64,000 nucleotides of DNA from Sipunculus nudus (taxonomy: Eukaryota; Annelida; Sipuncula; Golfingiida; Sipunculidae), in NCBI GenBank assembly GCA_026874595.1, contig CM049317.1, positions 50,494,401 through 50,558,400 of the forward strand, given 5' to 3'. This document shows positions 1 to 64,000 of this stretch, in pieces. Each line of letters opens with the position of its first letter. The first letter of the stretch is position 1. Both the position numbers and the translations under genes were made by a program. The notes beneath the pieces were generated by a model. That model did no database searches. It saw nothing but the letters and a program-made list of their open reading frames with translations, and was not told the DNA's origin.

Positions 1-330
1 GAATGCAGGCCTCAGCCATTTCGGCGGTCCTTAATGTGAGGTACTCCGCAGCCCGTGTTTTCAACTTATTGGGCTCATATTCCCAGGTTCATTGATGCAT
101 ATGTTCCCCAACAAGGGTTTGCATACACTTATTTTGCCTATATTCCCATGATCTATCGGGCATATGTGACTGCTCATTTGGGAATATTATCTTAAGTCCT
201 TCCTAGATCCGGATAATGATCCGGACCGACGCCAACATTTAATCTTCATTGACCAATTCCCGAAGTGCCCTAAAAATTTCATAAGATTTCGTACATGATT
301 GCGAGAGTTATGTTGTATACTATCAAACAA
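1..330 (+). repeat. Dispersed repeat R1, copy 1 (cut by window edge)
   Basis: This is a short interspersed repeat of about 250-330 bp. It shares the order GAATGCAGGCC, GCGGTCCTT, GGTACTCCGCA, CATATTCCCA, CAAGGGTTTGCA and CCTTCCTAGATC with copies at 1862-2105 and 42459-42715, and in part with 10660-10945. The complete copy at 1862 begins with a small hairpin (GCATTC, TCTA, GAATGC), so this copy has lost its first arm at the window edge. No coding potential is seen. It resembles anonymous repeats common in marine invertebrate genomes; class unknown. Confidence 0.6.
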
Positions 331-845
331 ACACACCTATATTATGTAAAATCTGATAACTTTTATTTGGGGAACCAATACACCAATCAAATTTGGCAGA
401 CATGTTGATTATGTGATTGTAAATCTCGCGTGTTGAAGGCTTTCTCTCTCTGTGATGAGATGAATTGGTATTTTCTGCTATGTCCCGAATAAACTTGATT
501 TGTAGAATATGATCAACTGTATCATACATTAAACGTGTGTTACTTGAATGGTTTATTTTCAAAATGGCTTCTAATGCAAATACAAATCGCATAATTAGCC
601 TGCTTAATGTAAAATCCAATGCGTCAGCAGATTCACTGTTTATTTTATTACTCATTATCATGCATAATATCTATGTCAATGTAAAACCTGACCCTTGGGT
701 CCATTGTTCAAATATGTGTAGTTTACAAATTACACCCCCCCCCCCCCATCACTGCCGGTTAAATAACAGGACATTTGGATACCTAAACACTTATCCTGTC
801 TTTTCTTTTTTTTAAAATCCAGTTTGTAAGACCAAAAAAAGGTAT
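331..845. other. No gene recognised; contains a C13 tract
   Basis: AT-rich sequence with a run of 13 C at 735-747. The overlapping open frames on both strands here lack recognisable motifs and are probably chance. Confidence 0.5.
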
Positions 846-1114
846 GGTTCTCAGGCACTTTGTTTTAAAAAATCAGCGGGCTGGCGAATTTTTAAATCTT
901 TTTTTTTTTGTATGTTTCGATAAAAATATCATACGATCAGGGAAAAGGCTTGAAAATAACACAATATTTATGCTAAACAGGTAACAGCACTACATAACAA
1001 AGGAAATCTTATCAAAATTGTACTATTTGATCTTCTTGAAAAGATGAGAATCAAAATTAAAATGTTTGATGCGTGGGGTTAACATTGACTCGGGCTGTGC
1101 CTGCGAAAAATACC
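846..1114. mobile_element. MITE M1, degenerate copy
   Basis: A 270-bp copy of the element at 8701-8992. It starts with the same 13 bases GGTTCTCAGGCAC and ends with a damaged GTGCCTG. The shared interior includes GTATGTTTCG and the stretch GCACTACATAACAAAGGAAA. It has no coding capacity, so it looks like a non-autonomous DNA transposon; superfamily not determined. Confidence 0.6.
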
Positions 1115-1861
1115 AGGCTGTAACACAATCGTAAGTCATGTATGTATACATGCAAACAACACATATATCAGGTTCGAGAAAATTTCCGCTAAAATTCACC
1201 ATATTGTTAAATTCCCTTGCATCTTCCTTTAATTTCTGACCGAATGAACCAAAGCAGGACTATTTATAAAAGAGATGGATTTGAACTTTGGACTGTGTTA
1301 TTCATTCGTGGTTATTAATTTTTCGTAGCCTCATATTAAGATTACCGGCTGTTTTTTAAGATACAGATGCAACAGGATGGATGGCCTAGCTTTGCAAGGA
1401 GTTTCCCCGTATGGCTTGTGTAACGACTCAAGTAAGATAGATTACCAGTCCGTCATAAATGCCTAATAAGTCGGTTCTCACGGCTATAGGTTATGTTGCA
1501 ATGTTGTGATCTTGTTCTGAATCTTTAAAAGAATCCTTAAATTGGGGGGGGGGGGGGGGGGGGGAAGCGCTAGCTGGTAGGAAGTCAAGACATGTAGACG
1601 ATTCGGTCACTGATTTTGCGGCATTGCACGTGTAAATACTCATTGTACCAGCGGCAAGTAAAAGTACATGCTGTTAGGCCAATTGGTCTGACAGTTTAAT
1701 AGAAGTCTTCCACTTACCCAAGCCCGTCTCCTTTTCATCTTATCGTGTCCCGATCATTATTGCTGATTTTGGTCTCAGAGTCAGTAAAACAATTACATAT
1801 AATTATTTCTTTGGTGGCGTAACAAGATTTTTTTTTATATAAAATTAACTATAAACTAGAA

Positions 1862-2105
1862 GTATGCATTCTCTAGAATGCAGGCCACTCTTTTGTGGGC
1901 GGTCCTTATATGTGGGGTACTCCGCAATGCGTGTTTCCATTCCCTTAATGACCCATAATCCCAGGTTCACTCACTTATTCTGGCCATATTCCCATGTACA
2001 ATCGTGCATATGTGAATGCACATTTGTGAATATTCCTGAAAGTCCTTCCTAGATCATCCGGATCATGAGCCGGACCCACACCAAAATCTAATCAATTTCT
2101 AGTTT
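1862..2105 (+). repeat. Dispersed repeat R1, copy 2 (complete)
   Basis: Full R1 unit beginning with the hairpin GCATTC-TCTA-GAATGC and ending near TTTCTAGTTTC. The end TTCTAGTT is the same terminal string used by the B and C elements further right. It sits inside repeat LR, and the LR copy at 42459-42715 holds the same nested unit at the same place, so R1 entered LR before LR spread. Confidence 0.6.
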
Positions 2106-2298
2106 CAAATGCTATTACTACATCTTTTCTTACCATATTTGTAATTCTTTGACTTTCAACAATAAAGATAACAATATATGAAAATAATCGGTACTTAAGG
2201 ACAAAATTGGGTGTTTGAGACGCAGGGAAGTAGGCCTAAAGTTCTTTAATTTTTGTCGTAAAAAATTTAAAAATAAAAAAGGCGAATATTTAATTTCA

Positions 2299-2300
<2 letters not shown>

Positions 2301-2378
<78 letters not shown>
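2301..2378. repeat. (TA)n microsatellite, about 78 bp
   Basis: Uninterrupted TA dinucleotides. The apparent minus-strand ORF over it (poly Ile-Tyr) is an artefact of the repeat. Confidence 0.95.
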
Positions 2379-2381
<3 letters not shown>

Positions 2382-2415
2382 AAAATTTTGATTTATGGTG
2401 AATTGTATAGGCTGA

Positions 2416-3589
2416 ATGCAAATTAACTTAAAACTGCTCCGGCACAGGGGCACAGTATAGCTCGATCCAGTTCATCTGTTTTCTACGTTGTTATGATTCT
2501 TAGTGTGAGTATAAACACCGTCCACGTGTGGCTGTTTACCATAACAAAACTGCGTGATCAGAGGTCCGGTCTTGTTCACCATATTTACCATAACAAAACT
2601 GCGTGATCAGAGGTCCGACTTGAGCATGCGAGCTAGCCGATTTCCAAACAAGGACAACAACGAAAGAAGAAACACGGAAGAAACGCCGGTTGGAACCACC
2701 GATGCGCCCGGTGCAAGCTGTTTTCTCAGTTGTGGTCAGGAGTAAGCAAACGTTTTGAGGACGTTATATTGGCAGATTCCGACGGCAATATTAGATTATA
2801 CTAAACAGATTATTTAAAATTTCATGTAGTTCTGATATACCTGGATTGTAAATAGGTCCCTTTAAAACATAATTAAAGTTTATTTTTTTTTCAATTAATT
2901 TAAAGATATGATAAACATTAACCATGTACACGACTCGGCGGGAACGGAATTAATTGGAATCTTAAAAAAACACAGATTACAAAATAAAATTTTAATTAAT
3001 TTAGAGGTAACTGCCTCAAATGTTTCTTATAACCGCTATACGCGTAGGTGTACATTAAATTTGATTTTCGTCAGATGTAGGCCTATTCGAATTTATACAT
3101 GATCCGCACACACGACCGCAAGCGTCTCAGCCTGTTTGTAAATTATAGAGGAAATCTGCGTGCGTGTGTGCGTGCACGCGTTTTACTAACTTTCACGGAA
3201 AGGTCAGAAAGGGGAACGCCTTGCCGGTCACGGGTCAAGAAGCAGGGCTACGTGATAATATTTATGTTTACAAGGCTGTATACAGTTCAAGGGTACATAA
3301 TTCATCGTCGTCAACGACAAGACGATCTGCTGAAAAGCTTAAAAGGTAAGCGGCACTCAAACATATCTGTCTTTCCTTTAGTCATTATATTATACTGTAG
3401 TGGTATTATCTTTCATGTACATGTATGCATTCTGAAATTAAATAAGTCCTTTTAATGTTTACGATCTTTATTGGCATAAGCTAAAACACATTAAACTTCA
3501 CACTAAGCCCACCAGATGTCATTACCATCAATATAAACTAAGGCCACCAGATGTTGTTCCTATCAATATAAACACAGCAGTGACAGATC
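2416..3589. other. No gene recognised; short direct duplication
   Basis: A 33-base segment starting TTTACCATAACAAAAC occurs identically at 2535-2567 and 2584-2616 (49-bp offset). Two near-identical CCACCAGATGT segments occur near 3509 and 3544. A GT-rich patch lies near 3160-3180. No splice-supported coding sequence is apparent. Confidence 0.45.
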
Positions 3590-3770
3590 TGGGCCCGGGG
3601 GGGGGGGGGGGGGACTTCATTTTTTTAAGGGTTTCAAATAAAGTTTGTGACCTTGACCATGTCCTCCCTGGACAAGAGGAAATTTTTTTTTGGTTTGGAA
3701 TCCTTTCAGTCTTCCTGGGCATGACCCTCCCCTTTAGAAAAAATCCTGGATCTGCCCCTTCTTAGGGTTC
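3590..3770. mobile_element. Partial MITE of the GGATCTGCCCC family
   Basis: Starts with a G run near 3597 and ends with ATCCTGGATCTGCCCC. The second half (CTTCCTGG, CCTCCCCTTTA) matches the elements at 6382-6558 and 7547-7744. Non-coding. Confidence 0.5.
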
Positions 3771-6381
3771 AAGTTAGTACTAGATTTCCAGTCACTAGAT
3801 AGAACTCCAACACTACAATGTATAGCTCAAGATCAAGATCAGTGATATCCAGGTGAAACCTGTATGTACTAGTTGTATTGTAAAGATTCAGTTCACATGA
3901 ATATGTATTAATCTGTATATTTATAAATATTGCTCACTCGGTATGACTAATGAGGAGATCCCAGCCACCGCGAACATCTGACATCAAGAAGTAATTGCTC
4001 CTAGTCATCCAGAGAGAGACTATTATTGTCAAACTGGAATAAAAACCTCTAACATAATCCCAGATTACTTGTTAATGTGAGTGTGCGACAGACGTCTGCC
4101 TGCAACCAAACAACACACCAATGTAATAATACCAATTAAAACGCTCTTGTTACTGTCCCTAAGGTTTTTTCTTAATTTGTCAAAGAATGAAGTCGCAGTG
4201 ACTCATTTTCGGTTTGGTAGGAGATTTTAGAGACATCTAACAGTATGCAGTATTTTGGATTCGTAGGTCTATCTGTTTTCAATACGTGCCAGTCTAACGG
4301 ATGGATGGATGACTGACAATGGACCACGACTATAGCTTATAGTAAGCTGAGCTAACAATTAAATAAGCATTTTTTTGTTGCAGGCCTGTAGCTAGAGTAC
4401 CTGCTTTCCTCCAGCCATGCAGCAACTTGGGTTAGCCTAGTGAAGTACTTAGTGGTGGTGGACACTGTTACACTTCAATTGACCTGACGGCGAGTGCGTG
4501 ATCGACAGCTCTATTAGCCAATCAGGGAACGTTATTGCCGGACTGAAAACGAGGCCATGTAAACACACGTGGAGGTCGGACATCAGGTCGGACATTCCTG
4601 ACACGTGTGTAAACTTTCAACTATAAATGCTCGATGGACCTCTCATAATAAATATGTTTTATTTTAATACGGTCGAGGCATATGTTGATAAATTTTATAA
4701 AAGTTACCCCAGGTATCATTCAAAGTAACAGCAATCTGTTTTCTTCCTTCTCTTCGTAATAAAATCACAAGACGAGGAGAAACGCAGGGATGGGACAAGG
4801 CAGGCCCGATTTGGCCCTGTCATATATTGAGTCCATAATGACACATGAAATTTTCAGTTAGTCAAAAGACGCAGTCTATATGATCCTATATACCATCTAT
4901 TGGTAAACACTGGCCTGTAACGAGTGCTAAAAAGTGTTACATTTTCCCCACACAAGCGCTTCACTCTTTAAAGTTTATGGGTATAAACAAAATGTATCAA
5001 TCTTGGCCCTGTCGAATCAGAGTGTCTCTCACTCCCATGTGTTCATGTGCATGCAATGATATGCAGTATTCATGTGTTCGTATGCATGCGACGATATGCT
5101 ATCTCCTGTTACCAAAAATGTATTTGATATATCTCTGGTAAAAGGTCAGTAACTTTTATTGACAAGATACAAGTTTAATTGTATAGCCCTCTGCTTTATA
5201 TTGTAACCATGTCGACAATTTACATAACAGTAAGCATTTATTGGCACTCAAAGATGCAAGAAGGCTATTACTGCCTTACTGATTACTGGTGTTAGAACTT
5301 AACAACTCACAGACCTGTTGGTGTGATAAAAGCGCGAACTCAGATTTTGGTTATCGACCTAGATCTTCTGATTGTTCAATAGACAAAAAAAAATACAAAA
5401 AATCGTCAAGAAACTACCGAGAACAAAGGTACAATCTTGAATCATTGAGCTGTTCTTTAATAAAATTAATATGTGTAACTGTCGGCTATATCAAAGGTAT
5501 AATGTTTATATTTTTCACAAAAATTTGGTCTGTTCATTTGTCTGTTATTTACAAAACTTAATATATTTAGTGATCACATAGCTTGTTGATTTTTTATCAT
5601 ATAAAACAATAATAATATTGCATTCTATGGCCTCATATGTATCCTGCTTGGGGGGGGGGGGGGTGGTGGGGGGGGGGGGGCAGGGGGGTTTAAGAAAGAG
5701 AAGGGGAAAATGCTATTTTTTTAGCTAGTAGTAAAAAAAAAAAGAGATAAAAAATTCATATCTGTTATTATAATCCATTTGGAATCAGACATTATGACAG
5801 CCATGAGTCATAATTAGAAAATAATCCTTAAGATGTTCCTGTTCAACAATAAACAAGATACAATTTTTCACTGACAATATGTGTTAACACCTATTATGTA
5901 CATTTCATTGAAATTGAGTGAGAAATTGTTAAAAATTATTTCACAGTTCAGTTTCGCTATAATGATGCATTACACCAGAATATAAAACAAATACTTGTAA
6001 GTTATAATAACTTAGTGAAACGGTGTTTACTTTCAATGACTGAATTGTAAAGAAATGAAATAAATACACCATTAAACATTAATGGTTATTATCTTCATGA
6101 AGATGATATTTTGATGTGTCACAGTGTCTTTTATACTAAACAAATACCAGAGGTATGTCACAAATGGAGCATCACTTCTCCTTGACATATACACAATATA
6201 TTTATATTATTACATGCATGAGTCACTGACTCTGAGTGTTTAAAGGAAGATTCTAAAAATTATTTCCACAGGTTGCCTTAACTGACAGAACAGCAGATTT
6301 TCTATAATAATGCACATGTATAAAATAAAACAGTTAAATTGCACACACACACCCTCACACATTAACACAAAAGTTTATATA
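3771..6381. other. No gene recognised; G-rich tract
   Basis: AT-rich and mostly unique as far as I can see. At 5650-5695 there is a tract of several long G runs broken by single bases, with G-quadruplex potential. Open frames here are short and have no family features. Confidence 0.45.
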
Positions 6382-6558
6382 CAGGCAGATCCAGAGGGCG
6401 TGGGGGAGGGGTTGAGCCCAACAACCTTTCTTCAGAATTTTAAACTATTTTTCTGGCCTGCATGGACCCGTCACATTTTGGAGCAGGGGACCTTTTTATA
6501 GGTTTCTTATTAGTCTTCCTGGTTTCCCTCCCCTTTACAAACCCTTGATTCGCCCCTG
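6382..6558. mobile_element. MITE of the GGATCTGCCCC family
   Basis: About 177 bp, bounded by CAGGCAGATCCAG and GATTCGCCCCTG, which are imperfect inverted repeats. The interior shares GGACCTTTTTATAGG-like and CTTCCTGG-like blocks with the copies at 3590 and 7547. Small MITEs with ends reading GGATCCGCCCCTG are common in invertebrate genomes. Confidence 0.55.
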
Positions 6559-7546
6559 ATATATATATATATATATGTGCACTTGTCCCACCACATCTTT
6601 TAAAACAATACAAAAGACTTAAGGACCTTCATAAATAATATCTATATCATACATGCATTTAAATTTCTTCTTGTACACACATCTTTCTTCCTGTGTATAA
6701 ACAGGAGGCTTCCTATTAAAAACATCAATATACATGCAATATTTTATAATAATTTCAATTTCAGTTTTATTTCATAATTTTCTCAGAATATTAAATTTTA
6801 TATAAAAAAAACACGTTGTGATGTTCACACACCATCTGTGATTTTACTTGCCCTTCAATAATTTATTGTTTGAATACTGGTATTGACACTTGTTCGATTA
6901 TTATTATTTATTTTAATTAGATGACCAATTATAACTAACTTTCAAAGGTTATAAAATCTCTGCTTGAGCAATACATATTTAAGCGAGGCTTCATTTAATG
7001 TTTATAAAAAATGAGTTGCCCCCCCCCCCCCCCCCTATCCAATGACAGCATATATGTCGCTTTAACTTGTATGGAAGCAACACTTTTTACGTTGTCATCT
7101 TTAATTTTTTGATGAAACTGCACCCTATGTCATAGACAAATATTTTAATAACTGTTACTTTGTTGTTTTTCAAATTTGTTCTGCTAGACTTGAACAAGTT
7201 GTAAATTTTAACCAATCGCTGAGGTGTCAAGGCTGATGAGAGGGGTCAGCTGTTTCGTTCTCTGACACCAGCCGTTTCGAGCAGAAACGGGCGCAAATTC
7301 ATCAAACTTCTCAATTTTATATTTAAAACATCTCTGTAGCCTACATATGTACACTTTTAACCTAATGGTGCTTTCTTGGTAAAATTAATACTGTTTGAAG
7401 CCTGGTGCGATATACGGCTGAAGTGTCGGTTCCACGTGTATAAGAAGCACGCTTTTTTGGTTTAATGTCCTATCTAGCAACCGTATCCAAGGTGGGCGGA
7501 GCTAACTCGTCCATGCCGTCACGTCAATTAGGGCTAAGCTAATTAG
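6559..7546. other. No gene recognised; C tract and GC-box-like motif
   Basis: Contains a TA tract (6560-6576), a C run near 7020-7035 and, near 7490-7530, GGTGGGCGGAGC followed by GTCACGTCA. The last two could be promoter elements for an unseen 5' non-coding exon of the gene that starts at 9869, but nothing else supports that. Confidence 0.35.
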
Positions 7547-7744
7547 CAGGGGCAGATCAAGGATTTTAAAAGGTGACGGGTCTGTCCCAGGAAGTCCAAA
7601 AAGACAATTCAAAGAAAGGTCCCCTAATCCAGAAAGGGAGGGGTCAAGTCTGGATTATTTAGTTTAAACACCTGAAATAGTTGTTGCATGTGGCTCAAAA
7701 GTAGGGAGTCCGGACCCCTGGACCCCCTTCTGGATCCGTCACTG
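7547..7744. mobile_element. MITE of the GGATCTGCCCC family
   Basis: About 198 bp, starting CAGGGGCAGATCAAGGAT and ending CTGGATCCGTCACTG: imperfect terminal inverted repeats. It lies in opposite orientation to the copies at 3590 and 6382. No coding sequence. Confidence 0.55.
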
Positions 7745-8700
7745 ATCGACAGTTAATGAGTTCTCATGTTGGGTATTATTGTAAGCAACAGGTTTTGTGT
7801 GTGCTTGTGGGTAGAGAAAAAGAGAAAGAGGGAACCAGATAACATTCATCAGTTTCAAAAATAAAATGAGAGATGAAGCTCAAGAGAAAGAGAGAGTTTC
7901 TTCTGTGATATACACTGTATTAGATGTTCCAGTTGCTGAAACACAGTGTGTTGTGGCTCAAAATCAGATCTCCGGTCACTCTGCCATGTTATCATTAAAA
8001 GACGCATGTGGACTCACTGGACTGTGTTTACCAACACACTGAGCCATAACAAGGTGTTATTTAACAACCGTATGTGAGGTACTGAGACTGTGTGCTGGGA
8101 TAGTTTTGCTGGGAAACTGAACTGACAGTGTGAAAGAATAGGCAGAATTTTGGGCCTGATTATGTCCCTTTAAGAAAAATGCTACAACATAAATCTCTTT
8201 CCAAGAATAAAATTGTATAAAATCACATGTTGTGTTTATGGAAACGTGTAATTTCGGGCAGGAAATAGTAATTTATGTCCAAGAAATTTAACTAAATATT
8301 AAGTTTATGAATGAAAACAGAGTTCACTTTTAAAACGTTGCAGCCCCTGTGCATAAAACTATCTTTGAATCAGAAACAGTGATCTGCATGACTGTTGCTC
8401 AGGGAGCTGCTCCACTATCAGTCACTCCAGACCAATTATCATCATATAATGATGAGTTGCATATCTGTCAAACTTAATGGTATTTATATATACATATAAA
8501 TATATATACACAGTGGCTGGCTTGTTATTCGCGGTGGTTTCAAATTTGCGATATTCACGGTAGGGGAAATGCCGCAAAATTGAAACAACGCAGATATGAA
8601 ACTTGGCTGTCATGGGAAAATAGTCTCTGTAGTTGCCACCAGGTGGCAATAATGGACATAAGTGGGAAATGAATATAAGGCCAAAATAAAAAAAAGGAAT
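7745..8700. other. No gene recognised
   Basis: No exon-like sequence found. Around 8520-8610 there is TTCGCGGTGG and GATATTCACGGTAGGGG, with related sequence at 9560-9615 (CGCGAAAATTGAGCCCCC), which look like remnants of another small dispersed repeat. Confidence 0.4.
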
Positions 8701-8992
8701 GGTTCTCAGGCACTTTTTTTTCAAAAATCAATGCGGGCGGGCGTTTTTTTTTTAATTTTTTTTTAGTATGTTTCGCTAACAATGTCAAATGATAAGGGAA
8801 AAGCATGATAATAACAGATTTATTTTGTTAAACAAGCTTAAGCACTACATAACAAAGGAAATTGTATGATTTTGTCTACTTGAAAGAAATATCTGAGCAG
8901 CTGCAGCTCAAAATTGGTAAGTTTCTGTTGAAAATCAAAATAAAAATTTTTGATGCAGGGGTAAAAATTGATGCGGGCCGTGCCTGAGAACC
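8701..8992. mobile_element. MITE M1, intact-looking copy
   Basis: A 292-bp element with a perfect 13-bp terminal inverted repeat: GGTTCTCAGGCAC at 8701-8713 and GTGCCTGAGAACC at 8980-8992. The flanks both offer AT (AAT before, ATA after), so a short AT-type target duplication is possible. The open frames inside are A/T-run artefacts. A diverged copy lies at 846-1114. Confidence 0.75.
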
Positions 8993-9861
8993 ATAACTTT
9001 AATTTTTTTTGGCCTAATCCAAATGACAATCATGTTTATCGCTGTGTGTGATGTGTCCTAGATGTAGTTTTATATATAAAAAAATGCTTGGTTCTCACTT
9101 GCAGTTCTGCATGTCTGATTTTATTTATTGAATTGCTATTGCAAGCCATTTACTTGCGGTCGAACTGCTTGAACACTTCTCCCTTACACTTTGTCGGCTG
9201 TCAGTCAATCTGATCATTTGCTGGTTAGAGTACCTCTGCTCTTTCTCCACATTCACACTCACTGGTATGAGGCAGACCTTCTGCACACGCCGCTTCAGTG
9301 ATATGGCCCCTTCCTATCCAACTTGTTATTTCCATTGAACGATGTTTCTGTTACGCAATCTGAACATGATATGATCAAGGTAGAGTGGAGGGCCCCCTTT
9401 TTATATTGATATATAATGTTCAAGCTGTGAAACCAATGCTCCTTTGAAGCGGCATCGTTCCAGCAGTGACGGTCATTGTTGTTTGAGCAAAACTTAACTT
9501 TGTGTAATAGAGAATTTATACCTATTTTAGTGTTTATTAAAAATATCAATATATTCCCCATCGCGAAAATGGAACCCCGTGAAACTTTGAAAAATTGCTT
9601 GAGCGCGAAAATTGAGCCCCCTTATATATATATATATATATATATATACTAATTGATTTTAATCCAACCACAGGCACTGGCATTGCCTCCTTGGAGGCCT
9701 GAAACTAGGTCTCTGTTACCCCTATCCTTCAAGTTATGCATGGGACCCCCAGAATAATTTGCGTTTCTAATCATTATTTTTTGTGAGTTGCAATTGTTAG
9801 TAAGAGCTCCCTGAAGGTATTAATACACTACAATATAATGCCATGATTTACTTGGTTTTAG
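8993..9861. other. Upstream of exon 1; no gene recognised
   Basis: Unique AT-rich sequence plus a TA tract near 9624-9649. It ends with the polypyrimidine/TAG acceptor at 9850-9861 that precedes the first coding exon. This implies at least one untranslated exon further upstream, which I could not locate. Confidence 0.45.
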
Positions 9862-9972
9862 GTCAGCCATGAACTGTATTAGAAGCGTTGTTCTTCATTG
9901 CCAGCAGAAGGCGTTGGTTTATGGCCACAGCAGGAGGCACCTTTCCACCAGCTCTGTCCTGAATACACACGG
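9862..9972 (+). CDS. Coding exon 1 (leader peptide)
   Basis: The acceptor TTTTAG ends at 9861 and the donor GG|GTAAGC follows 9972. ATG at 9869-9871 is the first in the exon and sits in GCCATG. It encodes residues 1-34 and two bases of codon 35. The composition (Arg at 5, 22 and 23; several Ser, Thr and Leu; no Asp or Glu) fits a mitochondrial targeting sequence. Because an acceptor lies only 7 bases before the ATG, transcription must start in an upstream untranslated exon, or the acceptor is unused and the exon extends upstream. Confidence 0.8.
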
Positions 9973-12900
9973 GTAAGCCTCAGAAGTGATACAAAAGTAC
10001 CACACTAATGTCATGTTATGTAAGACTGTGATATATTGTTTGTCTGCAAAAAAAGTGATAATATAATCTTTTCATGGAACTTTCACTGTTTGTGTACTAT
10101 ATAAAAAAATGGATATACTGCATTATGAGCAATGAAAACCTCCACCATGTGGGGAGACCCTATTGTGGGATGCCCCAAATACTGCAGGGATCAGATGGTC
10201 AAACACATGCAGGGAAAGGCATTTTTCATTTGATACAATTACATAAGAAAAGGAAAAAATACAGAAAAACAAAATATTCCCCTCGATAATGGTACCGGTA
10301 CACTTGGAAAGCCCCAGCAACCCTGGTACCCGGCTCTTTTATGGCCCCAACAGAGCTGAGTATCAGTCAAAACCCCATTCTTTCTTTATAAGCAAATACT
10401 TTATTGGCCAATTTGTTATGTTACACTGGCCTATATTCAATCACAGAGTACATAAGAAAAAGATTGCCTGGTGTCAGCATTAGGATGCAGAACCAGTGAA
10501 CCATAGGAACACAGGTTAACGGTTCCCCGGAAATAATAAAATGGAAGTGAATGGTTGAAAGTTTGATATGATGCATCTATTGTGGAAAGCCAAATTTTTC
10601 CAGCGGAAAGGCAAAACTAGATTCATGCCTTTCTATTGGAAAGGTGAACATTTCAAAGTATCATGAACCCTGTACTGTATTTGCATTCACTTATTTGGCC
10701 CATATTCCCATGTTCCTTTGGGCTTAAGCGTTTTTTACATTTGTGAATATTCCTTGGTAACATTCCTGAATCCTGATCATGTGCCAGATCCACACCAAAA
10801 ACTTAAAAAAAAAATCTTAGGCTCATTCCCAAGTTGCCCTGAAAATACATCAGATGCCGTTTACTATTCCACAAGTTATGTTGTGAACATTGACGGAGAT
10901 AAAAGCATACACTCCTGGCGGAGGCAACTACATAGAAGTGTCTTCCATTTTTAGCTCAGCTGACTGAAAGTCATCTGAGCTATAGCGATCACTCTTTGTC
11001 CGTCGTCCGTCTGTCCGTCTGTCCGTCCGTTAACCAGGCACAAATCGTAACCGCTGGACCTAGAACCTTGTAACTTGGGATTCTGGGAGGTCCATAAAAA
11101 ATCTCCTTGGAAACCAGAAATTAGGTCTCTGTTACCCATATCCTTCGAGCTATGTGGCCCCAAAGTACCCCCCAGAAAAGTCAAAAATTTCATACAAAAA
11201 CTTCAAGATCTCATTAACTACTTGACTGATGGTCATGATTTTTGGCATACATATTGATCATGAGATGTTACATCACTTCCTGCAGACTGGTGGCGCCACC
11301 TGTATTTTTCGATTTTTTACGAATTTTTTTCTCTATTTTTGAGACCTTTAAAAATGTGAACATCTGTTAACAAGGCACAAATCATAAAGACTGGACTTAG
11401 AATCTTAATTCTTGACACACTGAGAGGTCCATGAAAAATCTCCTTGGAAACCAGAAATTAGGTCTCTGTTACCCATATCCTTCGAGCTATGGGGCCCCAA
11501 AGTACCCCCCAGAATAGTAAAAAATTTCATACAAAAACTTCAATATTTCAATAACTACATCACTGATGGTCTTCATTTTTGGCATACATATTGATCATGA
11601 GATGTTCGATCAGTTCCTGCAGACTGGTGGCGCCAGCTGTACTGTTTGATTTTTTACGATTTTTTCCTCTATTTTTGAGACCTTTGAGGATGCTGTCATC
11701 TGTTAGCGTGGCACAAATCGTAACGACTGGACCTAGAATCTTCATTTTCAAAACACTGAGAGACCTATGAAAAGTCTCCATGGAAACCAGAAATTAGGTC
11801 TCTGTTACCCATATCCTTCGAGCTATGGGGCCCAAAATTACCCCCCAGAATAGTCAAAAATTTCATACAAAAACTTCAATATCTCATTAACTACATCACT
11901 GATGGTCATGATTTTCGACATACATATTGATCATGAGATGTTTCATCAGTTTGTGCAGACTGGTGGCGCCACCTGTATTTTTCAATGTTCACGAATTGTT
12001 TTCTCCATTTTTGAGACCTTTAAGGATGTAGTTCTCTGTCAACAGGGTACAAATCGTAACGACTGGACCTAGAATCTTCGTTCTTGACACACAGGGAGAC
12101 CCATGATAAGTCTCCATGGAAACCTGAAATTTGGTCTCTGTTACCCATATCCTTTGAGCTATGGCACTCCAAAGTACAGCTCAGAATAATGGAAAATTTG
12201 ATGCAAAAGCTAAAGTATCTGAACAACTAATGCAGAGATAACCATAATTGTTTGCATGGATATTGATCATGGAGTGTTTCATTAGTTTCTGCAGACTGGT
12301 GGCACCACCTGTATTTGTTCGTTTTTTTTTTACGAAATTTTTCTGTATTTTTGAGACCTTTAAAGATATGAACATCTGTTAACAGGGCACAAATCATAAA
12401 AACTGGACCAAGAATCTTCATTCTTGACACACAGGGAGACCCATGAAAAGTCTCCATGGAAACTTGAAATTAGGTCTCTGTTACCCATATTCTTTAAGCT
12501 GTATGGGTCCAAAATACCCCCCCCCCCCAGAATAATGGAAAATTTGATACAAAAACTGCAGTATTTCAATAACTACAACACTGATGGTCATGATTTTCGG
12601 CATACATATTGATCATGAGCTGTTCCATCAGTTTCTGCAGACTGGGTGTGCCACCTCTATTTTTTTTCAAATTTTTTTTCTTTTTTTTTGAGACCTTTAA
12701 AGATGTGGTTATCTGTCAACAGGGTACAAATCGCAACAACTGGACCTAGAATCTTCATTCTTGTCATGCAAGGAGGCCCATGAAAGGTGCCTGTGGAAAC
12801 TTGAAATTAGGTCTCTGTTACCCATATCCTTCAAGCTATAGGACTCCGAAGTATCCCTCAGAATAATGGACAATTTGATACAAAAACTGAAGTATCTGAA

Positions 12901-15900
12901 CAACTAATGCAGAGATCACCATGATTTTTTGCATGGATATTGACCATTAAGTGTTTTTATTAGTTTCTGCAGACTGGTGGAGCCACCTGTATTTTTGTAT
13001 CCGCCAAAACGAAGTTTTGCGGATACTGTGTTTTTGACCGAGTTCCTCCACAGCGGCGGCGTTCGTTTCCAGAGAGCTCCTCGGAGACTAATGGACTGAT
13101 TTTTCCCAAACTAACACCTATTATCGGGTCACATGTGAACTGGTGCCTAACCAATTTGCGTTGACCTCTGACCTTTCCTCTCTATCCAGTGTCCATTTGT
13201 GGGTCTGTTTCCACTCATAAACCCTCATATCTCGGGAACCGTTTGACCGATCAGGAAATAAAATTGATACAAATGTAGCCCTTGGATTGCTTTATAACAT
13301 ACACAAAAAATGGTGGCGCCACCTGTAACCATGTTTGCACAGTGTCCATCTGTTCATCTGCCTTGGGTTAAAATCACTCATATCTCTGCAGTGAATTGAC
13401 TAATTCACCTGAAATTCGTCATGCGTATACATCCAGGATAGCTTTCTTGATTTTATGACAGGTGGCGCCACCTACGTTCACGTTCACGCTGATGACATCC
13501 AAGCTTAAATCTTGGGAACCGTTTGACCAATCAGGAAATAAAATTTATACAAATGTAGCCCTTTGATAGCTCTGTAACATACACAAAAAATGGTGGCGCC
13601 ACCTGTAACAATGTTTGCACAGCGTCTGTCTGTTAGTCTGCTGTGGCCTAAAATCACTCATTTCTCTGTAGTGGTTCGACATAACTGCCTAAAATTTTGC
13701 AGGTTTATACATCGTGGACAGCTTTCTTGATTTTATGACAGGTGGCGCCACCTACATTCTAGTTAACGCTGCACACATCCAAGCTCATATCTCAGGAACC
13801 ATTTGACCGATTGGGCCAAAATTGTGCATGTGTTTAGATCTCACATAGGTCTTTATCATACACAAAACTGGAGGGGTTACCTGCAAAGATTTTTGCACAG
13901 TGTTTGTCTGTTTGTCTGCCATGGGCAAAAATCGCTCATATACATGTAGTGGTTTGACTTTTCTGCCTAAAATTTTGCAGGTGTATACAACTTGGACAGC
14001 TTTCTGGATTTGTGGTAGGTGGCACAACCTACATACACATTTAGGCTGCAGACATCCATGCTAATATGCAACATACCTCACTCTATTTCCCCTTGCCACT
14101 CAATCCATGCCTCACTATCCGATTTTGGCAGATACATGTAGTCACTTGTCGGTTACCCGTATTCTAGTTTTAAAAGTTTACACATTTTTCTCTATTTTTG
14201 AGATATATAAATACAGACTAAATCTTGGCCTGTTGGTTAATCTGTTTGATGCTTCAGTTGAATGGGTATATACTACCATTCTAATGATAAAATTTCCTTT
14301 TGCGAATCTCTTCCCAGTCAGCTGAGCGTCATGACCCATGGGTCACTTGTTATTAATAATTTTTAAATATTTTTTTTATGGAGATAACTGCCTCTGATTT
14401 TTTAAAGCTTACTTAACAACATATATTTACATCTGCAGAATTCCATTACAGTGTGGGACTAAGTGACAGGGCAGCATCACACGCTTCCTCTCATTTTATA
14501 TCCTTGTGTTAACCAGGCCCAGTGACTACAGCACCTGTGGCCCCTGGGTGTGTAGTCATCCCCATTGCTGATTCATACCACCAAGGAGCCGCAAAAAGGT
14601 GCACTTGTTTGTAGTGAACACAACTGTAAGGTATGGCCTTCCCATAAGGTTGGGGCCAACTGTGAAAAATCTCACCGACCCGGCTGGGATTTGAAAGCAC
14701 GGTCACCCGGCTTTAAGTCCTGCGCTCTACCCCTGGGTCACAGAAGCTGGTGTGTCTACCATTGTTATCATATTCAGTTCTAGGCTTTCCACAAGATAAA
14801 TCTTTACTTATGTGGCAAATTTTGTGTTAAATGCCATTTTATCTGTAAAAAAATCTTTGTCTGATTTTTGCAAAATTTGCTCTTGGTATAGCAGGTCTAT
14901 AATTAGGAAATGAAAGAAATTTATTATATTTTGAGATGATTTATAAGCAGTTTTATAATAAGGGTATTAAAGATATTTCTAGATGATTCAAAATGAATCT
15001 TCTGTTGTCAATTGAAATAAAAAAAATATTTATTGACAAAATTTTATAATTTTCATGGGATCAACAGCTACTTTAAATTTTTAGGAAAGCCCAGATATGT
15101 CAGTTACCCTGGTAAATAATCTCTCATCTTTGTGGGAACAGCCAGTACATCAACTGTGTCCTTGTAATCCTGGCAGTGTATATAAAAGGAATCAGAGGAC
15201 TGACAAACCTCTTTTATCTTTGTAGGTCTTACAAGTTTTAAAGTATATTTAATGTGAAGTGAGCCTCATCAAATCATCTCTTGTCTTTTAAAACAAGACT
15301 TGCCTTGACAAATCTTCACTTAGTTTCATAGGACCAACAAGAACATTAAATATCTGGTGATCCCTGAAATATCTCCTTGTTTTTGTAAGACTAACTGATG
15401 AAAAAATTTTTAAAATTTTAAAGGTTAGCTCTGATTATTGTAAACTCCTAAACAAGATTTTTGGACACTTTAGCTCAGCTGACTGTAAGTCATCTGAGCT
15501 ATAGTTGTGGTCCTTTGTCAGTAGTCCGTCTAGCTGTCTGTCCATTAGAATGGCACATTTTGAAACTGTTAGACCTATGAATCCAAAATTTGGCATACTA
15601 TTAGATGTCCCCAAAATCTCCTACCATACAAAAAAATAGGTCAATATGACTTTGTTCCTTAGAGATATTCAGGCCATACCTCAAATTTCCATTAAAAACA
15701 CATTATCACACTTCAGGACTGCCTAATATCAAACCACGTATCTGTTTTTAGCTCAGCTGACTTTCAGTCATGCTGGGCTATAGCGATGGGTCTTTGTCCG
15801 TCGTCCTTCCATCTGTCCGTCCGGCCGGATGGCCGGCCTGACGGCCGGCTGTCCGTTAGCAGGGCACAAATCGTAACCGTAGGGGCTAGGGCCATGAACC

Positions 15901-18900
15901 CTATGCAGTCTTAGAGGTTCTAAAAAGATCTCCTTGCAAACCTGAAATTAGGTCACTGCAACCTATATTCTCAAAGTTATGGGGTGTGTTTGCACCCCCC
16001 AGAAATAATTCTTTTAGCCAAAATTTTCATCCAAAACCTTCCATCTTTCACATACAGCTCACGTACCAACAGGGGAAGAACCATAATTATTTTGAGGTCA
16101 CAAGGTCAAAGGTCAAGGTCACAGAACCAACTTCTTTGAAAAGCCTGTGGCTGCATTTTAAGCCAAACCTTTCATCCCAATTCTTTGATCTTTCACATAT
16201 AGCTCACCTACTAAGTGGGAGAAGAATCCTATAGATGTTGAGGTCACAAGGTCAAAGGTCAGGGTCACAGGATCCACTTCTTTGAAAAGGTTGTGGACAC
16301 ATTTCAAGGTAGACCTTTCATTCCAAACCTTTCAGCACTGATATCGCTTCTCTGCCAACAGGGGAAAAGACCTGTTGATTTTGAGGTCAAAGGTCAAGTT
16401 CACAGCACCCTCTTCTTGCGTGGAGTCATTTTCAGGCAAACTTTTCAATCTATACTTTCCATATGTCATATATGGCTTACCTTACCAATAGGGGAAGAAC
16501 CCTATTGATGTTGAGTTCAAAGTTCTAAATGCTTGTGAACATATTTCAAATGAAACTGTTCAACCCAAACCTTCAGTCTTTCACATATGCCACATCTATG
16601 CATCACTGAATGTGATTCAAACTTCATATATATGGGTCTTTTTGCATGAAGAAATAACTAATTGATTTTGAGGTCAGCTGGTCAGGAGGTTCAAGGTTGC
16701 AGGTCTAAGTTATTCACTCATTGGTTGCCAAGTAATTACACCAGCTAGATGTAAGTGGTTAGTAGTTACCCATCATTTAGAAAGAATCCAGTTGATATGT
16801 GGGCAAAAGGCCAAGGTCATAGGTCAGGGATGTTCACAATAACTTATTTTGTAGACCATCTCTATTTTTCTTGTACATATAACCATTGGTTATGGTACAT
16901 CTCACTGTGTGGCTGCAATTGTGAGTGATGCTGGTGACATATGACTCTCTTTTGTATCAGCCTGTTAAGTGATAAGGCTGAGTGATAAATACCTCGTTAC
17001 TGCATAACAAAAACACTGTTGCCGGAATGCTTCAGCCAGGCATTAAGACTGTGAGAGGTTAGTATTAAGGTTTAGCTACTGATTTATAAGATGATGGGAA
17101 CATTTTGCAGTTTATTTTATGGAATCATAGCAATAAGCTTAGTTTCCTAGATATCTGAATATTTTTATATAAATCACCAGATATAAAAGCAAATGTTTGT
17201 TCTCATAATATGTGGATGTGTACCTGGATTTAGGGTGGCTTTTTTTATTACAAGACTTTTAGTCATGCTTTCTGCATTTCTTTTCTTTCAGGTTTAGAAG
17301 TTTACCTACCCTGCTGATCCCATTGAAAAGCAGAGTGATAATAAAAAATATTGGACTTACACTTTTTACATTTGCATATCTATAAATCTAATATGAGGGC
17401 CTGAAAATGCCTTTTGAATTGTTTTGGACATTCATTACTGTAACATCCTTTGGAGAATTTGCTACAAGTTTGGTCTCTTGGTCTCTACAAGTTTGTCAGA
17501 CTTGTCAGAAATCCATTATGTCTGCCAGTTAGCCACCTTAGAAATTCTTTTGTCAGTGCAGTTTCAGTGATTTTTAGCTCAGCTGACTTTTAGTCATTTG
17601 TCTTTGTCCGTTGTCCTTCCTTCTATCTGTCCGGCCAGCCGTCTGGCCGTTAGCAGGGCACAAATTGTAACTGTAAGGGCTAGATACATGAACCCTATGC
17701 AGTCTTAGAGGTTCTAAAAAGATCTCCTTGCAGATCTGAAATAAGGTCACTGTGACCTATATTCTCTGAGTTACGGGGTGTGTTTGCACCTCCCAGAATT
17801 AATTCTTATAGCCAAAATAATCATCCCAAACCTTACATGTCAATAGAGGAAGAAACTTTTTGATATTTAGGTCTTAGGGTCAAAGGTCAATGTCACAGGA
17901 CCAGCTTCTTGAAAAAAGTTGTGGATGCATTTCAAGTCAGACTTTTCATCCCAAACCTTCCATCTTCCAAGTATGGTCAGATACCATATGGTATACCATC
18001 AGGCTTTAAATACAGGTCATGCTTGTCAGCTGAGCGTCATGACCCATGGGTCACTTGTTCTTAATATTTACCAGAAGTAATCTCCTACATATTTCCTATA
18101 TACATGCAAGAAATTAAGTCGGTTAAGTATAATTTCTATAATTTATGGGTGGGAACATTATGGATTTTGTAAAAAATCAGGAAAAATATTTACTCACTTA
18201 ACATGAAAAATATTGAAACTAGAGATTATTTTCTCAAGTATATAACTTTGTTTAATTAAGATTCAATTGTTTACCCAAAATTAGATCTGATAAAAAATAA
18301 AATTATTATTATATAGCATAAAAATAAAATAAGTACCATAAATTTTGCCAAACTTTGACCATGGCAGGTTTTTTTCCTGTAAGTACTATTGATTTAATTT
18401 TCACAGCATGTAAACATAAGTATATAATTTGTTTAAGATGACTAGGAAGTCAGCAATGCCAGGTTTTCTGATTTGTTACAGTCACTGGGGGAGATCACCT
18501 ACTGTGACAGGTGTACAGTTATTCTCAAATCACCACTCCAATCCCCCCCCCTACAAACCCAAACCACCAAGTGTTATGCAGTAATTTTTATTGTTATACT
18601 GCATCTCCTTAACTGTAATGCTGTTTCCACTCCAATGTACAAAAACTCTCCTTAAAAAAGTAATTAAAGGTGTAACTCAGAAGATGCCATGTTGTGTTAA
18701 TGTAGCATTTTTAAAGGAATCAGTTTTCTTTTATATGATTTTAACAAATATAAATAAACAGTATGAGCAAATTTATAAAATATGAAGTGAATTATGGATA
18801 AATGAAGACACAATTTAAAATTGTTAAATCTGAATCAAGTATTATTTTAAGTAATTTATTGTTTTGCTAATTCAAAAAATATATTTATAGGGGGAAAATA

Positions 18901-21900
18901 AATAAACATTTGTATGCATGATGTGGTGTTATCTGACAAGAGTGAGATTTATGATGATGCAATTTAGAATTATGAATCAACTTTTATATTCAGATATATA
19001 TGTTATATTGGAAATGTATAGAAATATAAACTAATAACAGATCATTTGTTCACAAATTGCTCACATGCTTCTGTTTTAACATTAGGAAACACATGGTCAG
19101 GTCACAAAATATTATTTACAACAATTTCTTGCTCATCAATACAAACCAATCATATGAACCAACCATGGCCTATATTATATAAATTGTATCCCCAGACAAA
19201 GTCGGGATACTATGGTTTCATGACGGTCCCGCCGCCGCTGCCACAGAAAAACCTTGTGAGCGGGATAACTCAAAAAAATATTTCACTGATCTTTTTCAAA
19301 CTTTACATTTGTATAGATATAGGTAGGGGACGAAGCCTATTTAAAATGGGGTCATGACCTATGCTAGGAAAGTGACCTTGACCTTGAATAGGTCCATTTT
19401 TGCTGAAAATAACACAAATTCTTAAATATCTCAAGTAAGCTTGCATGGACTGGTCCAAAAATCAAGGTGACCGAAGATCTTGGATAGCCTTGTGATATAC
19501 TGGAAACTGGTGGCGCCACCTATTATCCTTTTCTTGTTTTTACGCCTTTTAATACCCCCATAATTGCCACTTGACAGTACTGTAAGCATTATAAGTCAAA
19601 AACTAATGGACAGATTTCTTTCATATAATGCACATGTAGAGAGATTGGTTATGGGATGAGGTCTATTTACATTTGGGTCATGACCTTTACCATGAGAGTG
19701 GCCTTGACCTTTAATGTGTCCATATTTGGTGAAATCACACACCTCTTATGATATCTCCATTGTTGAAAGCCATATGGATTTCAAACGTGACTTATGTATG
19801 GCCCACTACTAAAGTAAGAACCCTATAGATTCTAGGGTCATGAGGTCAAAGGTCAAGGTCACTGGACTCGCATCTTAAAAGATACTGTGGATGCATTTTA
19901 AGCCAAACTTTCATCCCAGGTCTTCCATCTTGCATATATAGCTCACTTGCCAATAGTGGATGATCCATATCAATTTTTGGGTCACAAGTTCAAAGGTCAA
20001 GGCCACAGGAGCTATCTGTCAAAAAGTTAGTTTCTGGATGATGATTCCTGCTTTTATTGATGTATTGATTTCAAACTTAACTTATATATGTCCAGTTGAA
20101 AAAGCAAGACTCCAATTGATTTTGGGGTCATGAGGTCAAAGGTCAAGGTCACAGATTGTGGATGCATTTTCAGCCAAACATTTCATCTCAGACCTTTCAT
20201 CTTGCACATATAGTTCATCTGCCAATAGAGGAAGACCCCTATCAATTTTGAGGTCACAAGGTCAAAGGTGAAGGTCACAGGAGTCATCTGTCCAAAAATT
20301 AGTTTCTGGATGATAATTCCTGCTTTTATTGATGTATGGATTTCAAACTTGACTTGTATATGACCCGTTTGAAAAGCAAGACCTGAATTGATTTTGGGGT
20401 CATGAGGTCAAAGGTCAAGGTCACAGGACACATCTTTAAAAAGACTGTGGATGCATTTTCAGCCAAACAATTCATCTCAGATTTTTCATCTAGCACATAT
20501 AGTTCACCTGCCAAGAGTGGAAGACCCCTATTATTCTTGAGGTCACAAGGTCAAAGGTGAAGGTCACAGGAGTCATCTGTCCAAAAATTAGTTTCTGGAT
20601 GATAATTCCTGCTTTTATTGATGTATGGATTTCAAACTTGACTTGTATATGTCCCATTGGAAAAGCAAGACCTCAATTGATTTTGGGGTCATGAGGTCAA
20701 AGGTCAAGGTCACAGGACACATCTTTAAAAAGATTGTGGATGCATTTTCAGCCAAACATTTCATCTCAGACCTTTCATCTTGCACATATAGTTCACCTAC
20801 CAAGAGAGTGAGACCCCTATCAATTTTGAGGTCACAAGGTGAAAGGTGAAGGTCACAGGAGCTAAAAATGGGGGCCTATTCTTAAAGAGGGGCCGTACTA
20901 TGTCTGGGGATACTCTGGCACCTGCGGTGCCAAGAAATGTCTAGTTATACCTCTTCCTCTTACACTTTATCTCCATTTGATATTATTTTAGATTTTTACT
21001 TTCAAGGTCAACTTCAGCTGAGCAGAGTAGTGACCCATGGGTCCCTTGTTTTCTTTTTTTCTGCTTGGTTCTGCTCCTACTGCATTTGTTTCCAGGAAAA
21101 TTCTCTGAGATCCATGCATATAACTTTCTGTATCCTAACATCATAACAGGGTCACCTGTGAAGTGGAACCTAAAAGATGTTGACGGTGCCATCTACATAC
21201 CTTTTCATGGCTTTCATGGGTTTTCATGGTTGTTCATCTCTACATCTTTTTGGTGAACCAGTGAGCTTATGCAGTTGTGTGGTGTCGTCCGTCAACCGAA
21301 TATGTACCCATATTATCTGAAAAACAGCAGGAGCTAGCACCACCAAATTTTATGCAAAAATCAGTCATCTGAAAAAATCTATCAAATTTTCCTTTTTTCT
21401 TTGCTATCTGCATTTACTTAGATTTTAAAGGGGGGGGGGAAGCTAAAATCCTTTAAAAATATTCTTCTCCAAAACTGTCTGGCTCAATTGTTCAATATTT
21501 CACAGAAGTAATCTCTGAAACAATTTCTCTTAAGTTTGTTCGAATGATTCCTGTTTGGTGAATTTTGGCCAAGTAACAGGTAGCTGAACTTGGGCATTTG
21601 GCCAAATAAAGGATACTAATTTTTAATTACAATATCGGAAATAGCTGGAGCTATCATCACCAAATTTAATGCAAATGTTGGTCACATGACTCATATTTGA
21701 ATTTAGGGTATCAGTGGCACCACCTGCATCAACATTTTTGTCTGAGGGTCATCGGTCATCAGTACATTAACCCATAATGTTTAAGGAATAGCAGGAGCTA
21801 GTATCTGTTACATTTCTAATGTTGTGGGATTGAGCTTTTTATGGCACAACCTGCATTAACTTACATTTTATGGGGATAAGCTAAAAAAAACTTTGAAAAT

Positions 21901-24900
21901 GTTCTTCTCTGAAATCATTCAGCCAAAATATGCAATATTTCACAGAAATGATCCCAAAGTCAAGCTCTCTCAAGTTTGTTCAGATGGTTTTCGGTTAGAT
22001 GAATTTTGGCCGTGTTACAGGAAGTTGAACCTATTCATTTTGCCAAGTAAGCATACTAACATAATAATCTCAGAAACAACAGGAGCTAGCATCACCAAGT
22101 TTTTGCAAATGTTGGTCACATGACTCATATTTAAAATTGCAGTTTTTGTGGCACCACCTACATTGACCTGATTTTTACAGGCAAAAACCTCATAATTTAG
22201 CCTCTTTCAGCTTTAAAGGGGCCCAATCACCTATCCGACCTTTATAAACCTAAAGGTAATCCCTTGGAGCTTTTATTAAAAAAATGCCAGTAAACGTAGA
22301 TTTCACCGCACGCAGGCTGTTTGTTTTGTTTATATCATCATGTTTATTATATGTGGGGGCCTGGCAAAATAATTAAAACAAACTCAACAAGGGCATCTGG
22401 CAGCAAGTCAGATAAGCCAGAGCTTTGCAAATGGCGTTTTGCAACAAGTCACCTTTCTACCTCCGCACATATGCAACCTACCACATTAGGTTACATGTTT
22501 TTCCCGTTTGTCAACATTTACTATGTTTACAAACATGTTCTTGATAAACAATTTCATACATCCTTCACGAAGGCTTTATAAGAACTTTTCACAACCCAAA
22601 TTACCTTTAGATCCTTAATTTATACACAGAGGAAGCCAGAAATCACATAAATTCTTTTTCAAAAGGTAGGTGGATGGGCACCTTTAAAATATTTTATGAA
22701 GAAACTGTCAAGCTCAATCATTTAAATTTTACAAGAATTATCCTAGGGTAGGCTTTCAAACTGAGGGCTGCAGTAGTCTTCTTCTGAAAAACTGTTGTTT
22801 CAACTTCGGTAACATTGCACAAAATGACTCTTTGGAGGCCTTTGTTCAAGTTAACTTAAAGGGGCCAAATCACATATCTGACCTTCATATACTAAAGGTA
22901 ATCCCTTGGAGCTTTCATAAAAATAGGCCAGAAAACGTGAATATCTCTGCTCACAGGCTGCTTGTTTAGTGCTTATCAATGTGTTTATAATATGTGGGGC
23001 CCACCAAAATAATCAAAATAAATTCATTAATGGCATCTGGCAGCAGGTCAGATAAGCCTGAGCTTCGCAAATGACGTTTTGCAACATTTGCTACAAGTGA
23101 CCTTTCTACCTCCGCATATATGTACCTTTGCCACCCTTGGGTATATGTTTTTCCATTTTGTCAACATTGCTATGTTTACAAACACGTTGTTGATAAACAA
23201 AAATCATACATCCTTCATGGAGGCGTAATAAGAACTTTTCATGACCAGAATAAGCCTTAGATCATTTATATATACACAGAGGAAGCCAGAAATAAATATT
23301 TTTTCAAAAGGTAGATGAATGGGTTCCTTTAAATGATTGTTGGCAGAATGATTGGACCTTTAACGATGAAAGGACTGCATCTAAAAAATGTTGTGAAAAT
23401 ATCAGCTTAAATAAAAAGCATTGTAGCCAAAGTCTTTCAGCATGTGTAAACAGATTTACCAACAGGCCAAGATTGTGTCTGTATATATAAATAGCTTGGC
23501 AGACTGCCAATTATTTCAGATTTGGCAACAGGCCAAATTGGCAGACTGCCAACTGTATCAGATTATGCAACAGGTCAAGAGGTCACTCAGTGCAGCCAGG
23601 TGTAGGTCAAGAGGTCACTAAGTGCAGTAGCTGCAGCTGGCAATTTTGTTGGTTCACATGGGCCAACTGCCTTCCTTACCTGAGCTTGGTCAGCCAAGTG
23701 CACCTGACTCAAAAGAAGTTTGATGTATTTGCCTTATGTTTTGACCTGTCCATGCATCTTTGATGGCTTTCTCGTACGAAAGACTGGTGTTGCCACCTAC
23801 AATAATTTTTGCACAGTGTATGTCCCTGCTTATTTCTCAGGAGGGTTTTGATATATCAGCCTTAAATTGTGCATATTAATATATCTTGGATAGCTAGTTG
23901 TATACAAGACTAGTTGCGCCACCTACAGTAATTTTGCACAGTGTATGCTCCTGCTTATTTCACAGTCCTGAGTGATTTTACATATTAGCCTGGAATTTTT
24001 CATGTCCATACATCTCGGATAGTTTTGTTGTATACAAGACATGTGGCACCACCTACAATTGTTTCATGCATCTGTGCACATAGCCCAAGAGAGGTAAGAA
24101 GTATCTGCCTGAAATTTTGCATGTCCATACATCTTCAATGGCTTTCTCGTACACTAGACTGGTGGTGCTACCTACAATCGTTTTTGTGTTGTGTGCACCC
24201 ATGCCAGTATTTCAGCAGTGACATTTGTGTAATTGGTGCTTGTACTTGGGTTCAAAATGTTTTTATAGCACTTGCATTGTACATGTAGGCCTTGTTAGGA
24301 TCAACAACTACATTCAACACTGGGTGACCCCTGACAAATCTTCTCATTCTTTTTAGGATCAACAAATACATTTTATGCCTTGTGACCCTAATAAATTTTC
24401 TCTGGTCTTTTTAGGATCAACAAGTATATTCAATGCCTGGTGAGCCCTGACAAATCCTATTCTCTTGTGCACCTACCAGGGTTTGTTATGGGAGACATGG
24501 ATCGTTCCAGTGAGTATCTGATCCTAATGTTTTCTTGATGAAGCAGTTTATTTGTGGAATGTGGAGAATACTGTTGATGGTAATTTATATTTGCAAGGCT
24601 GAAATTTTGGCAATTTTTTCAATTTGAATGTTTTGCGAGGGTTTCATTTTTTGTGATTGCACAGACCTGATATCACAATAAAAATAAATCCCACAATAAT
24701 TCATTCATTGTATCTGCCAAAACGAAGTTTTGCGGATACTATGTTTTTGACCGGGTTCCCCCGCCGCTGCCGCCGCCGCGTTCGTTTCCGGAAAACTCCT
24801 CTGAGACTACTGGACGGATTTTTCCGAAACGTACACCAATTATCGGGTCACATGTGAACTGGTGCCTTACCAATTGGCCTTGACCTTTGACCTTTCCTCT

Positions 24901-27900
24901 CTGCCTAGCGTCTGTTTGTGCATCTGTTTCCACACATAAACCCACATATCTCGGGAACCATTTGACCGATCAGGAAAAAAATTTTGTACAAATGTAGCCC
25001 TTGGATAGCTTTATGACATAAACAAAAATGGTTGCGCCACCTGCAGCCATTTTCGCACAGCGTCCATATGTTTGTCTGCCTTTGGTTAAAATCACTCATA
25101 TCTCTGCAGTGGTTTGACCAAATTACCTGTAATTCGGCATGCATATACATCTTGGATAGCTTTTTTGATTTTATGACAGGTGGCGCCAGCTTCATTCACG
25201 TTCACGCTGCAGACATTAATGCTTATATCTCCGGACTCGTTTGACCAATCAGGAAAAAGATTCTACACAGATGTAGCCCTTGGATAGCTTTATAACATAC
25301 ACAAAAATGGTGGCGCCACCTGCAGCCATTTTTGCACAGCGTCCATCTGTTTGTCTGCTGTGGGATAAAAACACTCATATCTCTGCAGTGGTTTTACTTT
25401 TCCACCTGAAATTTTGCATGTGTATACATCTTGGATAGTTTCTAGTTCAAATAACAGGTGGCGCCACCTGCAATCATGTTTACGTGGCAGACATCCATTC
25501 TAATATGTAACACATGTAACTCTATTTCCCCTTGCCACTCAATCCGTACCTTACTTCACCCGTCCTACTCTGATTTTGGCGGATACACGTAGCCGCTAGT
25601 CAACTACCCATTTTCTAGTTTCAGTTAGTCATTATATTATGACGTCTTAAAGTCAACACATATGATTATGCATGTTTTATCATAATTAATGTGTGTTTGC
25701 ATTGGCTGGTTCCTATGCCTCGCATGCACTGGTTAGACTGCTGATTAATGAACCACGTTTTCAAAGGTGTGATAACTATTCCATTTGTGCATATGAGCAT
25801 CATCAAATCCTGGTCATCTTAGTTGCTGGGGCATCTTATTCCAAGGGTTCATATTTGAAATTATTTCCATTAGAGTAATATCCTGAAAATAAAACCCTCA
25901 CTAAAATAAAGCAATATATTTTGCCACAAGTAAGTCATTTGTCAAATAGACCTTTGATCATATGGTCAGTCAAGCCTACTTAAACAATTCCCATTACATG
26001 GTATTTTACTTGATATTTGTCTTTAGACATAGTAGCAAATTTTCTTTCGGCCTTTCACCAGGCAATACAAATTCAGTTGTCTTTAATTGTAACAGAAACC
26101 TATTTTTGTTACCGTGAATCAGTTTCAGACACATTTGACAAAATATTGAAAAATATCTATCATGAAAACCATATAGTGATTTGCAATGTGTGAATCACTG
26201 TATTGTGATATACTGATATATCGATAATAATGCTCAGCCTCTTATAATCTATAGTCTTATATGAAGTGGTGTAACCTGTGATTGTGTTTATTAGCTCAGC
26301 TGACTGAAAGTCATCTGAGCTATAGCGGTCAACCTTTGTCTGTCGTCCGTCTGTTCGTCTGTCCGTTAACCAGGCACAAAATCATAACCACAATAGACCT
26401 GGAATCTTCTAACTTGACATCGTGGGAGATCCACAAAAAAATCTCCTTTGAAACCTGAAATTAGGTCTCTGTTACCTATATTCTTTGAGCTATGGGGCTC
26501 CAAAGTACCCCCCCCCCCCCCCAGAATAATTGAAAATTTTATACAAAAGCTCAAGTATCTGAACAACTAATGCATTGATCACCATAATTTTTTGCATGGA
26601 TATTGTTCATGGGGTGTTTCATCAGTTTGTGCAGACTGGTGGCGCCACCTGTATTTTTTCTATTTTTTCACGATTTTTTTTCTCTATTTTTGAATCCTCT
26701 TAAGATGCGGTCATCTGTTAACGGGGCACAAATCGTAACAACTGGACCTAGGATCTTCTCTCTTGACATGCAGAGATGCCCATGGAAAGTCTCTTTGAAA
26801 ACCTAAAATTAGATCTCTGTTTCTCATAACATCTGAGCTATAGGGCTCTGAAGTACCCCCCAGAATAATGGAAAATTTGATACAAAAACTCTAGTAACTG
26901 AACAACTATTGCATTGATCACCATGATTCTTTGCATGGATATTGATCCTGAAATGTGTCATCAGTTTCTGCAGTCTGGTGGCGCCACCTGTATTTTTTTA
27001 ATTTTACAATATTTTTCTCTATTTTTGAGACCTCTTAAGATGCGGTCATCTGTCAACAGGGCACAAATTGTAACGACTGGACCTAGAATCTTCTCTGTTG
27101 ACATTCAGAGAGGCCCTTGAATAGTCTCTTCGGAAATCTTAAATTAGGTTTCTGTTACCCATAACCTCTGAGCTAAAGGGGCTCCGAATTACCCCCAGAA
27201 TAATAGAAAATTTGATACAAAAGCTCAAGTAACTATACAACTATTGCATTGATCACCATGATTCTTTGCATAGATATTGATCATGGAATATTTCCTCAGT
27301 TTCTGCAGTCTGGTGACGCCAACTGTATTTTTTTCGATTTTTTACCAATTTTTTTTCTCTATTTTTGAGACTTCTTAAGATGCAGTCATCTCTTAACAGG
27401 GGACTAATCATAACAACTGGACCTGGAATCTTCTTACTTGATATCAAAAGAGGTCCATGAAAAATCTCCTTGAAAACCTGAAATTAGGTCTGTTATCCAT
27501 GACCTCTGAGCTATGGGGCTCTGAAGTACCCCCTAGAATAATGGAAAATTTGATACAAAAGCTCAAGTAACTGAACAACTAATGCATTGATCACCATGAT
27601 TCTTTGCATGGATATTGATCCTGAAATGTGTCATCAGTTTCTGCAGTCTGGTGGCGCCACCTGTATTTTTTTAATTTTACGAATTTTTTCTCTATTTTTG
27701 AGACCTCTTAAGATGCGGTCATCTGTTAACAGGGCACAAATTGTAACGATTTGACCTAGAATCTTCTCTCTAGACATGCAGGGAGGCCATGAAAAGTCTC
27801 CGTGCAATCTGAAATTAGGTCTCTCTTACCCATATCCTTCAAGCTATAAGGCTTCAAAGTATCCCTCAGAATAAAGGGAAATTTGATACAAAGCTCTAGT

Positions 27901-30900
27901 ATCTGAATAACTAATGCATTGATAACCATGATTTTTAGCTGAGCTGACTGTAAGTCATCTGAGCTTTAGCAATCACTCTTTGTCCGTCATCTGTCTGTCT
28001 AGCTGTCTGTCTGTTTGTTAACCAAGCACAAATCGAACTGCTGGACCTGGAATCTTCTTTAATTGACATCAAGAGAGGTCCATGAAAAATCTCCTTGAAA
28101 ACCTAAAATTAGGTCTCAGTTATCCATATCCATCAAGCCACGGCCCCGAAGTCCCCCCAGAATAATGCAAAATTTTATACAAAAGCTCAAGTATCTGTAT
28201 AACTACTGCAATAATCACCATGATTCTTTGCATGAATATTAATCATGGAATGTTCCATCAATTCCTGCAGACTGGTGGCACCACCTTTAATTTTTTTTTA
28301 AATTTTTAGCTCAGCTGACTTTCAGTCATGCTGGGCTATAGCGATGGGTCTTTGTCCGTCGTCCTTCCGTCTGTCCGTCCGGCCATCCGGCCGGCCCTCA
28401 GGCCGGCTGTCCGGCCGTTAGCAGGGCACAAATCGTAACCGTAGGGGCTAGGGCCATGAACCCTATGCAGTCTTAGAGGTTCTAAAAAGACCTACTTGCA
28501 AACCTGAAATTAGGTCACTGCGACCTATATTCTCGAAGTTATTGGGTGTGTTTGCACCCCCCAGAAATAATTCTTTTAGCCAAAATTTTCATCCCAAACC
28601 TTCCATCTTTCACATACAGCTCACCTACCAACAGGAGAAGAACCATAATTATTTTGAGGTCACAAGGTCAAAGGTCAAGGTCAAAGAACCAACTTCTTTG
28701 AAAAGCCTGTGGATGTATTTTAAGCCAAGCCTTTCATCCCAATTCTTTGATCTTTCACATATAGCTCACCTACTAAGTGGGAGAAGAATCCTATATATAG
28801 ATGTTGAGGTCACTAGGTCAAAGGTCAGGGTCACAGGATCCACTTCTTTGAAAAGGTTGTGGACACATTTCAAGGTAGACCTTTCATTCCAAACCTTTCA
28901 GCACTGATATCGCTTCTATGCCAACAGGGGAAAAGACCTGTTGATTTTGAGGTCAAATGTCAAGTTCACAGCACCCTCTTCTTGCGTGGAGTCATTTTCA
29001 GGCAAACTTTTCAATCTATACTTTCCATCTGTCATATATGGCTTACCTACCAATAGGGGAAGAAGCCTATTGAAGTTGAGTTCAAAAGGTCAAAGGTCAA
29101 GGTCACAATATTGTTCTAAATGCTTGTGAACATATATCAAGTGAAACTGTTAACCCAAACCTTCAGTCTTTCACATATGCCACATCTATGCATCACTCAA
29201 TGTGATTCAAACTTCATATTTATGGATCCTTTTGCATGAAGAAATAACTAATTGATTTTGAGGTCAGCTGGTCAGGAGGTTAAAGGTTGCAGGCCTAAGT
29301 TATTCACTCATTGGTTGCCAAGTAATTACACCGGGCCAGATGTAATTGGTTAGTAGTTACCCATCATTTAGAAAGAATCCAGTTGATATGTGGGCAAAAG
29401 GCCAAGGTCATAGGTCAGGTCAACTTATTTTGTAGACCATCTCTATTTTTCTTGTATATATAAGCTTGCACTCCAGCTGGTACATCTCACCATGTGGCTG
29501 TAATTGTGAGTGACACTGGTGACATATGACTCCCTTTTGTATCAGGCTATAAAGTGATAAGGCTGAGTGATAAGTACCTCGTTACTGCATAACAAAATAC
29601 TGTTGTTGGAATACTTCAGCCAGGAATTAACACTATGAGAGTATAGTATTAAGGTTTAGCTACTGCTTTATAAGATGATGGGAACATTTTGCAGTTTTAT
29701 TTTATGGAATCATAGCAATAAACTTAGTTTCCTAGATATCTGAATATTTTTATATAAATCACCACATATAAAAGCAAGTGTTTGTTCTCATAATATGTGG
29801 ATGTGTACTTGATTTAGGATGGCTTTATTTTATTACAAGACTCTTAGTCATGCTTTCTGCATTTCTTTTCTTTCAGGTTTTGCAGTTAACCAACCCTGCT
29901 GACCCCATTGAAAAGCAGAGTGATAACAAAAAATATTGGACCTACACTTTTACATTTGCATATCTGTAAATCTGATATGAGCGCCTGAACATGCCTTTTG
30001 AATTGTTTTGGACATTCATTACTGTAACATCATTTGGAGAATTTGCCCCAAGTTTGGTCTCTTATTGGATGATGTGTGATATCAAATGTCAAACTTGTCA
30101 GAAATCCATTATGTCTGCAAGTTAGCCACCTCAGAAATCCTTTTTTCAGTGCAGTTTCAGTAATTTTCCTTCAATTTTTGGTCCGATTTAGAGAATGGTT
30201 GTTGTCTGATTTCAGACCTGTCAGAAGTCCAAAATGGCCACCAGGCAACCATCTTTAAATTCCTTTTGATCATATTATCTCAAGAACTGTTAAAGTGAAG
30301 GCAGTCGGACGTATATTAATGTAATCTTGCAAAGGATTGGGTCAAATATTTCTTAATAAATATTATCAGCATATATGAAAGTGCAGTACAGTTGGCTTGT
30401 ATTGAATAAAAATTCATACAGAAGAACCTTTTTCTCAATAATTCTTGCTTGGATTTCCTTGATTTTTTTGCTATATATTTTGATCTTATATTTGCCCGTT
30501 GTGGTGTTCCTTTTGAGACTGACAGGTATCAAGTAAGCTATGGGAATAGTTCTGGATACCTTAACAATCATACATTTTCCTCAGACCATCAATTCACTGT
30601 GTTTTAACCAGACATAGGTGATATATATTTCTGTTGTCGTACAAAATTTCAACAAATTGGCAAATTGGTTCTTCAAAATTTGACTGGAAGTTGTGAATCT
30701 CAGCCCATGATGTCACAGGTTATGCTTGGCAACTGAGCGCCATGACCATGGGTCACTTGTTACGATTTTTTTTTCTCTTTTTTTTTCAGACCTGCAATGA
30801 AACTGTCATCTGTTAACAGGGCACAAATTGTAACCGCTGGACCTGAAATCTTCTCACTTCAAATCTAGGAAGGTCCATGAATAATCTTCATGGAAACCAG

Positions 30901-33900
30901 AAATGAGGTCTCTGTTACCAATAATCTTTAAACTATGGGGCTGTGAAGTACCCCCCCCCCCCTCCAGAATAATAAAAATTTTGATACAAAAGATCAAGTA
31001 TCTGAATACTTACTGCATTGATCACCATGATTATGTGCATGAACATTGATCATAGGGTGTTCTGTCACCTCCTGCAGGCTGCTGGTGCCACCTGTATTTT
31101 TTCCATTTATTATGATTTTTAGCTCAGCTTACTATAAGTCATCTGAGCTATATTGTGGTCCATTGTCCGTCGTCTGTCTGTCTTGCCGTCCGTCTGTCCG
31201 TAGATTTGGCACGTTTTGAAACCCTGAGACCTAGGAATCCAAAATTTGGCACAATGTTAGATGTCCCCAAGATCTCCTACCAAGCCAAAAACTGGGTCTT
31301 TGCGACTTCATTCCTTTGAGAAATAAAGGAAAAACCTCAATTTTTTATTAAAAACATATTTTCACACTTCAAGACTGCCAAATATCAAAACCAGTCATCT
31401 GTTTTTCCTTATATTTACCATAAATAATCCTCTATATATAGTTCCTATGTACATGCCAGAAATTAGGTCTGTATTATATAATTTTAAAAGTTATGGGCCC
31501 CGAACATAATGCATTTTGTAAATAATCAAGAAAGAAATTTGATCACTTAACACAAAACTTGTTAAAGCTAAGCACTTTTTTTTCCAGTAATATAACTTTT
31601 ATTAATCAAAATTAAATTGTATCCTCAAAATTAGATCAAACTCTTTTAAATTTTTAAAAATATTAGCAAAAGTAGAAAGTTGGTACTTAAATTTTGCGCA
31701 ACTTTGACCATGGCATGTTTTTTTTCCTGTACCTGCTTTGGATTTTATTTTCAAAGCAGGTTTTGATAGCATTTCAACTGTTAACACCAAAAATTTGAAA
31801 CCAGTTGATCAAAAACAGTAGATTTTATTCAAGTTTTCAAGCACCATGTCACATATTGTTTACATCAAGCAAGTGTTATGCAGTTTGCTAGAGCTCAGCT
31901 CCCCAGCTTCAGCTCTAAGTTTTTTAAATTTGGCATACAGTTAAATTTCTCCAAAATCCCCTACCATGCCAAGAATTTGGTCACTAGGACTTAATTCCTT
32001 CGAGATATTAATGAAAAACTTAATTATTCAATTAAAAACCCATTGTTACACTTTAAGACTGCCTAATATCAAAACCACTGATCTGACTTTGATCATATGT
32101 AATGTACATATTTTTCTATACATTCACTATGCACATGCCAGAAATGATGTCAGTATTCTTTTTTTTAAAAATCAAGAAATATATTTACTCCCTTAACAAG
32201 AGGATTGCTGAAGCTTTATTGCATAAGAATGGGAATTCAGGTAAAATGAAAGTATTTGAATACCAGTGCAGATACTTTCAATATGTATTCATGAATGCAT
32301 TCATGAATATATTCTATATTATTTTAATAATCATTTCAGTTATATTTTATTTTAAAAAATCATATGATTTTCTTATTTTTTTTATTAAAAAATTATATTG
32401 GCACAATATTTGTTATTAAATTTTAATAAATAGTTAGCTCTTTTATTATATGTGCTGCTTATTAGTTATATGGCCAAGTCAAAATCTGTGTGACAATAAC
32501 ACTCCATTTGTTAATAAAATAAATGAAATCAGTCCTCTTCCCTGTCTCCAAAAATACCCTCAAAATCATACATAAGCTAAACACCAACAACTCATAATAA
32601 AGCTTATATTAATTACCACACAAAACCAGCATGTGCCTCATTCCGTAATCATAGTTTTTATCATAAATAACAGCTGAGCGCCGTGACCCATGGGTCTTTT
32701 GTTTTTTTTTTGTTTTTTAGACCTGCAAAGAAACTGTTTACTGTTAACATGGCACCATTTTGAATCTGCTGGACCTGGAATTTTCTATCTTGACATCAAA
32801 GGAGGTTCATGAATATATCTCTATGGAAACCTGAAATTAGGTCTCTCTTACCCAGATTCTCCGAGCTATGGGGCTCAGAAGTACCCCTCAGAATAATTGA
32901 AATTTTTATGTTAATTATATTTCAAATACATCTTAAAATACACTCTTTGTATTTTCATGTTCAGCTGAGCGTCATGGCCCATGGGCAACTTGTTGTTAAT
33001 TCAGTTGTCTATCTGTCATGCTGAGTTTTTGCAATTTTATCATTAAGTGCAAACAGATGTAGTCTCCCCTATATTCTTTTTCTGAATATAGATTCAACAT
33101 AAAGTTTTCTTTAAGAGATGAATCCATAAATAGTACCTCTTAAATCTTAAATTACCTGTATATCATTTATGAAAATACTATAGAGAGATAATTAACAACC
33201 AAATATTTGAACATTTTTTATTTCTTACATGCAGAAGAACACATCTCATGTGGAATACAAGCTAGGGTTATTGCTACAATAACTGATTTTTGTAGGGCAA
33301 ATACCAATTTCTGAAGAACAAGTTTATATATTACTTGCCTAATAGGAAGAGCTACTTTCAAAAGTTAATGTTCAGCCCTCTTTGTTGAAAATAACATGTA
33401 TTTCTACAGTAGTTTATATTTATTTATTTCAGGGAAAGTTGCTCCATGGAGTTTGGTTAAGCAGGGAGAGAGTGCAAGGTTACAGTCATTTGGATATTTT
33501 GATGGAGGCAGATCAAATGACTTGTTTCAGTGGCAATCCACACTTTCAAATAACTTGATGTTTCTTGTGTCTAACTCTGTTTATTTACGACCGAGGTTAT
33601 ATAAGCCAGTGGTGCCTTACCAGGAGCCTATAGAATACAGCATAAAGTTATTACAAGTTGGCAATACATCTTTCACACATCTTGAAGAAATGAGACTTGC
33701 TGAGACCAAAGAGGTTTTATGTAATTCTGTTGTCAAACTGGTAGCAGTCAACAAGAAAACCAGGAAGCCAAACACACTGCCAGATTCCTTCCTAGAGGCC
33801 TTTAAAGACATCACTCACCAAGCTCCTACACATATAGACCAAAATAAGAGAATATCAGCTGTTCTACCTCCAGTGACCTCATTTACATATAGTTCAAAGG

Positions 33901-34190
33901 TTGAATATAGTGACCTTGATTATTATTTCCATACAAACCATTCCAATTACATTAAGTTTGTCCTAAATGGGATAAATGCCGCAAGCAGAAGTAATCAATT
34001 GATATCTCTCACAGGAGATATATCATTTAAGAATTTGAAAGAGATGCATCTGTTGTATCAAGGAGAGACAACTGCCGGGGATGATATTACGACTTATGTA
34101 TGGCAGGAACCTGACGACCCGTACACAGTGAATGCAATTATACAGAAGAAGGATATACCAGTGTTCACCAGCTTAATGGTGTTTGAATAA
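9869..34190 (+). CDS. Mitochondrial-type double-hotdog thioesterase-like protein, three coding exons
   Basis: Joining 9869-9972, 24415-24509 and 33433-34190 gives one open frame of 318 codons plus TAA. Splice phases match exactly (GG|G, then A|GG) and all junctions are GT-AG. Residues 1-34 are basic, with no acidic residue, and contain RRHLSTSS, typical of a mitochondrial presequence. Exon 3 carries two hotdog-like halves. The first is roughly residues 85-190, with VNKKTRKPNTLPD closing it like the VD...TGRP.PLPD segment of acyl-thioesterases. The second is roughly 215-318, with VEYSDLDYYFHTNHSNY at about 223-239 matching the D-x-D-x3-H-x-N-x3-Y pattern of 4HBT enzymes. The family hydrolyses acyl-CoA or acyl-ACP thioesters; two hotdogs in one chain recall acyl-ACP thioesterases. 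Substrate and mitochondrial location are inferred. Introns of 14.4 and 8.9 kb are filled with mobile elements. No frameshift or internal stop is seen. Confidence 0.85.
9973..10659 (+). other. Start of intron 1, unique part
   Basis: Donor GTAAGC at 9973. No exon-like sequence recognised in this stretch. Confidence 0.5.
10660..10945 (+). repeat. Dispersed repeat R1, copy 3 (5'-truncated)
   Basis: Lacks the leading hairpin but keeps TTTGCATTCACTTA, CCCATATTCCCATGTTC, ATTTGTGAATATTCC, CCTGATCATG and CCACACCAAAA. It also runs on into a tail (CCCTGAAAATACATCAGAT to CTCCTGGCGGAGG) that copy 1 shares near 270-320. It directly abuts the A element that starts at 10948. Confidence 0.6.
10948..14351 (+). 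mobile_element. HINE-like element A-1 with 337-bp tandem core
   Basis: The 5' end, TTTTTAGCTCAGCTGAC, folds into a hairpin (AGCTCAGCTGACT with AGTCATCTGAGCT). Next comes a GTCC-rich patch, then five to six tandem units of about 337 bp (GGCACAAAT or GGTACAAAT landmarks near 11034, 11374, 11710, 12046, 12386 and 12723). The 3' end is GTCAGCTGAGC (14317), a second copy of the terminal repeat in reverse, followed by the hairpin GACCCATGGGTC and CACTTGTT. A B element (12997-14169) is nested inside. This plan (asymmetric terminal inverted repeats, hairpins, tandem-repeat core, T|T target, no protein) is that of non-autonomous Helentrons such as DINE-1 and pearl. Confidence 0.75.
12997..14169 (+). 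mobile_element. HINE-like element B-1, nested in A-1
   Basis: Starts with the hairpin GTATCCGCCAAAAC-GAA-GTTTTGCGGATAC and ends GATTTTGGCAGATAC, a hairpin and TTCTAGTT. The core has two 280-bp units, each with two GGTGGCGCCACC palindromes (13312, 13461, 13592, 13741). It was inserted into the T run that follows a palindrome of A-1; A-1 sequence (TTTTCTCTATTTTTGAGA) resumes after it. Copies: 24710-25620 (+) and 60236-61983 (-). Confidence 0.75.
14352..14499. other. Intron 1, unique
   Basis: Short AT-rich segment between A-1 and the SINE; nothing recognised. Confidence 0.4.
14500..14745 (-). mobile_element. tRNA-derived SINE, diverged copy
   Basis: On the minus strand a tRNA-like head is visible: an A-box-like GGGGTAGAGCGCAGG and, about 40 bases on, a B-box-like TTTCAAATCCC. 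The body after it (GTGAGATTTTTCAC, GGGAAGGCCATACC, GTGCACCTTTTTGCGGC) is shared with the copies at 45420-45715, 49905-50200 and 55440-55700. The open frames here are artefacts. Confidence 0.55.
14746..15069. other. Intron 1, unique AT-rich
   Basis: No repeat partner or exon recognised. Confidence 0.4.
15070..15430 (+). repeat. Degenerate tandem array related to the head of exon 2
   Basis: About five degenerate units of 58-85 bp. The unit near 15226-15295 keeps ACAAGT, TATATTTAATG, AGTGAGCC, CAAATCATCTCTTGT. The unit near 15331-15395 keeps GACCAACAAG, ACATTAAAT, CTGGTGATCCCTGA. Both match exon 2 (24415 on: GATCAACAAG, ATTCAATGCCTGGTGAGCC, CTGACAAATCC). Units are separated by pyrimidine-rich TAGG. 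A nest of mobile elements (15470 to about 24290) separates this array from the units beside exon 2. Confidence 0.65.
15747..18059 (+). mobile_element. HINE-like elements A-3 and A-4, fused, long subtype
   Basis: A-3 begins at 15747 with the AGCTCAGC hairpin and a GGCC-rich patch (15820-15850). It continues with AGGTCA-rich units (16095-16400) and an exon-like piece at 17292. At 17573 a second A 5' end starts, and a single 3' end (GTCAGCTGAGC...CACTTGTT) closes at 18059. A-3 lacks the 600-bp 3' part present in its relatives at 28306-30761 and 36630-40914, so A-4 either replaced it or recombined with it. Confidence 0.6.
18060..19185 (+). other. Middle of A-2, AT-rich
   Basis: Resumed A-2 sequence, then AT-rich DNA without coding signs. 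A short C run occurs near 18543. Confidence 0.4.
19186..20946 (+). mobile_element. HINE-like element C-1
   Basis: The 5' end, GTATCCCCAGACAAAGTCGG, folds back on GGATAC; the 3' end is TGTCTGGGGATAC followed by the hairpin GGCACC-TGC-GGTGCC and AAGAAATGTCTAGTT. The outer repeat is thus inverted but offset from the 3' end, as in the A and B elements. The core has 289-bp units, each with two AGGTCA-rich blocks, and one GGTGGCGCCACC (19509). A second copy is at 38908-40746. Confidence 0.75.
21052..21253 (+). repeat. 5' fragment of a B-type element
   Basis: TTTGTTTCCAGGAAAATTC, CAGGGTCACCTGTGAAGTGG and neighbours match the 5' region of B elements (compare 24780-24870). Its hairpin and core are missing. 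Confidence 0.45.
22213..22687. mobile_element. TTAA-flanked MITE, copy 1
   Basis: A 475-bp segment bounded by TTAA (22213-22216 and 22684-22687). The ends are imperfect inverted repeats: TTAAAGGGGCCCAATCACCT on the left and AGGTGGATGGGCACCTTTAA on the right. TTAA duplication is typical of piggyBac- and Kolobok-type transposition. There is no transposase, so it is non-autonomous. Confidence 0.7.
22856..23332. mobile_element. TTAA-flanked MITE, copy 2
   Basis: A 477-bp direct copy of the previous MITE, only 168 bp downstream. It is bounded by TTAA at 22856-22859 and 23329-23332, with weaker inverted ends (TTAAAGGGGCCAAATCAC and GATGAATGGGTTCCTTTAA). Interior blocks such as GGTAATCCCTTGGAGCTTT and GGCATCTGGCAGCA are shared. 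Confidence 0.7.
24299..24414 (+). repeat. Two 58-bp tandem copies of the exon 2 head, each with an acceptor
   Basis: Units start at 24299 and 24357, and exon 2 itself is the third at 24415; the period is exactly 58 bp. Each unit begins GATCAACAA and ends with a pyrimidine run plus TTTTTAGG. Translated in the exon 2 frame they read INNYIQHWVTPDKS and INKYILCLVT, against INKYIQCLVSPDKS in the exon. Each ends in the in-frame TAG that forms the next acceptor, so use of an upstream acceptor would stop translation. Confidence 0.85.
24415..24509 (+). CDS. Coding exon 2 (95 nt)
   Basis: Acceptor TCTTTTTAG|G at 24414/24415 and donor TTCCA|GTGAGT at 24509/24510. It encodes the rest of codon 35, residues 36-66 and the first base of codon 67, including LPGFVMGDMDRS just before the hotdog region. 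The first half is homologous to a tandem repeat upstream; the second half (LPGFVMGDMDRS) is not repeated. Start and end phases fit exons 1 and 3 with no adjustment. Confidence 0.8.
24510..24709 (+). other. Start of intron 2
   Basis: Donor GTGAGT, then AT-rich sequence up to the B element. Confidence 0.5.
24710..25620 (+). mobile_element. HINE-like element B-2
   Basis: Complete: the 5' hairpin GTATCTGCCAAAAC/GTTTTGCGGATAC; a CCGCCGCTGCCGCC-rich patch; two core units with exact palindromes at 25309 and 25457 and degraded ones near 25031 and 25178; the 3' inverted repeat TTTTGGCGGATAC; hairpin arms GTAG/CTAC; and a final TTTTCTAGTT. It is flanked by T on both sides. Confidence 0.75.
25621..26289 (+). 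other. Intron 2, unique AT-rich
   Basis: No repeat partner, exon or RNA gene recognised. Confidence 0.4.
28306..30761 (+). mobile_element. HINE-like element A-6, long subtype, nested
   Basis: The most complete long-subtype copy: 5' hairpin at 28308, GGCC-rich patch (28380-28420), AGGTCA-rich units (28655-29110), a 1.6-kb 3' region with an exon-like piece at 29877, and the 3' end ACTGAGCGCC, GACCATGGGTC, ACTTGTT at 30761. It sits in the T run after a palindrome of the outer A core. It serves as the empty-site reference for the C-2 insertion in A-9. Confidence 0.7.
29877..29969 (+). pseudogene. Exon-like segment inside A-6 (30 codons, origin unknown)
   Basis: After a strong polypyrimidine tract and CAG acceptor (29874-29876), an open frame of 30 codons reads NPADPIEKQSDNKKYWTYTF in its middle, then ends in TAA. 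The copies at 17292 and 38189 have the same acceptor and similar DNA but are broken by early stops. This could be a host exon fragment carried by the element, as known for Helitrons, or chance; I do not recognise the peptide. Confidence 0.3.
31118..32703 (+). mobile_element. HINE-like element A-7, nested
   Basis: 5' hairpin at 31121 (AGCTCAGCTTACTATAAGTC); two tandem blocks starting with CAAAATTTGGCA-like and ATTTGGCATACAGTT sequence (31240 and 31925), each about 690 bp; 3' end CAGCTGAGCGCCGTGACCCA, then TGGGTC and TTTTGTT at 32703. The outer A core resumes directly after it. Confidence 0.65.
32995..33432 (+). other. End of intron 2
   Basis: Unique sequence ending in the acceptor TTTATTTATTTCAG at 33419-33432. 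Confidence 0.5.
33433..34190 (+). CDS. Coding exon 3 (both hotdog halves)
   Basis: Acceptor ATTTCAG|GG; stop TAA at 34188-34190. Encodes residues 67-318. The ATG at 33396 in the same frame lies in the intron, upstream of the acceptor, and is not the start. AT content is lower and codon use more regular than in the flanks, and no homopolymer artefacts are present. Confidence 0.88.
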
Positions 34191-34237
34191 TGAAACAGCA
34201 TTCTAAGAAAATATTGTATTTGTATTATTTTTAACAT

Positions 34238-34243
34238 AATAAA
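34238..34243 (+). promoter_or_regulatory. Polyadenylation signal AATAAA
   Basis: Perfect hexamer 48 bases after the stop codon, followed by a T/GT-rich stretch (TGTTGTGTTTTTTTTTGTG) at about 34258-34276. This fits a very short 3' UTR. Confidence 0.7.
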
Positions 34244-34263
34244 AATGTTATATGCTCTCTGTT

Positions 34264-34548
34264 GTGTTTTTTTTTGTGAGCTAATGTGGTGGTGCTGAAT
34301 TACCGGTCATCTGTTCTTTAACCTATACTCTCTCACAAATGCCAGGAGCTACCATCACCAAATCGTATGTCAATTTTGGTCACGTTCAGGTGTTGTGTTT
34401 TTTTGCACCACTAGCAACCACTTGCATTAATTATCAAGATACTATTGGTTTTATATAAAATTATTAATTATTCTGGGGTGCACAAATCATCCCCATGACT
34501 CGGAGCATAGAGGTCGCAGTGATACAATATCTGGTTTCCACAGAGATT
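34264..34548 (+). repeat. Fragment of a D element
   Basis: TGTGAGCTAATGTGG, GCCAGGAGCTACCATCACC and TTTTGGTCACG match the D family start and core. It begins just past the gene's polyadenylation signal. Confidence 0.4.
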
Positions 34549-35602
34549 TTCAGCTCAGCTGACTGAAATTCATCTGAGCTAGAGAGATTGCTCTTTGTTT
34601 GTCCTCTGTCTGTCTGTCCGTCTTTCTGTCTGGTTTTCTGTTAACAGGGCACAAATTGTAACTGCTGGACCTAGAAACTTCTTACTTGACATCCTGGGAG
34701 GTTCATGAAATATCTCCTTGGAAACCTGAAATCAGGTGTCTGTTGCCCATATCCTCTGAGCTATGGGGCTCGTAAGTACCCCCCCCCCCCCCCGGAATAA
34801 TTAAAAATTCAATAAAAAACTCCAGTACATGAATAACTTATGTTTTGATCGCCATGATATTTTTGAATGCACATTGATCAGTGTTTCATCAGGCTCTGCA
34901 AACTAATGACTGACCTGTATTTTTTTCTTTTTTTTTCACGAATTTTCATATCTATTTACGAGATCTTATAATGAAGTGGTCTGGCTGTAAATAGAGCACA
35001 AACCATAACCGTTAGACCTAGGAATTTCATACTTGACATCCAGGGAGGCTCAGTGAAAAACTCCTTGGAAGCCTGGATTTAGGTCTCTGTCTCTCATATT
35101 CTCTGAGCTACAGTGGTCAGAAGTACCCCTCCCCCTGGATAACTTAAAATTTGATACAAAGCTCCAATATCTGAATAACTAGTGTATCCAGGGAGGTCCT
35201 ATTGGCAAATCTCCCTGAAAACCCGAAATTAGGGCAAGGTGACCTATCTTTTGCCATTCGGGGGAAAAATTGATTTTTAAGCACTCGGTGAGCCAGATGG
35301 TATCCATTTGGCATAGAATCCCTAACATGCCTTTCAGGGACGGCCATACAAAATCTCCTTGGAAACTTGAAAAAAAATGTCACTGTGACCTATTTTTTGC
35401 ACGCTGTGTGAAAGAACATGATTTTAACCCTCCGGCCGTTGGTAAAATGGGCATGAATGGTAGCAGCTGGATGTAGAATAAGGTCACGGTAACCTATATC
35501 TAAGGTCTATTGGCAAAATGCCTGATTTTAAGCACTCCGGGGGTCATTTAACCCATTGTTTTAGGCTCATTTGATAAAGCTGAGCGTCATGGGTCACTTG
35601 TT
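34549..35602 (+). mobile_element. HINE-like element A-8
   Basis: 5' end CAGCTCAGCTGACTGAAATTC with hairpin partner CATCTGAGCT; about three 337-bp-type units, partly degenerate, with a C run near 34780; 3' end AAGCTGAGCGTCATGGGTCA, then CTTGTT, in which the 3' hairpin has lost one arm. Confidence 0.65.
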
Positions 35603-36107
35603 AATTGACCTACCTGGATAGCCAGTTGGAAGCTCCGAGGTACAGCGGTTACGATTTTGGCCCTTCAAACGGACGGAATGACGATGGACAAAGGTTGAAT
35701 ATGTTTACGATGGAAAGTCATGTTACAAATTCGTAAACTACATTCAGATTAAAGGAATAACTGATCTTTTAATATTATACTTTTTAACATAGATTTAAAC
35801 ATATGTTACTGTGCGGAACATTTAAATCAAATTCCTCGTGACACATTTGATATTCTCGACTTTGAGACTGTTTTTGCGGTAATAGCCTACATTCGAATTC
35901 AAGGATAATTGATATTTGCTTATCTTTTTTATTGGTTTCTATTTCTATATGGAACGACGTGGTACAGCTTTCTACGGATAAATGGAATGAACTTGGGAGG
36001 AACAAAGGACCTACGCACAACAAGTCTTCACAAATCTTGTGAGTCCGATTGTCCGCAGAGTGGGCCTTGCACAATAAATGACGAGAACCACAATTTTTTT
36101 TAGCTAA
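35603..36107. other. No gene recognised
   Basis: Unique sequence between A-8 and D-2. Two overlapping ORFs of 64 and 96 codons on opposite strands have no recognisable motif. Confidence 0.35.
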
Positions 36108-36629
36108 CCTGTGAGCTTATGCGATGGCGCGGCCTCGTCCGTCTGCCGTCCATGACTGGCTGTCCACCGTCCATGGCTGTAAGTCAGAAACCGTCGGAGC
36201 TAGCAGCTCCAAATTACATGTTAGAATTAGTCACATGTGAAACTTGGTGCCCTAGAGCTTATTATTGAGTTTCTGCATTAATTTAGATTTTATAAGGAAA
36301 AAGCTTAAAAATCTTCTGCTCCGAAACCGTCCAGCCAAACTGTCCAATATTTAATAGAAATAATTCCAGGAATGATCTTTCTCAAGTTTGTTCAAATGGT
36401 TCCAGTTCTGTGAATTTTGGCCGAGTTATAGGGAGTTGAACTTGGTCATCTGTCCAAAAAAGCACACTAAAATTAAAATCTCAGAAACGGCTGGAGATAT
36501 CACCACCAAATTTTATGCCAATGTTTTTCACATAAGTCGTATCTGAAATTGAGGTATTGGTGGCGCCACTTACATTGATCTGATTTTACAACCAAAAATG
36601 TAATTTTAGACTCTTCTAGCTTATACACT

Positions 36630-39600
36630 GTTTTTTAGCTCAGCTGACTTTAAGTCATGCTGGGCTATAGCGATGGGTCTTTGTCCGGCGTCCTTCTGTC
36701 TGTCCGTCCGGCCGGCCGTCCGTTAGCAGGGCACAAATTGTAACCGTAGGGGCTAGGGCCATGAACCCTATGCAGTCTTAGAGGTTCTAAAAAGATCTCC
36801 TTGCAAACCTGAAATTAGGTCACTGCGACCTATATTCTCGAAGTTATGGGGTGTGTTTGCACCCCCCAGAAATACTTCTTTTAGCCAAAGTTTTCATCCA
36901 AAACCTTCCATCTTTCACATACAGCTCACCTACCAACAGGGGAAGAACCATAATTATTTTGAGGTCACAAGGTCAAAGGTCAAGGTCACAGAACCAACTT
37001 CTTTGAAAAGCCTCAGGATGCATTTTAAGCCAAACCTTTCATCCCAATTCTTTGATCTTTCACATATAGCTCACCTACTAAGTGGGAGAAGAATCCTATA
37101 GATGTTGAGGTCACAAGGTCAAAGGTCAGGGTCACAGGATCCACTTCTTTGAAAAGGTTGTGGACACATTTCAAGCTAGACCTTTCATTCCAAACCTTTC
37201 AGCACTGATATCGCTTCTCTGCCAACAGGGGAAAAGACCTGTTGATTTTGAGGTCAAAGGTCAAGTTCACAGCACCCTCTTCTTGCGTGGAGTCATTTTA
37301 AGGCAAACTTTTCAATCTATACTTTCCATCTGTCATATATGGCTTGCCTACCAATAGGAGAAGAAGCCTATTGATGTTGAGTTCAAAAGGTCAAAGGTCA
37401 AGGTCACAATATTGTTCTAAATGCTTGTGAACATATTTCAAGTGAAACTGTTCAACCAAAACCTTCAGTCTTTCACATATGCCACATCTATGCATCACTG
37501 AATTTGATTAAAACTTCATATTTATGGGTCTTTTTGCATGAAGAAATAACTAATTGATTTTGAGGTCAGCTGGTCAGGAGGTTAAAGGTTGCAGGTCTAA
37601 GTTATTCACTCATTGGTTGCCAAGTAATTACACCCGGCCAGATGTAAGTGGTAAGTAGTTACCCATCATTTAGAAAGAATCCAGTTGATATGTGGGCAAA
37701 AGGCCAAGGTCATAGGTCAGGGATGTTCACAATAACTTATTTTGTAGACCATCTCTATTTTTCTTGTTTTCTTGTATATATAACCATGGCACTCACAACT
37801 GGTACATGTCACTATGAGCCCATAATTGTTAGTGACACTTGTGATATATGACTCCCTTTTGTATCAGCTCATGGAGTGATAAGGATATATCATTAGTGCA
37901 TAACAAAAACACTGTTGCTGGAATGCTTTGGCCAGGCATTAAGACTATGAGAGTTAAGTGTTAAGGTTTAGCTACTGATTTATAAAATGATGGGAACATT
38001 TTGCAGTTTATTTCATGGAATCATAGCAATAAACTTAGTTTTCTAGATATCTGAATATTATTATACAAATCATCAGATATACCAGCAAGTGTTTGTTCTG
38101 ATAATATGTGGGTCTTTACCTGGATTTAGGATGGCTTTATTAGATTACAAGACTTTTAGTGATGCTTTCTGCATTTCTTTTCTTTTAGGTCTTGCAGTTT
38201 ACCTACCCTGCTGACCCCATTGAATAGTAAGCTGATAATTAAAACAAATTGGACTTGCACTTTTTACATTTGCATGTCCATAAATCTGATATGAGAGCTC
38301 TCCAACCTGATCATGCCTTTTGAATTGTTTTGGACATTCATAACTGTTACATTCTTTGAAGCAATTGCTACAAGTTTAGTGTCTTATTGGAGGATGTGTG
38401 ATATCAAATGTCAGACTTGTCAGAAAACCATTATGTCTGCCAGGTAGCCATTTCAGAAGTCCTTTTGCCAGGGCAGTTTCAGTGATTTTTTTATGATGTT
38501 TGGTCCCTTTTAGAGGATGTTTGTTGTTCAATTTCCGACCTGTCAGAAATCCAATATGGCCACCAGGAAGCCATCTTTAAATTCCTTTTGAACATATTAT
38601 CTCAAGAACTATTAAAGTGAATGCAGTGGGATGTATATTAATGTTATCTTGCATTGGGTCAAAGATTTCTTAATAAATATGACCATCATTTATGAAAGCT
38701 CAGTACAGATGACTTGTATTGAATAAAAATTAATATGGAAGCACCCGTTTCACAATAATTCTTGCATGGATTTCCTTGATCTTTTGCTATATTTTGATCT
38801 TAAGTGTGGCCTGTGTGGTATTCCTTTTGAGACTGACAGGTATCGAGCAAGCTGTAGGATTAGTTCCTGATAGCTCAACAACCATACATTTTGCCTCAGA
38901 CCATCATTGTGCCGCAGAAAAACCTTGTGAGTGGGATAACTCAAAAAATATTTCACTGATTTTTTTCAAACTTTACATTTGTATAGATAAAGGTAAGGGG
39001 ATGAAGCCTATTTAAAATGGGGTCATGACCTATGCTAGGAGAATGACCTTGACCTTGAATAGGTCCATTATTGCTGAAAATAACACAAATTCTTAAATAT
39101 CTCAAGTAAACTTGCATGGACTGGTCTAAAAATTAAGGTGACCGAAGATCTAGGATAGCCTTGTGATATACCCGAAACTGGTGGTGCCACCTATTATCCT
39201 TTTCTTGTTTTTACGCCTTTTAATACCCCCATAATTGCCACTTGACAGTACTGTAAGCATTATAAGTCAAAAACTAATGGACAGATTTCTTTCATATTAT
39301 GCACATGTAGAGAGATGGGCTATGGGATGAGGTCTGTTTACATTTGGGTCATGACCTTTACCATGAGAGTGGCCTAGACTTTTAATGTGTCCATATTTGG
39401 TGAAAATCACACACCTCTTATGATATCTCCAGTGTTGGTAGCCATATGGATTTCAAACGTGACTTATGTATGGCCCACTACTAAAGTAAGAACCCTATAG
39501 GTTCTAGGGTCATGAGGTCTAAGGTCAAGGTCACTGGACTTGCATCTTACAAGATACTGTGGATGCATTTTAAGCCAAACTTTCAAGGTCTATCATCTTG

Positions 39601-40914
39601 CACATATAGTTCATCTGCCAATAGAGGAAGACCCCTATCAACTTTGAGGTCACAAGGTCAAAGATGAAGGTCACAGGAGCCATCTGTCCAAAAATTAGTT
39701 TCTGGATGATAATTCCTGCTTTTATTGATGTATGGATTTCAAACTTGACTTATATATGTCCCATTGAAAAAGCAAGACTCCAATTGATTTTGGGGTCATG
39801 AGGTCAAAGGTCAAGGTCACAGGACACATCTTTAAAAAGATTGTGGATGTATTTTTAGCCAAACATTTCATCTCAGACCTTTCATCTTGCACTTATAGTT
39901 CATCTGCCAATAGAGGAAGACCCCTATCAATTTTGAGGTCACAAGGTCAAAGGTGAAGGTCACAGGAGCCATCTGTCCAAAAATTAGTTTCTGGATGATA
40001 ATTCCTGCTTTTATTGATGTATGGATTTCAAACTTGACTTGTATATGACCCATTGGAAAAACAAGACCGGAATTGATTTTGGGGTCATGAGGTCAAAGGA
40101 GGTCAAAGGTCAAGGTCACAGGACACATCTTCAAAAAGATGTGAATGCATTTTCAGCCAAACATTTCATCTCAGACATTTCATCTTGCACATAAAGTTCC
40201 CCTGCCAATAGAGGAAGACGCCTGTCAATTGTGAGGTCACAAGGTCAAAGGTGAAAGTCACAGGAGCCATATGTCCAAAATTAGTTCCTGAGATGATAAT
40301 GCAAGCTTGGATTAATATATGGATTTCAAACCTGACTTATATATGGCCCATCAATAAATCTAGACCTCTATTGATTTATATATAAAAGTAGATGATCAAT
40401 ATCAATTTTGGGGTCACAAGGTCTAAGGTCAAGGCCACAGGAGCCATCAAATTAGTTTCTGGATGATAATTCCTGCTTTTATTGATGTATAGATTTCAAA
40501 CTTGACTTGTATATGTCCCATTGAAAAAGCAAGACCCCAATTGATTTTTGGGTCATGAGGTCAAAGGTCAAGGTCACAGGACCAACATCTTCAAAAAGAT
40601 TGTGGATTGATAGATGGAAGAAACAATAATTGCTTGCCAAGTGTCAGTATATGCTGCTAAAAAATGGGGCCTATTCTTAAAGGGGGGTGGGGGGCCTACC
40701 ATGTCTGGGGATACTCTGGCACCTGCGGTGCCAAGAAATATCTAGTTCACTATGTTTTAACCAGACATATATGATAAGAATTTATGGCAATGTAGAAAGT
40801 TTAAACAAAATTGGCATATAGGTTCTGCAACAATTTTACTAGTTGTGAATCACAGCCCATGATGTCGCAGGTCATGCTTGGCAGCTGAGCGTCATGACCC
40901 ATGGGTCACTTGTT
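36630..40914 (+). mobile_element. HINE-like element A-9, long subtype, carrying C-2
   Basis: 5' hairpin at 36635; AGGTCA-rich units at 36965-37410; a 3' region matching A-6 base for base in long stretches; 3' end GCAGCTGAGCGTC, GACCCATGGGTC, ACTTGTT at 40914. C-2 is inserted at 38908-40746. An exon-like piece at 38189 is broken by stops. Confidence 0.7.
38908..40746 (+). mobile_element. HINE-like element C-2, inserted in A-9
   Basis: The start is damaged: after TGT the sequence jumps to GCCGCAGAAAAACC, so the 5' hairpin is deleted. The 289-bp AGGTCA-bearing units follow, about five of them. The 3' end GTCTGGGGATAC, hairpin GGCACC-TGC-GGTGCC and ATCTAGT are intact. A-6 holds the unoccupied target CCATCAATTCACTGTG at about 30586-30601; here the same flanks read CCATCAT and TCACTATG. 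Confidence 0.75.
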
Positions 40915-41169
40915 TTTATGAAACCGTTAAGCTGATTGCTTTATAAGCATTACAAGAATTATTCCATTGTAGGGTTCTGCCAGTTATATAAGAATAGATT
41001 GGGTAAATGCAGCTTTAAAAAAAGTAGTGTAGCGAATTAAAAAAGACTTTCAGTGTTTGAAAACAGATATTGCAACATGCCAAGTTTCATCATGCCATTC
41101 AAGAGGTCACTCAGTGCACCTAGGTGCACTCCAGACATCACCATGGCAACTGATCTAGCTCTGCCTGGT

Positions 41170-41219
41170 GACTAGACGATATGTCTAGACGTCTATACAA
41201 ATCGTCTAGACGTCTAGTC
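41170..41219. repeat. Palindrome built from TCTAGACG units
   Basis: A 50-bp stretch starting GACTAGACG and ending CGTCTAGTC. Inside are repeated TCTAGACG and CGTCTAGA words in both directions. Confidence 0.6.
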
Positions 41220-41305
41220 ATAACATCTAGACGCAGAATGCCCAGATTAGAACTAGTGGAACTATATCTTTCAACTGTTTGAAAAAACTTGGTTTGCATT
41301 TTAGT

Positions 41306-41809
41306 GAATCTGTGAGCTTATGCGATGGTGTGGCGTTGTCAGTCGTCCGTCGTGCGTCAAAACTGTCTCAAAGAGGACAGGAGCTAGCATCCCCATTTTT
41401 TTTTTGCAAGAATTAGTTATCTATTAAATTCTATCGGATTTTGCTTATTTCTTGGCTAACTGCATTTTCTTTGATTTTATAGGGAAAAAGCTAAAAAAAA
41501 TTTTAAATTGTTCTTCTCCGAAACCATGCTGCCAAATGGTCCGTTCATCTGTCCCAATAATCCTCTATGGTAAAAAGAACATATCCGAAATATCCTGACT
41601 GATACTTCGTAGTTTCAAAATGTTCTAATCCGTAACTTGCCGGTCCGAAACGTCCATTTTGCTGAAATCATAATACTAAGGTAGGTATGCAAGACATTAG
41701 ATGATCATTATTAAATTTTAAAATTAATCCTCCATTTAATACTCCCAAACTCTGCACAGGTTTGCATTAGGCCTGTAGGCCTTATTTGGTCATTTTTGTC
41801 GTTTCATGG
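41306..41809 (+). repeat. Element D-3, truncated
   Basis: Starts TGTGAGCTTATGCGATGGTG and GTCGTCCGTCGTGCGTC, then GGAGCTAGCATC and TTTTATAGGGAAAAAGCTAA as in D-1 and D-2. It breaks off within a few hundred bases, next to repeat LR. Confidence 0.5.
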
Positions 41810-43055
41810 CAAGCTGTAACACTATCGTTAGACATGTATGTTTACCTTCAAACCACACATATAACAAATTCGAGAAAATTTCTGCTGTTATTCGCCATAT
41901 TAGTAAATACCCTTTCATCTTTGTTGAATTTCTAACCCAATGAACAACCGAAGCGTGACTTATTATAAAAGAGATTGATTAGCAATTCGGTCTGTGGTAT
42001 TCATTTGAGGCTATTCGTCACTCATTGCCTTATACTATATAAGATTACCGGCCGTATACGATGATAGAGATGCAAATATAGGATGGATGGCCTTTGCAAA
42101 AGGAATTTCCCCATAAAGCTTGTGTGACGACTCCGGTAAGATTACCATGCCGTCCGACATGCCTACTGAGTTGTGTTTTCACGGCCGTCGATATTGTTGT
42201 CATGCTGTGCTATTGTCCTGATTTTTTAAAAGAATTCTTAAAAAAATGGAAAATACAGACTAAATCTTGTGTTGTTTATGTTCCCCAACTTCATGGTGGA
42301 CGCAAATTGTTGTATTTTCTTGTGGGCAAGCTTGTTATTGATAGTGTCCCGTTCAGTATATAGGTGATTTTGGCCTCACAGTCAGTAAAACAATTACATG
42401 TAATAATTTTTTGTGGCGTATCGAGATTTTTTAAATAAATTAATTATAAACTAGAAATATGCATTCTTTTGAATTCTCTCTTGTGGTGGTCCTTTCATGT
42501 TGGGTAATCGGCAATCCGTGTTTTCATTCGATTATTGACCCAAATTCCAGGTTCCTTGGGGCATAGGATCATCAACAAGTGTTTGCACTCACTTAATCGG
42601 CCCATATTCCAATGTTCAATCGTACATATGCGAATGCACATTTGTGAACATTCCTGGAAGTCCTTCCTAAATCCCGATCATGAGCCGTACCCACACCATA
42701 ATCTAAACGATTTCTAGTTACAAGTGCTATTACTTCATCTTTATTTACATTTTTTTACTCTTAACAATAGAGATAACAATTGGAATATGTAAAAATAACC
42801 ATTACAGTTTTTAAAGGCTAAAATTGGATGTTTGATACGCAGGAGAATAGAACTAAAGTTTTTGCCCCGGGAACACCACTTGCGCAGCGCATAAAATACA
42901 TATACTTTGTTCATCGTAATAAATCATGAGTCTCTTTTATAACTTCTAAATCTGTGCTTAAATTTTTTGTTATAAGATTAACAAATAAATAAAACGAATT
43001 TTTAATTTCACCATGTATATCATTTTTCAATTTGATTAAATATGAATTGTCTTTA
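41810..43055 (+). repeat. Long dispersed repeat LR, copy 2
   Basis: Partner of 1115-2415, in the same order, with a nested R1 copy (42459-42715) and a TATAAAAGAGAT box near 41965. It contains about 130 bp (42845-42970) that is absent from copy 1 and lacks the long TA tract. Confidence 0.65.
42459..42715 (+). repeat. Dispersed repeat R1, copy 4
   Basis: ATGCATTCTTTTGAATTC (hairpin damaged) to GATTTCTAGTT, at the same internal position of LR as copy 2. Confidence 0.6.
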
Positions 43056-43543
43056 TATTATATCATATATATCTTTTTCACATAGTTTTTTTCTCAGTAA
43101 TTTTATTTATCACCATTGGTCTTTTACATGAGTATATATGAGGGAGATATTTGATGTATCTACATTAAATAAATCCAACCCACATCTCCTTCAAAAGGAC
43201 ACGTACTAATAAAATGTAACTTTCATCTGTGGCACGAGCATGCGAGGCAAAACAGACCCGTTGCGAACCAGTTTCTATATCCTATGGCTGTGTTTACGAA
43301 TTTATTGAAATGCATGTGTCAGCCTTAAATGAGAGCGATTTCTGGGACACCCTGCGTGGTGAAATGCAGCCGAGAACAAAAGTGCACATATTATAAACGC
43401 GGTTGCTTGACCGCGGCATTCGGTTAATTCTCCTGTCAGCGAGTTCCATTGAACGATGTATAAACGAGTTGACTGACACGCGCTTGCTGCTAAAGTTTCC
43501 CGGAAAACATCCTGGTGACACCAATGATACCTGACCCACAAAC
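43056..43543. other. No gene recognised; GC-richer patch
   Basis: From about 43210 the sequence is richer in CpG than its surroundings. Two overlapping minus-strand frames of 87 and 89 codons lie here, but no family features are seen. It could be the transcribed side of the motif cluster that follows. Confidence 0.35.
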
Positions 43544-43622
43544 CCATTGGATGACATAAGATCGACGTCATTTACCCCATGCGTCCATTGGTTGACCTCA
43601 ATTTTATTTGCATAGACGTCAT
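43544..43622 (-). promoter_or_regulatory. Candidate promoter: octamer, two CCAAT boxes, two CRE half-sites
   Basis: Read on the minus strand: ATGACGTC (43615-43622), ATGCAAAT octamer (43606-43613), CCAATGG (43585-43591), TGACGTC (43564-43570) and CCAATGG (43544-43550). TTTATACA lies about 80 bases further. Octamer plus CCAAT plus TATA is the plan of histone and some other proximal promoters. No coding sequence could be tied to it. Confidence 0.35.
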
Positions 43623-45419
43623 CTGACCTCTGACCAGCCTTGTGACTGTCTGACCGTTGATTTTTTGCACGGAAGAAATTCCCGCTCCGGTGGGCTGGAC
43701 GTGATACCTATCATCAATGTGAAACAAAGAGCAACATATTGATTATAACTTACCCAACAAATTATCTTCATTCATTAAACTGACCGTATGCATTTTAAAT
43801 ATGCCATTTTTAACCATTTGAACCAAATCATAAGATAGTACCAGGGCTTATGTAGTCCAGTCCACACCATCCGTGTCCGAGTCAAAGTCCGAGTCCCTGA
43901 GGTTCAAGTCTAAGCACTCCTTCTTCAAGTCAGAGTCAACTCAAACCCATGTCCGAGTCCTATAAAAATCTCTTTATAAAAATAAATTTAAATTGAACTT
44001 TTAGATTTTTAAAAATTTACATGTATTTTTTTTTTTTTTTGCTAGTTTGAGCATGCCTTAATTTAAAAGTTTTAATTCATTTAGCTCTCGCAGACCTAAA
44101 GCTTAACAGATACAGTGTTTTTAATATACTTTTTAAAATATACTGTTAGTAGTTCGCACACGTATATCAATGTCTTTATGGTATGTGACTGAGCTTTTCT
44201 TTTACTGTACTCGAGATGGACTTGGTCTGATTTCCTGAGTCCTTACTTGCAAGTCCAAGTACAAGCCCGCGTCCAGGGCGCTCGAGTCCATATCCGAGTC
44301 CTAAAAAGTGAACTCGAGTCAGGGTCAATGTCCGGACTCGAGTCCTCCAATGCTGTTGTACATCCTACTTTAATTTGCCATCTTGGTCGACAAGTGCCTC
44401 CGCCTTCTTCTCTGCCGTTACATTTTCAATCCCCGCTTAATTCGCGCAAAACTTTTGGCACAGTCCACGGAGTACCGTCTTGTCGTACTTGCGTAACATA
44501 GTGTATACCTGTAGTGTGGATAACTTTTCATTGGTTCTTTTATAAATAATTAATTATTTAGTATTATTGCTTTGTCACTGACCTGCATTTCTGCCCTTAT
44601 CTATTTTTTTTACCTGGAAACAATCTATCCAGAATGCTTCCAATTTAATACGGTAAAATATGTTGACGTATAAAGCAAACCCTAAAATGTAAGGTATTTC
44701 CTCTATCCTTACCTGAAAGGATGTTCAACCATCCAAAATAAAAAAAAAATAAGTAAAAAAAAATTTAATTCTGCTCTGCATATCGTATAATCGTTAACGA
44801 CAGATGACCTTTATCATCCTGTTTTACATTCAAGACTTCCGTAAATACGCAGGATCCCAACACATTATGGTAATCTTATTGCATACAGTAAAAATGTCGA
44901 GGATCCTATTTAGGATATTCTGTAATCTGCTGAAGCACGTCCGCTTGTACCTGTGCTGATAGAGTTTTTCACAATGAACGTAAGAAGCACCATTTTATTA
45001 CAATTCCATAAAATATATGTGAAGCCCATTTATTAACAGCTATATATGTAAGATGATAGCTTAAACCTTCGTAATTCCATAGAAAAAGTATAAATCACAG
45101 TACGGCGTAATTTTACAATAGAAGCCAAGTAAAATAAAGGTATAAGCAAATCTGAGTAAAATATGATATTACAGTAAGATACACGTAAAATCACGGTAAA
45201 TGCAAACACGAGCCCGGCGTAATTTTGCCATTATTGAACCAGGCAACCTATTAATCTTGTCTGTTTTACGCAAAAACTACTGAAATGATTCCAATGAGGT
45301 GACCGTTTCGATTTTTGTGATGTCTAACTTAATTCTTAATTTATGGAAAGTGTGTAATTCAGTGTTCCGTTTCGGTGTGGGACTATATGACAGGGCTGTA
45401 GCATACACTTTCTTTTATT

Positions 45420-45715
45420 TTATGTTGTACAACTGCAGTCAACCAGCCCCCCGTGTCTATCGCACCTTCGGATCCTGGGTATGAACTCATCTCCATTGAT
45501 GGTGGCATAACACCGAGGAACTCCATTAAAGACACAGTCGCGTGCGAGTGATACACGACTCTGGGGCACAGCCTTTCCAGCCTGCAAAGAGCTCACACTG
45601 GGTGGAGCATGATCCGTGCAAAATCTCACAGCTCCTGTGCTGAAATCTGAATTCACAACCCTCCGCCTTTGAGTGCTGTGCCCTTGCCGGGTAACCCTAG
45701 ACCACTGATTCCTAC
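45420..45715 (-). mobile_element. tRNA-derived SINE in the left arm
   Basis: Mirror of the copy at 49905-50200. On the minus strand the head reads GGTCTAGGGTTACCCGGCAA (A-box side) and GGAGGGTTGTGAATTCAG (B-box side), then GAGATTTTGCACGG. Related to 14500-14745 and 55440-55700. Confidence 0.5.
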
Positions 45716-46921
45716 GAAACGTTTTGTAGGAACATGGGCCGCATTGTACATGGGTCAGGGCAGACCCCGTTTAGTTTTGTTGCGGATGCATACGAAACGA
45801 CCTGATCCAGCAATTCTGTGGCGTGTAACATAAGCCTTACTAAGTGTAATTCTATCACATATGTGCACTAGGCTTCTAACGCATTCTTACTTCAGTAGAT
45901 AAACTTACCTTATAACCTAAATACCTGGCGAACTCACTAAGCAATCTATACTGCACCGCCGGTTGCATGGCGAACTCCGTGACAGGAATTTCTGAAGGAA
46001 TACAGGCTACGAAGAGGCCAATAACTATTGTTACTAAGCATACGACCAGCTGGTTATGTTAAAAGAAACTGCAGTCATGGTTACTGCAAAATATAAAGAT
46101 CAGTGCTTGATCGATGTACGTCTCATGTTTAGCCAGACTTGTCTTTGCTACTGTTCCATAACGTATTCGAACTGACTGTTGTTACTGTAATCCATATCTC
46201 CCAACGTAAGTCTTTATTTTGGTCCTGTGTTTTCGATTCAATATACCATGCAAGCCCAACTATCATTTAAAACGGTGTCACATAGGTCTGTTTTTATGTT
46301 CTGAAGTATTTTATCTGCTGTTTCAATTTGAAGCAAATTCCAAATCTCAGTCACCATTTATGCTTGAAAATGCAGACAGAAAAATAGCTATTGTCAGAGA
46401 AATGGAAAAGAATAACCTCCTCCAAGCCAACAACCTTTGATACTATGTTTTCTGCTTCTATTTTCGGTTCAGATAACGCAGCGTTTGCGTTGTCTCTTGT
46501 TCAATCGAATTTCAACTAAGCCTGGAATCGTGTCAACTGCCTTTTTTTTTTAATTATGTATGTTTTAGTTAATTTCAGTTATTTGACTATATCGTATAGA
46601 ATGCACCCAGGCAACATGCTAAAATGTGGGAAAACCTCCGGACCTATTTTCTACGGGATGTTAACATCCAAAATTATGATTTTATGGGGTAGCAGTAGAA
46701 GTTTATCATTACTGTGACATGTATAAATCATATTTTAACATCCAATCCATATACATACATATTCCAATGTGTACCCAGCCCGCCTGGACTTATATGTCAC
46801 CAATGACGTGACATGTTAAAATTGCAGGTTGAAATATTATATATACAAGAAACTTATAATATTAAACTGGACGTGTCTTCTTTATCTAAACAATGTGTTA
46901 GTGAGAATGTTCCGTATGTCA

Positions 46922-47203
46922 CTAATATAACAGGCCATTAATACAAATTCCTTTACAAAAGGTATATGGAATATCTTCATCATTCAGGGGAATAAATCCT
47001 GGATTTCTTACGGATATAGCACCATACAACTCTTTCCTCCTTTCTGAGTAAAAATTGTATTGACAGATAAAATTAACCTCATGCACTACTTTTTTACTTT
47101 TACAAAGTTCACACAGTCTTTCTTCTATTTTCATTTTTCTATACCAACCCGTCTCTGAATCCCTAATGTTCTTGAAATTCCCAGTTTCTATTTTAAAGGT
47201 AAT
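46922..47203 (-). pseudogene. Reverse-transcriptase C-terminal-like zinc-knuckle fragment
   Basis: The minus-strand peptide includes FKIETGNFKNI and ERLCELCKSKKVVHEVNFIC, with the spacing C-x2-C, then H-E-x2-F-x2-C. This resembles the tail found after the RT domain in many invertebrate non-LTR retrotransposons (ERLC..C......E.HF...C). The open frame extends to 47338, but its upstream part is repeat. The right-arm copy (about 48412-48690, plus) has an extra A in an A run and is frameshifted. Confidence 0.4.
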
Positions 47204-47214
47204 ATTCCACTCCA

Positions 47215-47864
47215 TACACTGTAAAAACACTTGTGTTAAAAAACAACACAAGAACTTGTGTTGAAGCATATGACACAAACTTGTGTTGTTACAACACAAA
47301 ACTTGTGTGAATGATGGGCTGTCCAGTGCAGAACACAAGCCTTTTGTTCTCTGTGTATCACGCTCACGCGCGTAGCAATTAAGCGAGGTTGTATTAGCCC
47401 ATGTGTATCATTACAAATTACATTTACTGAAATCACCACCAATATTTTCAGTCAATTTAAGTTAGAGTGAATGAAATAAGTTTATATGTATATACTTACA
47501 AATAAATCTTCTCATAGAACCTTTTTATAATGCTGCGAGCTGGTTTTCTTAATTCTGTGAGATGGTTCTCTAATGTTGCTTGTTGTCGCTGCTGCAGTCC
47601 AAATGGCCGACATCTGCATGCATGAATTCAAAATGCATCACATGTATGTGGGTGTTGGCGGGAATCAGCCCGTAACAAAAGCAGGCACAGGCTGTGACCA
47701 GCACTTGCCCGTGCTGATATGATGTAGGTCACCGCCAGCCACACACTGTCATTAAAAGCTCATTAATTGAACATCTGGAATTGGCAGGTCCAGAGTTAAC
47801 ATTGATGGGGTAGTTGGTGAACATGCATGGGCATGGCGGGTACGGTCAGGTAATAAATAAATTA

Positions 47865-47912
<48 letters not shown>

Positions 47913-48402
47913 CACATATATGTGTGTGAATGTTGGGGAGGGGAGTCGATGCCCTATATGTACTTTAATGTGCCCTAAAGTTTTAAACATATGATAGAGT
48001 ACAAACCCCTCCCATAATATGAACAAAATAAAATTTTTAGATTAAGCTTATGGGACACCATTCACAGAAAATGTAAGGATTTTCTGCTCCTCAAAATAAT
48101 TTTACAACCAGATATTCTTATTTCTGCAACATCTATAGGGGAGGGGGCGCACATGCATAATATCGTCAAACTTTGGAGGAGCGAGCGAATCCCCGCCGAC
48201 CCCCCTCGGTTGTACCAACACCATAACCTCGCTTAATTGCTACGCGCGTGAGCGTGATACACAGAGAACACAAGGCTTGTGTTCTGCACTGGACGGCCAA
48301 TCATTCACACAAGTTTTGTGTTGTAACAACACAAGTTTGTGTCATATGCTTCAACACAAGTTCTTGTGTTGTTTTTTAACACAAGTGTTTTTACAGTGTA
48401 TG
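47215..48402. mobile_element. Possible DNA transposon at the centre of the inverted repeat
   Basis: TACACTGTAAAAACACTTGT at 47215 and its reverse complement ending at 48402 would be terminal inverted repeats about 176 bp long around an 834-bp interior. Ends reading CACTGTAAAAA are frequent in animal non-autonomous DNA transposons. Because the arms continue outward, the true ends and target duplication cannot be judged from this copy. Confidence 0.35.
47391..48224. other. Central spacer of the giant inverted repeat (834 bp)
   Basis: Not self-complementary as a whole. Holds a TA tract (47867-47909) and, on the minus strand, a short frame ending at a good GTAAGT donor near 47500. No transposase recognised. 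Confidence 0.6.
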
Positions 48403-51400
48403 GAGTGAAATATTACCTTTAAAATAGAAACTGGGCATTTCAAGAACATTAGGGATTCAGAGACGGGTTGGTATAGAAAAATGAAAATAGAAGAAAGACT
48501 GTGTGAACTTTGTAAAAGTAAAAAAAGTAGTGCATGAGGTTAATTTTATCTGTCAATACAATTTTTACTCAGAAAGGAGGAAAGAGTTGTATGGTGCTAT
48601 ATCCGTAAGAAATCCAGGATTTATTCCCCTGAATGATGAAGATATTCCATATACCTTTTGTAAAAGAATTTGAATTAATGGCTCGTTATATTAGTGACAT
48701 ACGGAACATTCTCACTAACACATTGTTTAGATAAAGAAGACACGTCCAGTTTAATATTATAAGTTTCTTGTATATATAATATTTCAACCTGCAATTTTAA
48801 CATGTCACGTCATTGGTGACATATAAGTCCAGGAGGGCTGGGTACACATTGGAATATGTATGTATATGGATTGGATGTTAAAATATGATTTATACATGTC
48901 ACAATAATGATAAACTTCTATACTGCTACCCCATAAAATCATAATTTTGGAAGTTAAAATCCCGTAGAAAATAGGTCTGGAGGTTTTCCCACATTTTAGC
49001 ATGATGCCTGGATGCATTCTATACGATATAGTCAAATAACTGAAATTAACTTAAACATACATAACTAAAAAAAAAAGGCAGTTGACACGATTCCAGGCTT
49101 AGTTGAAATTCGATTAAACAAGACACCGCAAACGCTGCGTTATCTGAACCAAAAATAGAAGCAGAAAACATAGTATCAAAGGTTGTTGGCTTGGAGGAGG
49201 TTATTCTTTTCCATTTCTCTGACAATAGCTATTTTTCTGTCTGCATTTTCAAGCATAAATGGTGACTGAGATTTGGAATTTGCTTCAAATTGAAACAGCA
49301 GATAAAATACTTCAGAACATAAAAGCAGACCTCTGTGACACCGTTTTAAATGATAGTTGGGCTTGCATGATATATTGAATCGAAGACACAGGACCAAAAT
49401 AAAGACTTACGTTGGGAGATATGGATTACAGTAACAACAGTCAGTTCGAATACGTAATGGAACAGTAGCAAAGACAAGTCTGGCTAAACATGAGACGTAC
49501 ATCGATCAAGCACTGATCTTTATATTTTGCAGTAACCATGACTGCAGTTTCTTTTAACATAACCAGCTGGTCGTATGCTTAGTAACAATAGTTATTGGCC
49601 TCTTCGTAGCCTGTATTCCTTCAGAAATTCCTGTCACGGAGTTCGCCATGCAACCGGCGGTGCAGTATAGATTGCTTAGTGAGTTCGCCAGGTATTAAGG
49701 TTATAAGGTAAGTTTATCTACTGAAGTAACATTGCGTTAGAAGCCTAGTGCACATATGTGATAGAATTACACTTAGTAAGGCTTATGTTACACGCCACAG
49801 AATTGCTGGATCAGGTCGTTTCGTATGCATCCGCAACAAAACTAAACGGGGTCTGCCCTGACCCATGTACAATGCGGCCCATGTTCCTACAAAACGTTTC
49901 GTAGGAATCAGTGGTCTAGGGTTACCCGGCAAGGGCACAGCACTCAAAGGCGGAGGGTTGTGAATTCAGATTTCAGCACAGGAGCTGTGAGATTTTGCAC
50001 GGATCATGCTCCACCCAGTGTGAGCTCTTTGCAGGCTGGAAAGGCTGTGCCCCAGAGTCGTGTATCACTCGCACGCGACTGTGTCTTTAATGGAGTTCCT
50101 CGGTGTTATGCCACCATCAATGGAGATGAGTTCATACCCAGGATCCGAAGGTGCGATAGACACGGGGGGCTGGTTGACTGCAGTTGTACAACATAAAATA
50201 AAAGAAAGTGTATGCTACAGCCCTGTCATATAGTCCCACACCGAAACGGAACACTGAATTACACACTTTCCATAAATTAAGAATTAAGTTAGACATCACA
50301 AAAATCGAAACGGTCACCTCATTGGAATCATTTCAGTAGTTTTTGCGTAAAACAGACAAGATTAATAGGTTGCCTGGTTCAATAATGGCAAAATTACGCC
50401 GGGCTCGTGTTTGCATTTACCGTGATTTTTCGTGTATTTTACTGTAATATCATATTTTACTAAGATTTGCTTATACCTTTATTTTACTTGGCTTCTATTG
50501 TAAAATTACGCCGCACTGTGATTTATACTTTTTCTATGGAATTACGAAGGTTTAAGCTATCATCTTACATATATAGCTGTTAATAAATGGGCTTCACATA
50601 TATTTTATGGAATTGTAAAAAAAATGGTGCTTCTTACGTTCATTGTGAAAAACTCTATCAGCACAGGTACAAGCGGACGTGCTTCAGCAGATTACAGAAT
50701 ATCCTAAATAGGATCCTCGACATTTTTACTGTGTGCAATAAGATTACCATAATGTGTTGGGATCCTGCGTATTTACGGAAGTCTTGAATGTAAAACAGGA
50801 TGATAAAGGCCATCTGTCGTTAAGGATTATACGATATGCAGAGCAGAAATAAATATATACATATTTTTTTTATTTATTTATTTTTTATTTTGGGTGGTTG
50901 AACATCCTTTCAGGTAAGGATAGAGGAAATACCTTACATTTTAGGGTTTGCTTTATACGTCAACATATTTTACCGTATTAAATTGGAAGCATTCTAGATA
51001 TATTGTTTCCAGGTAAAAAAATAGGTAAGGGCAGAAATGCAGGTCAGTGAAAAAAAGCAATAATACTAAATAATTAATTGTTTATAAAAGAACCAATGAA
51101 AAGTTATCCACACTACAGGTATACTTTATGTTACGCAAGTACGACAAGACGGTACTCCGTGGACTGTGCCAAAAGTTTTGCGCGAATTAAGCGGGGATTG
51201 AAACTGTAACGGCAGAGAAGAAGGCGGAAGCACTTGTCGACCAAGATGGCAAATTAAAGTAGGATGTACAACAGCATTAGAGGACTCGAGTCCGGACTTT
51301 GACCCTGACTCGAGTTCACTTTTTAGGGCTCGAATATGGACGCGGGCTTGTACTTGGACTTGCAAGTAAGGACTCGGGGAAATCAGACCAAGTCCATCTC

Positions 51401-51752
51401 GAGTCCAGTAAAAGAAAACCTCAGTCACATACCATAAAGACATTGATATACGTGTGCGGACTACTAACAGTATATTTAAAAAATATTTTAAAAACACTGT
51501 ATCTGTTAAGCTTTAGGTCTGCAACGAGAGCTAAATGAATTAAAACTTTTAAATTAAGGCATGCTCAAACTAGCAAAAAAAAATACATGTAAATTTTAAA
51601 AAATCTAAAAGTTCAATTTTAAATTTATTTTTATAAAGAGATTTTTATAGGACTCGGACATGGGTTTGAGTTGACTCTGACTTGAAGAAGGAGCTTGAAC
51701 CTCAAGGACTCGGACTTTGACTCGGACACGGATGGTGTGGACTGGACTACAT
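48225..51752 (-). repeat. Right arm of the giant inverted repeat (about 3.53 kb)
   Basis: Reverse complement of 43850-47390 over its full length. The outer breakpoint (GGTGTGGACTGGACTACAT) lies inside a longer repeated unit: the sequence from 51900 to 52250 continues in an order that is also found at 62920-63180. The right arm is therefore embedded in a longer element copy and the left arm is cut. Confidence 0.9.
49905..50200 (+). mobile_element. tRNA-derived SINE in the right arm
   Basis: tRNA-like head with A-box side TGGTCTAGGG and B-box side GGTTGTGAATTC about 45 bases apart, then GAGATTTTGCACGG, GGAAAGGCTGTGCC and GTGTATCACTCGCAC. The 78-codon open frame over it is an artefact shared by both arms. 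Confidence 0.5.
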
Positions 51753-52330
51753 CACTGACGTACAACTAGTCTCAAGAAAGAAAACCACCAAAACATGTGT
51801 TTTCTGGTCATTAATTGATTAATGGATAGATATACATTCAAGAGAACACAGATCAATTTTCAGCCCGAAAATATGTGATGATTGGGGTTTTTTATAAAGC
51901 CATTTAAAAAAAAATCCCTTCCGAACAAGTATAATGTATATACTACTATCTAGCCCTAGCTCTCATTACTCATTAAGGGTGTTTGGTGTAACGACATTTC
52001 GACGAGTCTAGGCGTTCGACTGAAAGGACGTGTTCACCAGCTTGAGCTGAGATTACTTCCGGTACTGCGATGTCTGCTTTCAACATCCTATAACCCGGGC
52101 GGACGTTATTGACAATCAGCTTTATGTTGCTTTTCTTCCGGACTAATTGTTCCACTACACGCCACCATCAGAGTCCACGTGAACGGAGTATCACGCGGCA
52201 ATCCCAACAGTTAAACGTCTTGTGTTTAGCAGGACAGATAGGTCCATTCAGTTTCACTGAAACAACTGCACTTTCAAATCTAATACAGATACCCCAAGTT
52301 TCTTATCTAAAGTAACTAGGGTTCAGCTAA
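51753..52330 (+). repeat. Arm-family repeat continuing past the right breakpoint
   Basis: CGACATTTCGACGAGTC, GGACGTGTTC, GACGTTATTGACAATC, CTTTATGTTGCTTTTC and CCACCATCAGAGTCCACGTG all recur in order at 62923-63140. Non-coding as far as visible. Confidence 0.55.
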
Positions 52331-52799
52331 ATATATTTGAAGTATCCGCTGTCTTAGTTTAAAAATCAATATAAAACAAACAAAATTTATTTTTTTTAAA
52401 ATGTGAAGGAAAAAAAAAAAGTTTGAATGTTAGAACATATATTAAGATTGTTGCAAATTTTGCACTCCAGCATTTGATAACTATTACCAAAATTGGTCGC
52501 ATATAATTGTTGCCATGGAAATAAACTCGACATGCGCAGTTTGTCAAAGACAACACTGTGATCAAGACGGATTTGCTAATTTGTTTTCTATAATGACCCA
52601 CGAGTTTCTCGTTTAGAAATAACTGTATATGTATATCTGAATTTTGGAAGTAATGACATTAAAACATCTTAGTTTAAATTGTTTAAAAATTGGTCAATAG
52701 GAACAACTAAAATTACAGTAACTACATAAACTTAGATGAATAGTACTAGCGGTAAACTCGATATGCGATCTGTGACATCCTGGTTTTTGTGTGTATGCA
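52331..52799. other. No gene recognised
   Basis: AT-rich unique sequence with A/T runs; minus-strand ORFs here have no features. Confidence 0.4.
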
Positions 52800-53026
52800 A
52801 CATGGCAGCCCCCAAGAGGGATTTCGAGAAACTGCGAAAAGAAACCTGCCAGGGTTCGATAATGGCGTGGGGATGTGGCCAGGAAGCTAGTACTCTACTC
52901 ATAGGACAGCGTCCAGGCAGCATCCTCTGTTTTGAGTGTTTGGTGGCAATAGGACGTGGTCGGGAAATTAAGAGCGGAATAATGATTTTTAGCCCAAGAT
53001 CAAATCGTGAACTTATAGTAGGATGA
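52800..53026 (+). CDS. Anonymous small ORF, possible first exon
   Basis: ATG at 52800 sits in CAACATGGC, a good initiation context, and opens MAAPKRDFEKLRKETCQGSI for 75 codons to TGA at 53024-53026. Base composition is more GC-rich than the flanks. The frame is open further upstream to 52736. There is no transmembrane segment; Cys residues occur in CQGS, WGCG and CFEC contexts. I do not recognise it. It could be a 5' exon of a gene running off to the right, or a chance frame. Confidence 0.25.
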
Positions 53027-53359
53027 AAAGTATTGAATCTATGTTAGAATTACTCCAGTGATGTCGTACTTCTTTAAAACCAGAAATATTTATGCGCAGG
53101 GGCAGCTATAATTTGAATTTTCCTTCATAAATATGATCTGGTAACTAACTACAGTCGACAAGATTATCCAATGAATGCCTGTAAATCTTTTGTGTCATGT
53201 TTTGCAAAATATTTGTCAATTTATGCAACCTTATATTAATTTCATCAGCACTCGGTCTGCATGACCTTCAGAAGCTGTGGCGGGCTTTGAAAACAGTATT
53301 CTTTTAAACGGGACACGTCCATTTGGGCACGGCCTGTCAAGCTCTGTATGAGTCAGCGT
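53027..53359. other. No gene recognised
   Basis: Unique sequence leading into the promoter candidate. Confidence 0.35.
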
Positions 53360-53407
53360 CCAATCGGGAGTAATCTATATAAAGCAGACTGAAACGGCAA
53401 ATCCAGA
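53360..53407 (+). promoter_or_regulatory. Candidate core promoter with CCAAT and TATA boxes
   Basis: CCAAT at 53360-53364 and TATATAAA at 53376-53383. A start site would be expected near 53405-53412. Downstream sequence shows only short frames, so it may belong to a decayed element or an RNA gene. The spacing of CCAAT to TATA (about 16 bp) is tighter than usual. Confidence 0.3.
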
Positions 53408-54330
53408 TCAGAATATGCGTCGTTCCAATTTATTTACCTGTAGAGCGCCCGGTAACATTTATCAATACTCGGTAACTGAGCAACCAAAGTGATTTGAAGT
53501 TGCTCTTATTTAAACAAGTGGATATATGGGCCATAAAACTGCTTGGAAAGTATGTTCAGGGTTGTTATCAGACTCCAGACAGCTGGAGCAATTCACGTAA
53601 TTACATCCCTGCCATGTGTCAAGGTACTATATTTTCTTATATTACTATATTGGTCCTAAATTTGTTCTATATTTTGTTTGTATCTGAGTAACTTAACCCA
53701 ATACGCTCTGATTTTGATAAATCACAATAACGTGTTTTAACTTCAAAGGATTTATAAACTCTTGGTCCACGATCACTCACGTTTAGGCAGATGACCTGGG
53801 GAACTCGCGTTACTTAAGCGTGATTGGTCCAGTCCTATGTTCCCCTTGATCCATCTTTTCCCAGGTCCGTACGTTTGTTTGTCACTACAGAACAGTCATA
53901 TACATTGGCGTTAAGTATGAAAATCAAAACAAGCTGTGTCACAGGAGACAGAAAATGCACAAACTGCATTCCCTGGTCTGCATGATGCCAAATGGTCTTA
54001 TAACACCCGTTCTAGCATAGGGCCGATAATCAGACCAAATGAGAGCTTGTGTCCCCGTGAGTTCAAACCAACGAAAGCGAGTGTCGCATTTTTTTTAAAT
54101 TTGACTGGATGCGAAATGCAATGCCACGCTCTGAATGGTCTAAATACAATTCTGTACTCTGGTGTTCCTAACCAGAGATCCTTGCCATAAAAAAACAGCG
54201 GTTACACGAAAGGGTGTCTGAGACGAATGCAGCGTATACCTCTTGACAACACCTCTATAAAAAATATACAAAAAATGACAGTAACTGACAGATACTCAAT
54301 ATCTGTCTTTTTAGTGATGTAATTTATCAA
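53408..54330. other. No gene recognised
   Basis: Open frames of 65 and 84 codons without motifs. No repeat partner noticed in the window. Confidence 0.35.
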
Positions 54331-55800
54331 TTATTTACAGGCGGAATGCCGGCAGCCCAAAATGGGCGTAATTGAACAAAAGAATACAAGCTAAAATTGC
54401 TGTTGTTTTGTGATATGTATTTCAGTAACGATAAAGGGAACGCGTGACGTTAAGTACCAGGGACAAGCCAAATACATCGACCAAGCACCGATATGTTTAG
54501 GTTCTAGTGTTATTTAACATAACCAGCTGGTCGTGTGTTAGGTGACACTGAGTATCAGCCTCTCAATAGACTGCATTTCTCCAGAAACTGTGTGTTGGCC
54601 GCGTAATATAGGCAAGCCAGTACAGTGTACAGGGGTTTCTCAAGGTATAAAGGTTAAAAGGTAAGTTCATCCTCTGAATTATTAAATGCTTTAAAGCCGC
54701 CTTTGCGTGTGTAATGGAAATATGCCCAGGAGCATTCACAAAGTCACGGCCATTCAGGAACAGTCTCACGGACGTGACGTAGGGGGGAGGGCGGAGTGAA
54801 GCGCTGGACGTTCACCGCATCACGCAATGCGTGCCAAAAAAGCACTCAAATGTAACTCAATTCATTTCGAATTCCTGCGCAGTTTAGCCACAGTTTACTT
54901 GTATATGTAAAATACCTATGAGACAAAACCGAATGGTGAATCCTTTTTGTCGCAGGTTACATGTCTTGATATAACAAACATAAACAAAATCACGTGACTA
55001 TTATGAGTTGTTGACGATTTAACAGTTTGTTTCATTTAGTCTTTCAAAAGAAATGCTAAGTTAAAATATGATATATTCAAAATTTTCTGTCGGGTAAACT
55101 AAGGTTCATGCAAAATATTCTCAACCTTCCGTACAAACACTAAAGCTGACAGACAGCTCTTGTAAGCGCAACCATGTTTTTTTACCATAGGGGAGACTCG
55201 CCGCAAGTTTACCGAGAAGTAGTCCGACGAACCCACTGCATCGAGTTAGAGAGGCCTTTCCCGTAAGGCCAAAGGTCGATTGTAGAGAGTGATTCAGTAG
55301 AGCGTATACCGCCACCACGGTGACACAATAATGCTGGATATTCCGTTATACGTATCCGCCCCAAAACTAAACGGGGTCTGCCGTATTCCTTGCCAAAGTG
55401 GCCTTTACCCCTCCACAAAGTTTCACAGTAATCACCGGCTTGCTGTTTAGGGGTAGAGTTTGATTCAAAGACGGGTGGTCATGAGTCAAAACCTCAGCGA
55501 AGGTGAGATTTTTCACGGTCGGACTCCAATCCCCTGCGAGCGCTTTGTAGTCTTAACGGGAAGGCTGTGCCTCATTGCCGTGTATCATTCATACAAGAGT
55601 GCGCCTTTGGGGTTCCTCCGTGTTTTGACCCAGCAATGTAGACGACTGCACAACAGGACTCGCAGGTGCGATGGACCCTGTGTAGAGATGTTTTGACACT
55701 CTGCACAAATTAAGAATTAGATAAGACAGTATTATAACTGGCGGCGGTAACCTTCACATCAAATTCATGAGAATTAGTCTATAGTAGTTTTTGTGTAAAA
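54331..55800 (+). repeat. Diverged copy of inverted-repeat arm sequence
   Basis: Collinear with about 49460-50340: CATAACCAGCTGGTCGT (54520), GTATAAAGGTTAAAAGGTAAGT (54645), TTACACGC-like and CCGC-CCAAAACTAAACGGGGTCTGCC (55355), then the SINE head. Identity is much lower than between the two arms, so it is an older family member. It runs in the same orientation as the right arm. Confidence 0.6.
55440..55700 (+). mobile_element. tRNA-derived SINE, third lineage
   Basis: Head with TTTAGGGGTAGAGTTTGATT and GAGTCAAAACCTC, then GTGAGATTTTTCACGG, GGGAAGGCTGTGCC, GTGTATCATTCAT and GTGCGCCTTTGGGGTTCC. It is closer to the head type at 14500-14745 than to the arms. Confidence 0.5.
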
Positions 55801-56010
55801 ATACTGACAAACAAATCAGGGTTAGAACATAACTTCCCTAGGTAATTAGTTGTAAATACAAGCAATCAAATCTAACAATGCCATGCCCTCCCGTATCTGA
55901 TTTTTAAATAGTGTCACAGGATGTTTTCGATTGGATCTGAATGTCTGCAGTGTCAACCATATGATTTGCCCGCAAGCCATTTTATAATGAGATATTAGTA
56001 TTGAATATCC

Positions 56011-56081
<71 letters not shown>

Positions 56082-56130
56082 TTGTCAACATAAGCATATG
56101 TAACATGTTTATAGACAACTTGTAGATATG

Positions 56131-56179
<49 letters not shown>

Positions 56180-56385
56180 ATGTTCACATCTTGTATATTT
56201 ATGAAGGTTTTCCCAGTGTTAGGCACTATGTACATCAAGAAAGCCATTCATACATCCCATAACGTCTTAACTAAAACCCCGGTGATTCACTGTTCATATG
56301 AGTACTATATAGTGAATGGTACTGTTTAATGAACTGGAGGAAGTGGATTATTATAAATTTTATTTAACAATGACCCTTAAAATGG
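55801..56385. repeat. Microsatellites (CTAT)n and two (TA)n tracts
   Basis: (CTAT)n at about 56010-56043, TA at about 56047-56079 and TA at about 56137-56171. The minus-strand frame across them is an artefact. The remaining sequence is unique. Confidence 0.85.
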
Positions 56386-57298
56386 AAATAATTACAAATC
56401 AAGGTAGCCTACACGGCTTAGGTGACGGTGCCCGGTAGTATATAGACATAAAGGAAACAGTGGGGTCGGAGAGACCACCGGCCCGGATGATTCATTACAA
56501 CCAAATCTCATGTCCACGCCCGTAGACGTGGTTCATGATAGGTACCAGGAACCAGGATTATATATTCACCTTTTGCCTATATAGGACGATTTAACAGGCA
56601 CAGTAAAACATAATATATAGGAAGCCAATATGGGCTTTACGCGCACAAAGATGATTTTATATAATCCATTGAAACCTATGTGTGGTTTTGGCCAAAAGTG
56701 GTCTTGACAGTTCGGTGATATCCAAAATAAATGCTTTCAGGTTACCGAAAGGTGGTCTTAATAGACAGGTGTTCTTATTAGGCAGGTGGTCTTTCAGACA
56801 AGTTCCCCTTTATGTACTAAGGATAAGGTAAAAGAATTTCAGGTTGGGTCCAGTGCAGGGAAATATTTGTGTCATTACATATTTAATGGACTTGGAACAT
56901 CCTCGCTTAAAAAAAAAGGTCGAGCCGATTATCAAAATGAACTATGATATTGATATCAGTGCACCCAGCCGGTGTTATTTTACAATAGATCAAAATGAAA
57001 TATAAGAGGGAAGTATAATTAAGAGCTGTTAGTTGAGAAACATCTGCTACTAAAGCTGTCTAACACGGTCAGTGTTCCGTTCTTTCCGCAAATCACCGCA
57101 TATGTGCAGTACTGATAGGGGATTGTTGCTAGGCAACGATTCGAAATCGGGTGTCATGGTTTACCACTGATCTGATCAAACTGAGGTCACAATTAAGGGC
57201 ATTAGAAAGGAAGGACATCGTGCTCATAATTTCTAGTTTAAGGAATGAATACAAAATAGTACAGAACTGTTATACAAACTGATACAAAGTGTGTTAGC
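56386..57298 (+). repeat. Tandem duplication, copy 1 (LTR-free)
   Basis: Starts AATAATTACAAATCAAGG. Holds GGTGCCCGGTAGTATATAGA (56428), AGGAACCAGGATTATATATT (56547), GTTGCTAGGCAACGATTCGA (57125) and GGTCACAATTAAGGGCATTA (57184). It preserves the two unoccupied target sites ATAG (56442-56445) and ATAT (56613-56616) that are filled in copy 2, and has about 460 bp in the middle that copy 2 lacks. Confidence 0.75.
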
Positions 57299-57357
57299 AA
57301 TAATTACAAATCAAGGCACCCTCCATGGCTCAGGTGATGGTGCCCGGTAGTATATAG

Positions 57358-58144
57358 TGTTACAGGTGGCCTTTTTTATTGTGTGACACGGGCGTAACTC
57401 GTGATGTAGCGCCAGCGTCTGGCCCCGTACTGGTTGAACTTTCGTTGTCATGCTAGCTTGGGGCTTTCTCGCCTGGCCGAGCCGGGGCGAGCTCACGTGT
57501 GGACCCTAATATGTTGAGACACGGCGTTTGTTTTTCTAGTATGTTCTTTGAATGTGTATACCGTGTTAGATTCTTTAGATGGTTCGAGAAATGGGAAAAA
57601 TCTCGGATTGAGGTGAAAGTTATATAAAGAGGCTGTGTTTTAGAGCCAGGAGAGAGGTGAAGGAATATTCCAGCGGACACAGACGTGTGTATGTTAGTTT
57701 GTGGGACCTGTCCGACCATCCAGTAATTTCAGGGATTCTACTATTACTAACTCTATACAATTTAATGCTGCCTGCCTCAAGTTTACTTTCTGGATTGTTA
57801 CAAAAGCTTTACATTGGACTGTTATTCTCCGAGAGGATTTGTGTGGACTTTTCATCCGGCATATACATTTAAAAGGAATTATCGTCGTGACAGTGGTAGT
57901 ATCCAGGTACTGTGCACTTTGTTTACTTTACTATGTGATCGTATTGATTTAGTGTATTGTAAAGTTAGGGTTGTTTTAAGAATAAATTATAGTTATTTGT
58001 TGACAAAAATCTCTGACTCCTTTATTCACTCCCCTAGACAATTTACGCTGCCTGGTGTTACAGAATCTGATTTTTTTTATATCTCCTTGACAAAATTTAT
58101 TTCCATCACACAAACGTGATCTGTTGATATTAGGTTCCGTAACA
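57358..58144 (+). mobile_element. Solo LTR 1 (787 bp)
   Basis: TGTTACAGG start and CCGTAACA end (TG...CA) with a 4-bp target duplication ATAG on both sides (57354-57357 and 58145-58148). The empty site is seen in copy 1. TATATAAAG near 57621 may be the LTR promoter, and AATAAATT near 57981 a polyadenylation signal. No primer-binding site or gag-pol follows, so it is a solo LTR left by LTR-LTR recombination. Four-base duplications fit several LTR superfamilies. Confidence 0.85.
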
Positions 58145-58323
58145 ATAGACATAAAGGAAACTGCAGACCCGGAGAAAACTACTGGCCACGGAGGAGTCAT
58201 TACGACAATATCTCATGTCCAAGGCCGCGGTTCATGAAAGGTAGATGTTGCACAGGAACCAGGATTGTATATTCACCCTTTTCCTATATTGAACAGTTTA
58301 ACTTGCAAAGTAAATCATAATAT

Positions 58324-59133
58324 TGTTACAGGTGCTCTTTTTATTGTGTGACTCGGGCGAAACTCGTGTTGTAGCGCCCGTGTCTGGCGGCGTATTGCAT
58401 TCTATGTTTAATCCGTACTGGATGAACTCTCGTTTTCATGCGAGCTTGGGGCTTTCTCGCCTGGCGGGGTCACGTGTGGACCCTGGTATGTTGAGACATG
58501 GCGATGTTCTTCTAGATGATTCCTGTAACGCGTGTTTACTGTGTATTATGTTAGATCATTTGGACTGTTCGAGAAGTGGAAACTCTCGGCTTGGAGCGGG
58601 AAGTTATAAATAGGGGGCTGTGTTTTAGAGCCGGTAGAGAGAGAGGAGAGAAGATTCCAGCGGACACAGACGTGTTTATGTTAGTTTGTGGGACCTGTCC
58701 GATTATCCAGTAATTTCAGGGATTCTACTATTACTAACTCTATACAATTTAATGCTGCCTGCCTCAAGTTTACTTTCTGGATTATTACAAGGGCTTTACA
58801 TTGGACTGTTATTCACCGAGAGAATACATTTTAAAGAACTTGTCGCTGTGGGGGTGATCGTATCCAGGTACTGTGCACTTTGTGTGATTATATTGATTTG
58901 ATGTTATACTGTTATTGTACTGAGTAATTGTATTGATTTGGTGTACTTTAATGTTAGGGTTGTTTTAAGAATAACTTATAGTTATTTGTTAACAAAAAAC
59001 CACTGACTTCTTTATTCATTCTCCTAGACATTTCACGCTGCCTAGTGTTACAGAATCTGATTTTTTTTTATCTCCATTACAAAATTTGTGTTCATCACAC
59101 ATACGTGATCTGTTTATATTAGGTTCCGTAACA
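58324..59133 (+). mobile_element. Solo LTR 2 (810 bp)
   Basis: Same family and orientation as LTR 1, with TGTTACAGG...CCGTAACA and its own target duplication ATAT (58320-58323 and 59134-59137). TATAAATAG near 58606. The 179 bp between the two LTRs match the empty copy, so these are two separate insertions and not one element with an internal region. Confidence 0.85.
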
Positions 59134-59439
59134 ATATATATAGAAACTGCTGGTAGACTTATAGGAATCGTTGCTAGGCAACGATACGAAATCGGGTGCT
59201 ATGGTTTACTACTGATCTGAACAAACTATTAAGGTCACAATTAAGGGCATTAGAAAGGAATGCCATAAAGCTAAGACCTTCTAGTTTCGGGGATGATTAC
59301 AAAATAGTACGGAGCTGTTATACAAAGTATATGGGCTCAAAGCAATTAGATAAATGACTTAATACTAAATGTGGATGGTGAAACCAGAAAACTTTGGAAA
59401 ACTAGGGACATCTATGGCTAATCCAAGGCCTAAAGATGA

Positions 59440-60235
59440 AGATTAAAACATCGCAGTCTCATTTGTAAATTTTTCTCATGACAAAATAAAAAAAAAAATA
59501 GAAAAAATTTGACCCAGGTGTCATATTTACTCCTTCAGTTATCAGCTGCTCACCATTCAACTTTAACTTCGAAATTAACGAAGAGGAAATTCACATTATT
59601 ATCCAGAGAACTGAGCCGACGATTTCTCAAATGATCCAATCCCAAGTAGAACAGTGAAGGAACAAAGTGATTTACTGTTGTCAGCGATAACACATACTGT
59701 GAATTTGTTATTCAAAAGTGGAATTTTTCCAGAAGCTCTATAATCTGCGGTTATAAAACCAATACTGAAAAAGAAGGGCCTTGACAAAGCCCGAGCCAAT
59801 CATAGACCAGTCAGGATTCTGACGTTTCTTTCCAAAATCAGAGAGAATTTCGTCGACAGTTTATTTCAACGCACACATGACCAATTAAGTCTCATCTACA
59901 ACCAAAGTATCACAGTGCGTACAGGACTTGATTTAGCACGGAATATGGAAAATCAGTGTATCACTTCAGCTGTAACAATATACTTGAGTGCTGCTTTTGA
60001 TACGGTTGACTATTTGATACTGATGCATGTACGGAGAAACAGATTTGGGGTTACGGACGATGCGGAACAATGGTTTACAACATATATAAGGGACAGGAAG
60101 TTTACCGTTCAGACAAATGATAGACATTCTCATCCAGTCGTTATTAATTATTCCGTACCACAAGGATCAACACTGGGTAAATTAAGTCATAACCAGCAAA
60201 AAAGAAATTTGACGGTGCAAGTGAAGCCTTGAAAC
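59440..60235 (+). pseudogene. LINE reverse-transcriptase fragment, 5' part
   Basis: Frames switch and stops occur, but the RT order is clear: SFVNFSHDKI near 59458, INEEEIHIII near 59575, LFKSGIFPEAL then VIKPILKKKGLD near 59710-59780, FLSKI near 59828, YLSAAFDTVDYLIL near 59983 (the palm motif with catalytic Asp in FDTVD), RFGVTD...WF..YI.DR, and VPQGSTLG near 60155. This is a non-LTR retrotransposon of the CR1/L2/Jockey group. The second catalytic Asp region (xADD) is missing. The single open stretch is 59915-60232. Confidence 0.85.
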
Positions 60236-61983
60236 AACTAGAATACGGGTAGTCGACAAGCGACTACGTCTATCCGCCTAAATCAGAGTGGAGCGGGTTA
60301 AGTGAGGCATGGATTAAGTGGCAAGGGGAAATAGAGTGAAGTGTTTCATATTAGCATGGATGTCTGCAGCCAAATTGTGTATGAAGGTTGCCCCCCCCCC
60401 CCCCTACCACAAAATCCAGAAAGCCGTCCCAGTTGTATACATATGCAAAATTTAAGGCAGATAAGTCAAACCACTACATGTATATGAGTGATTTTAGCCC
60501 GTGGCAGACAATCAGATGGACGCTGAGCAAAATGGTTGACGGCACCAGTTTTACGTATGATAAAGAGCTATGTGAGAACTATACACATGCAAAACTTTGG
60601 CCCAATCGGTCAAACGGTTCCCAAGATATGAGCTTGGATGTCTGCTGCATAAACTAGAATGCAGGTGGCTCCACCTGTCATAAAATCAAGAGAGCTGTCG
60701 GGGATGTATAAACCTGCAAAATTTTAGCCAGATATGTCAAACCACTGCCGAGATATGAGTAATTTTATCTAATGGCAGACAAACAGACAGGAGCTGTGCA
60801 AAAATGGCTGTAGGTGGCGCCACCAGTTTTGCGTATGTTATAAAGCTCTCCAAGGGCTACATTTGGGCAAAAAAATTTCCTGATCGGTCAAACGGTTCCC
60901 GAGATATGAGCTTGGATGTCTGCAGCGTAAACGTGAATGTAGGTGGCGCCACCTGTCACAAAATCAAAAAAGCTATCCAGGATGTATACGCATGCCAAAT
61001 TTCAGGTGAATAAGTCAAGTCACTGCTGAGATATGAGTGATTTTAACCCAAGGCAGACGAACAGATGGACACTGTGCAAACATGGTTGCAGGTGGCGCCA
61101 CCATTTTTTTGTGTATGTTATAAAGCTCTCCAAGGGCTACATTTGTGCAAAAAAAAATTTCCTGATCGGTCAAACGGTTCCCGAGATATGAGCTTGGATG
61201 TCTGCAGCGTAAACATGAATGTTGGTGGCGCCACCTGTCACAAAATCAGAAAAGCTATCCAGGATGTATACGCATGCCAAATTTCAGGTGAATTAGTCAA
61301 GTCACTGCAGAGATATGAGTGATTTTAACCCAAGGCAGACGAACAGATGGACACTGTGCAAACATGGTTGCAGGTGGCGCCACCATTTTTTGTTTATGTT
61401 ATAAAGCTCTCCAAGGGCTACATTTGTGCAAAAAAAATTTCCTGATCGGTCAAACGGTTCCCGAGATATCAGCTTGGATGTCTGCAGCGTAAACGTGAAT
61501 GTAGGTGGCGCCACCTGTCACAAAATCAGAAAAGCTATCCAGGATGTATACGCATGCCAAATTTCAGGTGAATTAGTCAAGTCACTGCAGAGATATGAGT
61601 GATTTTAACCCAAGGCAGACGAACAGATGGACACTGTGCAAACATGGTTGCAGGTGGCGCCACCATTTTTGTGTATGTTATAAAGCTCTCCAAGGGCTAC
61701 ATTTGTGCAAAAAAAATTTCCTGATCCGTCAAACGGTTCCCGAGATATGTGGGTTTATGTGTGGAAACAGACGCACAAACGGACGCAGAGCGCAGAGGAA
61801 AGGTCAGAGGTAAAAAAAAATCCGGGCGGAGCAGTTCACATGTGACCCGAACATAATCCCGGGTTTCGTAAAATTCCGCCCAGCGGTTACGGAGGAGTTC
61901 TCCGGAAACCTACGCGGCGGCGGCGGCGGCGGCAACGTGCAGCTGAAAACATAGTATCCGCAAAACTCTGTTTTGGCGGATAC
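60236..61983 (-). mobile_element. HINE-like element B-3, inserted in the LINE
   Basis: On the minus strand: 5' hairpin GTATCCGCCAAAACAG/GTTTTGCGGATAC (61954-61983), a CCGCCGCCGCCGCC patch, about four 280-bp core units with seven exact GGTGGCGCCACC sites (60813-61664), the 3' inverted repeat GGCGGATAG, the hairpin GTAGTCG-CTTGT-CGACTAC (60250-60268) and TTCTAGTT. LINE sequence lies on both sides. A C run occurs near 60391-60404. Confidence 0.8.
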
Positions 61984-62427
61984 AATTACACTTGCTGCTA
62001 ATTCGACAAGGACTCAGTTTAAGACCCTGATTCTTGCTTATGGGTCCGTACATAATATGGCCCCAGAGAACTTAACTTAATTATTGAACTTTAAAGAGAC
62101 AACATATCGAACGAGAACATCAGTTGCTAATTAACTATCGGACGAAACATTTACGAAGAAAAAAAACTTTTCAGGACCGTAGTTTCTATGTATCCGCATC
62201 CCGATGGTGGAACAATCTTCCATATGATCTCCGGGTTTCCAGCAGTGTCAATATTTTTAAACGGGACTTGAAAACATATCTTTAAAGAAGTTTTACTAAC
62301 GTAACGGAGAATTGGTTAATATTTATTCATTGTTAAACTGTTTATCTCCTGAATGTTTTGGAAAGTGACATTGAAAGTTTTCATTACTGTAATGTGCACT
62401 ATATTAAAGTGATTGTAATGTAATGTA
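61984..62427 (+). pseudogene. LINE C-terminus and 3' end
   Basis: Continues the LINE: TQFKTLILAYGSVHNMAPENL from about 62005, then after decay FQDRSFYVSASRWWNNLPYD and SSVNIFKRDLKTYL up to TAA near 62284. This matches the DRAF.V.A..LWN.LP...S...FK..LK..L tail of CR1/L2-type LINEs. The 3' end finishes with a short TGTAA tandem (62412-62427), as in that group. About 300 codons between VPQGS and TQFKTL are gone. Confidence 0.8.
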
Positions 62428-63200
62428 GAGATCTCAACGTCCAGCTTGTGATATCCTGGTTTTGGTCCGTACCAGGGAAAGTTGGCGTTTAGGGGAACGT
62501 ATTTGAAATGACTAAGTTTGCGAGGGATGAATCTACCAGGGTTTGGATAAAGGCCGATTAGTGCAACAAGAAAATATTTCCTGGACATTGCAAGGTGCGA
62601 ATCTGAATTTAGTGGCGATTGGAACCATAGCGACAAGGAGCAATGCAGAAGGATACGTTGACTAAGATGACAAACTAAAATAGGAAACACAACTACAACT
62701 TATTAAGCGTAAAATCAAAACACTGTGACAGCATGAGATTTCTGGGCTTTAAATTCCTCCTTAAATTTATACATAACAAGAGAAAACATACCAAGCTTGA
62801 GCCCGAAGAAATCTGATTATTGTGCTTTCTTAAAGACAATTCAAGAACAATTCCCCGACTGATAGGAATACTGTTTACTATATCTGAGAGGGAAACCCGC
62901 CTTTACTGCCAAAAACGGTGTCACGACATGTCGATGAGTCCAGGCGATCGATTCTTGGGACGTGTTCCGGGGCTTAAGCTAATGTAAGTTCCGGTACGGT
63001 CATGCGCCGTTTGCTTTCAACAATCCTATAAGCGAGACGGACATTATTGACAATCTGCAGCTTTATGTTCTTTTTCTTTCGGACCGTTTATGCCACTACC
63101 ATTTTTTATTGTCATGCCACCATCAGAGTCCACGTGACAGAGGTATCACGCGGCACTCACTACAGTTAAATCATGGAGTTACAATAAGATGGGTTTTATA
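62428..63200 (+). repeat. Diverged copy of the outer arm-family sequence
   Basis: 62560-62690 matches 51126-51275 (GTGACTAAGATGACAAACTA-type end, translated on the minus strand as LICHLGRQ versus LVCHLSQR). 62920-63180 matches 51985-52220. It shows that the arm family extends well past the inverted-repeat breakpoint. Confidence 0.55.
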
Positions 63201-64000
63201 CTGGGGTCGGGGAGCGCGTCCGATGTTGCTTGTTGTCTTGATAACAAACCTCGCACCTATGTGTGAAAGCTTTATGATCTGGCTCACTGGCGTCAGCCTT
63301 GTGCTCTCCCAACTCGATGCACCTCGGCCCTATCCGAGTTGTCCCGAACGACCAATTTAGTTTTTTTTTAATCATATAATGAATTACAATTACAATAGTT
63401 CGGCGGTGGGATGGTTATAATATAATCACGAGTCATTAGAGAAAAATCATTTCAAACTGGTCGTTTCACGAGTGTTTTTCTCTGTGGGATAACTGGGCAA
63501 AATAAGTAATTCTAGGGGAACGCCCATTTATTTCTCGCCTTGGACCAGCCAAATTTTAGGAATGGGTTGCTTGCTTCACCGAAAAGTTACACGCGAGATA
63601 AATGCATTACAAGCAAGCACATGAGTTAAACGTTACAGGAAAAATTAAAAAGAACAGTGTACTGTGCGATTAAGTCACTTATAAGTGAATATTTACCAAG
63701 TCATATTCATAATTACTCAGGCATGCTGCACTGCTTCGATTGGAACACGCCGAGGTTGAATGCCTCAGGACGCAATCACGCAATTTGGCTACTAGTATAT
63801 AAGGATTCTATGGCCGGCGACTGCGCATGAATGTGTCTTTTAATTATTGAATGCGCATTCATAAATTTTTAACTTCCACTCCCATAACATTTCATGAAAT
63901 TTCATGTAGATCACCCAGAACAGAAATGCTTGGGCTTTGCTGCCCCAAGCAACATCGAACTTAGCAACTGTACTTTCTGACTTTCCGAGCTGTCGCGATA
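63201..64000. other. No gene recognised; TATA-like box near the edge
   Basis: GTATATAAGG at about 63797-63806, preceded by CACGCAATTTGGC, could be a core promoter. The hairpin TGCTTGGG-CTTTGCTGC-CCCAAGCA lies at about 63928-63952. Neither can be linked to a coding region within the window. Confidence 0.3.

Follow-up and report, generated by a model that had tools for sequence, protein, structure and literature searches.

The head of exon 2 of a thioesterase-like gene in Sipunculus nudus was very probably duplicated in tandem back into intron 1, where the upstream copies appear to persist as decaying leftovers of an old coding exon. The gene lies in the window, the 64,000-nucleotide stretch of DNA analysed here (C12:50494401–50558400 of a 1.43-Gb genome). 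Comparison with its paralogues on the same chromosome establishes the direction in which the copies arose and shows that their number differs by whole units, and scoring of their acceptors points to what they could mean for splicing.

Three exons of the gene are recognized on the forward strand. Exon 1 (9869–9972), with an assumed start ATG, comprises 34 codons plus 2 nt and ends at the donor GG/GTAAGC. It was located by tblastn using a peptide common to the paralogues L003 and L004 as query (51% identity, E 1e-5); tblastn with the exon 1 peptides of L005 and L006 found no convincing exon 1 place in the window. The 14.4-kb phase-2 intron 1 (9973–24414) carries the array at its 3' end. It is followed by the 95-nt exon 2 (24415–24509), the first ~42 nt of which are the third repeat unit, and by the donor A/GTGAGT, from position 24510, of the phase-1 intron 2. 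Exon 3 (33433–34190), which includes the stop codon, encodes the bulk of the thioesterase domain. Both matches of exon 3 to Pfam profiles, 4HBT_2 (25.6 bits; cut-off 25.5) and Acyl-ACP_TE_C (22.3; cut-off 21), are marginal, and exons 2 and 3 together score 25.0, just below the cut-off, and 21.4, respectively. By this marginal profile match, the gene product may be an acyl thioesterase of the 4HBT (hotdog) type. Searched against the PDB, a profile of six family proteins matched YbgC-type thioesterases as well as acyl-ACP hydrolases, with a best E of 1.5e-5. The best stretches of these matches (n = 17 at E up to 1) start at profile position 62 at the earliest, and the matches are therefore uninformative on exon 2.

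The tandem array was detected by TRF at 24291–24456 (period 58, 2.8 copies, score 195), and a repeat finder placed three copies from 24288, 24346 and 24404, with steps of 58 and 58 nt. The two programs agree with the exact 58-bp step described in the sequence-only reading, with units opening at 24299, 24357 and 24415, and the third of these units is indeed the head of thioesterase exon 2. The exon 2 head and its best upstream copy, at position −116 relative to the exon, are identical at 35 of 43 nt, a match reached by none of 500 dinucleotide shuffles (null mean 19.3, maximum 23).

Both upstream units are copies of the exon 2 head on the forward strand. Unit 1 (−116; 24299–24356) is preceded by a weak acceptor with the AG at 24297–24298, and unit 2 (−58; 24357–24414) by an acceptor with the AG at 24355–24356. 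Translation from the three acceptors gives INNYIQHWVTPDKSSHSF followed by a stop, INKYILCLVTLINFLWSF followed by a stop, and then exon 2 itself, which confirms that each upstream unit ends at a stop formed by the TAG of the next acceptor. Units of the window contain an exon-derived CTGAC (CTAAT in unit 2) and then pyrimidines, and TAG/G opens the next unit. The CTGAC upstream of the unit 2 acceptor provides a branch-like A at 24334, and the tail of unit 2 comprises CTAAT, with a branch-like A at 24391, together with the tract and AG of exon 2. The PDKSS codons are retained in unit 1 of the window and in the −117 copy of L002, both of which are thus exon-like upstream copies.

A protein search of the genome yielded 42 matches, of which 11, from ten genes, are located on C12 and represent the close family. 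The family comparison covers these ten C12 genes, all paralogues within one genome; the remaining 31 matches lie on other chromosomes and do not exceed 32% identity. Exon 2 is recognizable by tblastn in all ten genes, although weakly in L007–L009 (E 0.04–0.15, residues 9–30), and a phase-2 acceptor is readable at the corresponding place in each of them. The six spliced models (window, L004–L008) form a gap-free alignment across exon 2, in which residues S10, D12, S14, P21, G22, and D29 are invariant. Five genes (window, L001–L004) carry upstream copies, which in each case beat all 500 shuffles. Upstream of exon 2 in L005–L009, the best match is at chance level, being reached by 163–492 of 500 shuffles. 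A gene tree of nine members (L009 left out) places the five array genes on one side of a branch, with support of 75/99 and recovery in 82% of bootstrap trees, under a program warning of long branches. The tree is consistent with a single origin of the array in these five genes, with moderate support. Elsewhere in the genome, C7 and C13 contain clusters of thioesterase-like open frames (e.g., C7:14719430–14832614), many of them of about 250–316 codons and perhaps without introns in the domain.

The presence of exon 2 in ten of ten genes and of upstream copies in five genes that group together indicates that the exon predates the array and that copying ran from exon to intron. Of the two origins proposed in the sequence-only reading, amplification of an exon head into its intron is thus supported, given that five genes carry the exon with no upstream copies. 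The other, in which an intronic minisatellite came first and its final unit later became coding, is suggested by the minisatellite look of the array with its 58-bp unit. However, exon 2, including its repeated part, is coded in five paralogues that have no repeat, and six family proteins share S10, D12, and S14 of the repeated part without variation, so this highly improbable origin was rejected on the evidence of the repeat-free genes. An ancient exon with unrelated upstream units had been named as an outcome that would speak against the original proposal; the exon is old, as judged from paralogues rather than orthologues, but its relationship to the upstream units is clear.

Several other origins were considered. 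A genome search with window positions 24240–24520 returned 40 matches (40 of 45 candidates scored). The array part of the query matched four places, all of them in family genes (window, L001, L002 and L003), and the other 36 matches were restricted to query positions 1–48, upstream of the array; an origin from a dispersed repeat or transposon was therefore rejected. L004 escaped the same search, and copies that have diverged strongly could therefore exist elsewhere. When bacterial relatives were searched, to see whether exon 2 predates animals, 57 pattern-matching stretches were obtained and none was confirmed, which is no proof of absence. A start of the duplication by microhomology (TTCTCT, which occurs in the tail of the intron and again at 45 nt inside the exon, at a distance of 62) was too weak a candidate.

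Duplication of the exon head into the intron would have started from a long-established coding exon in a thioesterase of the 4HBT/acyl-ACP type. In an ancestor of the five array genes, a stretch spanning the boundary, with the pyrimidine tract, the AG and ~42 nt of exon, would have been tandemly duplicated. The copy adjoining the rest of exon 2 would have remained coding, and the upstream copies would have turned intronic, where they are now decaying, are lost or gained as whole units, and probably drift without function. Copies in the window, L001 and L002 follow the original order, with the intron tail first, then the AG and then the exon head. In the window, sequence from inside the exon (CTGAC plus a run of pyrimidines, encoding PDKSS) would now occupy the branch-point and tract position for the following acceptor, which allows a copy to resemble a complete 3' splice site.

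The number of units, exon included, varies among the paralogues from two to five, with three in the window, two in L001, three and a fragment in L002, five in L003, and two in L004. The upstream copies comprise two in the window, one in L001, two plus a truncated fragment in L002, four in L003, the farthest of which is a weak match, and one in L004, which is devoid of tract and AG. The AG is kept in all five exons and in six of the ten upstream copies, namely those of the window, L001 and L002 and one of the four in L003. It is lost in the remaining three copies of L003 and in the sole copy of L004 (four of ten); two of these losses (L003 −63 and L004 −63) belong to one ancestral copy.

L001, the twin of the window gene, is 95–98% identical to it, depending on the stretch, and has exactly one unit fewer. 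The join in L001 lies inside the 13 nt TTAGGATCAACAA common to units 1 and 2, and its array consists of the weak acceptor of unit 1 fused to the body of unit 2, with the consequence that the −58 acceptor is absent from L001. In the unit tree, the −117 copy of L002 groups weakly with unit 1 of the window (70.7/19). This weak grouping favours a loss in L001 rather than a gain in the window. The two genes are in opposite orientation ~84 kb apart (C12:50.39–50.53 Mb), with intron DNA ~95–97% alike; the pair could represent a segmental duplication in inverted orientation, or it may be an artefact of assembly.

In L003 and L004, the upstream units match the window exon (0.67–0.72) better than their own exons (0.62–0.65), and in the unit tree they cluster with the units and exons of the window clade and not with their own exons. 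These data, which concern 43 nt, are most simply read as weak support for an array older than the divergence of the two groups of genes, with the exon of L003 and L004 changed afterwards; the grouping in the unit tree could also reflect gene conversion or separate amplifications. The dS of exon 3 is about 1.1 between the window gene and L004 and 0.18 between L003 and L004. The −63 copies of L003 and L004 are 93% alike, and the surrounding block 88%.

Acceptors were scored in two ways, with generic weights and with a small matrix derived from 19 family acceptors, of which 2 (exon 3 of L007 and L008) were mis-placed. With generic weights, the first acceptor of the window scores 2.7, the −58 acceptor 9.4 and the exon 2 acceptor 9.7, values reached by 30%, 1.2%, and 0.65%, respectively, of 765 background AGs at 10000–24280. 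The family matrix gives −5.2, 8.8, and 18.8, the last value being inflated by the inclusion of the identical site of L001 in the matrix. The two schemes thus indicate at most one serious competitor in the window. The proposal that each unit has its own acceptor holds in that TAG/G precedes each unit, but the strengths of these acceptors are unequal. A CTRAY motif is located at −24 from the exon 2 acceptor and at −23 from the −58 acceptor, and none occurs within 60 nt of the first acceptor. Since CTRAY is found within 60 nt in only 3 of the 10 exon 2 acceptors of the family (window, L001 and L006), the motif is weak evidence. The acceptor of 24415 is probably the one normally used, and the −58 acceptor of the window is a possible splicing liability that may cost some prematurely stopped mRNA.

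Competing acceptors in the other array genes, as scored with generic weights, are a weak one in L001 (2.7), two in L002 (10.9 at −117 and 11.1 at −58), one in L003 (11.1 at −175) and none in L004. The −175 copy of L003 outscores the acceptor of its own exon in both schemes (11.1/14.8 vs. 8.9/10.7). The absence of a competitor common to the five array genes, together with the loss of the AG in four of ten copies, leaves the idea of a built-in, conserved splice switch unsupported. With such small numbers, selection against competitors is indistinguishable from neutral loss, and decay without function is the plainest account of the upstream copies. It is decidedly unlikely that the upstream acceptors form a regulated or tuning switch, yielding stopped mRNAs that are destroyed and so a controlled lowering of expression. 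The near equality of the −58 and exon 2 acceptors under generic weights, the similar placing of their CTRAY motifs and the stop reached in fewer than 20 codons from the −58 acceptor are compatible with such a role. On the other side stand the family matrix, which separates the same two acceptors widely even if the higher score is inflated, the lack of a shared competitor, with none in L004, a single one in L003 and a weak one in L001, and the twin L001, which has no −58 acceptor at all.

One gene, L002, has features of an exon that could have grown. From its −117 acceptor, an open frame runs through both copies into exon 2 and would add 39 residues; the generic score of this acceptor exceeds that of the gene's own exon acceptor, an AAG (10.1). 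The family matrix, however, ranks the own acceptor highest (18.4, against 14.5 at −117 and 17.6 at −58), the extension is seen in one gene, a TGA in exon 3 of L002 drops the last five residues, and a 39-codon open frame may arise by chance. Use of the −117 acceptor in L002 is thus unlikely. The more general proposition, that an array at the boundary serves as a nursery for exons in which every unit offers a 3' splice module and an exon head, so that the exon start hops upstream, is quite unlikely. If it were true, unit gain, unit loss and frame drift would shift the exon start, L002 would be an example, with its in-frame extension of 39 residues and a change of the original acceptor to AAG, and the window would retain a stop-producing competitor absent from its twin L001. 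As a separate observation involving L012 (C12:50394900–50395800) and L002, exon 3 of L002 is a mosaic: its first ~420 bp are ~14% (60/420) off the window, and the remaining ~330 bp have 7 differences from it. Exon 2 of L002 differs from that of the window at 6 of 95 sites, none of them synonymous. The mosaic suggests gene conversion between copies.

Exon 2 of the window also contains a donor-like GTGAGC (24440–24445, forward strand), 25 nt after the acceptor and coding for Val-Ser. A GT is present 25 nt past the acceptor position in 12 of the 15 units of the five array genes. In exon 2 of L003 and L004 it belongs to CAG/GTGAGT, a full-consensus donor within Cys-Gln-Val-Ser codons that is nearer to consensus than the inferred donor GTAGGT. 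The array-free L007 and L009 have GTGAGC at the same place, and L008 has GTCAGC. These sites would fit the splicing of units as micro-exons of 25 nt, each bounded by the GT at its 3' side, with new introns between them as in the potato case discussed below. Such introns would, however, be only ~33–38 nt long, a 25-nt exon breaks the frame, and exon 2 of L002, L005, and L006 has no GT at that place, which together disfavour this very improbable reading; conservation of the GT may merely reflect the Val-Ser codons.

Duplications that span an exon boundary are already published, and the duplication type found here is a known one. In the potato RdRp gene, a tandem duplication across intron 1 and exon 2 created a spliced intron with RNA-seq support (Ma, Lan and Niu, 2016, PMC4974935). 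There, as here, the duplicate runs from the tail of intron 1 into the head of exon 2 and includes branch site, tract, and AG; in potato, the donor of the new intron derived from the exonic part (PMC4974935). The potato gene is described with one duplication, whereas up to four extra units and five paralogues are seen here, with spacers that would make very short introns. Variable internal tandem repeats at exon–intron boundaries are reported in human paralogues within segmental duplications (De Grassi and Ciccarelli, 2009, PMC2812944), where unit number likewise varies among paralogues, with a possible change in splicing. Those are recent primate cases with transcript evidence (PMC2812944), unlike the present array, which seems old (dS about 1.1) and has decaying copies. 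Tandem duplication of coding sequence as a source of new introns is described in Drosophila (PMC2891723) and in a review (PMC3443670); duplicated exon sequence there gives rise to extra splice sites, and stops are reported in the new intronic sequence. The duplications treated in these sources lie inside coding exons and add an intron, in contrast to the present array, which shows no new intron. An intronic VNTR of ABCA7 affects splicing (PMC5954066) and was not judged close to the boundary array.

What is added here is the number of units, their occurrence in five paralogues, and a close pair differing by one unit. At NAGNAG sites, neighbouring acceptors a few nucleotides apart compete for one exon with a common branch point and tract. 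The acceptors of the array are, by contrast, 58 nt apart. NAGNAG or tandem acceptors are named in one of the sources on intron gain (PMC2891723). Related genes in which the number of upstream acceptor copies ranges from zero through one to two or more form a natural series for measuring the choice of the spliceosome among acceptors at this distance, of which the 95–98% identical pair differing by one unit is a part. The series also bears on how an intron–exon boundary survives multiplication of its 3' splice site.

Other repeats are present in the window. The 48-bp piece just 5' of the array (24240–24287) resembles a dispersed repeat, accounting for 36 of the 40 matches in the genome search. 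Long tandem arrays are located at 11029–12991, 13224–14062, 19886–20861, 26365–27933, 39445–40377, and 60605–61749. Their units are ~336, 280, and 289 bp long, and each unit length occurs at two places in the window.
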